Shown in pieces: positions 1 to 64,000 of a stretch of 64,000 nucleotides of DNA. The notes below the pieces were generated by a model. It searched no databases and was not told the DNA's origin. It was given only the letters and a program-made list of their open reading frames with translations. The stretch is from Agelas oroides. Lineage: Eukaryota > Porifera > Demospongiae > Agelasida > Agelasidae. Both the position numbers and the translations under genes were made by a program. The stretch covers positions 6,012,627 through 6,076,626 of the forward strand of contig OX422201.1 in assembly GCA_949130485.1 (NCBI GenBank). The letters run 5' to 3'. Positions within the stretch are counted from its first letter, which is position 1. Every line of letters begins with the position of its first letter.

Positions 1-1720
1 GACAAAGTTGAACCTTTCCTACTTGGCTGAGAACATGGGCCATGAAACACTTGAAGCAGTAAAATGTACCAACACTTTTGTCACCTTTGACCCAGACAGA
101 CGAGCTCCTCTGAAGCTCAACATCTCTGTGCCTTTTGTCTCTGCAAATATGACAACTGGGGTGTTCTTTGATTGCATTCAGGACCCAGAAAAGTGTTTTG
201 ATGGTTACAAGGGACATTATTATTTTGGCTCACTGCCTGATGCTCTACGACCAGACGTCATGCCAGATCAGCTGCTGTACAACACAGACAAAGACTACGA
301 AGCAAAGAAGCAGTTTATATGGATTTCATCCGCAGGGATGATCACACACGGCCACTTCGACCAAGATTTCAACTTCTTTGTTCAACTTTTTGGGAAGAAA
401 CATTTCACTCTTTGGAGTCCTTCTCAACATGAACTTATGTACGTCTTTCCACGAATCCACCCCATGTGGCACAAATCGAGAGTAAACTTCAGAGCTCCTG
501 ACCTTTCACGTTTTCCCCAGTTTGCCAAAACCAGAGCTGTTCAGATCGAACTAGGGCCTGGGGATGTTCTCTTTGTGCCTCCATACACCTGGCACTATGT
601 TGAGACACTTACACCCTCAGTTTCTCTGTCAACGTGGTCACATGATCACGATCTCTATGATCACATGAACTCCATTTACCGACATGACCACAAGTTCGAC
701 CTGCTTGCAGAGACACGAGGTAGGTACTAAAATTAAGCACCCTAAGATGCTTCCACATCTTGGGGTGTAATCAGATCGTTTATAGAAATTGGTTAGTGGC
801 AACTATTGAAAGACAAAGAAGTGGAATTGTTATAACATGCACACACTCATTCTCTTCCGAACACACACACCACAGGGCAAATGTTTGCTCTCAGACTCTA
901 CCTAGATATGATGGTTTATGATTTGTATGGTTTCAACAAAACTACCGAGTTCTTTGCAAAGCTGATAGCCAACCGGTTTTCAGGTCTGGAGTATCTGTTT
1001 CCACCCTGTGAGGACGACCCAAACATATGCAGATCAGCAGTCAGTGGAGAGATCCCCACCTGCATCCATGTGCATGGCTATGCAAAGCTGGACATGGCAG
1101 TAGTGGGGAGCCATTTTGAAGCCCTTAGCCCAGAAGTGAGGGACATCTTGTTCCAAGTAAGCAAATGTCTATAGCTACCCTATACACAGTCAATGGAGTT
1201 GCATTACACCAGGCATATAAATGACCACACTAGCAGGTCACTGGAGGTCAGACAGCATATTATGACCTGAGGCCAGGCTAGGGCTGCCACTGTGTATAAC
1301 TGTTGTTTACAGCATACACGAAAACATAGTACTAGTGCATGCCTGTCAAGACTCGAGTTGAATAGTTACATGCATGTTTTCAGAATGCATACTTTAAACT
1401 ACCAGAAGGTTCAGTACACCTAGGCTATAAAAATTGTTGCTCAAACAACTACTTGCTCAGGTTTGCCCCACTATGAAGCATTATGGAAAGACCAGTTCCC
1501 GTGCAGTCGGTTCCTTTGAGAACTTTGGATGTTTAGACAAAGCTTTACATTTTAATTGCAGGACTATGTGGAGGAGATTACAGCACAGGTGGTTGGAGTG
1601 AGGAAGATGCTTGCGTTCTTCAGGTACTGCTTCATGGGCCAGGAGTACTACATCACAGAGGATGGGGAGGAGGAGCACCTGCTCTGGGAACACAAAGACG
1701 CCGAGGTGCAAAGCATGTAG
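1..1720 (+). CDS. JmjC/cupin-type Fe(II)/2-oxoglutarate oxygenase-like protein (3' part of gene)
   Basis: Three exons join in phase: 1-719 (open to the window edge), 876-1156 and 1562-1720 (stop TAG 1718-1720), with GT donors at 720 and 1157 and AG acceptors ending at 875 and 1561. The first exon carries a JmjC/cupin_8 core: an HxD iron-binding pair (His and Asp in THGHFDQD, near nt 353-361), a following lysine-rich strand (GKKHFTLWSP) and the distal histidine in VPPYTWHYVET after a GPGD turn. Together these make the 2-His-1-carboxylate iron site of the family. JmjC-fold enzymes hydroxylate or demethylate proteins or RNA; the substrate here cannot be told. The C-terminal exons are acidic and lack a recognised domain. 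The N-terminus lies outside the window. It converges on the gene ending at 1890, and an ATTAAA possible poly(A) signal lies at 1751. Confidence 0.75.
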
Positions 1721-1889
1721 AACAAAGGGTGCTTTGCGTTGGAGATGAAGATTAAAATACCAGAATGCTACAGAGTAGAAATTGTTACAGAATAGAAAAT
1801 TGCTACATTTACCAACAAGAGCTCTTGTTTACCAGGTGTTATTGAGAAAAGAATGACAAAACATTATATGAACCACACACCCTCAAAGA

Positions 1890-4800
1890 TTATTCATTCG
1901 CCTCGGCTTTGTTAACTTCCTTTACAAAGTCAGCAAATAGTCTTTTGTTCTTCTCACTATCTAGCAAAACTTTTCCAAGAGTTTGGTAGCTGTATTTGTT
2001 TGGCATTTGCTGCTCCCACTTGCAGAACATCTGGTAGCACTGCTCCTTAATGTCACGTGGATTTTCCTCCACAATTCGGTCAATTTCAAAGTCTTCCAAC
2101 CCCAGAAATCTTGCAATAAACTTCCACTTGACAATCTTTTCCGAGAGCCAAAGGATTACACTTCGCTGTGGAGGCTTATTTGGTAAGAGGGTGGGATCAT
2201 AGCTGGGTTGTGATTGAATAGCCGGGGGTGGGGCTGATGTAGCTGCAGCAGTAGGGGGGTGGGGCTGGGGATAGGGCATCTTCTGAGCAAGGGGAACCAC
2301 CTGCAAGAACGATAATTATGGTTTAATTCTAACAGTTGCTAGACATGTAGGCACATGCTTACCCTAGTTTGATTGGGCACTGTGGCAGCTAAGTACTGCT
2401 GCTGGTAACTGGAAGGCATTGGTTGGTATCTTGGTGTGTTCTGCTTCCAAGTATCCCAGGGGGAAGGGGCCGGTTGATAAGCAGTTGGCTGTCCAATGCT
2501 AGAAGGCACAGTCTTGTAGCCAGGGCGGGGCTTTGACATTGCCTGAAGGAATTTCTCAGGGTTCTCAAACCCTGCCGGACCTAACAGGGCAAAGGAAAAA
2601 AAATTTATGGAAAAGAAACAAATATGCATTTAAATTCTACCATTAAAATTAAATTTCTCGTGTTACACATTGACACCTTACTACAGCTTTCTTTGAGGTT
2701 GTTAGAAAAAGTCCCTCAGCTTCAATTTCAGAACAAGGCTGGTTACCAGCCCTTGCAAGACAAAGATCAAAACAACTTGTCCAAAACATTCTCAACCGCA
2801 GACTCAACCACAGGTGTCTGAGTGTCGCAAGGTCAGGTTTCTTGCTGAACTTCAAAGCTCCTAAATTGCTTCAAAAAAGAGCTTGGATCTCTTCCTCTAA
2901 ATTTCTTTCCAAAGGTTAGCTAATCAAGTCATGTACACTTGATATTACATGAGAAACATTACATGTGCACACTCCAGCAAGCAAAACAGTAAACTGTGTA
3001 TATGTATATGAAACGGCAGCTCTTTGATTGAAGCCATATGCTGTCAGGAAGTATGCTGGGTTGGCTGTAGTGATTCAACAACAGTCAACATGGAATACCA
3101 CAGACTTTTGATGGTAACATTGTATGGGTTTGCTTATTTTCCTAGAATTTAAAAACTTACCTCTTTCATCAGGTTTTGGCAGCATGTGCAACATCCTATC
3201 CCTTGGTTTGTCCAGCTCAACTCTGTTAATACCAGCCATTCGACACACAAGCCTCTCGAATCCCCCGTTCTTGTTGTCATACATGAACCTCCTCGGCTCA
3301 GAGGCTCCGGACAGATTGTAAACAAATCCACCTCTGAAGAGGGAGGGGACACTGTCTCTTCCCTCCCAAGCTCGATCTAGAATCACTGGGATGAACTTGC
3401 TTGTGTTGTTACCCCGAGTTACATCTTGTGCAATCTCATCATAAATAGCATGGCTGTATGCTCGAAACATAAGTGCTCGCTGGTCCACAACATCTTGGCG
3501 AAGGGTTTCTCGGCTAAAAAGTTCATTGAAAGCTGGTGAGCAGACAAGGATGATGAAATTGCAGAGGTGGATCCGGGAAATGTACCACCTCAGCCAGCTT
3601 CTGGGCTCGGTGTCACCCAAATGGAGGTCGGAAACAACATGAAAGCCATGCTGTTCAAGATCAGCAGTGAGAATCGTTATCAATCTCTCATTTCGGCATA
3701 TCTCTGCCCACCTTCTTTGTGGATTGAGGTAAGGGGACTCGGGGTCTGGGGCATAGCAGATAAAGACACTCACACCCTCGCCAAGCTCAGGTAGGTGGCT
3801 CTGGACTTCTTCCTTGCTGTGGAACACTCTTCGTTGCCTCTGCACCCTGTCAGTCATCACTGGAAAGGGAGAAAAGAACTCCTTCATTTTCCACCCTACT
3901 GTTAGCCCTTCTACCCATGTACACACCTGGACTTCCAGCTCTTGTATCACGCTCGGGAGATTGGGGCTGTTTTTGTGGGGGATACCGTCCCTTCTGCTCA
4001 AAACCCTTGTCAAGCTCCACCTCACCTGTACAAAGAGCACAAAGATCTCTACAGACACAAGATCCAGAAACATTCTCGGACCACAACGTAAGGTTATGTC
4101 ACTTCCATGTTTGGTGGTTGCACCATACTAGTCAATTGTGCTTTGAGCTTGACTGTATTTCTACAGGCCTTCAAGAACATGTATGAATAATCAATGAACC
4201 ACATCTCTCTGAAGAAAAAGGCAGGCCTAGATGCTATGCAAAGTCACCCACTACACAGGATGCGTTTCAGACAATACCAAGCCTCATGAGCTGTGTTGGG
4301 GTGACCGGGAGATGGGGCCTACTATCTCATGCACACAATACAGTCAGGCATGAACATGCAGCTACCATGAAAGCAATGCTCACAATAGACAAAGCCTAGT
4401 AACTAAAATTCTGCTATTGATATATTCTCCAGCCAAAAAAACTAACGACAATAGCACAAATTTACACTCTTCTCCAACCAAATGTAGCTATTCTCAAAAA
4501 GATTTGTCATTATGTCAAAACATCTCTCAAAAGTTATCCTGAGCACTGGCTTGTCAATGAAAATTATTAGCATGTACCACATCCACCCAGAGATGTTTGC
4601 TGTAAATTATTAGCATGTACCACATCCACCCAGAGATGTTTGCTGTAAATCATTAGCATGTACCACATCCACCCAGAGATGTTTGCTGTAAATTATTAGC
4701 ATGTACCACATCCACCCAGAGATGTTTGCTGTAAATCATTAGCATGTACCACATCTACTCAGAGATGTTTGCTGTAAATTATTAGCATGTACCACATCCA

Positions 4801-6511
4801 CCCAGAGATGTTTGCTGCGCATGGGACTCCAAAGAAAAACTATGAGTAGTAGTATTATTATTCATGAATTATTCATAACGACATTACCTGTTGTCAGAGG
4901 TTTCATCATGGCCAACGCACCTGGGCAAAGGTAGCAACACAGCATGGTTCAGAAACTGAGACTGTTGCTACACACCACCCTACAGCTCCTAGTCTGCCAA
5001 ACACTAGCTGTTACACCACCCTATACCTCCCACTTCAGCAGACACTAGCTCTCACGGTTGCAACATTACTGCATGCAAGGTGAGTCTATTGTCACAGCAA
5101 GAGGAGATAAAGCTGTTCTAGTCTGGTCCTTAGCAACAACTAGACTGAAGAAACTTCAGCATGAGATTGGAGGACAACTGTGCTTCTGTGATTCCCAACC
5201 TTTTCCCTATCAGATCTCAGCCAACCAGATTTCTCGTTCTAATGAGATTACACCCACAAAATAATAAATGTGGGTGACGGATTTCCTGCAAAGCATGGCT
5301 GAATCCTCATCTGTTTACCACATAACAGTAATTACTATGGCAATCATATTAGTACATATTGATTAGTAGCCTCCAGTCCAGTGAGATCTATGAACAGTAA
5401 TTAGACTAGACACACCTACAAATATACCACTTACCAGCTGCAGCTGCATGTGCAAGACCACTAGCTGTAGAATGAAAGAAGCATAAGCTGATGCCTCCAT
5501 TTCCTGCTTCTCCATCTACAAATGCAACAAAGTTCTCAAGGACTTACCACTAAGGATCAACAGCTTGTTTAGCGTGCTGTAACACACTGGTTGCTGAACA
5601 CATCTGTTCCTTTCTTTGCTGTCCTTTAGGCAGGCTTCGCTTATTCTAACTGTCATTCCGTTCACCTGGGTCATGATCTCGCAAAATGAGAGGGCATAGC
5701 AAAATTGCGGCAACGCGTGAGAGAGCTGTAGTGTGTAAATGCTTCCAATTCCTTGGTACCCAACACACGACATCCCGTCAGCAGCAGAGAAATAAATGCC
5801 AGTGTTTGGAGGGGGATATCCCTGGTTCTTCTCCTCCTGGAACTTCAGATCAATGTGCTCATGAAAAGGAATGCCACTCTTGTCTTCAATGCCTTCATCG
5901 CTGGACCACTCACCACCAACTTCTTCGTAGTTTTCGATGTCAGAATCGTGTCTACAGCTGTCGAAAATGAAGATCTTTGGCTTATCTTTCAGAGCTGAGA
6001 CACACAAGGATTCCACGATAGACTTGTAGTCGATGACGTTTCCATCACACAAAACGACACCACTTGAAACGCCATGACCAGAGTAGTAGAAGAGAAAGCA
6101 GGAGTAGGGTGCAAGACGGGTAGGACTGTTTGTCAGGTCTTCAATGATTTCACGAAGTCTACCAGGTGTGAGGATTACATCGTGACTTCCTTCCTTGATG
6201 CAAGGACTACTGATCTCCCATTTTCCAGGACATACTTTCAGTGACCTAGTCATGAGAATCAAGTCCTTGTAGACACACGTGGTTGGTTCCTCGGTGCCGT
6301 TGCGATCACTTCCAAGCAAGACAGCAAATCCGATTGGCTCTTCAATCTTATATTTCTTGATCCGTCTCTGATCATCAATCAAACGGGAAATATCGATCTT
6401 GTTATTGTAGACGAGAATGTCACTGGCTAATTGAAACTCGTCGACTGGGGTCTCCTGGTTCCTCAGGTGCACAGCCGAGTCAGTGCTCACGTCCATCAGT
6501 TCCTCCACCAT
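1890..6511 (-). CDS. Caspase-like (C14) - SEFIR/TIR-like - Death domain fusion protein
   Basis: Six exons join in phase (784 aa from ATG 6511): 6511-5548 (the exon may extend to an acceptor at 6530), 5464-5435, 4920-4888, 3859-3161, 2580-2363 and 2300-1890 (stop TAA 1890-1892). Residues about 50-315 form a caspase/metacaspase-type C14 fold, with the catalytic His in FYYSGHGVSSG and the Cys in IFIFDSCRHD. Two micro-exons of 30 and 33 nt give short Ala/Gly-rich linkers. The 699-nt exon encodes a SEFIR/TIR-like domain: strand VSVFICYAPD, helix motif WLRWYISRIH, FIILVCSPAF and KFIPVILD. Then come a Pro/Gln-rich linker and a six-helix Death domain from WLSEKIVKWKFIARFLGL to the C-terminus. Death and SEFIR/TIR modules recruit signalling partners, so the protein probably links receptor signalling to proteolysis in the cytoplasm. 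Call of SEFIR versus TIR is tentative. A 43-bp minisatellite sits in intron 3. Confidence 0.72.
4190..4325. repeat. Interspersed repeat, copy 1 (about 130 bp)
   Basis: A segment running from CTCTCTGAAGAAAAAGGCAG to TGAGCTGTGTTGGGGTGACC recurs at about 30125-30245 (ELOB intron) and, more degraded, at about 49310-49400. No coding potential or clear terminal repeats were seen, and the class is unknown. Confidence 0.7.
4560..4817. repeat. 43-bp minisatellite, about 6 units
   Basis: Near-identical 43-bp units (core ATTAGCATGTACCACATCC, then ACCCAGAGATGTTTGCTGT) repeat head to tail, with single-base variants. The array lies in the intron between the 33-nt and 699-nt exons of the caspase-like gene. 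Confidence 0.95.
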
Positions 6512-6814
6512 GATGGGAGGGGGCTCTCCTGTTGAAGAAAAGAGAACAAGAAAAGCAAGTCATTGGTGGGGGGCTCCTAATAGAATCATGTAGCATCCGT
6601 ATACTAATTGAGCATCTCACAAAGTAGGTATCAAAATCTACATAACCACGTGGTGAATACCTGAGTAAAATTGCTACCAAAGCAAACAGAATCCACAGGA
6701 GCTATTTCTTGAGCTTTTCTGGTCGTTTCTGCGGGGCTGCAGTTCGGTGGGGCTTCCTACTGCAACTTTGGAAGGGGAAATCCCGCATCCTGTATGACGT
6801 AATCAAAAGTTAAG

Positions 6815-8031
6815 ATGTGGGGACTTAGCGTGCTTCTTTTTTGCCTCTCTTTCTTCTGCCGGGTGTGTTACGGTGATGATAATGAAGTATCACCTCTGGA
6901 TAATATCGGACCACTACAACCCGGTGAGTGGGCCACAATGGGTATGGGAAGACGTTATTCTAATTAAAGCCCATGCAAGTGTTTACAGGGCAGTTTTTTG
7001 TATTAAAGTCCTCAGAGTCCCACATCGAAGACTCAAATCTAGTGACACTGCTACGTGTAGGTGACCCATGAAACGGTTTCTTATGTAGGCTGCAAAGTAT
7101 TGTTGGAGATACCTTATTTGTGTGTATAGACTGTGGCATGTCACACGAAAATCGGTCTTGCCTAAAAGTGGTCCCCCTGGACCACTTTTGGTTGCTGAAA
7201 ATGGTCCCCCCTTGCCATCAGTGGTCCTAGCAGGACCAAATTTGGCAACCAAAACTGGTCTGGGGGACCATTTTTGGCAGCCAAAAGTGGCCCAAATCAG
7301 GCTAATGAATTCCTGCTATAGCTAATAACTAGCCTCGTACCCAGGCTCTTGGTAGGCCGCCCACCGAGAGCCTGGGTATGAGGCTAGCTAATAACTTTCT
7401 GTCAACGATCCAGGCTTGTGTGGTATGGCCCGGGCCAACTCAAAATTGAAAAGTGCTTCTCCGTGTACATAGTCAACCACGTGTAACTGTACTCTCGCAA
7501 GCCAGACACACTTCTGCAAGAAATAGGAAGGGTCTGGTGAACTGCGTATATAAGCCGTGTCCAGCCGAAATGCAATTAGCTGGATGATGTAATCAGATTT
7601 CAAATAATGTACTCTTGAATTACCTGTTATGGGAAAAGCACACTCCCTGAGGAGTACAGTCGAAGTGTTTTTACAGCTTCTGCAGTAGCAGAAAAGATGT
7701 CCTAGCTCTCTTTTGCCGTTTTCAAGACTGCTCAAACAGTGATGTAATGTGTCATGTGACAAAATACTGCAATGTGATTGGACCACACTGTACAGTGTGG
7801 TGGGACATGGCTTGTATATGGATTTCACCAGACCCTTCGGAAGTGGGTCTGGCTCGCAAGAAGACTAGTGCAACTGCAGCAATGTAATAACATGCACTGG
7901 AGTGTCATAAGCCTCTGACTATCTTCTCCACAGGCTTGACAGCTGGCATTGCTGTTGGAACATTCGCAGTGATGGTCATACTCGCTATAGTTGTCTACTG
8001 GCCGACACCAAGACAGAGGACTGTAGGATGA
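6815..8031 (+). CDS. Putative 68-residue single-pass membrane protein, two exons
   Basis: Exon 1 (6815-6923) starts with an ATG and a strongly hydrophobic signal-like segment (MWGLSVLLFCLSFFC, then RVCYG). It ends at a good donor (GTGAGT at 6924). Exon 2 (7934-8031) follows a CAG acceptor and joins in phase. It encodes a second hydrophobic stretch (GIAVGTFAVMVILAIVVYW), then a short basic tail and TGA at 8029-8031. The predicted product is a very small type I membrane protein with a roughly 20-residue luminal or extracellular part. No homologue is recognised. It is divergent from the caspase-like gene (about 300 bp between start codons), so they may share a promoter. The intron holds a palindromic element. 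Further exons cannot be excluded. Confidence 0.5.
7150..7292. repeat. Internally repeated palindromic segment
   Basis: Short blocks reading as TGGTCC..CC and GGACCA alternate on both strands (e.g. TGGTCCCCCTGGACCACTTT and the reverse form near 7255-7290). The segment can fold on itself. It lies in the intron of the small membrane protein gene. Confidence 0.6.
7330..7386. mobile_element. Palindromic micro-MITE, family A, with 9-bp target duplication
   Basis: A 57-bp element starts TAGCCTCGTACCCAGGCTC and ends with the near-complement GAGCCTGGGTATGAGGCTA. Exact 9-bp direct repeats GCTAATAAC lie at 7321-7329 and 7387-7395. Confidence 0.88.
7490..7867. mobile_element. Palindromic MITE, family B (378 bp)
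   Basis: Inverted arms of about 65 bp (outer part CTCGCAAGCCAGAC, inner part GGAAGGGTCTGGTGAACT) flank a middle of about 240 bp. The flanks are GTGTAACTG (7481-7489) and GTGCAACTG (7868-7876), a 9-bp duplication with one mismatch. A one-sided relative lies at about 32676-32840. Confidence 0.75.
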
Positions 8032-8133
8032 CACAAAACGTACACATTACTGCCCTTCCCATGAACAAGAGTCTGTCACATGTATCTTGTTTTTAGCACC
8101 AGTCACGAATGAATCATTTGGTGATACAGATTG

Positions 8134-8139
8134 TTTATT
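8134..8139 (-). promoter_or_regulatory. Polyadenylation signal AATAAA of the citron kinase gene
   Basis: The plus strand reads TTTATT, so the minus strand reads AATAAA, 75 bp past the stop codon at 8214-8216. This supports a true gene end just after the PH domain. Confidence 0.6.
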
Positions 8140-8213
8140 GTTATACAAACTAAACCATCATGTGTGTATAAAATGTGAAGATATCAGGGTATATAATGTT
8201 ATGTGTTCACTGT

Positions 8214-11200
8214 TCACACCTCACTGACTGACGTTGGGCTCTCTAGCATGGATGAAGTGATGGAGAAATCTAGTTGGTCTTCTTCCTTCTTTAGTGACAC
8301 AGTAGATCGCTGTGTTGTCTTGATGGGTACGACAGAGACTGACTTGAGCTCTCTTGTTTGTGGCTTAGCTACTGTCTCTGGCACCTGTACTGTCTGGGAA
8401 TACTTTGACAGCACTCCCTCTATGGCTTCCACCCACTCTGTCTTACTCTGACTGTCCTTCGCTATGAAGACAGCATGGTCTGTGCGACTAGAGCTGTGCT
8501 GCTTGATACCAAAAGCTAGAGGCAGCTGCCCAGATGATGCTAAAGGCAAGAGTCTCTCTTCTACCGAAGGCAGGACAGAAAAGGTAAGTCCAGGGGTGTC
8601 AAAGTGGAAGGAACTGACGGGTTTTCTTGTTATTCTCTTGGGTTCCCGGTCGTAGAGGCAGAGAGAATCTTCAGTGAGCACCAGCCACCCTTCAGCACTG
8701 ATATCACCCCTAGGAGAACAAGAGCAGTGAACTCAAAAGAGTCTGGTTTCAATTGTTACAATACATGGAGGACTGGGAACAGAGTGAACAGCAGTAATCT
8801 TGTTCACAGCCCCCCCACACCCCTAACCTCTACCCAGCCTCTCATTGCTGCAAGCAATAAAAAATTGGGTGGATGGCTGTCAGTGATTGACTTGGGTGTA
8901 CAGGATTAAAGCTATCCATTCTCTGATTATGTTACAGTATGTGGAGACAAGAATGCAACAGAGCGGGCACTTGCAAAAGGGCTCACTTTGGCACATGGAC
9001 TTTTTCAGTTTTGATGACGTCTTCTTTACTCTTCTTCTCCTTTCTCCTCCCAAACCGCTTGCCCTTGCCCTTCCCTCCTCTCTCCCGCTCACTCTCGCTG
9101 CTGCTATGTCCACTGCCACTGGAGGCCTCCTCAGACTCAGATAGAGATAGAGGCTCTGGGTTGATGAGTGTGCGTACTTTCTTGGCCAGCGAGAGCTGAT
9201 CTGAGCTCACATGAGAGGCAAGCTCTTGAGGAAGGCCACAGTTATTAGGGAGGGAGTCGATGCACTTGGGATGGCAGATGGTCGCACAGTCTGTGGAAAG
9301 AAGTGGAAATCATCTCTAGGCAAGGAGTAGCCTCGTACCTAATTAACGGCCTGGGTACGGGGCTAGGCAAGGAGTAGTGTGACTCCATTCCCAGACTCTT
9401 GAGCAGAGCCTGGGAACGAGGCTAGGAGTGGTACAGTCTCATTCCCAGACTCTTAAGGGCCTGGGAATGAGGCTGGGAGTGATGTGGTCCCATTCCCAGG
9501 CTCTTGGACATTGTCTGCTCACATACGAGAGCCCTGGAATGAAGCTAGAGATGGTGGAACGTACATTGACATTTGGCCAGTTTCTCCAAGTATTTGATAC
9601 CAGTATGGCACACAGCACATGCGTAACTCTTGTACAGCGGGGTAGACTTGAGAGAGAATCTGTTTGAGAGACAATGAGTGTGTACAATGGATATAAGCAC
9701 ACACATACATGTAGGACACTTCAAGCTTTCCTTGTGTGATCCCAAAATGCTTGGAATAAGTACAGCATACAGTATGGTTACTTCACAGGCAATAAGTACA
9801 GCATACAGTATGGTTACTTCACAGGCAATAAGTACAGCATACAGTATGGTTACTTCACAGGCAATAAGTACAGCATACAGTATGGTTACTTCACAGGAAA
9901 TAAGTACAGCATACAGTATGGTTACTTCACAGGCAATAAGTACAGCATACAGTATGGTTACTTCACAGGCAATAAGTACAGCATACAGTATGGTTACTTC
10001 ACAGGCAATAAGTACAGCATACAGTATGGTTACTTCACAGGCACAAGTTGACACTGTAAACAGTTTTCCGAATATGCGGGCCAACTTGCAAGGCTTCCTC
10101 AGGGTTGTGTCACTGATTCACACACATGCACACTCACTTGTGAGCCAGTCAGCAACACACACATACACACTCACTTGTGAGGGATGTTGTGCTCCATCGT
10201 TCTTTTCTTGTCCTCTGCAGCCACACCGGATACTTCTGACGTGCTTGTGCTGGAAGCTTCAGGAGTCACTGCATTAAGAAACAGCTAAACTGACTCCACA
10301 AGACTACACTTCATTCCCCAAGCTCTTCTCTCTGGGTAACAAAGGCTTCGGTAGGAACTGTCAGTATGTGACTGCCGACACATCAAATAGTTTTTGTTGA
10401 GAATGAAGTGTGCTCCTGTGTTAGCTCAAGTGTTTTGAGAGGGGAGGGAGGAAGCCTCATTCCCAAGCCATTTTGTAGGAGACGAAATGGCCTGGGAATG
10501 AGGCTTGAGGTTGAGTGACATTGGTATAGGCAGTACCTTCATCATGGGTACGCTTTCTTCCAGCAATCGTAGGTGATGAGATCTTTGCTGCTGGAGAAAA
10601 ATAAAATTACATCCACACCCATGACACCAATTTACTTACCCTCTAGCTGTCAACCATGTACTAGCACCATTATGAAAGTACTTAGGGTACTGTATTACCA
10701 TTCTCGGCAGGGCACTTCATGACCTTCACAGAGCACCCCTTTGTCCCCAGTTGAGTCGGGTTATTGGCGGTCAACGGACCATTAACAACAGCGCTCGTCC
10801 TGGATGTAGATTTAACCGGTTGCACCCTTTCTTGTTCTTCTTGGGTTGCAACCGAGAAGTACTGGGTCACTCCAGGAAATGAGGTGCTGCTACCGGGGTT
10901 AAGAGACACCGGCCATGGCACAGGTGCTCCTGGGGGACTCACACTCACATAGGAGTTTGGTCTCACTCCAGGAAAAGAAGGAACCGGCCATGTCGCAGGT
11001 GCCTCTGGGGAGCTTGTGCTCACATAAGATTTCATAACCGGAATGCCAGTGGAAGTAATGGTGGGAACGACGACAAACAGAGAGCGAGAGAAGGAGGGGG
11101 AGGAGGAGGTGTTTTGTGATGTGAGTGGGTTTGTTGAGAGTTCTCTGACAGATTGCATTGAGGATGAGCTGGTGAGGGACTGTTTGGAAGAGGTGTGGGC

Positions 11201-14200
11201 GACGCGCTGGAGGGAGACACTGGGGGTGGAGCTCTGAGCAACAACACCAGTGACATCTGTATGTATGTGCATGTGTAGAGTGGTAGAAGAGAGAAAGATA
11301 ACATACGGAGCATTGTACATACAGAGGATTGTGAGGGCTGGTGGTTGTCTGGTGGCCATAGTTGTGGAAGAGGTCTGGCAGCTCAAGGCAAGAGCCCTGG
11401 GTTTGATTCCTCGTAACTGCCGGCTTTTGACTTTCTAATCCACCTCATAACATCAAAATGTACATACATGTATGTATGCACACCAGGGTTCTCGCTAGAA
11501 ATCTACTTCCAAATGGTGCATAGTACGATAGTCAGGTATGAAACACCCTCTCTACACACCTCTATATATTGGTGGAAAGCCAGGATAGTGACTGCTATGG
11601 GCAAGGTTTAGGAAGTGATCCAAATGGTGCTGCAATTAACCAAATGGTGCAAAACCATTTGCTAAAGGCCTAGTGAGAACCCTGATGCATACACATGTAA
11701 GAATCTTGTACACACCTTTTGGCCTATTGGCAAGTCCCTTGATCTTGTTCCACTCGGCTATCTCCTTTGCTGGGTCCCTTGACTTCCGCTTTAGCTTGAA
11801 CCCCTGGACAACAAGCACGTTTCAACACAGTTAAAGGTAGACTAGTTCTCCTTATCGTCATTCCCAGGCCTCCACCAAAAGTTTTATGGCTGGCAGTACC
11901 AGTGACCCCTGGACAACAAGCACATTTCAACACAGTTAAAGGTAGACTAGTTCTCCTTATCGTCATTCCCAGGCCACCACCACAAGTTTTATGGCTGGCA
12001 GTACCCGTGACCCCTGGACAACAAGCACATTTCAACACAGTTAAAGGTAGACAAGTTCTCCTTATCGTCATTCCCAGGCCACCACCACAAGTTTTATGGC
12101 TGGCAGTACCCGTGACCCCTGGACAACAAGCACATTTCAACACAGTTAAAGGTAGACAAGTTCTCCTTATCGTCATTCCCAGGCCTCCACCAAAAGTTTT
12201 ATGGCTGGCAGTACCAGTGACCCCTGGACAACAAGCACATTTCAACACAGTTAAAGGTAGACTAGTTCTCCTTATCGTCATTCCCAGGCCACCACCACAA
12301 GTTTTATGGCTGGCAGTACCAGTGACAAACAAGCTGTGTTAAGGCCTGGGGACAAGACTAGCCTTTCTCTGCATGTTTGGTATACCTTCTTTGCTTTGTT
12401 CTCAGCCTCTCACGCCCCCAGTTTTCATTGCTGGTGGAAAGGTGGGGGCGTGAGAGGCTGGGGGCGTGAGAGGCTGGGGGCGTGAGAGGCTGGGAACAAG
12501 GCTAGTACCTTCTTGATCTTGAGTCTAGATCTTGGTGTCCCCTGCAGGTAGTCGATGAGCTTGCTCTGTTGTGCTATGGTGGCCTGCATTCTAGTCTGCT
12601 GGACATGGTGGGCTTGTGCCACGCTCTGCTGCTCCATCAGCAGCCTCTCCCTTGCCTCTGCTACTTGAGACAGCTGTGTTTCCCTGTTCTGGGACTCACT
12701 GAGGAGTTTCTGGTGGGACGCCTTCGTCTTGCCATGCTCACGGCCCAAGGTGTGGAGCTGGTGAGGGGGTACAGAGGTGAGGGTGAGGGGAGCAATGAGC
12801 AATGAGGTGCAGTGGTGAGAGTGAGGGGGAAACAGGTTAGGGAAAATGGCACTGAAGGAGTCCAGAGATACATGTAAAGACAAGGGAACGGAGAGGTAGG
12901 GAATGGGTGAGGTGAAGGTGAGGGAAGCAGTGGTAAGGATTCAAAATGACGCTGGATTACGTTCAAACGTGAACACAGTGGAACTGGAAGATAACACAAG
13001 TGTGTAAGAAACGTAGGAACACTCAAGGCGTACATCATCATAGAGCTTTGAGGTGAGGGCTTTCTCTGTGTCAAGCTCTTTCTGCAGGTCCTTCAAACTG
13101 AGCTGCTTCAACTTCACCTCCCTCTCAAGGTCAGACACCTGCAACAGGATATAACAACAGTATCAGCGTCTTGTACACACTTTGTAGATCCACCAGGGAC
13201 GCTTCTACGCAGTGCAAATGAGCGTCACCTTGATGGAAGTTCAGCACTTTGAACATACAAACGAAACACATGACGAAATAATCTGCAATTTCTGCCCAGG
13301 GCTGCCACATACTGTCACATCCAGCATTTCCACACACACTAGGGACATTGATAACTGCCTCGCAGCATACATGTAGTTTTAGCACTACACGTGGTATTGT
13401 ACATGATGCTATGCTTACTAATTATGTTACATGTACTGTCCAACCTTGTCGCTGTATTTGGAGGCGAGCTGCTTTTGTGTGACTAGTTGCTGGCGCAGAC
13501 ACTGGATCTCATCGGAGTGAGCGGCGGCTGCCTTCTCCAGAGTGGAGAGCACCTCAGTCACATGCTGCTCAGCTGCAAGCCTATGGGAGGGAGAAGGGAG
13601 GAAGGGCAAGTTGGTTGAAGAGGGGATGGAAGTGGAGGGTGGGTGACTGGGCAGGAGGGTGGAGGAGGGATTTAGTTATATATACAAAACAGATGGTGTA
13701 GTTCACCTTAATTGCTTTTCCTTCTCTGCAGCAGCGAAGGCACTGTCCAACCTTCCTTCCGCCATCTCAAGATCACCCATAACCGTCTCCCTGCATGCAT
13801 GTGTCCACGTAACTAAAATCACACCTCTTCCCCAAACAATTCGCAAAATACACTGTATATGCATTCAGTGCATTCAGGAGCAATATTAAGACCAATCACG
13901 TAGAAGAAATAGCCCTGAGCCCAGGTACATGTAGCACAAGTAACAACAGCTTGGTGGGGGGGGGGGGGGGGGGGAGGCTGGGAATGAGCCATGTGAAGGT
14001 ACAAGGCTCATTTCTGGTCAACAAATGTTCCTCTTAAGCTGCACGTTACAAGAACAGCTTGGTGGGGGAATGTGCATTACAAGAAGGTGCTGTTTCCCAT
14101 TTCTACATGTTGGACTACAGTCTCATACTTGACGGCCCTCCACTGGGCCTCCTGGGTCCTGCTCTCCTCCATGGAGGATTTGGCTTCAGCCAGCTCATCC

Positions 14201-17200
14201 TCCAGTGACTTCACCTTCCTCTGGAACAGGGCAATGCTCTGCAGAGGGAGGAAGAAGGTGATACACCAGTGCATTAACATGACAGAGTAAGGACTGACCA
14301 ACTCCTGGGCCTCCACTTGCTTCTTGGTGTCCCTGAGGGCACCCTCAGCTGCTCTCTGTGCAACCACTGCCTCCTCCTTTACTTGCTGAGCTTGTTCAAC
14401 TTCACTGCTCATGTCCTATTAAGGAGGACAAGAGAGAGGAGGAGGAAGAGGGGAGGAGGAGGGGAGGAGAAGAAAGAAGGGGAGAAGAGGAGGAGGAAGG
14501 TGAAGAGAGGGGAGGGGGAGGGGGAGGGGAGGGGGAGGGGAGGGGGAGGGGGAGGGGGAGGGGGAGGAGGGGAGGAGGAGGGGAGGAGGAGGAGGAAGAG
14601 GAAGGTGAAGGAGGAGGAGGAGGAGGAGGAGGAGGGGTAGGGGGAGGAGGGGAGGAGGAGGGGAGGAGGAGGAGGAAGAGGAAGGTGAAGGAGGAGGAGG
14701 AGGAGGAGGAGGAGGAGGAAGAAGAGAATAATGTCGGACATCCACTTGACAGTAGCGTACTACTACTATCCATCCAGTATGTGTGTTGAGTATCCATTCT
14801 ATATACACGAGAGAGGCTAGTACATGTGTAGACATGTACCACATTGTGTATTATCCACCCCCATGAGTTCACTATGCAGCCACCCACACCTTGTTGGTGT
14901 TGTGGAGAGACCCGACCTCCTCCTCAAGGTTGCCCAGCTTCTTCTTCACCTTCTTCAGCGCCTTCAGCTCCTCCATCACCTGCTGGTACCGCTCCTCACA
15001 GCTGCGAGCAACAACCTGGAGAAGAACAACCAAAATGCTCTTCACTGTTAATCCCTCATTAGTGGTGGCCCCCAGAAACTTCCATTAAATTGTTCTTCAC
15101 TATTCTATCAGTAGTGGTAGCAACAGAAGCCCTTGAGTGGTAGCAACAGAAGCGCCTTGAGTGGTTCAATTAGTAATGCCACAATACTGTATAAGTATCA
15201 CCATAGTACAAATCTATACTGGAAAATATCATGAGTTTGTTGCCGTCTGTATTGTTACGAGTGCGCAGCACGAGTAACAATACAGACGGCAACAAACTCG
15301 TGCTATTTGTATTGAGTACTGATGCAGATTCTCACGTGACTTGTAGTAAAAAAACACTGCAGTATTGATATCTCGTGATATAACATTGCATATTGACATG
15401 GACAATCTAGCTAGGTGCATAGAACACAAACAATGCAAAGACAGCTTCACTACACAGCAAAGCACAAGCCAGTAGTCGTTATGTATTTCTCATAATCTGT
15501 TTTAGTACATACTACATGTATGTAAATTGTTGGGGGTGCAGTCAAACGTCCTGCCCCATTGTTGCAAAGTTTAAAATTGTGAAGATTCTATTTTGGCATG
15601 ATTGGAAACAAAATTTGAATTGCAAAGATTTCCCACAATACAATAAAACTGTTATTACATTTGTATGTCTACTGTAGTAGCTCTAGACTGCATACATGAA
15701 GACGAATGGACAGACTGAAGGAAAGAGTGTACTACAACTGACCTCTGCCTTTGTGAGCGAGGTTCTGAGGGTCATGTTCTCCTGGTCTGTCTCCCTCTTG
15801 GCCCTCCGCACCTCCCTCATCTTCTCCCCCTGCTGGATCACCATGTTCATGACCTCGCTCACCTTCTTCTGCAGGGAGCGCACCTCCTCACGCATACGAG
15901 AGTCATCCTCCTTCCCCTTTGCCTTGAGCTCTTCCATTTGTGTCTCAGCCTCCTCCAGGGCAGAGGTCTTAGCTGCCAGCTGCGTCTGGAGAGAGGACAC
16001 AGTTCCTGAGAGGTGCTGCTTCTCCCCTTCCAGCTCACCGACACGATTACTGAGAGCTTTTACGCTGGAAGGAAATGGGAGGAGGGAGAAGAAGGAGAGG
16101 GGAAGGAGAAACAGAGAGAGGAAGTGGGAGAGGGGAGCGAAAGGAGAAAGGAGAGGGAAGACATAGTGATGGCTAGAAACCCTCTCACCGACCTTCACAA
16201 ACTGAGGGAGGGTCAGAGGTCTAGCTGGCACGTGTATGTCTTTGGTTGGTGAGGGTACCTCTCTTCAGCTGAGGACTCATCAGCAGCTGCTTTCAATCTC
16301 TCCATCTCGGCAAGCTTTGCCTCCAGTGATTGCTGATCAGAGGTTAGCTTACCAAGGGTCTGAACATAGATGGTAGAGTGGAGGAAATCCGTGATAATTT
16401 TATCGTACAAGTACGTGTCAGCCACATACGTGACATACCTCTTCACGAGTGTTCAGTAGCTGTGTCTTGCTGTTCAGGTCAGTCTGGATCTTTTTACAGT
16501 CTGTCTCCAGCTGTTCTCGGTCCTGGCGCAACTGGCTCACCTCTAGCTCCAACTCCTGAGGAACAAGGATGGTGGGTATATTTGGCTACATCCCAGGTAC
16601 ACAACACACAGAGTAAAGCCGTGTACACACCAACCATATCTTCCAGCACTACCCTCCTGGGCTTGACTAACCCAAACGCTTGGGCTGACCTGGAGTTGCT
16701 TGTTCATGTTGCATTCGTTGGTTTCCAGCTGCTGGTTCTGGCTACTAGCTTCCTCCAGCTGACCCTCCAGGTCCTGGGCAAAGTGGAGGGAGGGAGGATC
16801 TTGATAAAAAGTGCCAGTGATCTAACACTGGTACACAAACAATTCTTGATGACAGGGAAGTAGAAATGTTAGCCTCATTCCCAGGCCCTCCCTCACAACC
16901 TGGGAATGAGGCTAAGAAAAAATGTGCTAATCTGCTAGCTTCATTTCCCCCCACTCAGCTCCCACATGGAAAGTTGGGTGGGATGAAACTGGGAATTAGG
17001 CTACTGATCCGGCAGAAGTGCCAGCCAGCTGACGCTACGGGACGGACCTTCACCAGGCTGTTTAGGTCATTGTTCTGGGTCTGCAGGGCCTCCATCTCCC
17101 TCGACTGTGCCTCCACCTTCTCCTCGAGCTCAGACACAGCCCGCTCCGCATTCTCACAAGCTTGCTGCAAGTAAAGGCAACATCAAACAAATGAAAAAAT

Positions 17201-20200
17201 TTTACAGAGGGACAAAAACTCATGATTCTTGCAGATGCTACTGGTCACATGCTCTTATTACTAAAATAGTTGAGCTTGTGGTCAGAAAAACTGCTACTAG
17301 CCTCGTTCCCGGGCTGTCATGGACAATCAGAAAGTAGCCTGAGAACGAGACTAGTTAAACCATCACTGACATTGCGTACTAATCTACCAATACATCTGCA
17401 CATGACTACAGCACATACTGTGCAATTTATCACCTGGGTTGTTTCCAACAGCTTCTTCATCGCATCTTTCGTACTTCCGTTTTCAGCACCCAACTACAAG
17501 TACAACACAGAAACACACTGCAAACCTTCACAGGCAAGTTGCTTCAAAATGGCAGTCGTTATATTGTCACTAGCTACTGGTAAAGTCCTTCTAGCTGGGC
17601 AAGATTGTAGCACACTCGCAACACCCACTTTTAGCACACAGCCTTGTTCGCAGGTTCTCCACACATGCGAACCAAGTGAGCGAAGGCCTACAAACAAGGC
17701 TACCTGATACCCTCTGCAACAACATTTCACATGGTGCACAACAGCAAAGTTTGTTGTTATGGTGAAAGTGAAGGCTATCAACTGTTGTAGTGAAAGGCTC
17801 TCTAAGGCTAAGGAACAAGGCTACAGTGAACTTCCATCTGCTGAAAGGAAAAAGAAGATTTTGTCAACTGCTCTTGCTAACGTGGCAGGCTGGACTTGAC
17901 CAGGAGGTGGGTAGAGCAGAGAGTAGGGACTGGCAGGGTGGCACTTCACTGCTGCACTTACACGCGCTTGCTGCAGTTCAAACTCCAGCTTTCTGCAGGA
18001 GCTCTCAGCGGCCTTCAGCTTCTTGGAGGTCTCAGCAAACCTTCCATGGGCCTCCATCAGACGATCTTGCATGTCTGCTTCTTTCGCTAGAGAGTCCTTC
18101 GTCACCTGGGAGGAGAGGAAGGAGAGATAAAGGGGAGGGGGATGGGTAGTGACAATATCCCAACCTCAAAACATTGTGTGATACAAATTTATGCCCTGAG
18201 TATCTGGGCTACAGTTTTCTACTATCAATTCATACACGGTAATAGGAAGAATTTTGTTCTAGGTGCACAGTGGAAGGTACCTTTGCAAGTTTGCTCTGCA
18301 GTGCAGCCACGTCCTTACTGCTGCTCTTCTTCACATCAGCCAACTTGGTCTTTAGCTCAGAGACCATCGTCATGGCTCGGCCATAATCCTACACACACAC
18401 ACACACACACACACATAAATACATACATGTACATACATATATTATACACAATATATATATATGCATATGCACAAGAGAAAAATTCTCCCAATAAGTAAAT
18501 TTCACCAGGTAGTGAATAATGAACAACTCTAGACCACACTACACAACTGTTCTCACAATTTAAACAGATTAATGCTTGAAGTTGAATAGTGTACGATGCT
18601 GTTCCAACATGACTGCCAGCTACAAACACTGAACCAGTATTTCACCAAAACATGGCGTCCACAAACAGCTGATTATGTAACAGTAAGAACTAAACCTGGG
18701 GAAGCACACACAACCGAACAAGTCTCAAAGAGAACTCTGGTAAATTTTTTCTTGACTAGAACTTTCCACAATACAGTACGAATACTAACTAATAATAGCT
18801 TCATACTAATGACAGCGGGGCAAAATGAGCACAGAAAAACATGGAACAAAGTGGGCAAATGACAACAGTGTAGGAACAGAGGTCGGGTGCCGCACCTGTT
18901 GTGTTCTGTAGAGGTCCTCCTGGAGTCTCCTGGCTCTCTTGCTGGCCACGACCCTGTCTTGCTCCAGCTGCTCAAGAACAGAGCTCACCTCGCCCTGAGT
19001 CAATCTACACACAACAGGAGAGAGGGGAGGACATGGCTCAAATAGGCTGTGTAGTGCGTCTGTACTTACATACACCATATTGGTAGAAACAACAGCCTGT
19101 CTTGTCATGTATAGTTCTTAGTTGATACAGCTTTAGAGAAAGATGAAGCACGTGTAAGTGAGTCACCACACCTGCTAAATAAGAACTTGAACACCTCAAA
19201 CCATAAAGATGGCAAGATTTTTTTGTGATTGTTGACACAGGTGCCGGACCCCTCACTGCCAGCTCAGTTTCTCTACCAAGGTGCAATCAGCCCTACTTCA
19301 ATTTTTCTTTGCAGCTTTCAAATTTCAGTAAATTCCTTAATACTATCTTTACTTGTGCTAATGGGATCTCCTCATTGTGCTTCCCCACCCCCTCCTCTTC
19401 CACTCACTTTGCCTCACTCTCCCGGAGTTCTTGAGCGATCCGGCCCTGTTCCCGTACCTCTGCCAACAGCTCCAGAGCCTTCGAGTCTGAGTTCCTGCGT
19501 TCTGAAACCTCAATCTCCAGCTTACGATGGTAGTCCTGAGAGAAGACAATCAGTTTGTGTGGCAAATATGTACCCACCCACCCTGCTTTGTTCATTACCT
19601 AGATCGTGATTTCACATGTGATTAGTGAAAATCAGGTAGTCAGGAATCCTAGTCTAACCTCTAACATTTTCTTACAAAATGTGGACAAGTTTTACGCTTT
19701 CTTCTCTTGTCACAGTAATACACCCCTACCCTCCTCTCAGGATAAAAACATGACTGTATGGACCCCCACTGCATTTAGTGTCTATCCACATTACTATACC
19801 TTCCTTCCCCCTAGCCAGTGTCCTCCACCACAGCTATCATCGCTTGCCGTACGGATAACAAGGACTGGGAACGAGGCTACCTTCCCCCCCTCCACACACA
19901 CACACACACCATGTACATACCTCAAGCTGGCTCTGGTAGATGACACACTCCCTCTCAAACGACTCCTTCCTATCCTTCATGTCCCTCAGCTCACGCTGTG
20001 TGCTCTCCAAGGCCTTCTGTAGCTCCTGCACTACACTAGCATCCACACTGGAACCAGTCTCTGTACTGCTGTGACGGGGGAGGGGGGGAAAGGTAACAGC
20101 ATTCTGAATCATGCAACTTACAATAACTGAATATGATAGAGCCATGCATGGCAGCAACATACATTGCACACTTAGTCTTGATTCCAAGATTTCTGGAATG

Positions 20201-23200
20201 TAGATTAGTTGATTCTTCATTACGAGTTGATTCTCACTGCAAGCATATATAAATCCTTGACCTCCACTATGACATATTACCATGGAAACCGGACCCTCAG
20301 AAAGAGGCCTATTGACTAACTAATAATAGCATGTAATGTGCCCCCCACATACCCGCCAGTTGGAGAGCTGTATCTTGTGAAGGTGAACCCGACAAAGGGG
20401 AGGGTCTTTCCTGAGGACTCTCCCTGGTCCCTGGAGAGAAAGTCTTGAAGACGCTCCTCCTTTTGTGGCTCCAAGACGTCAAAGTTGGAGGTGTCATCAG
20501 GGCCAGCAACAGAGGGGATGTAGGGTGGGAGAACTGGAGGGAGAGAGAACAAGGGCTCACTACTCCTTTACTCCCTCTCTCCTTCTTTCCTCCCATCTCA
20601 CTTCCTCTCTTCCACTCCTCCATGGCTCCCTTCCAGTCTAACTCCTCAGAAAAGGATTGTGATGAATTACAAGATGAATCATATGCTCACCACTGCCAAG
20701 ATCGTTCCAGTTGACATTGGCAAAGAAGGCATGGCACTTGATCCCCTCAAACTCCAAGCGGTAGCACCGATCTGTGAGCAGCTTCCGTATCAGGTTCTTT
20801 ACCTCCCCACTCGCCTCAACGTCAGCAGGAAATTTCAAACTCTTCTGCAAAGGTAAGAATCACACCCCACAGCGGTATAATGTATTGTGAGTGAAAAACC
20901 TTTGCAAGGTTAGGTTTTAGGTTGATTTAAGTACTTTTTTAATCTTATCTGCGAATAAGCTTAGTCCCCACCCCTGACAGTTTTTACATAAACATAGCGA
21001 CAATAACAGTCAGTTCATACACAGTTTGTCATGTGTGTTAGCAAAGCTGGCAAGAGACAAACATACAGACAGCCAGTATATGTGCATCCTGAGAGCTTGT
21101 TGACTCACATCTCACATTATAAACCATCCTAGCCGCTTGAACCTTCTGTCATGTATAGTGGACACTGTTAGGTAGCTGCCTCTTTACAGTCTTGTTCCCA
21201 GACCCCAGCCTCGTGCCCTTGGTGGGCAGGGAGAAAAAGAGCGCTGGTACGTATCTCTGGGAAATTAAGCGCATCCGCAAACAGTGGATACCAGGCTCTC
21301 CTTTTCCCCACCCACTGAGAGCCTGGGTACGACGCTACCCAGACCCCACCCAAGAGGAGAGGTGACAAGACAACTCCTTCATTACAGGCACAACTGTCAA
21401 CTTCCAACCACCTGTTGATAATGGTCCACATATCCCATGGCTATATTATGAGCGGGTTTCATTGCTGAGTGTGTTGCTAGAAAATTCATTTCCAAACAGT
21501 ATGTAATGCTTGATGCAGTTACATATGAATGTAAGGTTTCGTGGGAAGCTGGGTCAGTAACTGCTGTGAGCAGGATTTAGGAGGTGATCCAAATGGTGTT
21601 TAGCCTCATACCCAGGCTCTTTCTCGTAGAGTAAATGAGCCTGGGAACAAGGCTAAATAAACGGTGCTGTGCTGCAATTAATCAGATGGTCAAAACTCTC
21701 CAGTAAAGGCTCAGCAAGAACCCTGTTTCAGGGTATTTGTTTGTTGGCAATGCTGGAAGACACATCCCATGCTAGGCCTCGGATACCAACGATGGGAAAG
21801 CAGGCTATCCAACTGGCAAGCACAGTGTCTCAGCACACACTCCAAATAGTATTCATCACAAGGCACACCTGTACTGGCCAGTGGACCACAAACAAGGTTA
21901 ATGATATTCATAGCCTAAAGCCCACCTGGAGTGTCTCCACTATCAGACACCTACACAATCATAACGATATTCATAATGTAAGTCCCCTCAATGGTATTTA
22001 AAGTCCACCTCTCTCTCCCTCACTATCAGACACTGGTGTACACAGCCCTAATCATATTCATGACTAGATCACTTGAATGGCTTCAACTACACCCTTTTAG
22101 GGTGCACCTGTAAACACTAATGGCTCCTAGGAGCTTCACTCAAAGGCTAAGAGAAGCCCTTCTTCCACAAAGCAACCTTCTTTGGGAACTGTGGAGACAG
22201 CTTCTGGCTCCTTATGAAGCCAAATGACAGTGAATACTATTCTGTGGTCTCACTGGCACCCCTACAAGGGAGGCACATACAGGGATGCAGATTGACTATG
22301 AATATCATTATTAGTGCTCTATCTGATGGCCCAGGAGACAATTTAACCTATGAATACCATTATGGTTGTGTGGCATTGCCTGAAGTGTGAAGTATCCTGG
22401 TCCAGTTTTTAACCCTCGGCGCGCATGCGCAGCGAGGGTTACAGTACTTCGTTTGTCTGTCTGTCTGTCTGTCTGTGTGTCTGTTACAACTAGCTTGGCT
22501 CACCTGGCGGCTAAATCTCTGAAGTTTGGACGCAGATAGGCTTCAAACCAAACGAGGATGTGTTTAAATTGAGCCGATTTCGCCAAGAACGTTTCGTTCA
22601 AGAGTTATGCTGTGATTTGCTTGCCACGGAGTGCTATTCGGCCATATTCTAGTCTGAGAACGAGTTCACGCGCCCTGGTCTGGGATCCCGGGAGTGCAGC
22701 GCAGTGCCACAGTACTCCCAGGATCCCAGACTAGACCAGGGCGCGTGAACTTGTTCTCAGACTAGAATATGGCCGAATAGCGCTCCGTGGCAAACAAATC
22801 ACAGCATAACTCTTGAACGAAACGTTCTTGGCGAAATCGGTCCTCGTTCGGTTTGAAGCATATATGGGCAATACTGCTACAATATGTATGTACATGCATC
22901 AGGTCAATCATATCCAGGATTACCGCGCAGAGAATGTCCCACACATTCCCTGCTCACTACACACGCTCACTACATTAGGGAGGGGTTTGTTGGGGCAAGA
23001 TAAAGGGATACTAGGACAACTTGGGACACTGTTATCCTGTACGACTTTGTGTAGTCTCAGCTAGCTATCTAATGTACCATCATACCACATGAATTTCCTT
23101 CGCCTACTTAGCTATGTCCTGTGACTCTGCGTTAATACTACGTGCCGAGGGTTAAGCACTTCAGTGCTCTTCATTTTTTGCAGTACCACGAGCAATCAAA

Positions 23201-26200
23201 AACTGGAGGCGGGGAAGGCCTAGGAACGAGGCTAGCTATCGGCTTGTTCGGCTTTCCCTGATGTGTACCCAATCTGGCCTCGTTTCCAGGCTTTCCCGGC
23301 TTCGGTTCTTGCTTGCAGGGAAGGCCTGAGATTGAGGAAATACCCAAACTTTCTGTGAATGCCAGTTTCACTCACAGCTCGATCAAGTTTCGTACAGAAA
23401 GGATAACATAACAAGCGTGTACAGAGTATGCTCACTATGCTGCCCTCTACCATCTGAACAGGGCATGTACACTCCCCCTCTCCACCCACCTTGAAGTTCA
23501 TGATGTTGCCATAGGTGTGTGTTGTGGATTTGCCCTCAAAGGGGGTCACCTTAAACAGGAGCTCGTACGCAATGATCCCGAGAGACCACCAGTCACAGCA
23601 GACACCGTAGTCTGCGGCACTGTCCAGACTGGTCAGCACCTCGGGTGCAATGTACTCTGGAGTACCCACTGGTAGACGAGGCTCCAGCTGAGAGAGAGAG
23701 AGTGAGAGAGAGAGAGTGAGAGAGAGAGAGAAGCCATCAACTGTCACCTTCCACCTTGCAATGCTCACTAGCTAGTTGCGTTGTTTTAGTAGAGGGTTTG
23801 TGATTTTAGGCTTAGTTTGTTTTACAGCTTGAACTGTTTCTCGAGTACAAAGTCTAATCCCCACCCAAAGATGAACGTGGTGACCTGAGAGTCCACGCTA
23901 CAGTTTAGAGCTAAAAAGCTAGTCATCAAGAGTTTACTTTTCAAGTATCCAACAGTACATACATACTTAAACATTTAGAAAACATTAAGTACCGTAGATC
24001 GGGAATTTTCGGCATTAAAATATTTTCGTCGCTGCGCCGGAGCGACAAAAATTAAACGCGCAAAAATAAAATACGTTGTGGAACCATCAAGCGACGAAAT
24101 ATTTTTAACACGAAAATTTAAAACGCAAATTATTTTTACTGCGAAAATTTCCCGATCTACGGTATAGTGGAATATACTGGAGATATACAGATCCTGTTAA
24201 GGGATTTACCAGCCTAGCACTGCTTTCCCACAATTTTTGGTGAATGAAAGAGAAGTACCCAGGGCACTTGTAGGTGGAGCATGGCCTTATCAGATACACA
24301 CTCAGGTTGGATGTCCATTGTGGCCTGGCAATTAGGTTCATTACGTACATGAAACATTTTCCATACATTTTGAGGTGGAACAAAACTGAAACTCCAACAA
24401 CCTTACTTGCATGTACATGAACTCCTGCAACACCAGCTACCGTAGCCAGAAACAAACTACTTTAACGTACCACTTTGCCGTCCACACCTAGTCGAGCAGC
24501 TGACCCAAAGTCTACAAGTTTGATGTGTCCCAAGAGTGTGATGAGTACGTTGTCAGGCTTCACGTCTCGGTGGACAAATCCCAACTGGTGAAGGTCGTTC
24601 AGAGCCACTGCGATCTCAGCAAGATAGAATCTGAGAGGACAGGAATACAACTACCACATTATCAGGCTACAAGGGTAAGTAAGCCAATGTTGTCATTGCT
24701 TCATCCATTGACTAGCGGCAGCCCCAGGCTCTTCCACCCAAACACCCCCATAGGAATCTCAACAAAAGCTGTGGGAACAAGGTAGTCTCATTTCCAGGCC
24801 ACTCCCAGATTTTATCTTGCAGCTGTGGAGAAAAATCAGTCAGGATGAGGCTACAGAGGAAGGCATGGCAATTATTGTCTTGGGGGGGGGGGGGGGGGGG
24901 GGCTACTTTCCCACATTTGGCCTGGCAAATTTGATATTAAGTACTCCAGAGTGGCACATAACCATACTTGGGGGGGGGGGGGGGGGGGGGGGGGCTACTG
25001 TCCCAGCACAGTACTCCAGAGTGGCACATAACCATACTTGGGGGGGGGGGGGGGGGGGGGGCTACTGTCCCAGCACAGTACTCCAGAGTGGCACATATCC
25101 ATACTTGGGGGGGGGGGGGGGGGGGGGGGGGCTACTGTCCCAGCACAGTACTCCAGAGTGGCACATATCCATCAATAACCACTCTTTGCCAAGTGCCCTT
25201 CCTCTCATAGCCCAGAACAACCCTCCCTTCCTTCACTCACACACCTTGCGTCCTCCTCCTTTATGCCCCCCTCATGTCTCTCCATGACAGTGAGCAGGTC
25301 CCCTCCTGGATGGAAGTCCATCACCAGGTAGAGACTCTCTGGATCCTGAGAGAGGGAGGAGGGGGGAGTAAGGGAGACACCATTCCATCATTCTGACATC
25401 CAGGGTGAGCACAGTCTCGATCCCAGACCAAAGTGAAAAACACACTGGACAAAACATCTGGGAATTCTCCCTCCCCTCCCACAAAAGAGTCTAACAGTGA
25501 AGACTAGGTCTGGGGTAGACATTAATTTCGCAATGCGGGCTACAGTTAACGTGACCTACATTGTAGCAGCCCCTTAAGGCTGATCAGAAGACAGAAGAGT
25601 CGAGAGCATACTAGCCTCATTGTGGTGCTTTCCTCTCCCACACAGCTTAGGATGTGGGTGGTAGCAATGTACATACCTGAAAGGCATAGTGCAGGGAAGT
25701 TAGCCAGGGACTGGTTGCCCATGCCATGATATCACGCTCCTCAGTAAAGAAAGCCGCCTGGTGAGGAAGAAGAGAAAAGGAAAGGAAGATCGGAGATGAG
25801 TGCATACTGTGTGATATCAATGTTACACCCCAAGATGCCAGATTCACATGAAACTGCCAGGAGAGAGACAACAATGTATCATCAATTAAGAGCTTGAAAA
25901 AATGTCATCAGTGCAATACATGAATAAACACACACAAATTATATACACTACATTGCGGAACCATCAAGCAATAAAACTTCAAGCACCAAAATATTTTTCG
26001 AACTTACGAAGCATAAATCCTAGCACATGTTTGTTAATGCAGCGACTCTACTATCCTGGATCTAATAATTGGTAGACACCTAGCTACTGTCATGTGCAAC
26101 CTTTGAACTAGTCTCGCAAGCCACACCCTTCGCTGGAGAGAGGAAGGGTCTGGTCACGCTGCAACCATCGAGTTGTTGCCACGACAGAAACTTGTCGTGA

Positions 26201-27486
26201 CCAATCAGATCCGCGCTCTTCGTAGATCGCATCCGTTGTCATGGAGTACAATTACGTCACAACGTGTTTAGCGGATGTCAGCATCTTATTACCTAACCGC
26301 AACGTTCGATAATTGCGTTCCTCGGCGACAACTCGGTAGTTGCAGCGTGACCAGACCCTTCCTCTCTCTGCGAAGGGTGTGGCTTGCGAGACTACCTTTG
26401 AACATGGTGTATATGAGCCCTCAGGTAACTGGGTGTATTAGCCTTGTCCCCAGGCCCATTCGAATTTCAAACGGGCCTGGGAACAAGGCTACTGGGTGTG
26501 TATGAGCCCTCAGGTAACTGGGTGTATTAGCCTTGTCCCCAGGCTCATTCGAATTTCAAACGGGCCTGGGAACGAGGCTACTGGGTGTGTATGAGCCCTC
26601 AGGTAACTGGGTGCATCTTGGAATATGGTTTACGAGGAGCACCATAGGACAGTGGCTTGGAATACATACCAGCCCCGACTTACATCTGCTTGCTGCAGAA
26701 TATGTGTCTTTTTCATCACCTTCATGGCAAACACAGTGCCAGTGCTCCGCTCACGAACAACCCGAACCTGAGCAGAACAAAAATGTAAGAAACACACACT
26801 CAGGGATGTAGTTCCACAGTGAAGTGTGAACTAAGTATACAAGTTTGTGTCACAACACAATATAACATTAAATGAATAACAGCATAACCAGATTTTGCAA
26901 TATGAATGGGTTAATTAATGGTGTGCTAGACAAGGTTTCATGTCACATATCTGTGCTTGTATACACACCCTCTCTCTGTTTTGCAGAGGGGCTTGCCCCA
27001 GTGAGAGACTGTTGAGATGGTTGCTGAGACAGTGCAGAACTGCATCCGTCACTTCTGGTCAGCTACACAAGTTAGTCACCTGACTTACCTCTCCAAAATG
27101 TCCCCTCCCGATGATGCTCTTCACTTCAAAGTCGCCGGCACTCAGTCTCAGTTCGTTCAGAGCGCTTACGGTGCCCTCATCTGTGTGGGTGAACAACGCT
27201 CATTTCTTGTGATCACAGAGACGTTCTACAACCATAAATGCTACAACCTTCGTCTTCACCACTAGAAATTTAGCTACTGTATTTGCTTACGTTTGTACAG
27301 AAACCTGGCGATGTTCTTGTCCCTGATTAGGTTGCCTTTGCTACACTCTGCGTGAAGGGCCAACAACGAATCCACAGCGCAATCGTAGCTGGCGCTAGCG
27401 AGAGTAGAATTGACTGTCAAGGTATTCCTGGACCCCAACGCCGCGTCTTTCAGAATCAGCATCCTTTGATGGATGTTACGGGCCAT
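8214..27486 (-). CDS. CIT: Citron Rho-interacting kinase-like protein (complete, 34 exons, about 1782 aa, no CNH domain)
   Basis: Exons in order: 27486-27291, 27180-27089, 26767-26684, 25757-25677, 25345-25245, 24630-24471, 23687-23490, 20844-20691, 20533-20353, 20068-19921, 19535-19408, 19004-18896, 18388-18281, 18105-17962, 17493-17434, 17164-17048, 16773-16690, 16555-16439, 16359-16259, 16064-15743, 15015-14890, 14415-14299, 14238-14081, 13790-13707, 13580-13445, 13138-13034, 12757-12509, 11803-11716, 11256-10699, 10590-10537, 10268-10175, 9659-9565, 9290-8987, 8709-8214. All have GT-AG borders and phases close (5349 nt). The product is an AGC-family Ser/Thr kinase with coiled coil, C1 and PH. 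Citron kinase acts with Rho at the cleavage furrow and midbody in cytokinesis. Citron was preferred over ROCK/MRCK because of the N-terminal segment before the kinase ([14 protein letters not shown]), the post-kinase motif [11 protein letters not shown] and the motif [12 protein letters not shown]. The C-terminal CNH domain of vertebrate citron is missing. Confidence 0.88.
9328..9365. mobile_element. Palindromic micro-MITE, family A (38 bp) with exact 9-bp target duplication
   Basis: The element begins TAGCCTCGTACC and ends GGGTACGGGGCTA. It is flanked by GGCAAGGAG at 9319-9327 and 9366-9374. Further degraded relatives follow directly at about 9385-9545. Confidence 0.85.
9755..10041. repeat. 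36-bp minisatellite, 8 units
   Basis: The unit is AATAAGTACAGCATACAGTA followed by TGGTTACTTCACAGGC, nearly perfect and head to tail. It lies in the intron between the exons 10268-10175 and 9659-9565 of the citron kinase gene. Because 36 is a multiple of 3, both strands stay open and give a 12-residue repeated translation. There are no unique spacers. Confidence 0.95.
10452..10506. mobile_element. Palindromic family A-like element
   Basis: AGCCTCATTCCCAAGCCATTT at the left pairs with AAATGGCCTGGGAATGAGGCT at the right. No clear target duplication was seen. Confidence 0.7.
11500..11685. repeat. Interspersed repeat with CCAAATGGTGC motifs, copy 1
   Basis: A segment from CTCGCTAGAAATCTACTTCC to GTGAGAACCCTG recurs in diverged form at about 21470-21725. 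The second copy is interrupted by a palindromic element. Both copies are in citron kinase introns. Confidence 0.65.
11801..12326. repeat. CIT: 105-bp minisatellite, 5 units, overlapping a splice acceptor
   Basis: Units of 105 bp start with CCCCTGGACAACAAGCAC at 11801, 11906, 12011, 12116 and 12221. Unit 1 contains the real 3' splice site of the exon 11803-11716 (minus strand TTGTTGTCCAG). The other four units carry the same site. Confidence 0.93.
14418..14732. repeat. Long homopurine (GGA/GGAGG)n tract beside an exon
   Basis: About 310 nt of almost pure G/A on the plus strand. On the coding (minus) strand of citron kinase it is a C/T tract that runs straight into the acceptor of exon 14415-14299. 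Confidence 0.95.
15231..15300. repeat. Near-perfect 27-bp hairpin
   Basis: GAGTTTGTTGCCGTCTGTAT (continuing TGTTAC) at 15233 is matched in reverse complement at 15274-15299, with a loop of about 13 nt. It lies in a citron kinase intron. Confidence 0.85.
16870..16914. mobile_element. Palindromic micro-MITE, family A
   Basis: TAGCCTCATTCCCAGG at the left and CCTGGGAATGAGGCTA at the right are exact complements around a 13-bp middle. A clean 9-bp flanking repeat is not visible. Confidence 0.75.
17301..17354. mobile_element. Palindromic family A-like element
   Basis: TAGCCTCGTTCCCGGGCT at the left pairs loosely with AGCCTGAGAACGAGACTA at the right. It is intronic in citron kinase. Confidence 0.6.
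22409..23155. mobile_element. piggyBac-like non-autonomous element with large internal palindrome
   Basis: The ends are TTAACCCTCGGC (22409-22420) and GCCGAGGGTTAA (23144-23155), i.e. a TTAA target duplication with CCC-type termini, as known for piggyBac elements. Inside, a (TCTG)n run at about 22455-22482 is followed by a palindrome of about 320 bp. No transposase ORF is present. It sits in the citron kinase intron between kinase exons 23687-23490 and 20844-20691. Confidence 0.75.
22540..22859. repeat. Palindrome, two arms of about 150 bp
   Basis: From GCTTCAAACCAAACGAGGA at the left to the complement TCCTCGTTCGGTTTGAAGC at the right, the arms match almost throughout around a short centre near 22695-22715. 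A few mismatches show that the arms have aged. Confidence 0.9.
23990..24164. mobile_element. MITE with TACCGTAGATCGGG terminal inverted repeats
   Basis: The left end TACCGTAGATCGGGAATTTT and right end AAATTTCCCGATCTACGGTA are complementary. The ends begin and finish with TA, consistent with a TA-duplicating (mariner-type) element. The body is A/T-rich, non-coding and palindromic. It is intronic in citron kinase. Confidence 0.75.
24880..25165. repeat. Tandem repeat with four poly-G runs of about 18-25 nt
   Basis: Units of about 65-70 bp carry a long G run followed by GGCTACTGTCCCAGCACAGT and ACTCCAGAGTGGCACATA. Four runs lie near 24883, 24970, 25041 and 25107. It is in the citron kinase intron between exons 25345-25245 and 24630-24471. 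Run lengths may be unreliable. Confidence 0.9.
26109..26394. mobile_element. Palindromic MITE, family B (286 bp) with exact 9-bp target duplication
   Basis: The left arm TAGTCTCGCAAGCCACACCC continues through GGTCTGGTCACGCTGCAACC. The right arm is its complement and ends GGCTTGCGAGACTA. The flanks CCTTTGAAC at 26100-26108 and 26395-26403 are identical. No ORF was seen. Confidence 0.9.
26429..26606. repeat. Two tandem 89-bp units, each carrying a family A palindrome
   Basis: CTGGGTGTAT, then a TAGCCTTG...CAAGGCTA (or CGAGGCTA) palindrome, then TGAGCCCTCAGGTAA repeats with an 89-bp period. One insertion followed by local tandem duplication explains it. Confidence 0.8.
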
Positions 27487-28137
27487 GTTCGTGCGTTCGT
27501 CCTTCGCGAAAAGACAGGTTTGGGTCGCTTCGCGAATCTAAGTAAGCAAATCGGGAAGGTTTGTGTTTACCGCCAAAAGTGTGCACGTGCACGCCTATAA
27601 TTTTTGTCCCGCAAAGGCACGCCTCTGCCTCTGCGCGATCGCGAGTAAGTGTGAATCGACGATCGGACGTCCTGAGCGCAGTCACTTCACCATGGTACGT
27701 TCTTCTTCAAAGTTAGACGAGAGGTGGGGTACTAAATTAGACGTCTATACGTAGACAGGCTAACTACACAATCGCGGGCTACTTATAGAAGGTGGGAGGG
27801 TGTGTTCATTGAGTGGGCTTTATTTGGAGAAAATTAATCCTAGTTGATCTGGAAGTCCACTCGAGTGATACTTCATCTCAAATATGTCCTAAACGAGTGA
27901 GACCCTGTAAACATCCATACTGAGGTACTTACTTCTCACCAGTCATGGACAAGATACAAGGGTAGCCTCATACCCAAACTCATTTCCTCTTTCAGGAAAG
28001 AGCTGGAGCTAGTCAGGGGTCTACATTTGTTTGTTAGCCTGAGACTGGGAATGAAACTATGAGTTGTGCGTCTACAATTGTGGACCTAGGAACAAGGCTA
28101 ACAAAATGGGGTGTGGCTAGCGAGCTGGGTACAAGTC

Positions 28138-28333
28138 CGGTCAGTGTATGCTGAAATGCAAAACTACTAGAACTTGAGATAATGACAATTGACACGCCTT
28201 ACAAATAGAATTAGTAACTTCAAAAAAATTCACATTTCCCCTTTTTGGGTCTAATTATTTGTAAGGCATGTCAATTGTCATTATCTCAAGTTCTAGTAGT
28301 TTTACATTTCAGTTGGCGGAAATATACACTGAC
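28138..28333. repeat. Palindrome of about 196 bp
   Basis: The left arm (GGTCAGTGTATGCTGAAATG, then ACTACTAGAACTTGAGATAA) is matched in reverse complement by the right arm ending at about 28333. The loop is near 28210-28255. It is probably a degenerate MITE. Confidence 0.8.
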
Positions 28334-29466
28334 CCAGTCCTTTACTGATACTTGATAGATCCACTTATAAGTTGCGTGAGATTTGCTTGTGCATGCGTGT
28401 AAGCGTAAATGCATGTGACTCATGCACTATGCGCGAGACTTGAGAGGTCTAACAAACAACAAAGATGGTCAAAGGATCGTGACAACCTTCTACATGACTC
28501 ACATAAGGAGGTACTTCAGGGGGTAGGACAAGCTCACGTGCACTCAGCAATCTGATGGTGTAATGCTCAGTGAAATTGTCTGATTCTGTGCGCTACAGCC
28601 CTTATTGAGTGCTTTTTGTGTAGTTTTCGAGAGTGGTTTGCCTTGCTAAAGCTAAAACATGTACTTTGGTTTGCTGCTGCAATCAGTAACATACAGTTCT
28701 CTCGGCATGCAAGGTGGACTCACCCATATCGAGGGATTTCTCCGACTTTCCGACAATGTAGGGATGTTCTACCCTAAGAACAAAAGTGTTCCAAGCATTG
28801 ATCCCCTGGCAAACTTGGATGCTATGAGCACTTCTTGTTTAATCTCTGTAAATCCCTGTGAACTTTCCGCATACCTAAGAATGGAATGTAATTTTCTCAC
28901 GTCATTCTTAGAGCTTGTCCTACCCCCCTTGCTGGTTGCACCCTCCCCAAATGCTATAGAGAAAGCCATGTGTTGTTACTGTCAACAAGCCTGGGAACCA
29001 CACCTTTGGTTGGTTTGTGTTTGTTATCACAACAACGCTCTGAGATTATAGGTATTAAGTAGAGTAGTAAGGTGTAGATTTTCTCGTAAAGTGTTAAGTA
29101 AAGTGTTAAGCAAAGTGATCTCGGTATGTAGCACTAAATTCAGAATAATTCTCAGACTTTTGACGTGCATGTGTATGTTGAAATTTTCGCAGGGATAATA
29201 TTTTGCAAGAACCCCCCAAAAACTTGCTGCATGACATACTTGCAACTCATGATAGCACATTGCACACACCGCATACAAATGCACGTAACATGCCCTACTT
29301 GTTGCAAAAAATTAATCTGCTGCAAAAAATCTCAATACTTACTGTATATAGATGTCAAACTATCAATCCCTAATTGCCTCATTCCAGTACCTCCCGTTTT
29401 CAGTTTGTGTTCACATTAACACATGAAAGTGGCTTTTACGATTTTGTGTGTTACGAATGCAAACTG

Positions 29467-29548
29467 TAGCCTTGTTCCCAGGCCCCACCCAGCTTTCCGT
29501 CGCTTGCATTTTTCATTTGCGTGCGGGGAGAGCCTGGGAACGAGGCTA
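29467..29548. mobile_element. Palindromic micro-MITE, family A (82 bp) with exact 9-bp target duplication
   Basis: TAGCCTTGTTCCCAGGC at the left and GCCTGGGAACGAGGCTA at the right. The identical flanks TGCAAACTG lie at 29458-29466 and 29549-29557. It lies about 70 bp upstream of the probable elongin B start. Confidence 0.9.
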
Positions 29549-29619
29549 TGCAAACTGTATGATAAACAATATTTGGGGCGGTGGAATGGGTCTAGAAACC
29601 CAACTGGTCTAAATAAGGT

Positions 29620-30719
<1,100 letters not shown>

Positions 30720-30999
30720 CTACACGACTGACTATAACACACCATTTCTCAATCATGTTCAAAGCTCGTCCTTGCCACTATTATTACCTTGATCGGATGT
30801 TATTCGAATTGTGTTATACGTAAATTATTAGTACATAATGTTATGTATGGCCTATAGATGGCCACATTGGCCGTTAAATTTTGCAAAAAGTGCACACAAA
30901 GTTCTGTTGATTTTTATACTGTGCTACTTATAGTATATTACTGTTCAACACACACTAAAATTATCAATGGAAAAGTTTTGAAAAACTAGTAATACCTTT

Positions 31000-33560
31000 G
31001 TTGGTAGCTATACTTGTGTCCTTGTAGACATCACCCCCCCAGTCCTGCGTAGCCAGACTCTCACCAGAGAAAGGGATGGAGTCTTGTGTAGCCAGACTCT
31101 CCCTCCCAGAAAGAGTCTGGCTACACAAGACTATACCCTCCTTTCCCTGAACAATCCAGGGAATGTATATTTATACTGCTTTTGCAGCCCCATTCCCAAG
31201 CTCCCTCTCTGTTCTGTTCTTGCAGTACAGTTACCTGATTTAGACTATACAGGACTCCAGAAGGAATGTTACAGAACACGAAAACTACAGTGGAACCTCT
31301 CTAATACAGACACCTCTGAAATATATAAGGACACCTGGTTAATCAGGACACTTGACTGAGTCCCAACTTCATATAAATACATATTATTCTTCCCCTGAAA
31401 TAAGGACACCTCACTAATTAGGACAATTGTTTTGGTCCCAAGGGTACATGCAAGACCATGGTCCTTAAAAGTTCATTGTGTGACAATCTGAAGCATTCTT
31501 GTGTTAATCCATGTATGTATGCTGTGAATGTCTTAATTAACGCTCCATTGTACTGGATTTCAGCTGTGGTGGAGTCCAGCTGGATGTTTATCATACAGTG
31601 GAACCTCTCTATATACGCCTAGCCTCAGTCTCGTTCCCAGGCCCGAAGAGGAGGAGGAGAAAGGGTTCGGGCCAAGGCCAGCAAGGGCACATGATGACGT
31701 CATTAATCGTAGTTGTTATAATGTGGCCTATGGTCGGGGTGCAAATTTCTATCTGACCTTTTGCAAATGTAAGAAAAACACTCAAAAATAATGACATTGT
31801 ATTGACTCTGCATGCATTGCACAATGCTTATACCAGTGTATCTACATATTATCAGCATTCTCTTTTGCAGCTACATACTAGTAAATATTCTCACAAGCCA
31901 CAAAGAGAGTAAGGGTCTGGTAGTGCTGTAACTGACAAATTGTCTCCAAAAAAAAAGATTATTAACTGCGCCATTAAATCTGATTCATGACAATAAGTAC
32001 AATCTAAAAAGAGAGCATGGATCTGATTGTAGCGACAATTGTGACTTTGCAAATGATGCACCATTCATTTCCACCTACATCAAATAATGACTTGAAAGAA
32101 AAGACTTATCTAATGCATGTGTGTGTGTCTCCAAGGGTCAAGTAGAAAAGGACAGCAGTTTGGTGTGACAGTAGAAACTTTCAAAGGTTCATATCAGTAA
32201 AATAAGCGCATACTTTTCCCAGTAGATACAATTTTATCCGGAGGGGGAAAGAATGCATGCCATTTCACCAGCAGACTTTTCCATCATCTTTGGATCACTT
32301 TACAGAGGGGGGCAGTCTGGGAGATTTTCCTGCCAGGAAAGGCACCAAGATTTTCACATCGCTCTCTTCTGCCTAGGTAAATAATTTTCAAATCTCCCAG
32401 CCTTTGTCCTTACATACTGGCCTTGTGTGCAAACTGACTATTCATTGAGCTGTAGAGTAGCTATATACTCCTCCATTATTGGATCACTTCCTGTTTGCAT
32501 AACAGGAGAAGAAAGCCTGGGAAATCTTGTCATGTGTAGTGATGTCATGTAACATCAGGCAGACAGAAGGTAGTCTCATGAAGGGGAACTTGACATTGAC
32601 CAGTCTTGAGTAGCAAACAAGATGTGTTGATGCTGCCTTGCGAATGTTGTGGACTCCAGAGTTTGGACAGGCATGGTCTTGCGAGCCAGACCCACTTCTG
32701 CAAAAAAGGGAAGGGTCTGGTGAACTATGTATACAAGCCATATCCGCTGCTCTGTACAGTGTGGTCCAATCATGCTGCAATACTTTGGCACATGACACAT
32801 TATAACGTTTTAGTAGCAATAACAGTCTGGATAACAATGACAAAAACCTAACACAAGATTGTTCACAGGGTTGGGCACGGCGATCCGTGTGCCTACCTCA
32901 TGTTACATGACATCACCACACATGAAGAGATCTCCCATCCCACCACATTTGCATACTATTAAGCAATCAAATGCTGGAGACAATGGTCAGGAAATGAGGC
33001 TACATTCAGGGGGATCACAAGTCAATAAGCTAATTTTGTACGGTCACACTGTCAAGCTCTCTCATTTACTCTGAGATCAAGCCGCCAAGAGGTTGACCAA
33101 GAAATGTCCTTTGTCAACCACTACACTAGTTCAATCATTGTTGCAGACTTAGCATCTATTGTTCACCTTTCATGCTGTATGCATGGAAGCCTGCATCCCA
33201 TATCCATATCCATTGTAGGTTCATGGGTGCAACTCCACCCACTCACGCATGCGCAGTTCGTTAGCACATCGTGCAGTAGTCTCGTGACCAGCCGGAAAGA
33301 AATTTGCGGTCGGGCCCGGGGCCGGATCGTCTCAAGCAGTGTAATTAAATGACACACAAATTAATAGGGGGTCAGATAGCCAAAAATTTACCGCCATGGT
33401 CGCACGCGGGCACGGTTCATCTTGAATGCAGAACGCGGTAGTCTCGCAGGCCAGAGTCTCACCGTCTCACGGGGAAGAGTTCCGTGAGAGCCTGGCCTGC
33501 AAGACTAGAGCTGCAGCTCTTTTCACCGGGAAGCTAAAATAGATAATATACAGGTTGATG
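31000..33560. other. Gene-poor interval with repeats
   Basis: No convincing gene was seen. It holds a TAGCCAGACTCTC palindrome at about 31050-31125. Two direct TACAGTGGAACCTCTCTA motifs, like pogo/Tigger-type transposon ends, lie at about 31288 and 31592. A one-sided family B fragment lies at 32676-32840, and a TAGTCTCGCAGGCC...GGCCTGCAAGACTA palindrome at about 33448-33509. Confidence 0.55.
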
Positions 33561-33663
33561 CGTGATGCATAATTTTTCAGGTTTGTATTTCCCCGGTATA
33601 TCCGGCATACCGGGTATTTCACGCTTCTACTGTGTATGGTTGCGGTTCAACGTTGAAGAGATC

Positions 33664-35199
33664 ATGGCAGGTCGGCAACTCCAATACGTCTGCATTATTA
33701 CACTAACTATAGTACTAGTGAACCTGATTGTAGCTACAGTATACTACAGTAGTCATAGGCTAAATATTCGACCTTCCAGTAATAGACTTTCATCAGACAG
33801 CAAGAGCTACATGCTTTCGCTTCACTATGCGGAGCAGCTTACAAATGCAGTGGGTCACTACATTGAGTTTATTAACTTGGTTGCTGATTGGAACTTCACT
33901 GGAGTTGAACCATACATCCACAACTCACGACTGTTTGGACTACGCTACTTTCTCCCTACTACAAGTTTCTTCAGGTGCAGCCTTCTTTTCAACACTTCAT
34001 CTCTTAACACTGACCTGAGTGGTTGTCTTAAGAGGGCCAATGACACAGAAAAAGGCAGGCCAATCTTATTTGAACCATTCAGTGAGTTTTTGAGTCATTC
34101 TCATAGATATGTTGTCATTGTCTACTTCACTAAGCACATGGCTGTACTTTCAAGGGAGATTCATAGAGCCATGGATTCCAGTGTAAACTTTGGAGATGAA
34201 CCTATTTGTGATTGTACCGATACTGCAAGAAATAAAGGCATGTCTCAACAGGTGGAGAAACTGCTTGATCGAGAGTTTGTTTTGGAGAGAACTTCCAATC
34301 CTGATTGGTTATCCTTCAAAGATCATTTTACAGTGGTACAGGCGTTTTGTGTAAATAAAAGTACTCCAATTTCACTGGTTCAATTGAGAGACTATGTTCT
34401 CAGTCACATTGGTCATGACACCAGTGGTAATAAACTTCAAGTGAGCATTCTGTTCGTAAGTTGGCAGGGAGTATACACACATACATTTACTGATCCTATC
34501 ACTATGAGGAAATGCAGGATTGATGGAGCACAGTTAGTCTACAGCGATAAGGTGTTGGACACTGCCAATCAGTTCATCCATTCCCTCGGTCTCCATGAAT
34601 CATCATATGTCTCAGTTCAGATTCGATTTGAGCATGTGTTCATGCATCATTTGCCCGAAGCTATTTACCAGTGTTGTATGAAAAAGTTGAACATTCTTCT
34701 GGGTATGGTTCAACACAACTACAACATAACCTCTAAGAGAACATTGCTCATGAAAGATTACGGACCTTATGGTAGTGATACCTGCCGATATGAGGGTGCA
34801 TACAGAGCACTCAGCTTATGCAAAGAAAAATCCTCCAAACTTCTTTCCCAGCTCAACGTAACTTTGGTAGAGTTCGATCCGGTGGCTTTTGATGCACCGG
34901 TTAACTCGGGGTTTGTGTCACTTATAGAAGCAAGCAGTCTGTTCAGTGGCAGAGCATTGGTAACTATCGGAGGAGGTGCCTACCAAAACTATCTTGTGCA
35001 GCGTTTTATGAAGTGGCATCGTAATGACTACCCAAAGAATATCCACTATCACTTACAATGTCAAATGTCACAGCAGATGGTAAATGGACTAGTACTCTCT
35101 GAAGATATTTGTGAGGATAAACACTTCAATGGTACGCAAAATGTATCCCTTCAGCATCAACCAGCACTGCTAATCAACAACCACATCACTGGCAACTAA
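33664..35199 (+). CDS. Intronless type II membrane protein, glycosyltransferase-like, copy 1 (511 aa)
   Basis: A single open frame begins MAGRQLQYV, with one N-terminal membrane anchor (about residues 9-29) and a large luminal part with many NxS/T sites and cysteines. The frame is open further upstream, but the ATG at 33664 is chosen because the paralogue at 50409 has its ATG at the same place. The C-terminal half has SYVSVQIRFEHVF, a DYGPYGS loop, FVSLIEASSLFSG and VTIGGGAYQNYLV. This layout is loosely reminiscent of O-fucosyltransferase-type GT-B enzymes (HxR motif, late Ser/Gly-rich donor loop), but the family assignment is weak. A probable AATAAA lies at 35324-35329. It faces a PARP-like copy downstream. 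Confidence 0.6.
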   Translation: MAGRQLQYVCIITLTIVLVNLIVATVYYSSHRLNIRPSSNRLSSDSKSYMLSLHYAEQLTNAVGHYIEFINLVADWNFTGVEPYIHNSRLFGLRYFLPTTSFFRCSLLFNTSSLNTDLSGCLKRANDTEKGRPILFEPFSEFLSHSHRYVVIVYFTKHMAVLSREIHRAMDSSVNFGDEPICDCTDTARNKGMSQQVEKLLDREFVLERTSNPDWLSFKDHFTVVQAFCVNKSTPISLVQLRDYVLSHIGHDTSGNKLQVSILFVSWQGVYTHTFTDPITMRKCRIDGAQLVYSDKVLDTANQFIHSLGLHESSYVSVQIRFEHVFMHHLPEAIYQCCMKKLNILLGMVQHNYNITSKRTLLMKDYGPYGSDTCRYEGAYRALSLCKEKSSKLLSQLNVTLVEFDPVAFDAPVNSGFVSLIEASSLFSGRALVTIGGGAYQNYLVQRFMKWHRNDYPKNIHYHLQCQMSQQMVNGLVLSEDICEDKHFNGTQNVSLQHQPALLINNHITGN

Positions 35200-36555
35200 A
35201 CATGCATGTATGTTGGGGGTGTGCTACACATGTGGGGACTATGGTGGTTTGCTCTATTTCCACAACAAATGAATATCACAGACAAACTGAAGGTATTTTA
35301 GTATCTTTAGTAATTAGAGGGCAAATAAAAGCTGGCCCTAGCTAGCCTTGTTCCTCCACCTCTTGCTTCCAGGAAGCCATATATACTATATACAGGTGGG
35401 GAGGCTTTGGGAACAAGACTAGGACTAGGTCAGATCAACATAGACAAAACTCAAATACCTTATAAGCCTATACAAACTGAGATAAGGGCTTGTTACCATT
35501 TGTTGTTTCTGTGCAAAAAATAAAAGCTGGAGGCACAGAAGGCTGGTAATAAGGGTAGTACACAGTCATGTGATCAGTTGCAGGTGTTCTCAGCACTATG
35601 CACTGTTGAGGAGCTAAAAGACCCTGCTTCTGAACATCTGATATTTGTTGATGTATCTACCTAGTCTTATGCCCAGACCCCACATCACAGTAAAAACATT
35701 TGGGTTACTTCAACCATAATTTGGTCATCTCAGTTGCATGCCTGTTGTGTATGTGACACATCATAAAGGTCAAATGTGTAGTTGAGAAGCTTCTCCCCTT
35801 AGTTAAATTAGTTCAGAAGGTCTGTGAGTCAGAGGTTTGGTGGGTATATGTGACGTTACGTCTTATATTCTTTGGTCTTACACATCTGCCCCTGGAGGAG
35901 TTCCTTGGTTGCATGGTTACAGGAATGTAGCCAAATAGGTCGTCTGAAAGAAGAGACCAGTTTAACTAAAAAGGAAGCTTCATAGTGGATCGAAAACCTA
36001 ATTTTGTTGTGCTTCTTGGATAGTAGTCACACTGAGATGACCTAAATAATTATGTGGTTGAAGTAACCAAGTGTTTTTACAGTGCACCCTCTCACCCTTT
36101 GCCTCATGAGAGGTGGGATCTGATCTGGGCATGAAACTGACTAGTAGCTGTCTTGGGTGTGAAGAAAAAGGTTATTTAACAGGGTTGTTGATTAGGTTAC
36201 CTGTAATTTTGCACCACATGATTCTTGTTAGGCCTGGGCAAAGTATGAGAGGTATCAAGTGAACCTCTCTTTTTGGGGGCAGTATTGCTGTGGATCTACA
36301 AATACTTACCTAGCTGCAGCCAAGCTTGTGAGTTATAGTAAGTGGCCTAGACTCATTGACTACCGGTATACACTTGAGAGCTCCCCAAATAAAGTTTAGA
36401 GAATCTATACATGTGTCATGTACCTTTATAGAAAAGCTTGCGGAACATTCATTGCTTTTGTGAGCTTATATATCTACACAGCACATGACTTACAAGAGTA
36501 AAGCAATAAGAATGCCACAACATTGACTTAACTTCAAAGTATATGCACTAAAAAA

Positions 36556-37803
36556 GTCCTGTGTTTGTTATATATGTGATGAGGTAGGCAGGGTATGCTT
36601 TTTCGTGATCATAGATGACAAATATGTCTGATCCATTAGCGTGTCCCTTCACGCTGTCATATAGTTCATCTTCAAAATGAGGACTTTAGCAAGAATCATC
36701 TGCTTCCTAGTTCCAGTGGTATAGGCATAATTGTTAGAGTAGCTTGCCTTCACAGCAAAATACGTGCCTGTGCCCCACATCCCACGAGAGCAGAAAAATC
36801 CCTGCTCTGATTTGAAGATCTTCTCCGGCGGTGTGCTACTGGTTCCATGGAATAAGTCTTTCTATTTATGATTCCCTCGTACTTTTCTGACATTCACTGC
36901 TTGGAGAAGTGGTACTTTTCCCATAACCACTGGTTTTGGATTCGTTCTACACGGACAACCTGAGCTGATGGCAGTGTCTTGTGAACTCGGGAGTTAATGT
37001 CATTCCATTCTTTGCTTCCTGAACTCACAGGTTTTAATACCACTTTCTCTGTTTGGGCATCCCAGTGACTAGGGACCTCAACAGTTCTGCCTAAGGCCCT
37101 TGGAGTAGATCTTTTGGCGAGAACTTTTTCTTTATAGGCTAGCATTTCCTGTCTAACTTGAAGGGAAACTTTGTCAACATACCCTTGTGCTCCCTTTACC
37201 TCAAATGTGTCTCCAGTCATGTTTGCGGCCACAAGATATTGGCTAGTGGTTTGCAGGAGTGATAACTGAAGTGTTTCATCACTCTCGGGTGGTAGTTGGT
37301 GTGACACAGGCACCACATCAACCATTAGTTTACTTTCAAACTCTTTCACAGCCAGCTGAAGGTTTGGTTTGAGGCCACGAACTTGAAAGCTGAGCTCACG
37401 ATCAGGTTTAGCCTCATTCCCAGGCGTGGAGGAACGAGGCTAGATCAGGTTCTGTTGTCAGTGTGGCATCTTCGTTTGGTGCAAGCTGTCTTTGGATGGG
37501 AGACGTGTGCTTTGTGGTAACATTTGTTTGTTCCATGTTGTTAAAGTCAAATGTGTACACTCTTCCATTGATGGTGAACATGCTGGTATTCTCAATTTCT
37601 GCGGAGTCTTGGGAATTGTAGGGAGTAAACTGCTTGTGGTCATCTTGGTAGTGCCACGTGGGTGTACAAGTTTGACGTTTGATGCTGCGTTGATTGCCAG
37701 ACTTGGCATTTGTTTGAGTCATATTGACAAAATCGATTGTGTATTTTGTTATACCCAGTTTGGTAGGTACTTTGCACTGAAACTGGGATTTTGGTGACAC
37801 TGT
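36556..37803 (-). pseudogene. Degraded PARP/ART gene copy A
   Basis: The sequence matches the WWE1 tail through ART domain of the intact copies at 42.1 and 61.4 kb. It is broken by a deletion of about 88 bp after 36680, which removes part of the catalytic C-terminus. A small deletion near 36790, a frameshift near 36862 and a 34-bp palindromic insertion at 37409-37442 add to the damage. Two open pieces remain (37349-36894 and 37800-37414). The 5' domains (RRMs, KH-like) are absent. At 37803 it abuts the 3' tail of a membrane-protein gene copy. Confidence 0.85.
37409..37442. mobile_element. 34-bp family A palindrome inserted in PARP pseudogene, with empty-site paralogues
   Basis: TAGCCTCATTCCCAGG at the left and GGAACGAGGCTA at the right. 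The duplication GATCAGGTT lies at 37400-37408 and 37443-37451. The paralogues at 39.67 and 43.04 kb have one GATCAGGTT and no insert, which proves insertion. Confidence 0.93.
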
Positions 37804-38060
37804 GAATGCTTATCAACAACCACATCACTGGCAACTAAACATGCATGTATGTTGGGGGTGTGCTACACATGTGGGGATTATGGTGGTTTGCTCTATTTCC
37901 ACAAAAATGCAAACAAATGAATATCACAGACAAACTGAAGGTATTTTAGTATCTTTAGTAATTAGAGGGCAAATAAAAGCTGGCCCTAGCTAGCCTTGTT
38001 CCTCCACCTCTTGCTTCCAGGAAGCCATATATACTATATACAGGTGGGGAGGCATTGGGA
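37804..38060 (+). pseudogene. 3' tail of a third membrane-protein gene copy
   Basis: From ATCAACAACCACATCACTGG through the stop codon and about 230 bp of 3' flank (including AATAAA), this matches the ends of the copies at 35.17 and 40.66 kb. All upstream coding sequence is missing. Confidence 0.85.
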
Positions 38061-38721
38061 ACAAGACTATGTAACATGGACAAAACTCAAATCAGTCACA
38101 TGGTGGGGTCGGGCATGAAACTAACCTTTTCCTTGGTTGTGAAGAGGGGTTGCTTAACAGAGTTGCTGAATAGGTCTTGCACTGCATGATTCTTGTTACC
38201 AGGTCCCCGCCCAGTTTTTTCATCGACGGATGAAAAGCTGGATGGGGGCCTGGGCAAAGTATGAGAGGTAGCTATCAAGTGCACCTCTATTTTTTTTTTG
38301 GGGGGGGGGGGGCGGGCAGTATTGCTGTGGATCTACAAATACCTATGTAATGTTTTGTAACCGAGTATAGGTCGATTCAAGAGGATTATTCGAGAGATAT
38401 GAGAGTGGTACAGACAGAGAGCATGCAGAGCATAGACCATACAACTGCTACGCATGTGTGCATAAATAATTCATATAAAGATGAGATAATGCAATAACGG
38501 CACAATCATCACAACTTACATGCAGCCAAGCTCTCGACTCATTGACTACCGGTATACACTTGAGAGCTCCCCAAATTAAGTTTAGAGAATCTATACATGT
38601 GTCATGTACCTTTAGAAAAGCTTACGGAACATTCATTGCTTTTGTGAGCTTATATATGTACACAGCACATGACTTACAAGAGTAAAGCAATAGGAATGTC
38701 ACTAACTTCAAAGTATATGCA

Positions 38722-39984
38722 CTAAAAAAGTCCTGTGTTTGTTATATATGTGATGAGGTAGGCAGGGTACGCTTTTTCGTGATCATAAATGACAAATATG
38801 TCTGATCCATTAGTGTGTCCCTTCACGCTATCATATAGTTCATCTTCAAAAGTGTTTCTGCTACCACCTAATTTAGATCGAGATTTGACAGGAGGTTTCT
38901 TGAGAGAGCTGTCTGGGTTACACTGACATGTCTCACCAGTGAGGACTTTAGCAAGAATCATCTGCTTCCTAGTTCCAGTGGTATAGGCATAATTGTTAGA
39001 GTAGCTTGCCTTCACAGCAAAATACGTGCCTGTGCCCCACATCCCACGAAAGCAGAAACAAAAATCAAATCCCTGCTCTGCTTTGAAGATCTTCTCCGGC
39101 GGTGTGCTACTGGTGCCATGGAATAAATCTTTCTCATTTATGATTCCCTCGTACTTTTCTGACATTCGCTGCTTGGAGAAGTGGTACTTTTCCCATAGCC
39201 ACTGGTTTTGGATTCGTTCTACACGGACAACCTGAGCTGATGGCAGTGTCTCATGAACTCGGGAGTTAATGTCATTCCATTCTTTGCTTCCTGAACTCAC
39301 AGGTTTTAATACCACTTTCTCTGTTTGGGCATCCCAGTGGCTAGGGACCTCAACAGTTCTGCCTAAGGCCCTTGGAGTAGATCTTTTGGCGAGAACTTTT
39401 TCTTTATAGGCTAGCATTTCCTGTCTAACTTGAAGGGAAACTTTGTCAACATACCCTTGCATTCCCTTTACCTCAAATGTGTCTCCAGTCATGTTTGCAG
39501 CCACAAGATATTGGCTAGTGGTTTGCAGGAGTGATAACTGAAGTGTTTCATCACTCTCAGGTGGTAGTTGGTGTGACACAGGCACTACATCAACCATCAG
39601 TTCACTTTCAAACTCTTTCACAGCCACATGAAGGTTTGGTTTGAGGCCACGAACTTGAAAGCTGAGCTCACGATCAGGTTCTGTTGTCAGTGTGGCATCT
39701 TCGTTTGGTGCAAGCTGTCTTTGGATGGGAGACGTGTGCTTTGTGTTAACATTTGTTTGTTCCATGTTGTTAAAGTCAAATGTGTACACTCTTCCATTGA
39801 TGGTGAACATGCTGGTATTATGAGATTTGTGCATTTTCTCAATTTCTGCGGAGTCTTGGGAATTGTAGGGAACTTCATGCTTGTGGTCATCTTGATAGTG
39901 CCACGTGGGTGCACAAGTATCGGCGGCGTACCAAGCATTGCACGGTTGCGGTTCAGTGTTGAAGAAATTATGAGATTTGTGCAT
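38722..39984 (-). pseudogene. 5'-truncated PARP/ART copy B (WWE2 - KH-like - ART), open frame of 420 codons
   Basis: The frame is intact from WWE2 (CAPTWHYQDDHKH) to the C-terminus and keeps the ART His (LFHGT), Tyr (GTYFAVKASYS) and the Ile of DIFVIYDHEK, so the catalytic fold could be made. RRM, first KH-like and WWE1 sequences are gone. The first 15 codons come from a mosaic junction (39917-39984) that includes upstream sequence of the membrane-protein gene. With no native promoter it is probably dead, but expression cannot be excluded. Confidence 0.7.
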
Positions 39985-39992
39985 TTTCTCAA

Positions 39993-40685
39993 TTTGAATG
40001 CAGGATCAATGGAGCACAGTTAGTCTACAGCGATAAGGTGTTGGACACTGCCAATCAGTTCATCCATTCCCTCGGTCTCCATGAATCATCATATGTCTCA
40101 GTTCACATTCGATTTGGGCATGTGTTCATGCATCATTTGCCCGAAGCTATTTACCAGTGTTGTATGAAGAAGCTGAACATTCTTCTGGGTATGGTTCAAC
40201 ACAACTACAACATAACCTCTAAGAGAACATTGCTCGTGAAAGATTACGGACCTTATGGTACTGATACCTGTAAGTATGATGGTGCATACAGAGCACTCAG
40301 CTTGTGCAAAGAAAAGTCCTCCAAACTTCTCTCTCAGCTCAATGTAACTTTGGCGGAGTTTGATCCAGTGGCTTTTGATGCACCAGTTAACTCGGGGTTT
40401 GTATCACTTGTAGAAGCAAGCAGTCTGTTCAGTGGCAGAGCATTGATAACTATCGGAGGAGGTGCCTACCAAAGCTATCTAGTGCAGCGTTTTATGAAGT
40501 GGCATCGTAATGACTACTCAAAGAATATCCACTATCACTTACAGTGTCAAATGTCACAGCAGATGGTAAATGGACAAGTACTCTCTGAAGATATTTGTGA
40601 CGATAAACACTTCAATGGTACGCAAAATGTATCCCTTCAGCATCAACCAGCACTGCTAATCAACAACCACATCACTGGCAACTAA
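39993..40685 (+). pseudogene. 5'-truncated membrane-protein gene copy (C-terminal 230 codons)
   Basis: This matches residues about 285-511 of the copy at 33.66 kb with few changes (SYVSVHIRFGHVF, ALITIGGGAYQSYLV). It starts abruptly inside the coding sequence, after a mosaic junction. A separate 54-bp piece of the gene's 5' end (GGCGGCGTACCAAGCATTGC onwards, up to its ATG) lies just upstream at 39917-39970. The membrane anchor is absent. Confidence 0.85.
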
Positions 40686-42088
40686 ACATGCATGTATGTT
40701 GGGGGTGTGCTACACATGTGGGGATTATCAGCAGTATGGTGGTTTGCTCTATTTCCACAAGAATGCAAACAAATGAATATCACAGACAAACTGAAGGTAT
40801 TTTAGTATTTTTAGAAATTAGAGAGCAAATAAAAGCTGGCCCTAGCTAACCTTGTTCCTCCACCTCTCGCTTCCAGTAAGCCATATACTGGTGGTGGGGA
40901 AGGCTTTGAGAACAAGACTAGGACTAGGTCAGATCAGCCTAAACATGGACAAAAGCCTACAAACTGAGATAAGGGCTTGTTTACCATTTGTTGTTATTGT
41001 GCAAAAAATATTAGAATTTTAAAGCTGGAGACACGGAAGGCTGGGAATACACAGTCATGTGATCAGTTGCAAGTGTTCTCAGCAAGATGCACTGTTGAGG
41101 AGCTAAAAGATCCTGCTTCTGAACATCTGATATTTGTTGACGTAGCTACCTAGTCTTATGCCCAGACCCCACACAGTAAAACATTCAATCATAATTTGGT
41201 CATCTCAGTTGCATGCCTGTTGTGTACGTGACACATCATAAAGTTCAAATGTGTAGTTGAGAAGCTCTCCCCCTAGTTAAATTAGTTCAGAAGGTCTGTG
41301 AGTCAGCATTTCTGGTGAGGTTTGGTGGGTATATGGGACATTACATCTCATATATTCTTTGGTCTCACACATCTGCCCCTGGAAGAGTTCCTTGGTTGCA
41401 TGGTTACAGGAATTAATGTAGCCAAATAGGTCGTCTGAAAGAAGAGACTGGTTTAACTAAGGAAGAAGCTCCACAGTGGATCAAATTTCAAGAAAACCTA
41501 ATTTTGTAGTGCTTCTTGGATAGTAGTCACACTGAGATGACCTAAATAATTATGTGGTTGAAGTAACCCAAGTGTTTTTACAGTGCACCCTCTCACCCTT
41601 GAGAGGTGGGATCTGATCTGGGTATGAAACTGACTAGTAGCTGTCTTCAAGTGTCCTGGGTATGAAGAAAGGTTATTTAACAGGGTTGTTGATTAGGTTA
41701 ACTGTAATTTTGCACCGCATGATTCTTGTTACTAGGTCCCCATCCAGTTTTTTTTTTTGAGTGTTGAAAAGCTGTATGGAGGCCTGGGCAAAGTATGAGA
41801 GATATCAAGTGAACCTCTATTTTGGGGGGCGGTATTGCTGTGGATCTACAAATACTTACCTAGCTGCAGCCAAGCTTGTGAGTTATAGTAAGTGGCCTAG
41901 ACCGGTATACACTTGAGAGCTCCCCAAATTAAGTTTAGAGAATCTATACATGTGTCATGATTGTACCTTTAGAAAAGCTTGCGGAACATTCATTGCTTTT
42001 GTGAGCTTATATATCTACACAGCACATGACTTACAAGAGTAAGGCAATAAGAATGCCACAGCATTGACTTAACTTCAAAGTGTATGCA

Positions 42089-45000
42089 CTAAAAAAGTCC
42101 TGCATTTGTTATATATGTGATGAGGTAGGCAGGGTATGCTTTTTCGTGATCATAGATGACAAATATGTCTGATCCATTAGTGTGTCCCTTCACGCTGTCA
42201 TATAGTTCATCTTCAAAAGTGTTTCTGCTACCACCTAGTTTAGATCGAGATTTAACAGGAGGCTTCTTGAGAGAGCTGTCTGGGTTACACTGACATGTCT
42301 CACCAGTGAGGACTTTAGCAAGAATCATCTGCTTCCTAGTTCCAGTGGTATAGGCATAATTGTTAGAGTAGCTTGCATTCATAGCAAAATACGTGCCTGT
42401 GCCCCACATCCCACGAAAGCAGAAACGAAAATCAAATCCCTGCTCTGACTTGAAGATTTTCCCCGGCGGTGTGGTACTGGTGCCATGGAATAAATCTTTC
42501 TCATTTGTGATTCCCTCGTACTTTTCTGACATTCGCTGCTTGGAGAAGTGGTACTTTTCCCATAACCACTGGTTTTGGATTCGATCTACATGGATAACCT
42601 GAGCTGATGGCAGTGTCTCGTGAACTCGGGAGTTAATGTCATTCCATTCTTTGCTTCCTGAACTCACAGGTTTTAATACCACTTTCTCTGTTTGGGCATC
42701 CCAGTGGCTAGGGACCTCAACAGTTCTGCCTAAGGCCCTTGGAGTAGATCTTTTGGCGAGAACTTTTTCTTTATAGGCTAGCATTTCCTGTCTAACTTGA
42801 AGGGAAACTTTGTCAACATACCCTTGCATTCCCTTTACCTCGAATGTGTCTCCAGTCATGTTTGCAGCCACAAGATATTGGCTAGTGGTTTGCAGGAGTG
42901 ATAACTGAAGTGTTTCATCACTCTCTGGTGGTAGTTGGTGTGACACAGGCACTACATCAACCATCAGTTCACTTTCAAACTCTTTCACAGCCACATTAAG
43001 GTTTGGTTTGAGGCCACGAACTTGAAAGCTGAGCTCACGATCAGGTTCTGTTGTCAGTGTGGCATCTTCGTTTGGTGCAAGCTGTCTTTGGATGGGAGAC
43101 GTGTGCTTTGTGTTAACATTTGTTTGTTCCATGTTGTTAAAGTCGAATGTGTACACTCTTCCATTGATGGTGAGCATGCTGGTATTGTGAGATTTGTGCA
43201 TTTTCTCAATTTCTGCGGAGTCTTGGGAATTGTAGGGAACTTCATGCTTGTGGTCATCTTGGTAGTGCCACGTGGGTGTACAAGTTTGACGTTTGATGCT
43301 GCGCTGATTGCCAGACTTGGTATTTGTTTGAGTCATATTGACAAAGTTAATCATGTATTTGGTTATACCTTGTTTGGTAGCCAGTTTGCACTGAAACTTG
43401 CATTTTGGTGACACTGCAAATGCTTTGCTGAGTGTAGTGCAGATCTCAGGTGAGTATGGAGTATACCCACCTTCGTCATCTTCCCACAGCCAGAGATACT
43501 CTGTGTTCATGGCTGCTGAGGGGGTGGTAGACGTCATATAGTTGGAGAAGAAACTGACACCTGGAATTTCAGTGGTACTGCTAAACACATCAGAAACTTT
43601 GCTTCCAAACTCAGCAATACCAAGTGGACACTGTGTGGACTGGTCCATGAGACAAAATTCCACACCATACTTCTCTTCGATTAATGCTGCTTGTTTCAAC
43701 ATTTCTTGGTTTTGGAGGAGAGGCACTACTAGACATGGTAGAGAGAAAGACTGCTGATCGATTTCCGCCATAACTTTGTCGGCAAGTAGCCTAATACAAT
43801 TTTCTGCTGCAGCTACATTTGTTGGATCTCCCCAGAGATTGAATCCATTGCCTGACTTCATTCGCTTCACTGTCACTTGTTGAGTCTGGTAAATCTTCTC
43901 AAGCTGGTCCTGATACTTCTCAGAAGCAAGCAGCTTGGCTACAAGAGAGTCACAGGCAAAACGTTTGCACTCGTGTGTTGAACTCCCACCACCAACTTTC
44001 TTCTCTGTGACTTTTACGTGAACCCTTGTCCCCTTTATTATGGTGTCATTCAACTTGCATGCAGCATGCGCCTCTTTGGAACTCTGAAAATTAACGTAGG
44101 CATACTTTGGTGTACCAGAGCGAACAATGGGCTTTTCACTGATTTTACCAAACTGGCTAAAGATCTCCTCAATATCTTCACCAGTAAGATCTCCATGAAT
44201 GGAGACTTTCACTGATTTTGACTGCAGACTGGTGGCTTGGGAAGGAGCTGGCCTTTGGGGTGTGCATAGTTCTTTTTGCGATTGGAGTTGAAAAGGTGAT
44301 GTTGAAGGTTTTGCAGGTGAGAAGAATGGTGAGGTGAGACTGGAATAGCCCCATGGATATCCACTTAAATCTTGGTGACATTCCCATGGAGATATTTTCT
44401 CAGGCCTAGCGGGGGAGAAGGGTGGGGTACATCGTCCATGTGGTAATGAGGAGCCGAAAGGTGGGGCATATAGTTCATGTGGTAGTGGAAGGTTAAAAGG
44501 TGGGGTACATCGTCCATGTGGTAATGAGGAGCCGAAAGGTGGGGCATATAGTTCATGTGGCACTGGAAGGCTAAAAGGTGGGGTATGTCGTCCATGTGGT
44601 AATGAGGAATCAAGGGGTGGGGTTTGTCGTCCATGTGGTAATGAGGAATCAAGGGGTGGGGTTTGTCTTCCATAGGGTGGACTACATCGGCCATAGGGTG
44701 GACTACATCGGCCATAGGGTGGACTACATCGGTCATAGGATGGACTACATTGGTCATAGGATGGACTATATCGGCCATAGGATGGATTATATCGGCCATA
44801 GGGTGGAGTAAATCGGCCATAGGGTGGAGTACATCGGCCATATGGCAATGGCGAGCTTACTGTTGCCTTGCCAGAGGAATGAAGCTTTACTTTGACTATT
44901 TTTCCATCTATTCTTAATCCATCTAGCTGCTTTTCTGCCTGCTCAGCATCACTAGGATTGTCATAGTTGACATAGGCATAGTTGAAGACTCCATCAGTTT

Positions 45001-45398
45001 GGTTTACTTTCACACTCAAAACAACAACTCCAGGTGAGAAACAAAAGATACCTTTGAGTGTATCCTCAGTTGTGTGTTTTGAGAGGTTGGTGACTTTGAC
45101 TGTGTACTCCCCTGATGAGGAAGAGGAGTGACTACTAGCCCATTGGTCCTGCACTTTGACACTAATTTGTACACCGGCAAAACATTTTCCATTCATGTCA
45201 TCTGCAGCTGCCTGAGCATCAGTTGGAGAAGAATAGTTGATGAATGCATAATTTTCAGTGTCTCCAGAACAAAGGCGTATGCTTGCAAGTGTTTCATACT
45301 TGCCAAATGCTGACTCAAGCTTGGATTCGGAAACAGATTGTGATAAGTGGTTGACCTTTACTCCATAGGTTATGTTTCTAAATTTTCTTTTTCTTCGC
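42089..45398 (-). CDS. PARP10/14-like mono-ADP-ribosyltransferase with three RRMs, KH-like and two WWE domains
   Basis: One large 3' exon (acceptor CTATAG, first base 45398; stop at 42089). The upstream exon with the start codon was not found. In order: basic RRKRKFR; RRM1 (45380-45170, ASIRLCSGD / NYAFINYSSP); RRM2 (45112-44876, NYAYVNYDNP); proline-rich PYGRCSPPYGR-type repeats (44850-44400); RRM3 (44215-43990, KYAYVNFQSS); KH-like region; WWE1 (about 43506-43300, YLWLWEDDEGG); WWE2 (about 43272-43075, TWHYQDDHK); KH-like; ART domain (42745-42090). The triad reads H (LFHGT, codon 42485-42487), Y (GTYFAMNASYS) and I (DIFVIYDHEK), the H-Y-I type of mono-ADP-ribosylating PARPs. WWE domains bind ADP-ribose chains. 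No macrodomain is visible. It faces the copy at 40.7 kb. Confidence 0.85.
44400..44850 (-). repeat. Coding tandem repeat of Pro/Tyr/Gly/Arg-rich motif
   Basis: About 8 units of 24 bp (GGCCATAGGGTGGACTACAT on the plus strand) are followed by longer units encoding SLPHGRCTPPF-like motifs. The repeat stays in frame inside the PARP exon and makes a low-complexity linker between RRM2 and RRM3. Confidence 0.9.
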
Positions 45399-46029
45399 CT
45401 ATAGAATGAAGTAGTAACACTTCAAGCTAGGTGGCTTTTAGACACATAAACATACATTCTCATTCCAACTAAATGTGGGAGTCTACACTTTTGTCATATG
45501 CGAGCAAATGGAAGTGGCCATGAGAGCATCGTGGAATGATACTTGCTATCATATAATTTACCAGTGGAAGTCGATAGTATTTGCGAGTAAACTAACCCCA
45601 AATGGTCCTTTTTTCAGCTTGTACACTGAACCTGTCACATAATGCACTGTAAAGATGTTACCACTGGCCTTGTTCTCTAGCCCCTCTCAGCTTTCTTTCA
45701 CTATTGCAGCAAGGTACTGCAAGTGATGGAAAGTCAGGTTGGGCCTGGGATTGAGGCTAGGTTGCCACCTGAGTTGAGTACACTTGTGTATACTAGCCAA
45801 CTAGAATGAATCAATGGTACTTTGTCTTTCACAGTTTCAGGTCATTGTGTTTGTAATATGCCTAGTTAGCACAGTGATAAACTATATTCTCCAAACATAC
45901 CAAGGGTGTTCAGAATAATGTGAGTGTTAGCTGCATGTGTGTTTGGCATAACAAAATGCAAAGGTGTGCCCAATGTACGTACCAACTCTGTAGTATTGTA
46001 GCATCGTTCCCAGGGTTTTACCACTGTCC

Positions 46030-46760
46030 AATTTTTACTACTTACATATACATTTGCACACTTTAACTATTAGTCTGGTATGGTGGATTTGACTACTAAT
46101 TTGTCCTTTTTGTGTAGGCCTAAATTTTAGTTGACCTTACGCTCAAGTGGTACACTACACAAAAAGCACTTAGAGAATGGTACCCAAATCAACAGAAGCT
46201 AGGGAACTGGTAATATGATATTATTGGCAACATTTTTACGCATTACTGTATTGATATACATATACAATACCATTGTCATAGTGTACAGTGTTTCACCAAA
46301 CTGTCTCCCTAGACATGATTCACTGGTGAATAATGTCTCCCTCCAGCGATAATGTCTCCCTAGTACTGTAACATTATCCACTATGTCCTTCCTCAATGAC
46401 CCCCCTCAGTGACCCCCCTCAGTGACCCCCCTCAGTGACGCCCCCAGAACAATGCATATAACTGCTGGGCACTTAAAGTGCCTAAGAATGGGCATTCTTG
46501 GCACATAAAATCTTCCCTAAATTTATACAGAGTGAGTGTCTCCTACCCAGGTTTTCTCACCCCAGCATTTGAGTTCTAACATGGGGAGAGTGGATGAAGT
46601 GTTAGTGTTTGCTCTGCTTCTGCAAGTGATAAATACTGGGGTGAGAAGGCGTGCTTAGCATATCCTGCAATCAGTGCAGTGGCGTAGGAACCATAGCGGC
46701 CGTAGCGGCTTTGGCCACTACACTTTTTAGGCTGGAAATTAATATTCATAACCTGCTATA
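46030..46760. repeat. Segmental duplication, copy 1 (partner 52085-52740)
   Basis: Long near-identical stretches, e.g. TATGGTGGATTTGACTACTA, then the TGTAGGCCTAAATTTTAGTT block, occur in both places with small indels. It indicates that flanking DNA was copied with the gene module. Confidence 0.85.
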
Positions 46761-48089
46761 AGTTACTAATAGCTCAAGCTAGCCCCGTTCCCTGGGAACG
46801 AGGCCAAGCTCAAGTAGCCTCTTCATTGCATCAGTCTCATATGCAGTACATGTAGACTAAAGTTATGTGATCCCTATTTCAAGCCACATATGTATCAGCA
46901 CACAACCCATGCTTTATGCTGGTTGTATATGCATATACAACCAGCATAAAACCTCCAAAACCACTAAAACCGGTTGTAGACTAAAGTTATGTGATCCCTA
47001 TTTCAAGCCACATATGTATAAAGTATACTATCGAAATCTTGGCGGTGAGATGGCTTGATACGAGGCTAATGCACATTTTCAAAGAGCCTACTATATGTAT
47101 ACAAGCGACGAAAGCTGGGCAGTCTCCTGGGAATGACGACGAAGTCAGTATAATCTTACTGTTTTCCACATAAATTGAACAGTATTTTACTGGACGGTTG
47201 GGAGGCTAGAATATATATAACCAAAGATTCCAACTACCCTGGTAGGACATGCACTAGGGGGGGGCATATTATTCACCAGGGGACAGTATTCACTGGTGAA
47301 CAATGTCTGGGGGGAGACATTATTCACTGTACGGGGACATTATTCCTTGGTGAATAATGAATAATGTCCAGGGGGACAGTATTCAGCAGTGAACAATGTC
47401 TTGGTGGGTGGGGGGGAGGGCATTGTCTATGGAGGGACATCATTCACTTCCGACACCATGTCAACTGGGCTCAGAGTGCTTGCATGCTCTGTAGAAGATT
47501 TATCCAATTTATAACCAAGGACTGAGATTGATTAGCTGTTTTCCTAATCCAGTGGGATGGGATCAGTCTGGACTTCAGACCCTTCCTTGCCTGGCCAGAA
47601 GGGTCTGGAGTCCAGACTATCAAAGGATCACAGAGTTGTGGTGAAATACAATGGACATAAAGCACCAGATTATTGCGACCAATTATATTTACTCCTGGTA
47701 GTATTTTAGGCTATGAGGGGTCAAGGTAAAGGGGTGGTGGACAACTCACTTCCATAATCAATCATGCACATCATACATAATATATATCTTCTAGCATACA
47801 AAAGGGCTACAAGAGAAAATATATCCCACCTACTATACTTCATGCATAGGCCAGAGTGGACTTTAACTGTCATAATTTGTCCCCTCAAGGCTACAAGGGA
47901 AATTATGGCTCATAATTCCCTCTCCATGTATTTTTAGTTTACAGTCTACTACATTGTCAGACTATAGTACAGATTTTACATCATTTTTCTGTGACAGTAA
48001 ATAATATCGAAGTTACTGTAAACACTTGCACATGTACAGATGTGTTTACAATAATAACAACAAAGGACCAATCAGGTGGGATATATAAT

Positions 48090-48208
48090 AATTATAGCAC
48101 AGGTGGCCAGGGATTTATGGCTGTAGTAAACAAACCTCGTCCTTGGGCTACGCCCTCGGACTCGGTCTGTTTACTGCCATAAATCCCTGGCACCTGTGCT
48201 ATAACTAT
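48090..48208. repeat. Palindrome, about 119 bp
   Basis: AATTATAGCACAGGTGGCCA at the left is matched by TGGCACCTGTGCTATAACT at the right, with GGGATTTATGGC...GCCATAAATCCC inside. Confidence 0.85.
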
Positions 48209-48250
48209 TACTTAGAGCTCATAATTAATTTTTCCTCTCCATGTCGATTT

Positions 48251-48380
48251 CCATTAACGGCAGAACATTAGCATCCGTAAGCTATACAGGGACTTATATG
48301 GTTAGGGTGGGGTTAGGGTTGGGTTAGGGCTGGTAAAAATACCGTATAGCATACGGATGCTAACGTTCTGTCGTTAACGG
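48251..48380. repeat. Palindrome enclosing telomere-like TTAGGG repeats
   Basis: Arms CCATTAACGGCAGAACATTA and its complement ending GTTAACGG flank a centre with GGTTAGGGTGGGGTTAGGGT and GGGTTAGGG. Confidence 0.85.
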
Positions 48381-49309
48381 CTTGTTCCATGTGAAGTTAG
48401 TTTAATATTGTATAAAAACACTTGCACACGTACAGAGATGTGTCTAGAATACGGTAACAAGAAAACAGTGAGATACCACAGGTGGCCATCTATAGCTCAG
48501 TGTTGTCCTCGGGCTATGCCCTCGGAGTCGATTTGTTTACTTACCCTGGCCGTGCCAAACTACATTAAACTTATAAGCACAGAATTGAGCGGAGCTAGTG
48601 GCTTACCCGTGCATGGTTCCGCTGTAAGAAAGAAAACAACCAGTACGAAACTCCCCAGACAAAGCTTCACAGTGCTCGATCGACTGAGACCCTTTTGCAA
48701 GCCACACCCTTCACACACTTTACTGTGTGGGTGGGGCGACGGAGCGTGTAGCCTCGCGGCGAGACTACCGCGCGGAGTGCAGACTCTTTTATACGGAAAG
48801 CGTGGTCTCGCGTAGCTAGACTCTCGCCGGAAACTCTGGCTACGCGAGAATACGAAAGGCAGGAGAGAGTCGGGTAAGAGTCTGGCTAGGACTAGGTGCC
48901 CTCACCACGGCGACATGTACAATCAAGTGATTCTTGACGCCAGAAGACGCCCATACGACAGGAATAAGTCTATATCCCATAGATAATATCTATGCTATAC
49001 CCAAGCAGTAGTAAAACTATGAAACACACTGAGGTAGGCAACACTGAGGCAGGCAAACAACACTAGCAATGGGGAGTAAATCAAGGTAACGAGGCCTGAC
49101 AGTGGTAATGACGACAGTGAAGTATTTTGACTTGTATAATTGTTGGAAGGGATATCGATCTGGGCAGCCTCCTCCTGGGCTGCAAAAAGCTGCACACATG
49201 CAGCTGTTGCCTCACACATGCACTTATGAGTGAACTGAAAATGACGGAATGAGGTTCACATGAGTCTGTGTGTGTCTGTGTGTATGGCTACATGGATGTG
49301 TTGTGACTG

Positions 49310-49760
49310 TGTGGGGGTGTGCCTGAATCAGTCACCGAACCACATCTCTCTGAAGAAGTAGATAAGCCACCTACTGCGCATGACACATTTTAGCCCCAAA
49401 ATCAGGCTGACATCCGGGCAGTTCTGGGGGGTTGAGTATGATGTGATTATCTCCTCTTCAAACTCATTTTCACCTGAGGCACAATAAGTGTAAGCTACTA
49501 CAGTTGACATATGAGTCCTAGCTCTCTCCTCCATAGTATCATTACACGTGTGCAGATACATCGTGTGCACGAGTCCCCATCTCTGGTCATCCCAACACAG
49601 CTAAGGAATGAAGGGCCAGGAGGGGTCAGTCGCCCCCAGTGGACTCACTGCTGACTAGATAGGCTACTGACTCACTGTATAACACACCGTTTCTCAATCA
49701 TACTCAAAAGCTCTGCTAGTAGCTATACTTGTATCCTTGTGAACATCACCCCCCCCCCCC
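49310..49760. pseudogene. Scrambled partial duplicate of elongin B 3' region
   Basis: On the minus strand, 49480-49412 reads like the 5' half of the last ELOB exon (GENEFEEEIITSYSTP, then QNCPDV). On the plus strand, 49610-49755 matches the 3' half of that exon plus its 3' flank (AAGGGCCAGGAGGGGTCAGT onwards). The two halves are thus inverted relative to each other. Intron-derived repeat flanks both. Confidence 0.85.
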
Positions 49761-50408
49761 CCCCCCCCCCCCCACCCCAAGTCAGGGAATGCAAGTGTAT
49801 ACTGTTTTTTTAGCCTTGTTTGCAAGCTCCCACCCATGCTGTCCCTTGCAGTACAGTTACCTGACTGACACACAGTGCTCCAGAAGGAACACTCCAGAAC
49901 ATGAAACCTATGATAAATATGCAGGTGGACCTCCACAACAGCTGCAATTTCAGTACAATAGAATGTTAATTAAGAGTAACCATATAGTCATGTGTATACA
50001 AATGACCTACCCTCGTTTCCAGGCCTTCCTTGCCTCCAGTTATTGATTGGTTGCAGTATGCTCCACCAGGGGAAAAGGCCTGGGAACATACATTACCTTG
50101 ACCTGTTAAGAAACAAAGGGTAGGGTAGCTATAGGGTCAGGCAGGGATTTTTTTCCAGACACGCCAGCAGAAACGTGTGTGGGAGGATACAGGGTGAGGT
50201 ACAGTTAGTACCTCTGATTAGTTGTTGGAATGAGGCTACACATGACCATGGTTACAATTAGGAAGCTATACTATGGATGTTAATAAGAAGCTACTACTAT
50301 GGATACAAGTGTGCAGTTGATACATGATAAATATGCAAATTATTTAATTTTCTACATATCGGCGGCGTACCAAGCATTGCACGGTTGCGGTTCAGTGTTG
50401 AAGAAATT

Positions 50409-51902
50409 ATGGCAGATCGGCAACTCCAATGTGTCTATATTATAACGCTAACCTTAGTACTAGTGAACCTGATTGTGGCTACAATATACTACAGCAATCA
50501 TAGGCTAAGTATTCAACCCTCCAGTAATAGACCCAGGTCTTCTGGCCCCAAGAGCTACATGCTTTCGCTTCACTATGCGGAGCAGCTTACAAATGCAGTG
50601 AGTCACTACTTTGAGTTTATTAATTTGGTTGCTGATTGGAACCTCACTGGAGTTGAACCATACATCTACAACTCACGACTGTTTGGACTACGCTACTTTC
50701 TCCCTACTACAAGTTTCTTCAAATGCAGCCTTCTTTTGAACACTTCGTCTCTTAACACTGAGCTGAGTGGTTGTCTTAAGAGGGACAATGACACAGAAAA
50801 AGGCAGGCCAATCTTATTTGAACCATTCAGTGAGTTTTTGAGTCGTTCTCATAGATATGTTGTCATTGTCTACTTCACTAAGCACATGGCTGTACTTTCA
50901 ACGGAGATTCATAGAGCCATGGATTCCAGTGTAAACTTTGGAGATGAACCTGTTTGTGATTGTACCGATACTGCAAGAAATAAAAGCATGTCTCGACAGG
51001 TAGAGAAACTGCTTGATCGAGAGTTTGTTTTGGAGAGAACTTCCAATCCTGATTGGCTATCATCCAAATCTCAACCCAAAGATAATTTTACAGTGGTACA
51101 GGCGTTTTGTGTAAATAAAAGTACTCCAATTTCACTGGTTCAGTTGAGAGATTATGTTCTCAGTCACATTGGTCATGACACCAGTGGTAATAAACTACAA
51201 GTGAGCATTCTGTTCATAAGTTGGCAGGGAAAGTTTACACACACATTTACTGATCCTATCACTATGGGGAAATGCAAGATCAATGGAGCACAGTTAGTCT
51301 ACAGCGATAAGGTGTTGGACACTGCCAATCAGTTCATCCATTCCCTCAGTCCCCATAAATCATCATATGTCTCAGTTCATATTCGATTTGGGCATGTGTT
51401 TAAGGATCCAAAGCCGGATCCTGAAGCCGTTTACCAGTGTTGTATGAAGAAGTTGAACGTTCTTCTTGGTATGGTTCAACAGAAGTACAATATAACCTCT
51501 AAGAGAACACTGCTCATGAAAGACTTTGGACCTTATGGTAGTGATGCATGCCTCTATGAAGGTTCTTTCAGAGAGGTCAGCATATGCAAAAACAAATCCT
51601 CCAAACTTCTCTCCCAGCTCAATGTAACTTTGGCAGAGTTTGATCCAGTGGCTTTTGATGCACCAGTTAACTCGGGGTTTGTGTCACTTGTAGAAGCAAG
51701 CAGTCTGTTCAGTGGCAGAGCATTGATAACTATCGGAGGAGGTGCCTACCAAGGCTATCTTGTGGGGCATTTCCTCAAACAGCATCAAGATTCAGACAAC
51801 CCCAATGCTGCAAACAAGCCCCATTATCATTTGTCATGTGAAAGATCAATATCACAGCAGACAGTGAATGGACTAGTATTTCCAGATAATGTTTGTGCAT
51901 AG
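50409..51902 (+). CDS. Intronless type II membrane protein, glycosyltransferase-like, copy 2 (497 aa)
   Basis: A full-length paralogue of the 33664-35199 gene: MADRQLQCV, the same anchor (about residues 9-29), the same cysteine and N-glycosylation pattern, SYVSVHIRFGHVF, DFGPYGS, FVSLVEASSLFSG and ITIGGGAYQGYLV. It differs by a two-residue-longer segment near SKSQPKDNF, a diverged loop (FKDPKPDPEAVY) and a distinct C-terminus (HYHLSCERSISQQ, ending VFPDNVCA). About 90 bp upstream of the ATG also resembles copy 1 and the mosaic piece at 39917, supporting the chosen start. No partner PARP follows within 9 kb. Confidence 0.62.
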   Translation: MADRQLQCVYIITLTLVLVNLIVATIYYSNHRLSIQPSSNRPRSSGPKSYMLSLHYAEQLTNAVSHYFEFINLVADWNLTGVEPYIYNSRLFGLRYFLPTTSFFKCSLLLNTSSLNTELSGCLKRDNDTEKGRPILFEPFSEFLSRSHRYVVIVYFTKHMAVLSTEIHRAMDSSVNFGDEPVCDCTDTARNKSMSRQVEKLLDREFVLERTSNPDWLSSKSQPKDNFTVVQAFCVNKSTPISLVQLRDYVLSHIGHDTSGNKLQVSILFISWQGKFTHTFTDPITMGKCKINGAQLVYSDKVLDTANQFIHSLSPHKSSYVSVHIRFGHVFKDPKPDPEAVYQCCMKKLNVLLGMVQQKYNITSKRTLLMKDFGPYGSDACLYEGSFREVSICKNKSSKLLSQLNVTLAEFDPVAFDAPVNSGFVSLVEASSLFSGRALITIGGGAYQGYLVGHFLKQHQDSDNPNAANKPHYHLSCERSISQQTVNGLVFPDNVCA

Positions 51903-54780
51903 TTTTAAAAGATCACTAGTCTCGTATGTGCATGGAATGGACAGTGCTAATTATTAGATTATGAAAGTCACAAAAAAGTTTTCCTAATGAAAACAAGCGC
52001 ATGTAGGGATGTAACCCTCAAAAACCAGCCAAACAAGATGGGAACGACACCACAACACATTCACACCATCCCTACATCTTGTGCCATCTTACGTATACGT
52101 ACATTTGCACACTTTAACTATTAATCTAGTATGGTGGATTTGACTACTAATTTGTCCTTTTTGTGTAGGCCTAAATTTTAGTTGACCTTACGCTCAAGTG
52201 GTACACTACACAAAGAGCACTTAGAGAATGGTACCCAAATCAACAGAAGCTATATAGGGAACTGGTAATATGATATTATTGGCAAGCATTACTGTATTGA
52301 TATACATACCATTGTCATAGTGTACAGTGTCTCACAAAACTGTCTCCCTAAACATTATTCACTGGTGAATAATGTCTCCCTAGTACTGTAACATTATCCA
52401 CTATGTCCTTCCTCAGTGACCCCCCTCAGTGACGCCCCCAGTGAAATGTCAAATTCCATATACAACTGCTGGGCGAAGAGTGGGCATTCTTGGCACATAA
52501 AATCTAAATTTATACAGAGTGAGTGTCTCCTACCCAGGTTTTCTCACCCCAGCATTTGAGTTCTAACATGGGGAGAGTGGATGAAGTGCTAATGTTTGTT
52601 CTGCTTCTGCAAGTGATAAATACTGGGGGGAGAAGGCGTGCTTTGCAATCAGTGCAGTGGCGTAGGAACCATAGCAGCCGTAGCGGCTTTGGCCACTACA
52701 CTCTTTAGGTTGCAAATTAATATTCATAACCTTTTTTTTTAAATTTTTTTCTTTAATGCAATGGTAAAGGAAGGCCCAACTAGCTTAGGTAGGACAACCT
52801 TGAATCATAAATCTCCGAGTCATGTGGACGGGTGGATGGGTAATGTCTAAGTGTACACATGATTCACAAAAAGTTTGTACCAAACTGCTTTCTCTACCTG
52901 ATAATGCCAAAAAACTCAATTTTTAGTCCCTCAGCTAAAATAAAAATTTGCACCCTCTCCAAGGCTCCACCCCCAGTCTGACCACATCATCAACACACAC
53001 ACAAAACTTTACGTATGGATTTGTCCTGGGACCACTTCAAATCCAGTCTACAGGCAAAAACACACATTTGACCTCAAAAACACTGTGCTGGCTTTCAAGA
53101 AAAATTTGACACACCTCCACTCAAACCAACCAAAACTGAGCCCAGTTTCAGAAAGCTCAACTCACCCCCTACAAAACTATGTATGCTTTTTCCCGCTCAC
53201 CTCCAGGCCAGGGAGTTATACCCACAAACCTACTCCCTGTCATTGCCCCTAGAATGGAGCCAAGTTACACACATTCCCGCTAGCATAAAATCGGGCGGGG
53301 CCTACAAGCCCGAAAAGTTAGTACCTTTGCCAGACAACTGTGTGATGATACCCGTCTTCCAGGATGGCGCTCTGCCTTTCCAGCACACTCGCAAACATTC
53401 AAGCCCACTCAGGCAAGCTTTGCACACACAAATAGCCAACCATCACATTCAATGAGCTAGAAAATCTTCTTTTTTTTTTTTTTTCCTCGAACATAACCGC
53501 ACCACAAGTGGAAAGAAAACGGTGATTGGAGTGCAGGTGGTAACTGCATCCCAAGTGCAAAGTATCGGGTGTAGGTGGCAGGCCATTTCGTCCTGCCCAT
53601 AACATAACAGACCGTCGAGCAGATCCACTAGAGGCACACACTTCCAGGTGCATGGTGAGCAAGCAGCAAGGGCATAAACTTTGACTAAGAGAAACCCACT
53701 AACTACACATAGTGTGGAAGCCTGGCTAGAGGACAAAAGTGGACAGGGAACAGGGGATTGGAGTTCAGTGCATAATCCAGCTTCTACCATTAAGCATAGT
53801 CATTGGGTGTATCAGAGAGTCGGTAGACTCTCTATGTAGGGATGGCGCTGACGCGCAATATATGCAATACTTTTAAGCAAAAGCCGTATAACTTCACCAC
53901 AAACACGCTGAAAGCTTATTTAAGCGCCCAGGCCTCCTCTTTAAGTGCCTTTGTGATCAGCAAGACTCATATAAGTGGCCAAAAGCCACGCGGAAGACAG
54001 CTAAACGCAAAAGTGTGCGGTCATGAAAGTGCCATTTTTCGTATTCTTTCTTTCTTGTTAATTAAGACCACTATGTTCAACAACGATATCTCGCAAACGG
54101 TTTAAGTACTCACCGTCATTTTAGCACGAAACTGATGCTTATCCCAGCGCGGAGCTCTACGACCACTCAGCGTCTTCATAGCTTCAAATTCACCCTGGTC
54201 AACAAAAGCCATTCACAACACTCTGAGGCTGCTGTCCGTTGCTTAGGACGCCATTTTCTAATTTTGTACGCATGCGCACACGAAGTCTCGTTCCCAGACC
54301 AAAGACCACGGTCATTGGTCTGGAAGCGAGACTAGTACACAAGCGAAATGGCCCGCGGGCAGTACGCGTGGCTGGCACTGTCTTCCCCCCCGCGGCATTG
54401 GGCAAGGCTTATGAACACCACGTAGGTAGGTAAGGCACTACCTACTTGTAGCTACACTAAAAATAGCCTACTCACAGCTTTAGTGAACTGTAAAGCTAGG
54501 ATGGTCAGTTGTCAGTATGATAGTTTTCTATGCTGCAGCTTGTCAGTCGTCATGACAACTGAATCATGAAATTTGTTTCACAAAGTTTGGTAGGGAGAGT
54601 GGTTGGCCCTTCATCAGGTTCTAGCTGGCTATATTACACATAATTATTACATGCCTGGAACCACTACTAAACTGTCAACGCCGTTTCAAAATTTCTGGTG
54701 TTGCGGTTACACTTGAAAAATTCTTCTTAGGCTTATGTCTAACTGTAACTGAGATTAACATCAAAAAACTACAGAAACAA

Positions 54781-54918
54781 GACTTAAAAAACATTAAAAA
54801 TGTAAAAAGATGTAGGGATGGCATGCCAAAAAGTATGCAAACAAGGTAGGGATAATGCATGAAAGCAAAGGTCAACATATTGGCAAAGCCCCATCCCTAC
54901 ATCTTTTTCACACTACAG
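54781..54918. mobile_element. MITE with GATGTAGGGATGG termini, copy 1
   Basis: Termini AAAAAGATGTAGGGATGG and CCATCCCTACATCTTTTT are complementary. The same element plus flanks occurs inverted at 55241-55377. Confidence 0.85.
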
Positions 54919-55240
54919 CTGATGCAATGCTGCTAGATCATATTAGCCTCGTTCCTGAGCCAACATGTGGGAGAAGGAATGTGGCCTGGGGACGAGGTTA
55001 AAACCATGCCATGTACTTTAACGACACTAGCTGTCATAAGTCTGCAGTCTACTCCAACTCACTGCTTAAGTTGTTGAAGAGGTTCCGTATAACATAATGC
55101 TACCAAGAAGGTCATACTAGCCTCATTACCAGGCCATGTGGGAGAAGGAGGTGGCCTGAGAACGAGGCTACAGCCATGAACTGCCAGTAATAAAGGTTGT
55201 GAACTTGTGGTATGTTTTAGGAAGACCCCTATGCACTAAC

Positions 55241-55377
55241 TGCAGTGTGAAAAAGATGTAGGGATGGGGCTTTGCCAATATGTTGACCTTTGCTTTCATG
55301 CATTGTCCCTACCTTGTTTGCATACTTTTTGGCATGCCATCCCTACATCTTTTTACATTTTTAATGTTTTTTAAGTC
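55241..55377. mobile_element. MITE with GATGTAGGGATGG termini, copy 2 (inverted)
   Basis: This is the reverse complement of the 54781-54918 segment, including about 25 bp of outer flank (ACATTTTTAATGTTTTTTAA), with very few mismatches. Confidence 0.85.
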
Positions 55378-57529
55378 TTTATAGGGTGAAGTGAAGCTTA
55401 CTTGGTATTGCATATGAAGCAATGTAGAAGAGGGGTGCTAATAGGTGATAATTGAAGCCATGTAGAGGTAAGATGATACAAAGGCAGTCAACTTGATGGG
55501 CAGAAGATGGCCATGCTACTGTTGTATGCATCTATATCTAAATTGTATAGAAAATAAGAACACCACACAAATGCTACTGAGAGACATTGTAGCTCAGTGT
55601 GGCTGTGGTGTATCAGTAGTCTGTTACCTGAAAGGTGTAGCTAATAGATCTAGCTTGTTAACAGTGTACCTACCTTAGTTATTATACAAGGCTCCAGAGC
55701 TGCAAGTCGGGATGAAGTTTGTGTAGTCACTAAAGTGTCAACAATTTTTGATCATAACTCAGGTTACCAGTGGTTTAAAAAACATTGTATATTCTAATTT
55801 TTAGCAAATGTAAGTACCTTCATGCTAAGATAGGTAGTTTGGGCACTGTAAAATCCTGTGTCACCATAGGTCCCGTTTCGTGATGGCAAATGTTTGGTCC
55901 TGTATAGTCTCCATGGATTACCTCTCAGGCTTAGTACTTTAACTGAAGATTCTTCAATGATAACTGTATCCAGCTGTGGTGTCAAACTTCAGTAAGTCCT
56001 CTCAGGCTTGGAAAGACAGGCTAAAACATTGGGCATACACATGCACTTTTGTGGCTTTTCATTCATTCATTCATTTGTTCATTCATTACTATAATTTTTT
56101 TCTTTCCACTTGTGGTGTAATTTAAGGTGGCGGGGGAAGTCACTTGGCGGAGGTTAACGAAAACATAAACCTGGGTTACAGTCAGGACCAGTGTTACTCC
56201 TAGTTTCAGGGTTAGGGTTTGGTTTAGGGCAATCTTGCTTTCCCTAATTTTAAAAAAGGGTTTTAGTAGCTCATTAATATATTCATGAACCAAAATTGCC
56301 ACTCGATGGACGCATCTACACGCTCATTGTAGGTAGCGTCCTAACCACCAAATGCATCTCAAATCAGTCTGTGCCAGCTTTTGTTCAGAGCTACTCCCAA
56401 AGTCAGGCTAGACTCATGTTTGTCACTACTCTTGGAATGGACAACTTTGACTGCACCAAAATGAATGCACGTTTCAAAAAATTCACAGCTTGTCTACGGG
56501 AGGGGCTCATTCACGAGTGCAAGCAAGCATTACTAGCCCCACCTCTCCCCCTTATGTCGCTAAACAACTCACGGCTCTGTTCCACACACAACCACCGTTC
56601 AGCTCCCTTGGGTACCAGAGTGTAGCACCAACGATAAATTACGTATTCTAGTTAAAGCCCAGCCCAGCACTCGAAGCACCTGGCCACGGTCACCAACTAG
56701 GCTAGGCATACGATCGCAAGACCTGGGCCTGCCCAATGAGTACAGTCTTGGCCACTGTGGCCTTTCTGCTGCTTCTAGACACAAGCTTGCTTTCACAAGC
56801 AGGCACTACGTACTACTCACAGCTACTGACACTACAGCACTCTACTAAACTCCTTCTTTTTTTTTTTTTTTTTTTAAGTCGATCTAAGCTTATCTTCAAA
56901 GTTCCGACCACCACATGAAGGGTACCGCCAGGCCACATCTTAACTAACTTAATTATAAACTGATTATTGGATGTCAATGCCGACAGGAAATGGGGAAAAT
57001 CCCCAATTTTACGGACCGTGAACGGATGAAGACTCCCAAAACGGACTGTGCGCTTAAAGTTTACAAAGACAAAGAATTCTATCAGCTTGGATTCCAGGTT
57101 TGTTGACCTTGAAAACACAGGGTTCCCTGCCACCTTAAGTGTTGGACAAAGTTCTGCCCAGCCACAATCAATCAATCAATCAATCAAATTTTATTTATGT
57201 GTCACTTGTGCATGTACACAACCAGCCTAATGAGGCTTATGAGACACAATAGATACAGAGCGGTATTAGTGAAATAAGGGGTGTGTGGTAGCAGTTACAA
57301 GAGAGAATAAAATATGGGGGGGGGGGGGGGGGGGGGGTGTATGAATATACAAAGAAAGTAAATAGGGTGTACGGATATACAAGGAAAGTAAATGGTGGTG
57401 GTGGGGGGGAGTTACAATGAGTATAACTTGGGTGTTTGTGTCAACTTGTGCGAGTTCTTACTTGTGCATTAACTTGCCCCATACATGTGACAAACCCCAC
57501 TGACATGCCTTCCTCTGGAACCTCTTTGA

Positions 57530-58225
57530 GAACACCAGGAGACAGACAAGATGTAGACAAACAAGCCTTCCCCTGGCACCCCAGTACCAAGGGACAGACT
57601 ACACAGAGGACAGACAAGCCTTCCCCTGGGACTCTTTTCAGAGTACACCAGGGGACAGACTACACAGGAACACAGAAGCCTTCTCCTGGCACCCATTTCA
57701 GTTTGCCAGGAGACAGACTACATGAAAACAGACGAGTCTTCCCCTGGAGCCCCTCTCGGTGAACCAGGGGACAGACTACACAAAGACAGACAAGTCTTCC
57801 CCCAGTGCCCCTCTCAGAGCACCGGGAGACAGACTACATATATAAGAACAAGTCTTCCCCTGAAACCCCTCTCGGAGCACACCAGGAGACAGACTACACA
57901 AAGACACAAAAGCCTTCCCCTGGTGCCCTAGGAACCAAAGCACCAGGAGACAGACTACATAAAGACAAACGAGTCTTCCCCTGGGACCCTTTTCAGGGTG
58001 CACCAGGAGACAGACTACATAAAGACAGCAGGACAAGCCTTCCCCTGGGACCCTTTTCAGGGTGCACCAGGGGACAGGCTACATAAAGACAAACGAGTCT
58101 TCCCCTGGGACCCTTTTCAGGATGCACCAGGAGACAGACTACATAAAGACAAACGAGTCTTCCCCTGGGACCCTTTTCAGGATGCACCAGAAGACAGACT
58201 ACATAAAGACAGCAGGACAAGCCTG
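57530..58225. repeat. Minisatellite with 60-64 bp units, about 11 copies
   Basis: The unit core is CACCAGGAGACAGACTACAT, then AAAGACAAACGAGTCTTCCC and CTGGGACCCTTTTCAGG. The last units are nearly identical, the early ones more diverged. Open frames over it are side effects of the period. Confidence 0.93.
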
Positions 58226-58255
58226 GTAACACCAATTTTATATGACAATTCTTAT

Positions 58256-58487
58256 AGTCCAAATGACTCAAATGACTCAAATCTCAAATATGAAAGTTAT
58301 CGGCCTTGTGGTTGATTTTAAACAAATTGTCAAACTTTGGCATTTAAGTATTGAGTTCTATGGTGAGTGGCAACTTTTTGCCACTCACCATAGAACTCAA
58401 TACTTAACAGTCAAAGTTTGATGATTTTTAAAAAATCAACCATAAGGCCAATAACTTTCATATTTGAGATTTGAGTCATTTGGACTG
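58256..58487. repeat. Long hairpin of about 230 bp
   Basis: The arm AGTCCAAATGACTCAAATGA to CACTCACC is matched by its complement. The centre is GAGTGGCAACTTTTTGCCACTC (58364-58385). Confidence 0.9.
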
Positions 58488-59292
58488 TCTGCTCGATCAA
58501 AAATACACACAGCTTTTTGTCACATTTCATTACTTTTCTGCAAATTGTTGAAGTATATTAAGACATTTTGTGATGCTGCTCACAGTTACTTCAATACTCA
58601 ACCAAGCTACAACCAGTTCTGTATACTAGATTAGTTGCCCAATGGGACGGTACAGGTTTTTGATTGGAACCTTGTTCCATGCAACTTCTCCGGAAATCCA
58701 ACTAGGCATTTATGGCCACAAAATGCCGTTTTTTAAGCGTTTATCAAGCCTATAATACAAGGATTATCTAAAAGCTACAACCTTCATTGGACTGAATAGG
58801 TAGACTACATGACTATCCTTCACAGCGAGTTTCATTCTGATCGGGCTTACAGTGGCTTCCGGAAAGGTAGTGACCGGAATATTGCGCTAAAATGACGTAG
58901 AAACTTTTTGGCAAACCAGTTACATTTCGAAGACCGTACCGCTTGCTGTATTCACTCGATCCCATTGATATGGGTACTGTTGGAATCGTCATTCCATGCT
59001 CTTTTCAAAAATAAAGGTCGTTGTTGTGATAAACAAATTTTGATTTTCACCCCGACATCTACCATGAGTGATCTGCAGGGGTATCGAACTCGGAGGCCGT
59101 CTTGCGCGAAATAACTATAGCTAGCTGTTCACAAAGAGCCGTTTTGCGCAAAACAACTATAGCTAGCTGCGTTGTGAAACCATGTGTGCAAAATGTGCTG
59201 ACCATAATGATTGTTGTTAAAATTTATTTCTTGTTGTTTTTTTTTTAAATTTTCGTGGTTTACGCAAACCACGAAAAAATATTTTTACAACG

Positions 59293-60058
59293 AGAATAAC
59301 GGGTTTCGAGCGCGCTTTTCAAAATTTACAGGGGACTGCGATTGCAACGTTCAACTTTCAACTGCGATTCAACTTTTCAACAGCGATTCGTTATTTCTGC
59401 TTCCAAAACTCAATCGCCATTTTCAACGCTCAACCGCGATTCGGTTTTTCAACGCTCAATCGCGATTCGTTTCAACGTTCAACTGCGATTCGACTTTTCA
59501 GCTCAGCTGCGATTCCAACTTTCAACCGCGATTTGCATTTTCAGCGTCCGTGATTCCAACTGCAGTTTATAATTGAAAGTTATTAAAATTATTTATTAGA
59601 ATTACTGGACGTGCCTTGGGCCATGGGAGAGATGGTTGGAAGACTACCTAAAACACATGTGAGCCGCTTATGGTAGTTAGCTTATCATTCAGCTGAGCCT
59701 GTGTTCTTCCAGTCATCTCTCAAAATGGCACGTGGCAAAGTTAAACTGCTCAGTAATTATGTATTTAAATAATTTATAAACTGCAGTTGGAATTACAGTT
59801 GGTCACTGAAAAATGTAAATCACGGTTGGAAGTTGGAATCGCAGCTGAGCTGAAAAGTCGAATCGCAGTTGAACGTTGAAACGAATCGCGATTGAGCGTT
59901 GAATCGCGGTTGAGCGTTGAAAATGGCGATTGAGTTTTGGAAGCAGAAATAACGAATCGCTGTTGAAAAGTTGAATCGCAGTTGAAAGTTGAACGTCGTA
60001 ATCGCAGTTAAAATTTTCCTTTGGTAATTTAGAAAAGCGCGCGTGAAACCCATTATTC
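59293..60058. mobile_element. Foldback element with long inverted repeats built of GCGATT motifs
   Basis: Arms of about 270 bp (59293-59575 and 59775-60058) are complementary from GAATAACGGGTTTCGAGCGC inward. Each arm contains about 8 irregular repeats of a CAACTGCGATTCAACTTT-like motif. The middle (about 200 bp) is A/T-rich and non-coding. No transposase is present. Confidence 0.8.
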
Positions 60059-60143
60059 GGAAGTCGCTAAGTTGCTACAGTACCGAAGTGCGTTTCAAAG
60101 CTCTAATCTGATTGGTTGGTTTAGGGTTTATTAGGGTTGGGTT

Positions 60144-60788
60144 TAGCCTCGTACCCAGGCCACGTGGGAGGAGGGAAAAGTGGCCTGGTATCCACTGTTT
60201 GCGCATGCGCGAAAAACCCCACGATTTCATGGGGTATCGTATACCATCGTTTACGAACCGTTAATCTTTACCGTATACTGGCGTATAGCTCCGAAGCACG
60301 TCCGTCTCGAGCTTATCCCGCGAACATGGCAGGTAAAAGCGATGACTTTGATAAAAGCGCTCAAGTTCGCTCTTTGTTGTATTGGAAAGGGAGATTTCAT
60401 GTTGAAAGCAGAGCAGCTGGATGCGATCAAATATATCTACGATGGTAAAGACGTATTCCTGTGGCTACCCACGGGATTTGGTAAGTCCGTCTGCTACGAG
60501 ACTCTGCCGTTTGTTTTCAACTACAAGCACAGTGACGGTGGAACCGGCGGTGGTTGTAGCGTAGTCCTTGTCGTGTCACCCCTTGTGTCTCTGATAATGG
60601 AAGCCATCGCCGCGTAAACACAGCTGCCACACTGCAAGCCGTATATCTAGGTTGGTTATTTCTCCGCATGTGTAACTTGTCCATAATCGGACTCGTTCGC
60701 GGAAGATTTCCGGAATCGTTTGCGCGTGCGCAAACAGTGGATACCAGGCCACTTTTCCCTCCTCCCACGTGGCCTGGGTACGAGGCTA
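60144..60788. mobile_element. 645-bp family A-type element carrying a RecQ helicase fragment, 9-bp target duplication
   Basis: Terminal inverted repeats of about 65 bp start TAGCCTCGTACCCAGGCCAC and end with the complement. They extend inward through GTGGCCTGGTATCCACTGTT and TGCGC. The flanks GGTTGGGTT at 60135-60143 and 60789-60797 are identical. The interior encodes part of a helicase, not a transposase. Confidence 0.88.
60180..60617 (+). pseudogene. RecQ-type DNA helicase N-terminal fragment captured in a transposon
   Basis: From ALKFALCCIGKGDFMLKAEQ, the frame reads through a Q-motif-like start, DGKDVFLWLPTGFGKSVCYE (Walker A, helicase motif I) and VVLVVSPLVSLI (motif Ia), then stops at 60617. 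Motifs II (DEAH) to VI are absent, so it cannot be an active helicase. RecQ helicases unwind DNA in repair and recombination. The 5' end of the open frame (60180-60300) is transposon arm and probably former 5' UTR of the donor gene. Confidence 0.8.
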
Positions 60789-60799
60789 GGTTGGGTTAG

Positions 60800-61364
60800 G
60801 GTTAATTTAGGGTGTTGTTAGGGCAACGACGCATATGCGCATATAAATGTGTATAATATATTGACCAATAGGGTTAGAGCTTTGAAAAGTACTTCAGAAT
60901 AGCTCCTAAGTTGACCCAACTCCATGTGGTGATGTCAGAGGTTCAAAGGTTAATTTGCACTGGCTCCTTACGCATGCGCACAACTGCATGCGCTCAACTG
61001 CATGCTGCAGAAAGTGGTACTTAGTGCGCTGGTTGTCTGTTGTGGCTTGTTGGCTAAATGGTTAAGGGTTAGGGTTAGGGCTGGGGCCAGGGGATGCACT
61101 AGGTGTACTTTTTTTTTCCTCTGGTTTATAAGTGTGGTGAACACCTCTGTCTTCGTTGGCTCGGTATACAGTCTCCATAAGTGCACGCGACGGTTACTTA
61201 TGGGTATTCAATAGATGACGTAACCGCGTGGAGTTGGGTCAACTTAGCGACTCCCCCCATTATACCCTGACTGCCAAACCGCCAAATATAATTCCCCGTC
61301 AAATTTCCGGCTATACGGTACGAATGTCAGAACAAAGATACCTCAACTTCAAAGTATATATGCG
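60800..61364. other. Spacer with telomere-like motifs
   Basis: Non-coding. TTAGGG-like motifs occur at 60789-60825 and 61060-61085. A direct pair of GACCCAACTCCA/GAGTTGGGTCAACTT inverted motifs lies at about 60910 and 61230. No gene was seen. Confidence 0.5.
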
Positions 61365-64000
61365 CTAAAAAAGTCCTGTATTTGTTATATATGTGATGAG
61401 GTAGGCAGGGTATGCTTTTTCATGATCATAAATGACAAATATGTCTGATCCATTAGTGTGTCCCTTCACGCTGTCATATAGTTCATCTTCAAAAGTGTTT
61501 CTGCTACCACCTAATTTAGATCGAGATTTGACAGGAGGTTTCTTGAGAGAGCTGTCTGGGTTACACTGACATGTCTCACCAGTGAGGACTTTAGCAAGAA
61601 TCATCTGCTTCCTAGTTCCAGTGGTATAGGCATAATTGTTAGAGTAGCTTGCATTCATAGCAAAATATGTGCCAGTGCCCCACATCCCACGAGAGCAGAA
61701 ACGAAAATCAAATCCCTGCTCTGATTTGAAGATCTTCTCCGGCGGTGTGCTACTGGTGCCATGGAATAAATCTTTCTCATTTATGATTCCCTTGTATTTT
61801 TCTGACATTCGCTGCTTGGAAAAGTGGTACTTTTCCCATAACCACTGGTTTTGGATTCGTTCTACACGGACAACCTGAGCTGATGGCAGTGTCTTGTGAA
61901 CTCGTGAGTTAATGTCATTCCATTCTTTGCTTCCTGAACTCACCGGTTTTAATACCACTTTCTCTGTTTGGGCATCCCAGTGGCTAGGGACCTCAACAGT
62001 TCTGCCTAAGGCCCTTGGAGTAGATCTTTTGGCGAGAACTTTTTCTTTATAGGCTAGCATTTCCTGTCTAACTTGAAGAGAAACTTTGTCAACATACCCT
62101 TGTGCTCCCTTTACCTCGAATGTGTCTCCAGTCATGTTTGCAGCCACAAGATATTGGCTAGTGGTTTGCAGGAGTGATAACTGAAGTGTTTCATCACTCT
62201 CGGGTGGTAGTGGGTGTGACACACGCACCACATCAACCATCAGTTTACTTTCAAACTCTTTCACAGCCAGCTGAAGGTTTGGTTTGAGGCCACGAACTTG
62301 AAGGCCAAGTTCGGGTTCTGTTGCTTGTGTGCGTTCACTAACAGCATGTTTGTTTGGTGCAAGCTGTCTTTGGATGGGACGAGTGTGCTTTGTGGTAACA
62401 TTTATTTGTTCCATGTCATCAAAGTCGAATGTGTACACTCTTCCATTGATGGTGAGCATGCTGGTATTGTGAGATTCGTACATTTTCTCAATTTCTGCGG
62501 AGTCTTGGGAATTGTAGGGAGTAAACTGCTTGTGGTCGTCTTGGTAGTGCCACATGGGTGTACAAGTTTGACGTTTGATGGTGCGCTGATTGCCAGACTT
62601 GGCATTTGTCTGAGTCATGCTGGCAAAACTGATTGTGTATGTTGTTATACCCAGTTTGGTAGGTACTTTGCACTGAAACTTGCATTTTGGTGACACTGCG
62701 AATACTTTGCTGAGTGTAGTGCACATCTCAGGTGAGTATGGAGTATACCCACCTTTGTCATCTTCCCACAGCCAGAGATATTCTGGGTTCATGACTGCTG
62801 AGGGGGTGGTTAAAGATGTAGATATCATATACTTAGAGAAGGAACTGACACCTGGGATTTCAGTGGTACTGCTAAACACATCAGAAACTTTGCTTCCAAA
62901 CTTAGCAATACCAAGTGGACACTGTGTGGACTGGTCCATGAGACAAAATTCCACACCATGCTTCTCTTCGATTATTGCTGCTTGTTTCAATATTTCTTGG
63001 TTTTGGAGGAGAGGCACTACTAGACATGGTAGAGAGAAAGACTGCTGATCAATTTCTCCTGTAACCTTCTCTGCAAGTAGCCCAATGCAATATTCTGCTG
63101 CAGCTAAGTTTGTTGAATCTCCCCAAAGATTGAATCCATTGCCTGACTTCATTGGCTTCACTGTCACTTGTTGAGTCTGGGAAATCTTCTCAAGCTGGTC
63201 CTGATACTTCTCAGAAGAAAGCAGCTTGGCTACAAGAGAGTTACAGGCAAAATGTTTGCACTCGTGTATTGAACTCCTACCACCAACTTTCTTCTCTGTG
63301 ACTTTTACGTAAACCCTTGTCCCCTTTATTATGGTGCCATTCAACTTGCATGCAGCATGCGCCTCTTTAGGACTCTGAAAATTAATGTAGGCATAATTGG
63401 GTGCACCAGAGCGAACAATGGGCTTTTCACTGATTTTACCAAACTGGCTAAAGATCTCCTCAATATCTTCACCAGTAAGATCGCCATGAATGGAGACTTT
63501 CACTGACTTTGACTGCAGACCAGTGGGAGCAAATGCTCGGAAAGGAGCTGGCCTTTGGGGTGTGCATACTTCTTTTCGTGATTGGTATTGAAAAGGTGCT
63601 GTTGAAACACTTGAAGGTTTTGCAGGCAGGAGTGATTGTGAAGTTGGACTGGAATAGCCTCTTGGAAATCCACTTAAAGATTGATGACATGCCACTGTAG
63701 GTACACTCACAGCCGTCACAGGTCTTGTGGGTGGGGGGGTAGAAAATGTTCCATGTGGCACTTGGTAGCTTACTGGCTGTACACTCATAGGAGAGAAGTG
63801 TGGGGAGGTGGAAAATGTTCCATGTGACACTGGGTAGCTTACTGGATATACATTCACAGACCTGGAGGGTGGGAGAGTAGATGTTCCATGTGGCACTGGA
63901 GAGACTACTGGATGTACACCCACAGGCCTGGTGTGTGGGAGAGTAGATGTTCCATGTGGCACTGGAGAGCCTAGGTCAACACCCACAGGCCTGGTGTGTG
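61365..64000 (-). CDS. PARP10/14-like mono-ADP-ribosyltransferase, second copy (5' end outside window)
   Basis: The frame is open from the window edge to the stop at 61365. The N-terminal part has Ser/Thr/Pro-rich repeats with SPVPHGTSTLP-like units (64000-63700). RRM3-equivalent (about 63515-63285, NYAYINFQSP), a KH-like region, WWE1 (YLWLWEDDKGG), WWE2 (MWHYQDDHK), a KH-like region and the ART domain (about 62010-61368) follow. The catalytic residues H (LFHGT), Y (GTYFAMNASYS) and I (DIFVIYDHEK) are kept. The C-terminal 300 residues are nearly identical to the 42.1-kb copy, while the linker repeat differs completely (PHGT instead of PYGR units). RRM1 and RRM2 would lie beyond the window. 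Confidence 0.85.
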   Translation of the reverse strand, partial: HTRPVGVDLGSPVPHGTSTLPHTRPVGVHPVVSPVPHGTSTLPPSRSVNVYPVSYPVSHGTFSTSPHFSPMSVQPVSYQVPHGTFSTPPPTRPVTAVSVPTVACHQSLSGFPRGYSSPTSQSLLPAKPSSVSTAPFQYQSRKEVCTPQRPAPFRAFAPTGLQSKSVKVSIHGDLTGEDIEEIFSQFGKISEKPIVRSGAPNYAYINFQSPKEAHAACKLNGTIIKGTRVYVKVTEKKVGGRSSIHECKHFACNSLVAKLLSSEKYQDQLEKISQTQQVTVKPMKSGNGFNLWGDSTNLAAAEYCIGLLAEKVTGEIDQQSFSLPCLVVPLLQNQEILKQAAIIEEKHGVEFCLMDQSTQCPLGIAKFGSKVSDVFSSTTEIPGVSSFSKYMISTSLTTPSAVMNPEYLWLWEDDKGGYTPYSPEMCTTLSKVFAVSPKCKFQCKVPTKLGITTYTISFASMTQTNAKSGNQRTIKRQTCTPMWHYQDDHKQFTPYNSQDSAEIEKMYESHNTSMLTINGRVYTFDFDDMEQINVTTKHTRPIQRQLAPNKHAVSERTQATEPELGLQVRGLKPNLQLAVKEFESKLMVDVVRVSHPLPPESDETLQLSLLQTTSQYLVAANMTGDTFEVKGAQGYVDKVSLQVRQEMLAYKEKVLAKRSTPRALGRTVEVPSHWDAQTEKVVLKPVSSGSKEWNDINSRVHKTLPSAQVVRVERIQNQWLWEKYHFSKQRMSEKYKGIINEKDLFHGTSSTPPEKIFKSEQGFDFRFCSRGMWGTGTYFAMNASYSNNYAYTTGTRKQMILAKVLTGETCQCNPDSSLKKPPVKSRSKLGGSRNTFEDELYDSVKGHTNGSDIFVIYDHEKAYPAYLITYITNTGLF

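Follow-up and report, generated by a model that had tools for sequence, protein, structure and literature searches.

A predicted sponge protein joining a divergent caspase-fold protease to SEFIR and Death domains

Introduction

Does a single gene in the sponge Agelas oroides encode both a caspase-fold protease and the SEFIR and Death domains of an immune adaptor, and if so, which kind of signalling would such a protein serve? The question is raised by a locus in the window, by which we mean the whole 64,000-nucleotide stretch of DNA analyzed here. The window occupies positions 6012627-6076626 of contig C19 in a 259-Mb, 141-contig assembly.

Domain-shuffled immune hybrids are already known, among them the TNFR-caspase and LRR-caspase proteins of amphioxus (PMC2575513, in the part available), and the joining of a protease to SEFIR would be the new element. 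We met no description of this joining in the open-access literature searched, where two listings (20 of 27 and 20 of 133 matches) contained no paper that paired a SEFIR term with a caspase-domain term. The available parts of PMC12909245, PMC6321704, PMC11797021 and PMC13142454 hold the words SEFIR and caspase and describe no such fusion. The first of these, a sponge paper, counts one or two SEFIR sequences and does not give their layout in the part available, so the fusion may exist unremarked.

Gene structure

The gene model runs from 6511 to 1890 on the minus strand of the window and comprises seven coding exons, whose in-phase splicing gives an open frame of 817 residues. Coding exon 1 (5548..6511) supplies the start codon, residues 1-321 and the first base of codon 322, includes the entire C14 protease domain, and closes with a good phase-1 donor (GTAAGTCC). 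It is followed by three phase 1-1 exons placed from splice sites: the tentative micro-exons 2 (5435..5464, 30 nt) and 3 (4888..4920, 33 nt), the latter placed from splice sites only, and exon 4 (3927..4025, 99 nt). Exon 5 (3161..3859) encodes a polybasic RVQRQRR stretch (residues 380-386) and the SEFIR domain, exon 6 (2363..2580) a linker rich in Pro, Gln and Tyr by composition, and exon 7 (1890..2300) the remainder of the linker, the Death domain and the stop codon. Five of the six introns are in phase 1 and the last is in phase 0. An acceptor ending at 6529 (TTTTCTTCAACAG, score 5.5) bounds positions 6512..6528, presumably the untranslated 5' part of the exon that holds the start codon, and an additional exon upstream is likely.

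The original prediction had six exons and a protein of 784 residues. The in-phase open frame stands, but the exon count is now seven and the length 817. The shortfall of 33 residues equals the coding content of exon 4, whose omission keeps the frame, and the earlier model therefore fits one in which exon 4 was left out.

Splice sites and frame make it quite probable that exons 1 to 7 belong to one gene, from which we infer a single transcript. All six donors rank in the top 11 of the 344 GTs in the stretch and all six acceptors in the top 16 of its 399 AGs, by a generic score and in a ranking that is partly circular because the sites were first chosen by eye. Exon 2 was the only symmetric candidate in its stretch at the thresholds used (shuffled mean 0.025). 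The exon 3 donor, scoring 3.7, fell under the threshold of the candidate scan, so that one of the two micro-exons passed. The weak support for these micro-exons leaves room for a division of the model into two neighbouring genes on the same strand: a stand-alone divergent C14 protease, ending at a stop at 5516, and a SEFIR-Death adaptor that begins at the ATG of exon 5. Exon 1 read past its donor does meet that stop at once, with its C14 domain already complete, and the ATG that opens exon 5 is in frame. However, the donor that closes exon 1 is a good one and has in-phase acceptors downstream, and the minus strand holds neither AATAAA nor ATTAAA from the start codon (6511) to 2327. A phase-1 GTAAG donor directly after the domain is also present in three of eight divergent C14 open reading frames (ORFs) of the genome (L016-L018) and in none of the other five; the idea that it follows the domain in all divergent relatives was accordingly dropped. 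We consider two genes unlikely and treat the locus below as one.

Domain composition

In a Pfam search of the whole 817-residue protein, three domains scored above their cut-offs: Peptidase_C14 at residues 118-318 (60.5 bits, cut-off 21.4; 63.1 bits when exon 1 was scanned alone), SEFIR at residues 427-558 (about 3707-3312; 34.9 bits, cut-off 23) and Death at residues 739-795 (about 2129-1959; 40.5 bits, cut-off 22.6). This is the order originally predicted from the letters of the DNA, with the protease N-terminal to two signalling domains. The second domain had been described as SEFIR/TIR-like, and only the first half of that label survives: TIR_2 reached 14.4 bits, far under its cut-off of 28, and the reading as a TIR (MyD88-type) adaptor was rejected on this score. 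A SEFIR domain in place of a TIR domain is a pointer to signalling of the IL-17-receptor type, not of the Toll type. A PADLOC bSEFIR model also matched exon 5 (E 1.5e-6), while sequence search of the SEFIR exon recovered no solved chain at E values up to 10. Structure prediction without an alignment gave mean pLDDT values of 29.5 for exon 1 and 37.4 for exon 5, too low to be usable, and these models speak neither for nor against a SEFIR fold. In NCBIfam, exons 1 and 7 drew no match and exon 5 a single, meaningless one. Pfam found no Ig domain in the protein, and no transmembrane or extracellular part was seen across its 817 residues.

Catalytic residues and substrate pocket of the protease

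The alignment set the protease domain against human caspases 3 and 7 and, from the same genome, 11 canonical caspase-like and eight divergent C14 domains. His146 (codon at 6074..6076, minus strand; motif YYSGHG) and Cys186 (codon at 5954..5956, minus strand; motif FDSCRH) occupy the catalytic columns in two alignment modes, bearing out the His and Cys motifs that had been recognized by eye. The pocket is altered. Caspase-3 residues R64, Q161 and R207, which we take to be those that hold the P1 aspartate, correspond in both modes to T77, D184 and G251, and D184 sits two residues before the catalytic Cys. The 13 canonical rows carry Arg, Gln and Arg at these positions in 8, 13 and 11 cases, respectively, and the divergent group carries Leu (8/8), Asp (7/8) and Glu (6/8). 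The earlier description of the protease as unlike vertebrate caspases is thus upheld at all three P1-Asp positions. A canonical Asp-specific caspase was rejected as a candidate, given the absence of the R64/Q161/R207 pocket; its tree position outside the canonical caspases is not firm. The domain is accordingly a divergent protease of the caspase fold whose pocket differs from that of caspases.

By analogy, a preference for a basic P1 residue is more likely than one for Asp, since metacaspases, orthocaspases and MALT1 pair an acidic pocket with a basic P1 (PMC8283722, in the part available). D83 is also present in the window protease, but caspases have it too, and the third pocket position is Gly251, which is not acidic and, as read from the alignment, speaks against a full MALT1-like pocket.

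Relationships of the protease domain

The trees drew on 32 genomic C14 matches, of which 21 entered the first tree and 20 the second, where a metacaspase-like row was omitted. The 11 matches left out were L006 (a stop), L008 (like L007 by place and score), eight fragments and one other. In the tree without the metacaspase-like row, the window domain joins the genome's eight divergent C14 domains and lies apart from the canonical caspases (support 100/99), and with that row included, it groups with the divergent set and the metacaspase-like sequence (98/99). Its branch is very long in these trees. An approximately unbiased (AU) test of the window domain joined to sponge caspases gave p 0.07, so that rejection of this placement is not firm, and a divergent group without the window domain gave p 0.57, so that it may lie inside or beside the group.

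The nearest solved chains to exon 1 by direct sequence search are caspases, matched weakly (Dronc, E 0.003). A MALT1 orthologue was considered and set aside because Pfam detected no Ig domain and none of the 29 solved chains matched by exon 1 was a MALT1. Viral contigs scanned with the same exon gave ten pattern matches and no relative.

The long branch and a pocket that is acidic in part only could indicate that the C14 domain has lost its cleavage activity and that the protein is a pseudo-protease scaffold which only assembles its partners; in four other C14 genes of the genome, Tyr stands where the catalytic Cys would be. In the window protein, however, the frame is uninterrupted and both His146 and Cys186 lie within intact motifs, and we judge a pure scaffold unlikely. 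An active divergent protease is the reading carried forward here.

Six of the divergent C14 ORFs are clustered at C5:5.47-5.54 Mb. Double-stranded-RNA-binding motifs scored above cut-off in ORFs downstream of the C14 domain at three of the four loci scanned (L013, L015 and L016; not L017), or three of six ORFs scanned. Together with the phase-1 donors described above, these ORFs raise the possibility that placing a partner domain after the protease is a habit of the divergent C14 lineage. The habit may exist, with the downstream ORFs being only candidate parts of those genes.

SEFIR and Death domain relatives

The same genome contains a separate SEFIR-Death gene on contig C12, whose SEFIR exon is flanked by phase-1 introns like those in the window, as read by eye. 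A CARD exon (38.1 bits) lies in phase upstream, and the contig C12 gene may therefore be CARD-SEFIR-Death. Two further SEFIR genes, on contig C15 (with a fibronectin match under cut-off) and contig C7, are receptor-like. In a comparison of the four sequences, the window SEFIR domain matched that of contig C12 at E 1.3e-8 and one receptor-like domain at 1.9, with no match to the other. Including the window gene, the genome holds at least four SEFIR genes; such counts are lower bounds, since the genome search for SEFIR gave three places and missed the SEFIR domain of the window itself. A protein search with a lossy first pass found no second C14-SEFIR-Death gene in the genome.

One IL-17-domain ORF was found on contig C14 (51.7 and 49.7 bits in two scans), and together with the SEFIR genes it is relevant to the question of IL-17 signalling in sponges. 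In the available part of PMC8353272, no IL-17 gene was found in Amphimedon, and one Amphimedon IL-17-domain Pfam entry is mentioned.

The Death domain has a different affinity. In a two-sequence comparison it had appeared akin to that of the contig C12 adaptor, but this kinship was overturned: the two share 29.3 bits and 24.6% identity, placing contig C12 tenth of 11 domains compared, and nine other Death-domain loci of the genome are nearer to the window domain (up to 48 bits). Contig C12 is also absent among the 53 genome matches of the window protein, 47 of which fall in the Death region. Given this abundance of Death domains, the Death part of the window protein may have been swapped or may be fast-changing.

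Among solved structures, the best match of the Death domain is that of TNFR1 (E 3e-7). This match, and the greater nearness of the domain to other genomic Death domains than to that of the contig C12 adaptor, would suit a protein of death-receptor type in which the Death domain engages TNFR1- or FADD-like partners and cell death follows from the action of the protease, with SEFIR as a secondary contact. Such a function sits poorly with a chain of 817 residues that has no visible transmembrane or extracellular part, with a SEFIR domain, which is the receptor-adaptor domain of IL-17 signalling, and with loss of the Asp pocket of apoptotic caspases. We regard it as quite unlikely, and a cell-death role of the fusion protein, which is predicted only, as possible.

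Proposed function and comparison with known systems

The combination of SEFIR and Death is already known from adaptors, which makes the protease the addition. In most non-amniote lineages the layout of ACT1 is a Death domain with SEFIR (PMC7190641, in the part available). Our preferred reading, held tentatively and at somewhat less than even confidence, is that the gene encodes a one-chain, ACT1-like adaptor of IL-17-receptor type that carries a divergent caspase-fold protease added at its N-terminus. Like the ACT1/ACTL-1 (CIKS) adaptors, the protein has SEFIR and Death domains and no transmembrane part was seen, and of the three other SEFIR domains compared its own matches the ACT1-like contig C12 gene best. 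It differs from these adaptors in the added N-terminal C14 protease, and from the contig C12 gene in a Death domain that is closer to other loci. A placozoan SEFIR-DD protein, described as 'MyD88-like' (PMC6321704), likewise combines SEFIR and Death in an early-branching animal; unlike the window protein, it has no protease described in the available part of that source.

In such an adaptor, SEFIR would engage an activated IL-17-type receptor at the receptor's own SEFIR tail, and the Death domain would gather copies of the protein along with other Death-domain partners. The resulting crowding would cause the protease domains to pair and switch on. Activation by crowding or pairing is established for initiator caspases and MALT1. 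The activated protease would be expected to cut after basic residues, perhaps including the RVQRQRR linker within its own chain, a cut that would separate the protease from the adaptor. The outcome might be an inflammatory or cell-fate response, though this last step is speculative.

With regard to the protease, the window protein resembles type 1 paracaspases of the MALT1/MALT-1 kind in its caspase fold, in the Asp two residues before the Cys, and in carrying a Death domain in the same chain. The arrangement is different: MALT1 has an N-terminal Death domain, Ig domains and then the protease, whereas here the Death domain is C-terminal and SEFIR stands in place of Ig. Type 2 paracaspases in sponges, placozoans and ctenophores consist of the protease domain only (PMC5978004, in the part available). 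Compared by description only, they share with the window protein a non-caspase pocket in an early-branching animal and lack its SEFIR and Death domains. The amphioxus hybrids also place a recognition or adaptor module and a caspase-fold protease in one chain, but they are QACxG caspases, with no SEFIR reported in the available part of PMC2575513. The window gene would extend such hybrids by a protease whose substrate pocket has changed.

In C. elegans, the ACT1-like protein ACTL-1 directly binds the paracaspase MALT-1, its functional partner, and both act in IL-17 signalling (PMC7190641, in the part available). An ACT1-like adaptor fused to a protease of the caspase fold has the form expected of a shortcut of this complex. 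This suggests a bolder reading, which we hold as doubtful: the sponge would have a one-chain IL-17 signalosome, a single-polypeptide counterpart of the worm complex, alongside genes in its genome that resemble ligands, receptors and a second adaptor. What other animals assemble from several proteins may be a single molecule in this sponge. If true, protease-coupled IL-17 signalling would date back to the base of the animal tree, and the fusion would serve as a natural 'Rosetta stone' for that pathway.

This genome is very probably that of a demosponge, judging by silicatein-like genes, which are characteristic of sponges. Of six short cathepsin-like stretches, three have Ser where the catalytic Cys would stand (QCGASY or HCGASY), the mark of silicateins.

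Gene neighborhood in the window

The fusion gene is flanked on one side by a small two-exon gene in divergent orientation (window 6803-8040, plus strand), identified by eye and encoding a signal peptide followed by a transmembrane stretch, and on the other by a convergent Cupin_8/JmjC-type gene (window 2-1720, plus strand; 93.1 bits for 2-727). Farther along, PARP14-like RRM-WWE-PARP genes are repeated on the minus strand (window 36897-45421 and 61368-63998), with complete open frames at 42092-45421 and 61368-63998 and partial copies between them. Alternating with the PARP copies are three long plus-strand ORFs akin to each other (window 33559-35196, 39963-40682 and 50331-51899), one of which weakly resembles an O-fucosyltransferase, with a score under the cut-off for that family.

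Related loci elsewhere in the genome

Six divergent C14 protease ORFs are clustered on contig C5 (L013-L018, C5:5467500-5544500), and alignment columns indicate that their substrate pocket is altered. Double-stranded-RNA-binding motifs exceeded the Pfam cut-off in ORFs downstream of the C14 protease at three of the four loci scanned, and it is possible that the cluster includes protease-dsRNA-sensor genes. Four caspase-like ORFs were observed at C1:4.79-5.05 Mb (L020, L021, L022 and L025). In the alignment columns, the catalytic Cys is replaced by Tyr (QAYLG) in all four and the catalytic His additionally by Arg in two; these proteins are likely inactive and perhaps regulatory.

A separate SEFIR-Death adaptor gene lies on contig C12 (L048:7666-8100 and L049:709-2656, plus strand). 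A CARD exon upstream of it has matching phases by eye, and the product may possibly be a CARD-SEFIR-Death protein. An IL-17-domain ORF was also observed in this probable sponge genome (L050:1991-2689, minus strand; C14:927502-927771), with a profile score of 49.7 bits versus a cut-off of 24. For Amphimedon, PMC8353272 reports that no IL-17 gene was found, although it mentions one IL-17-domain entry from Amphimedon in Pfam.
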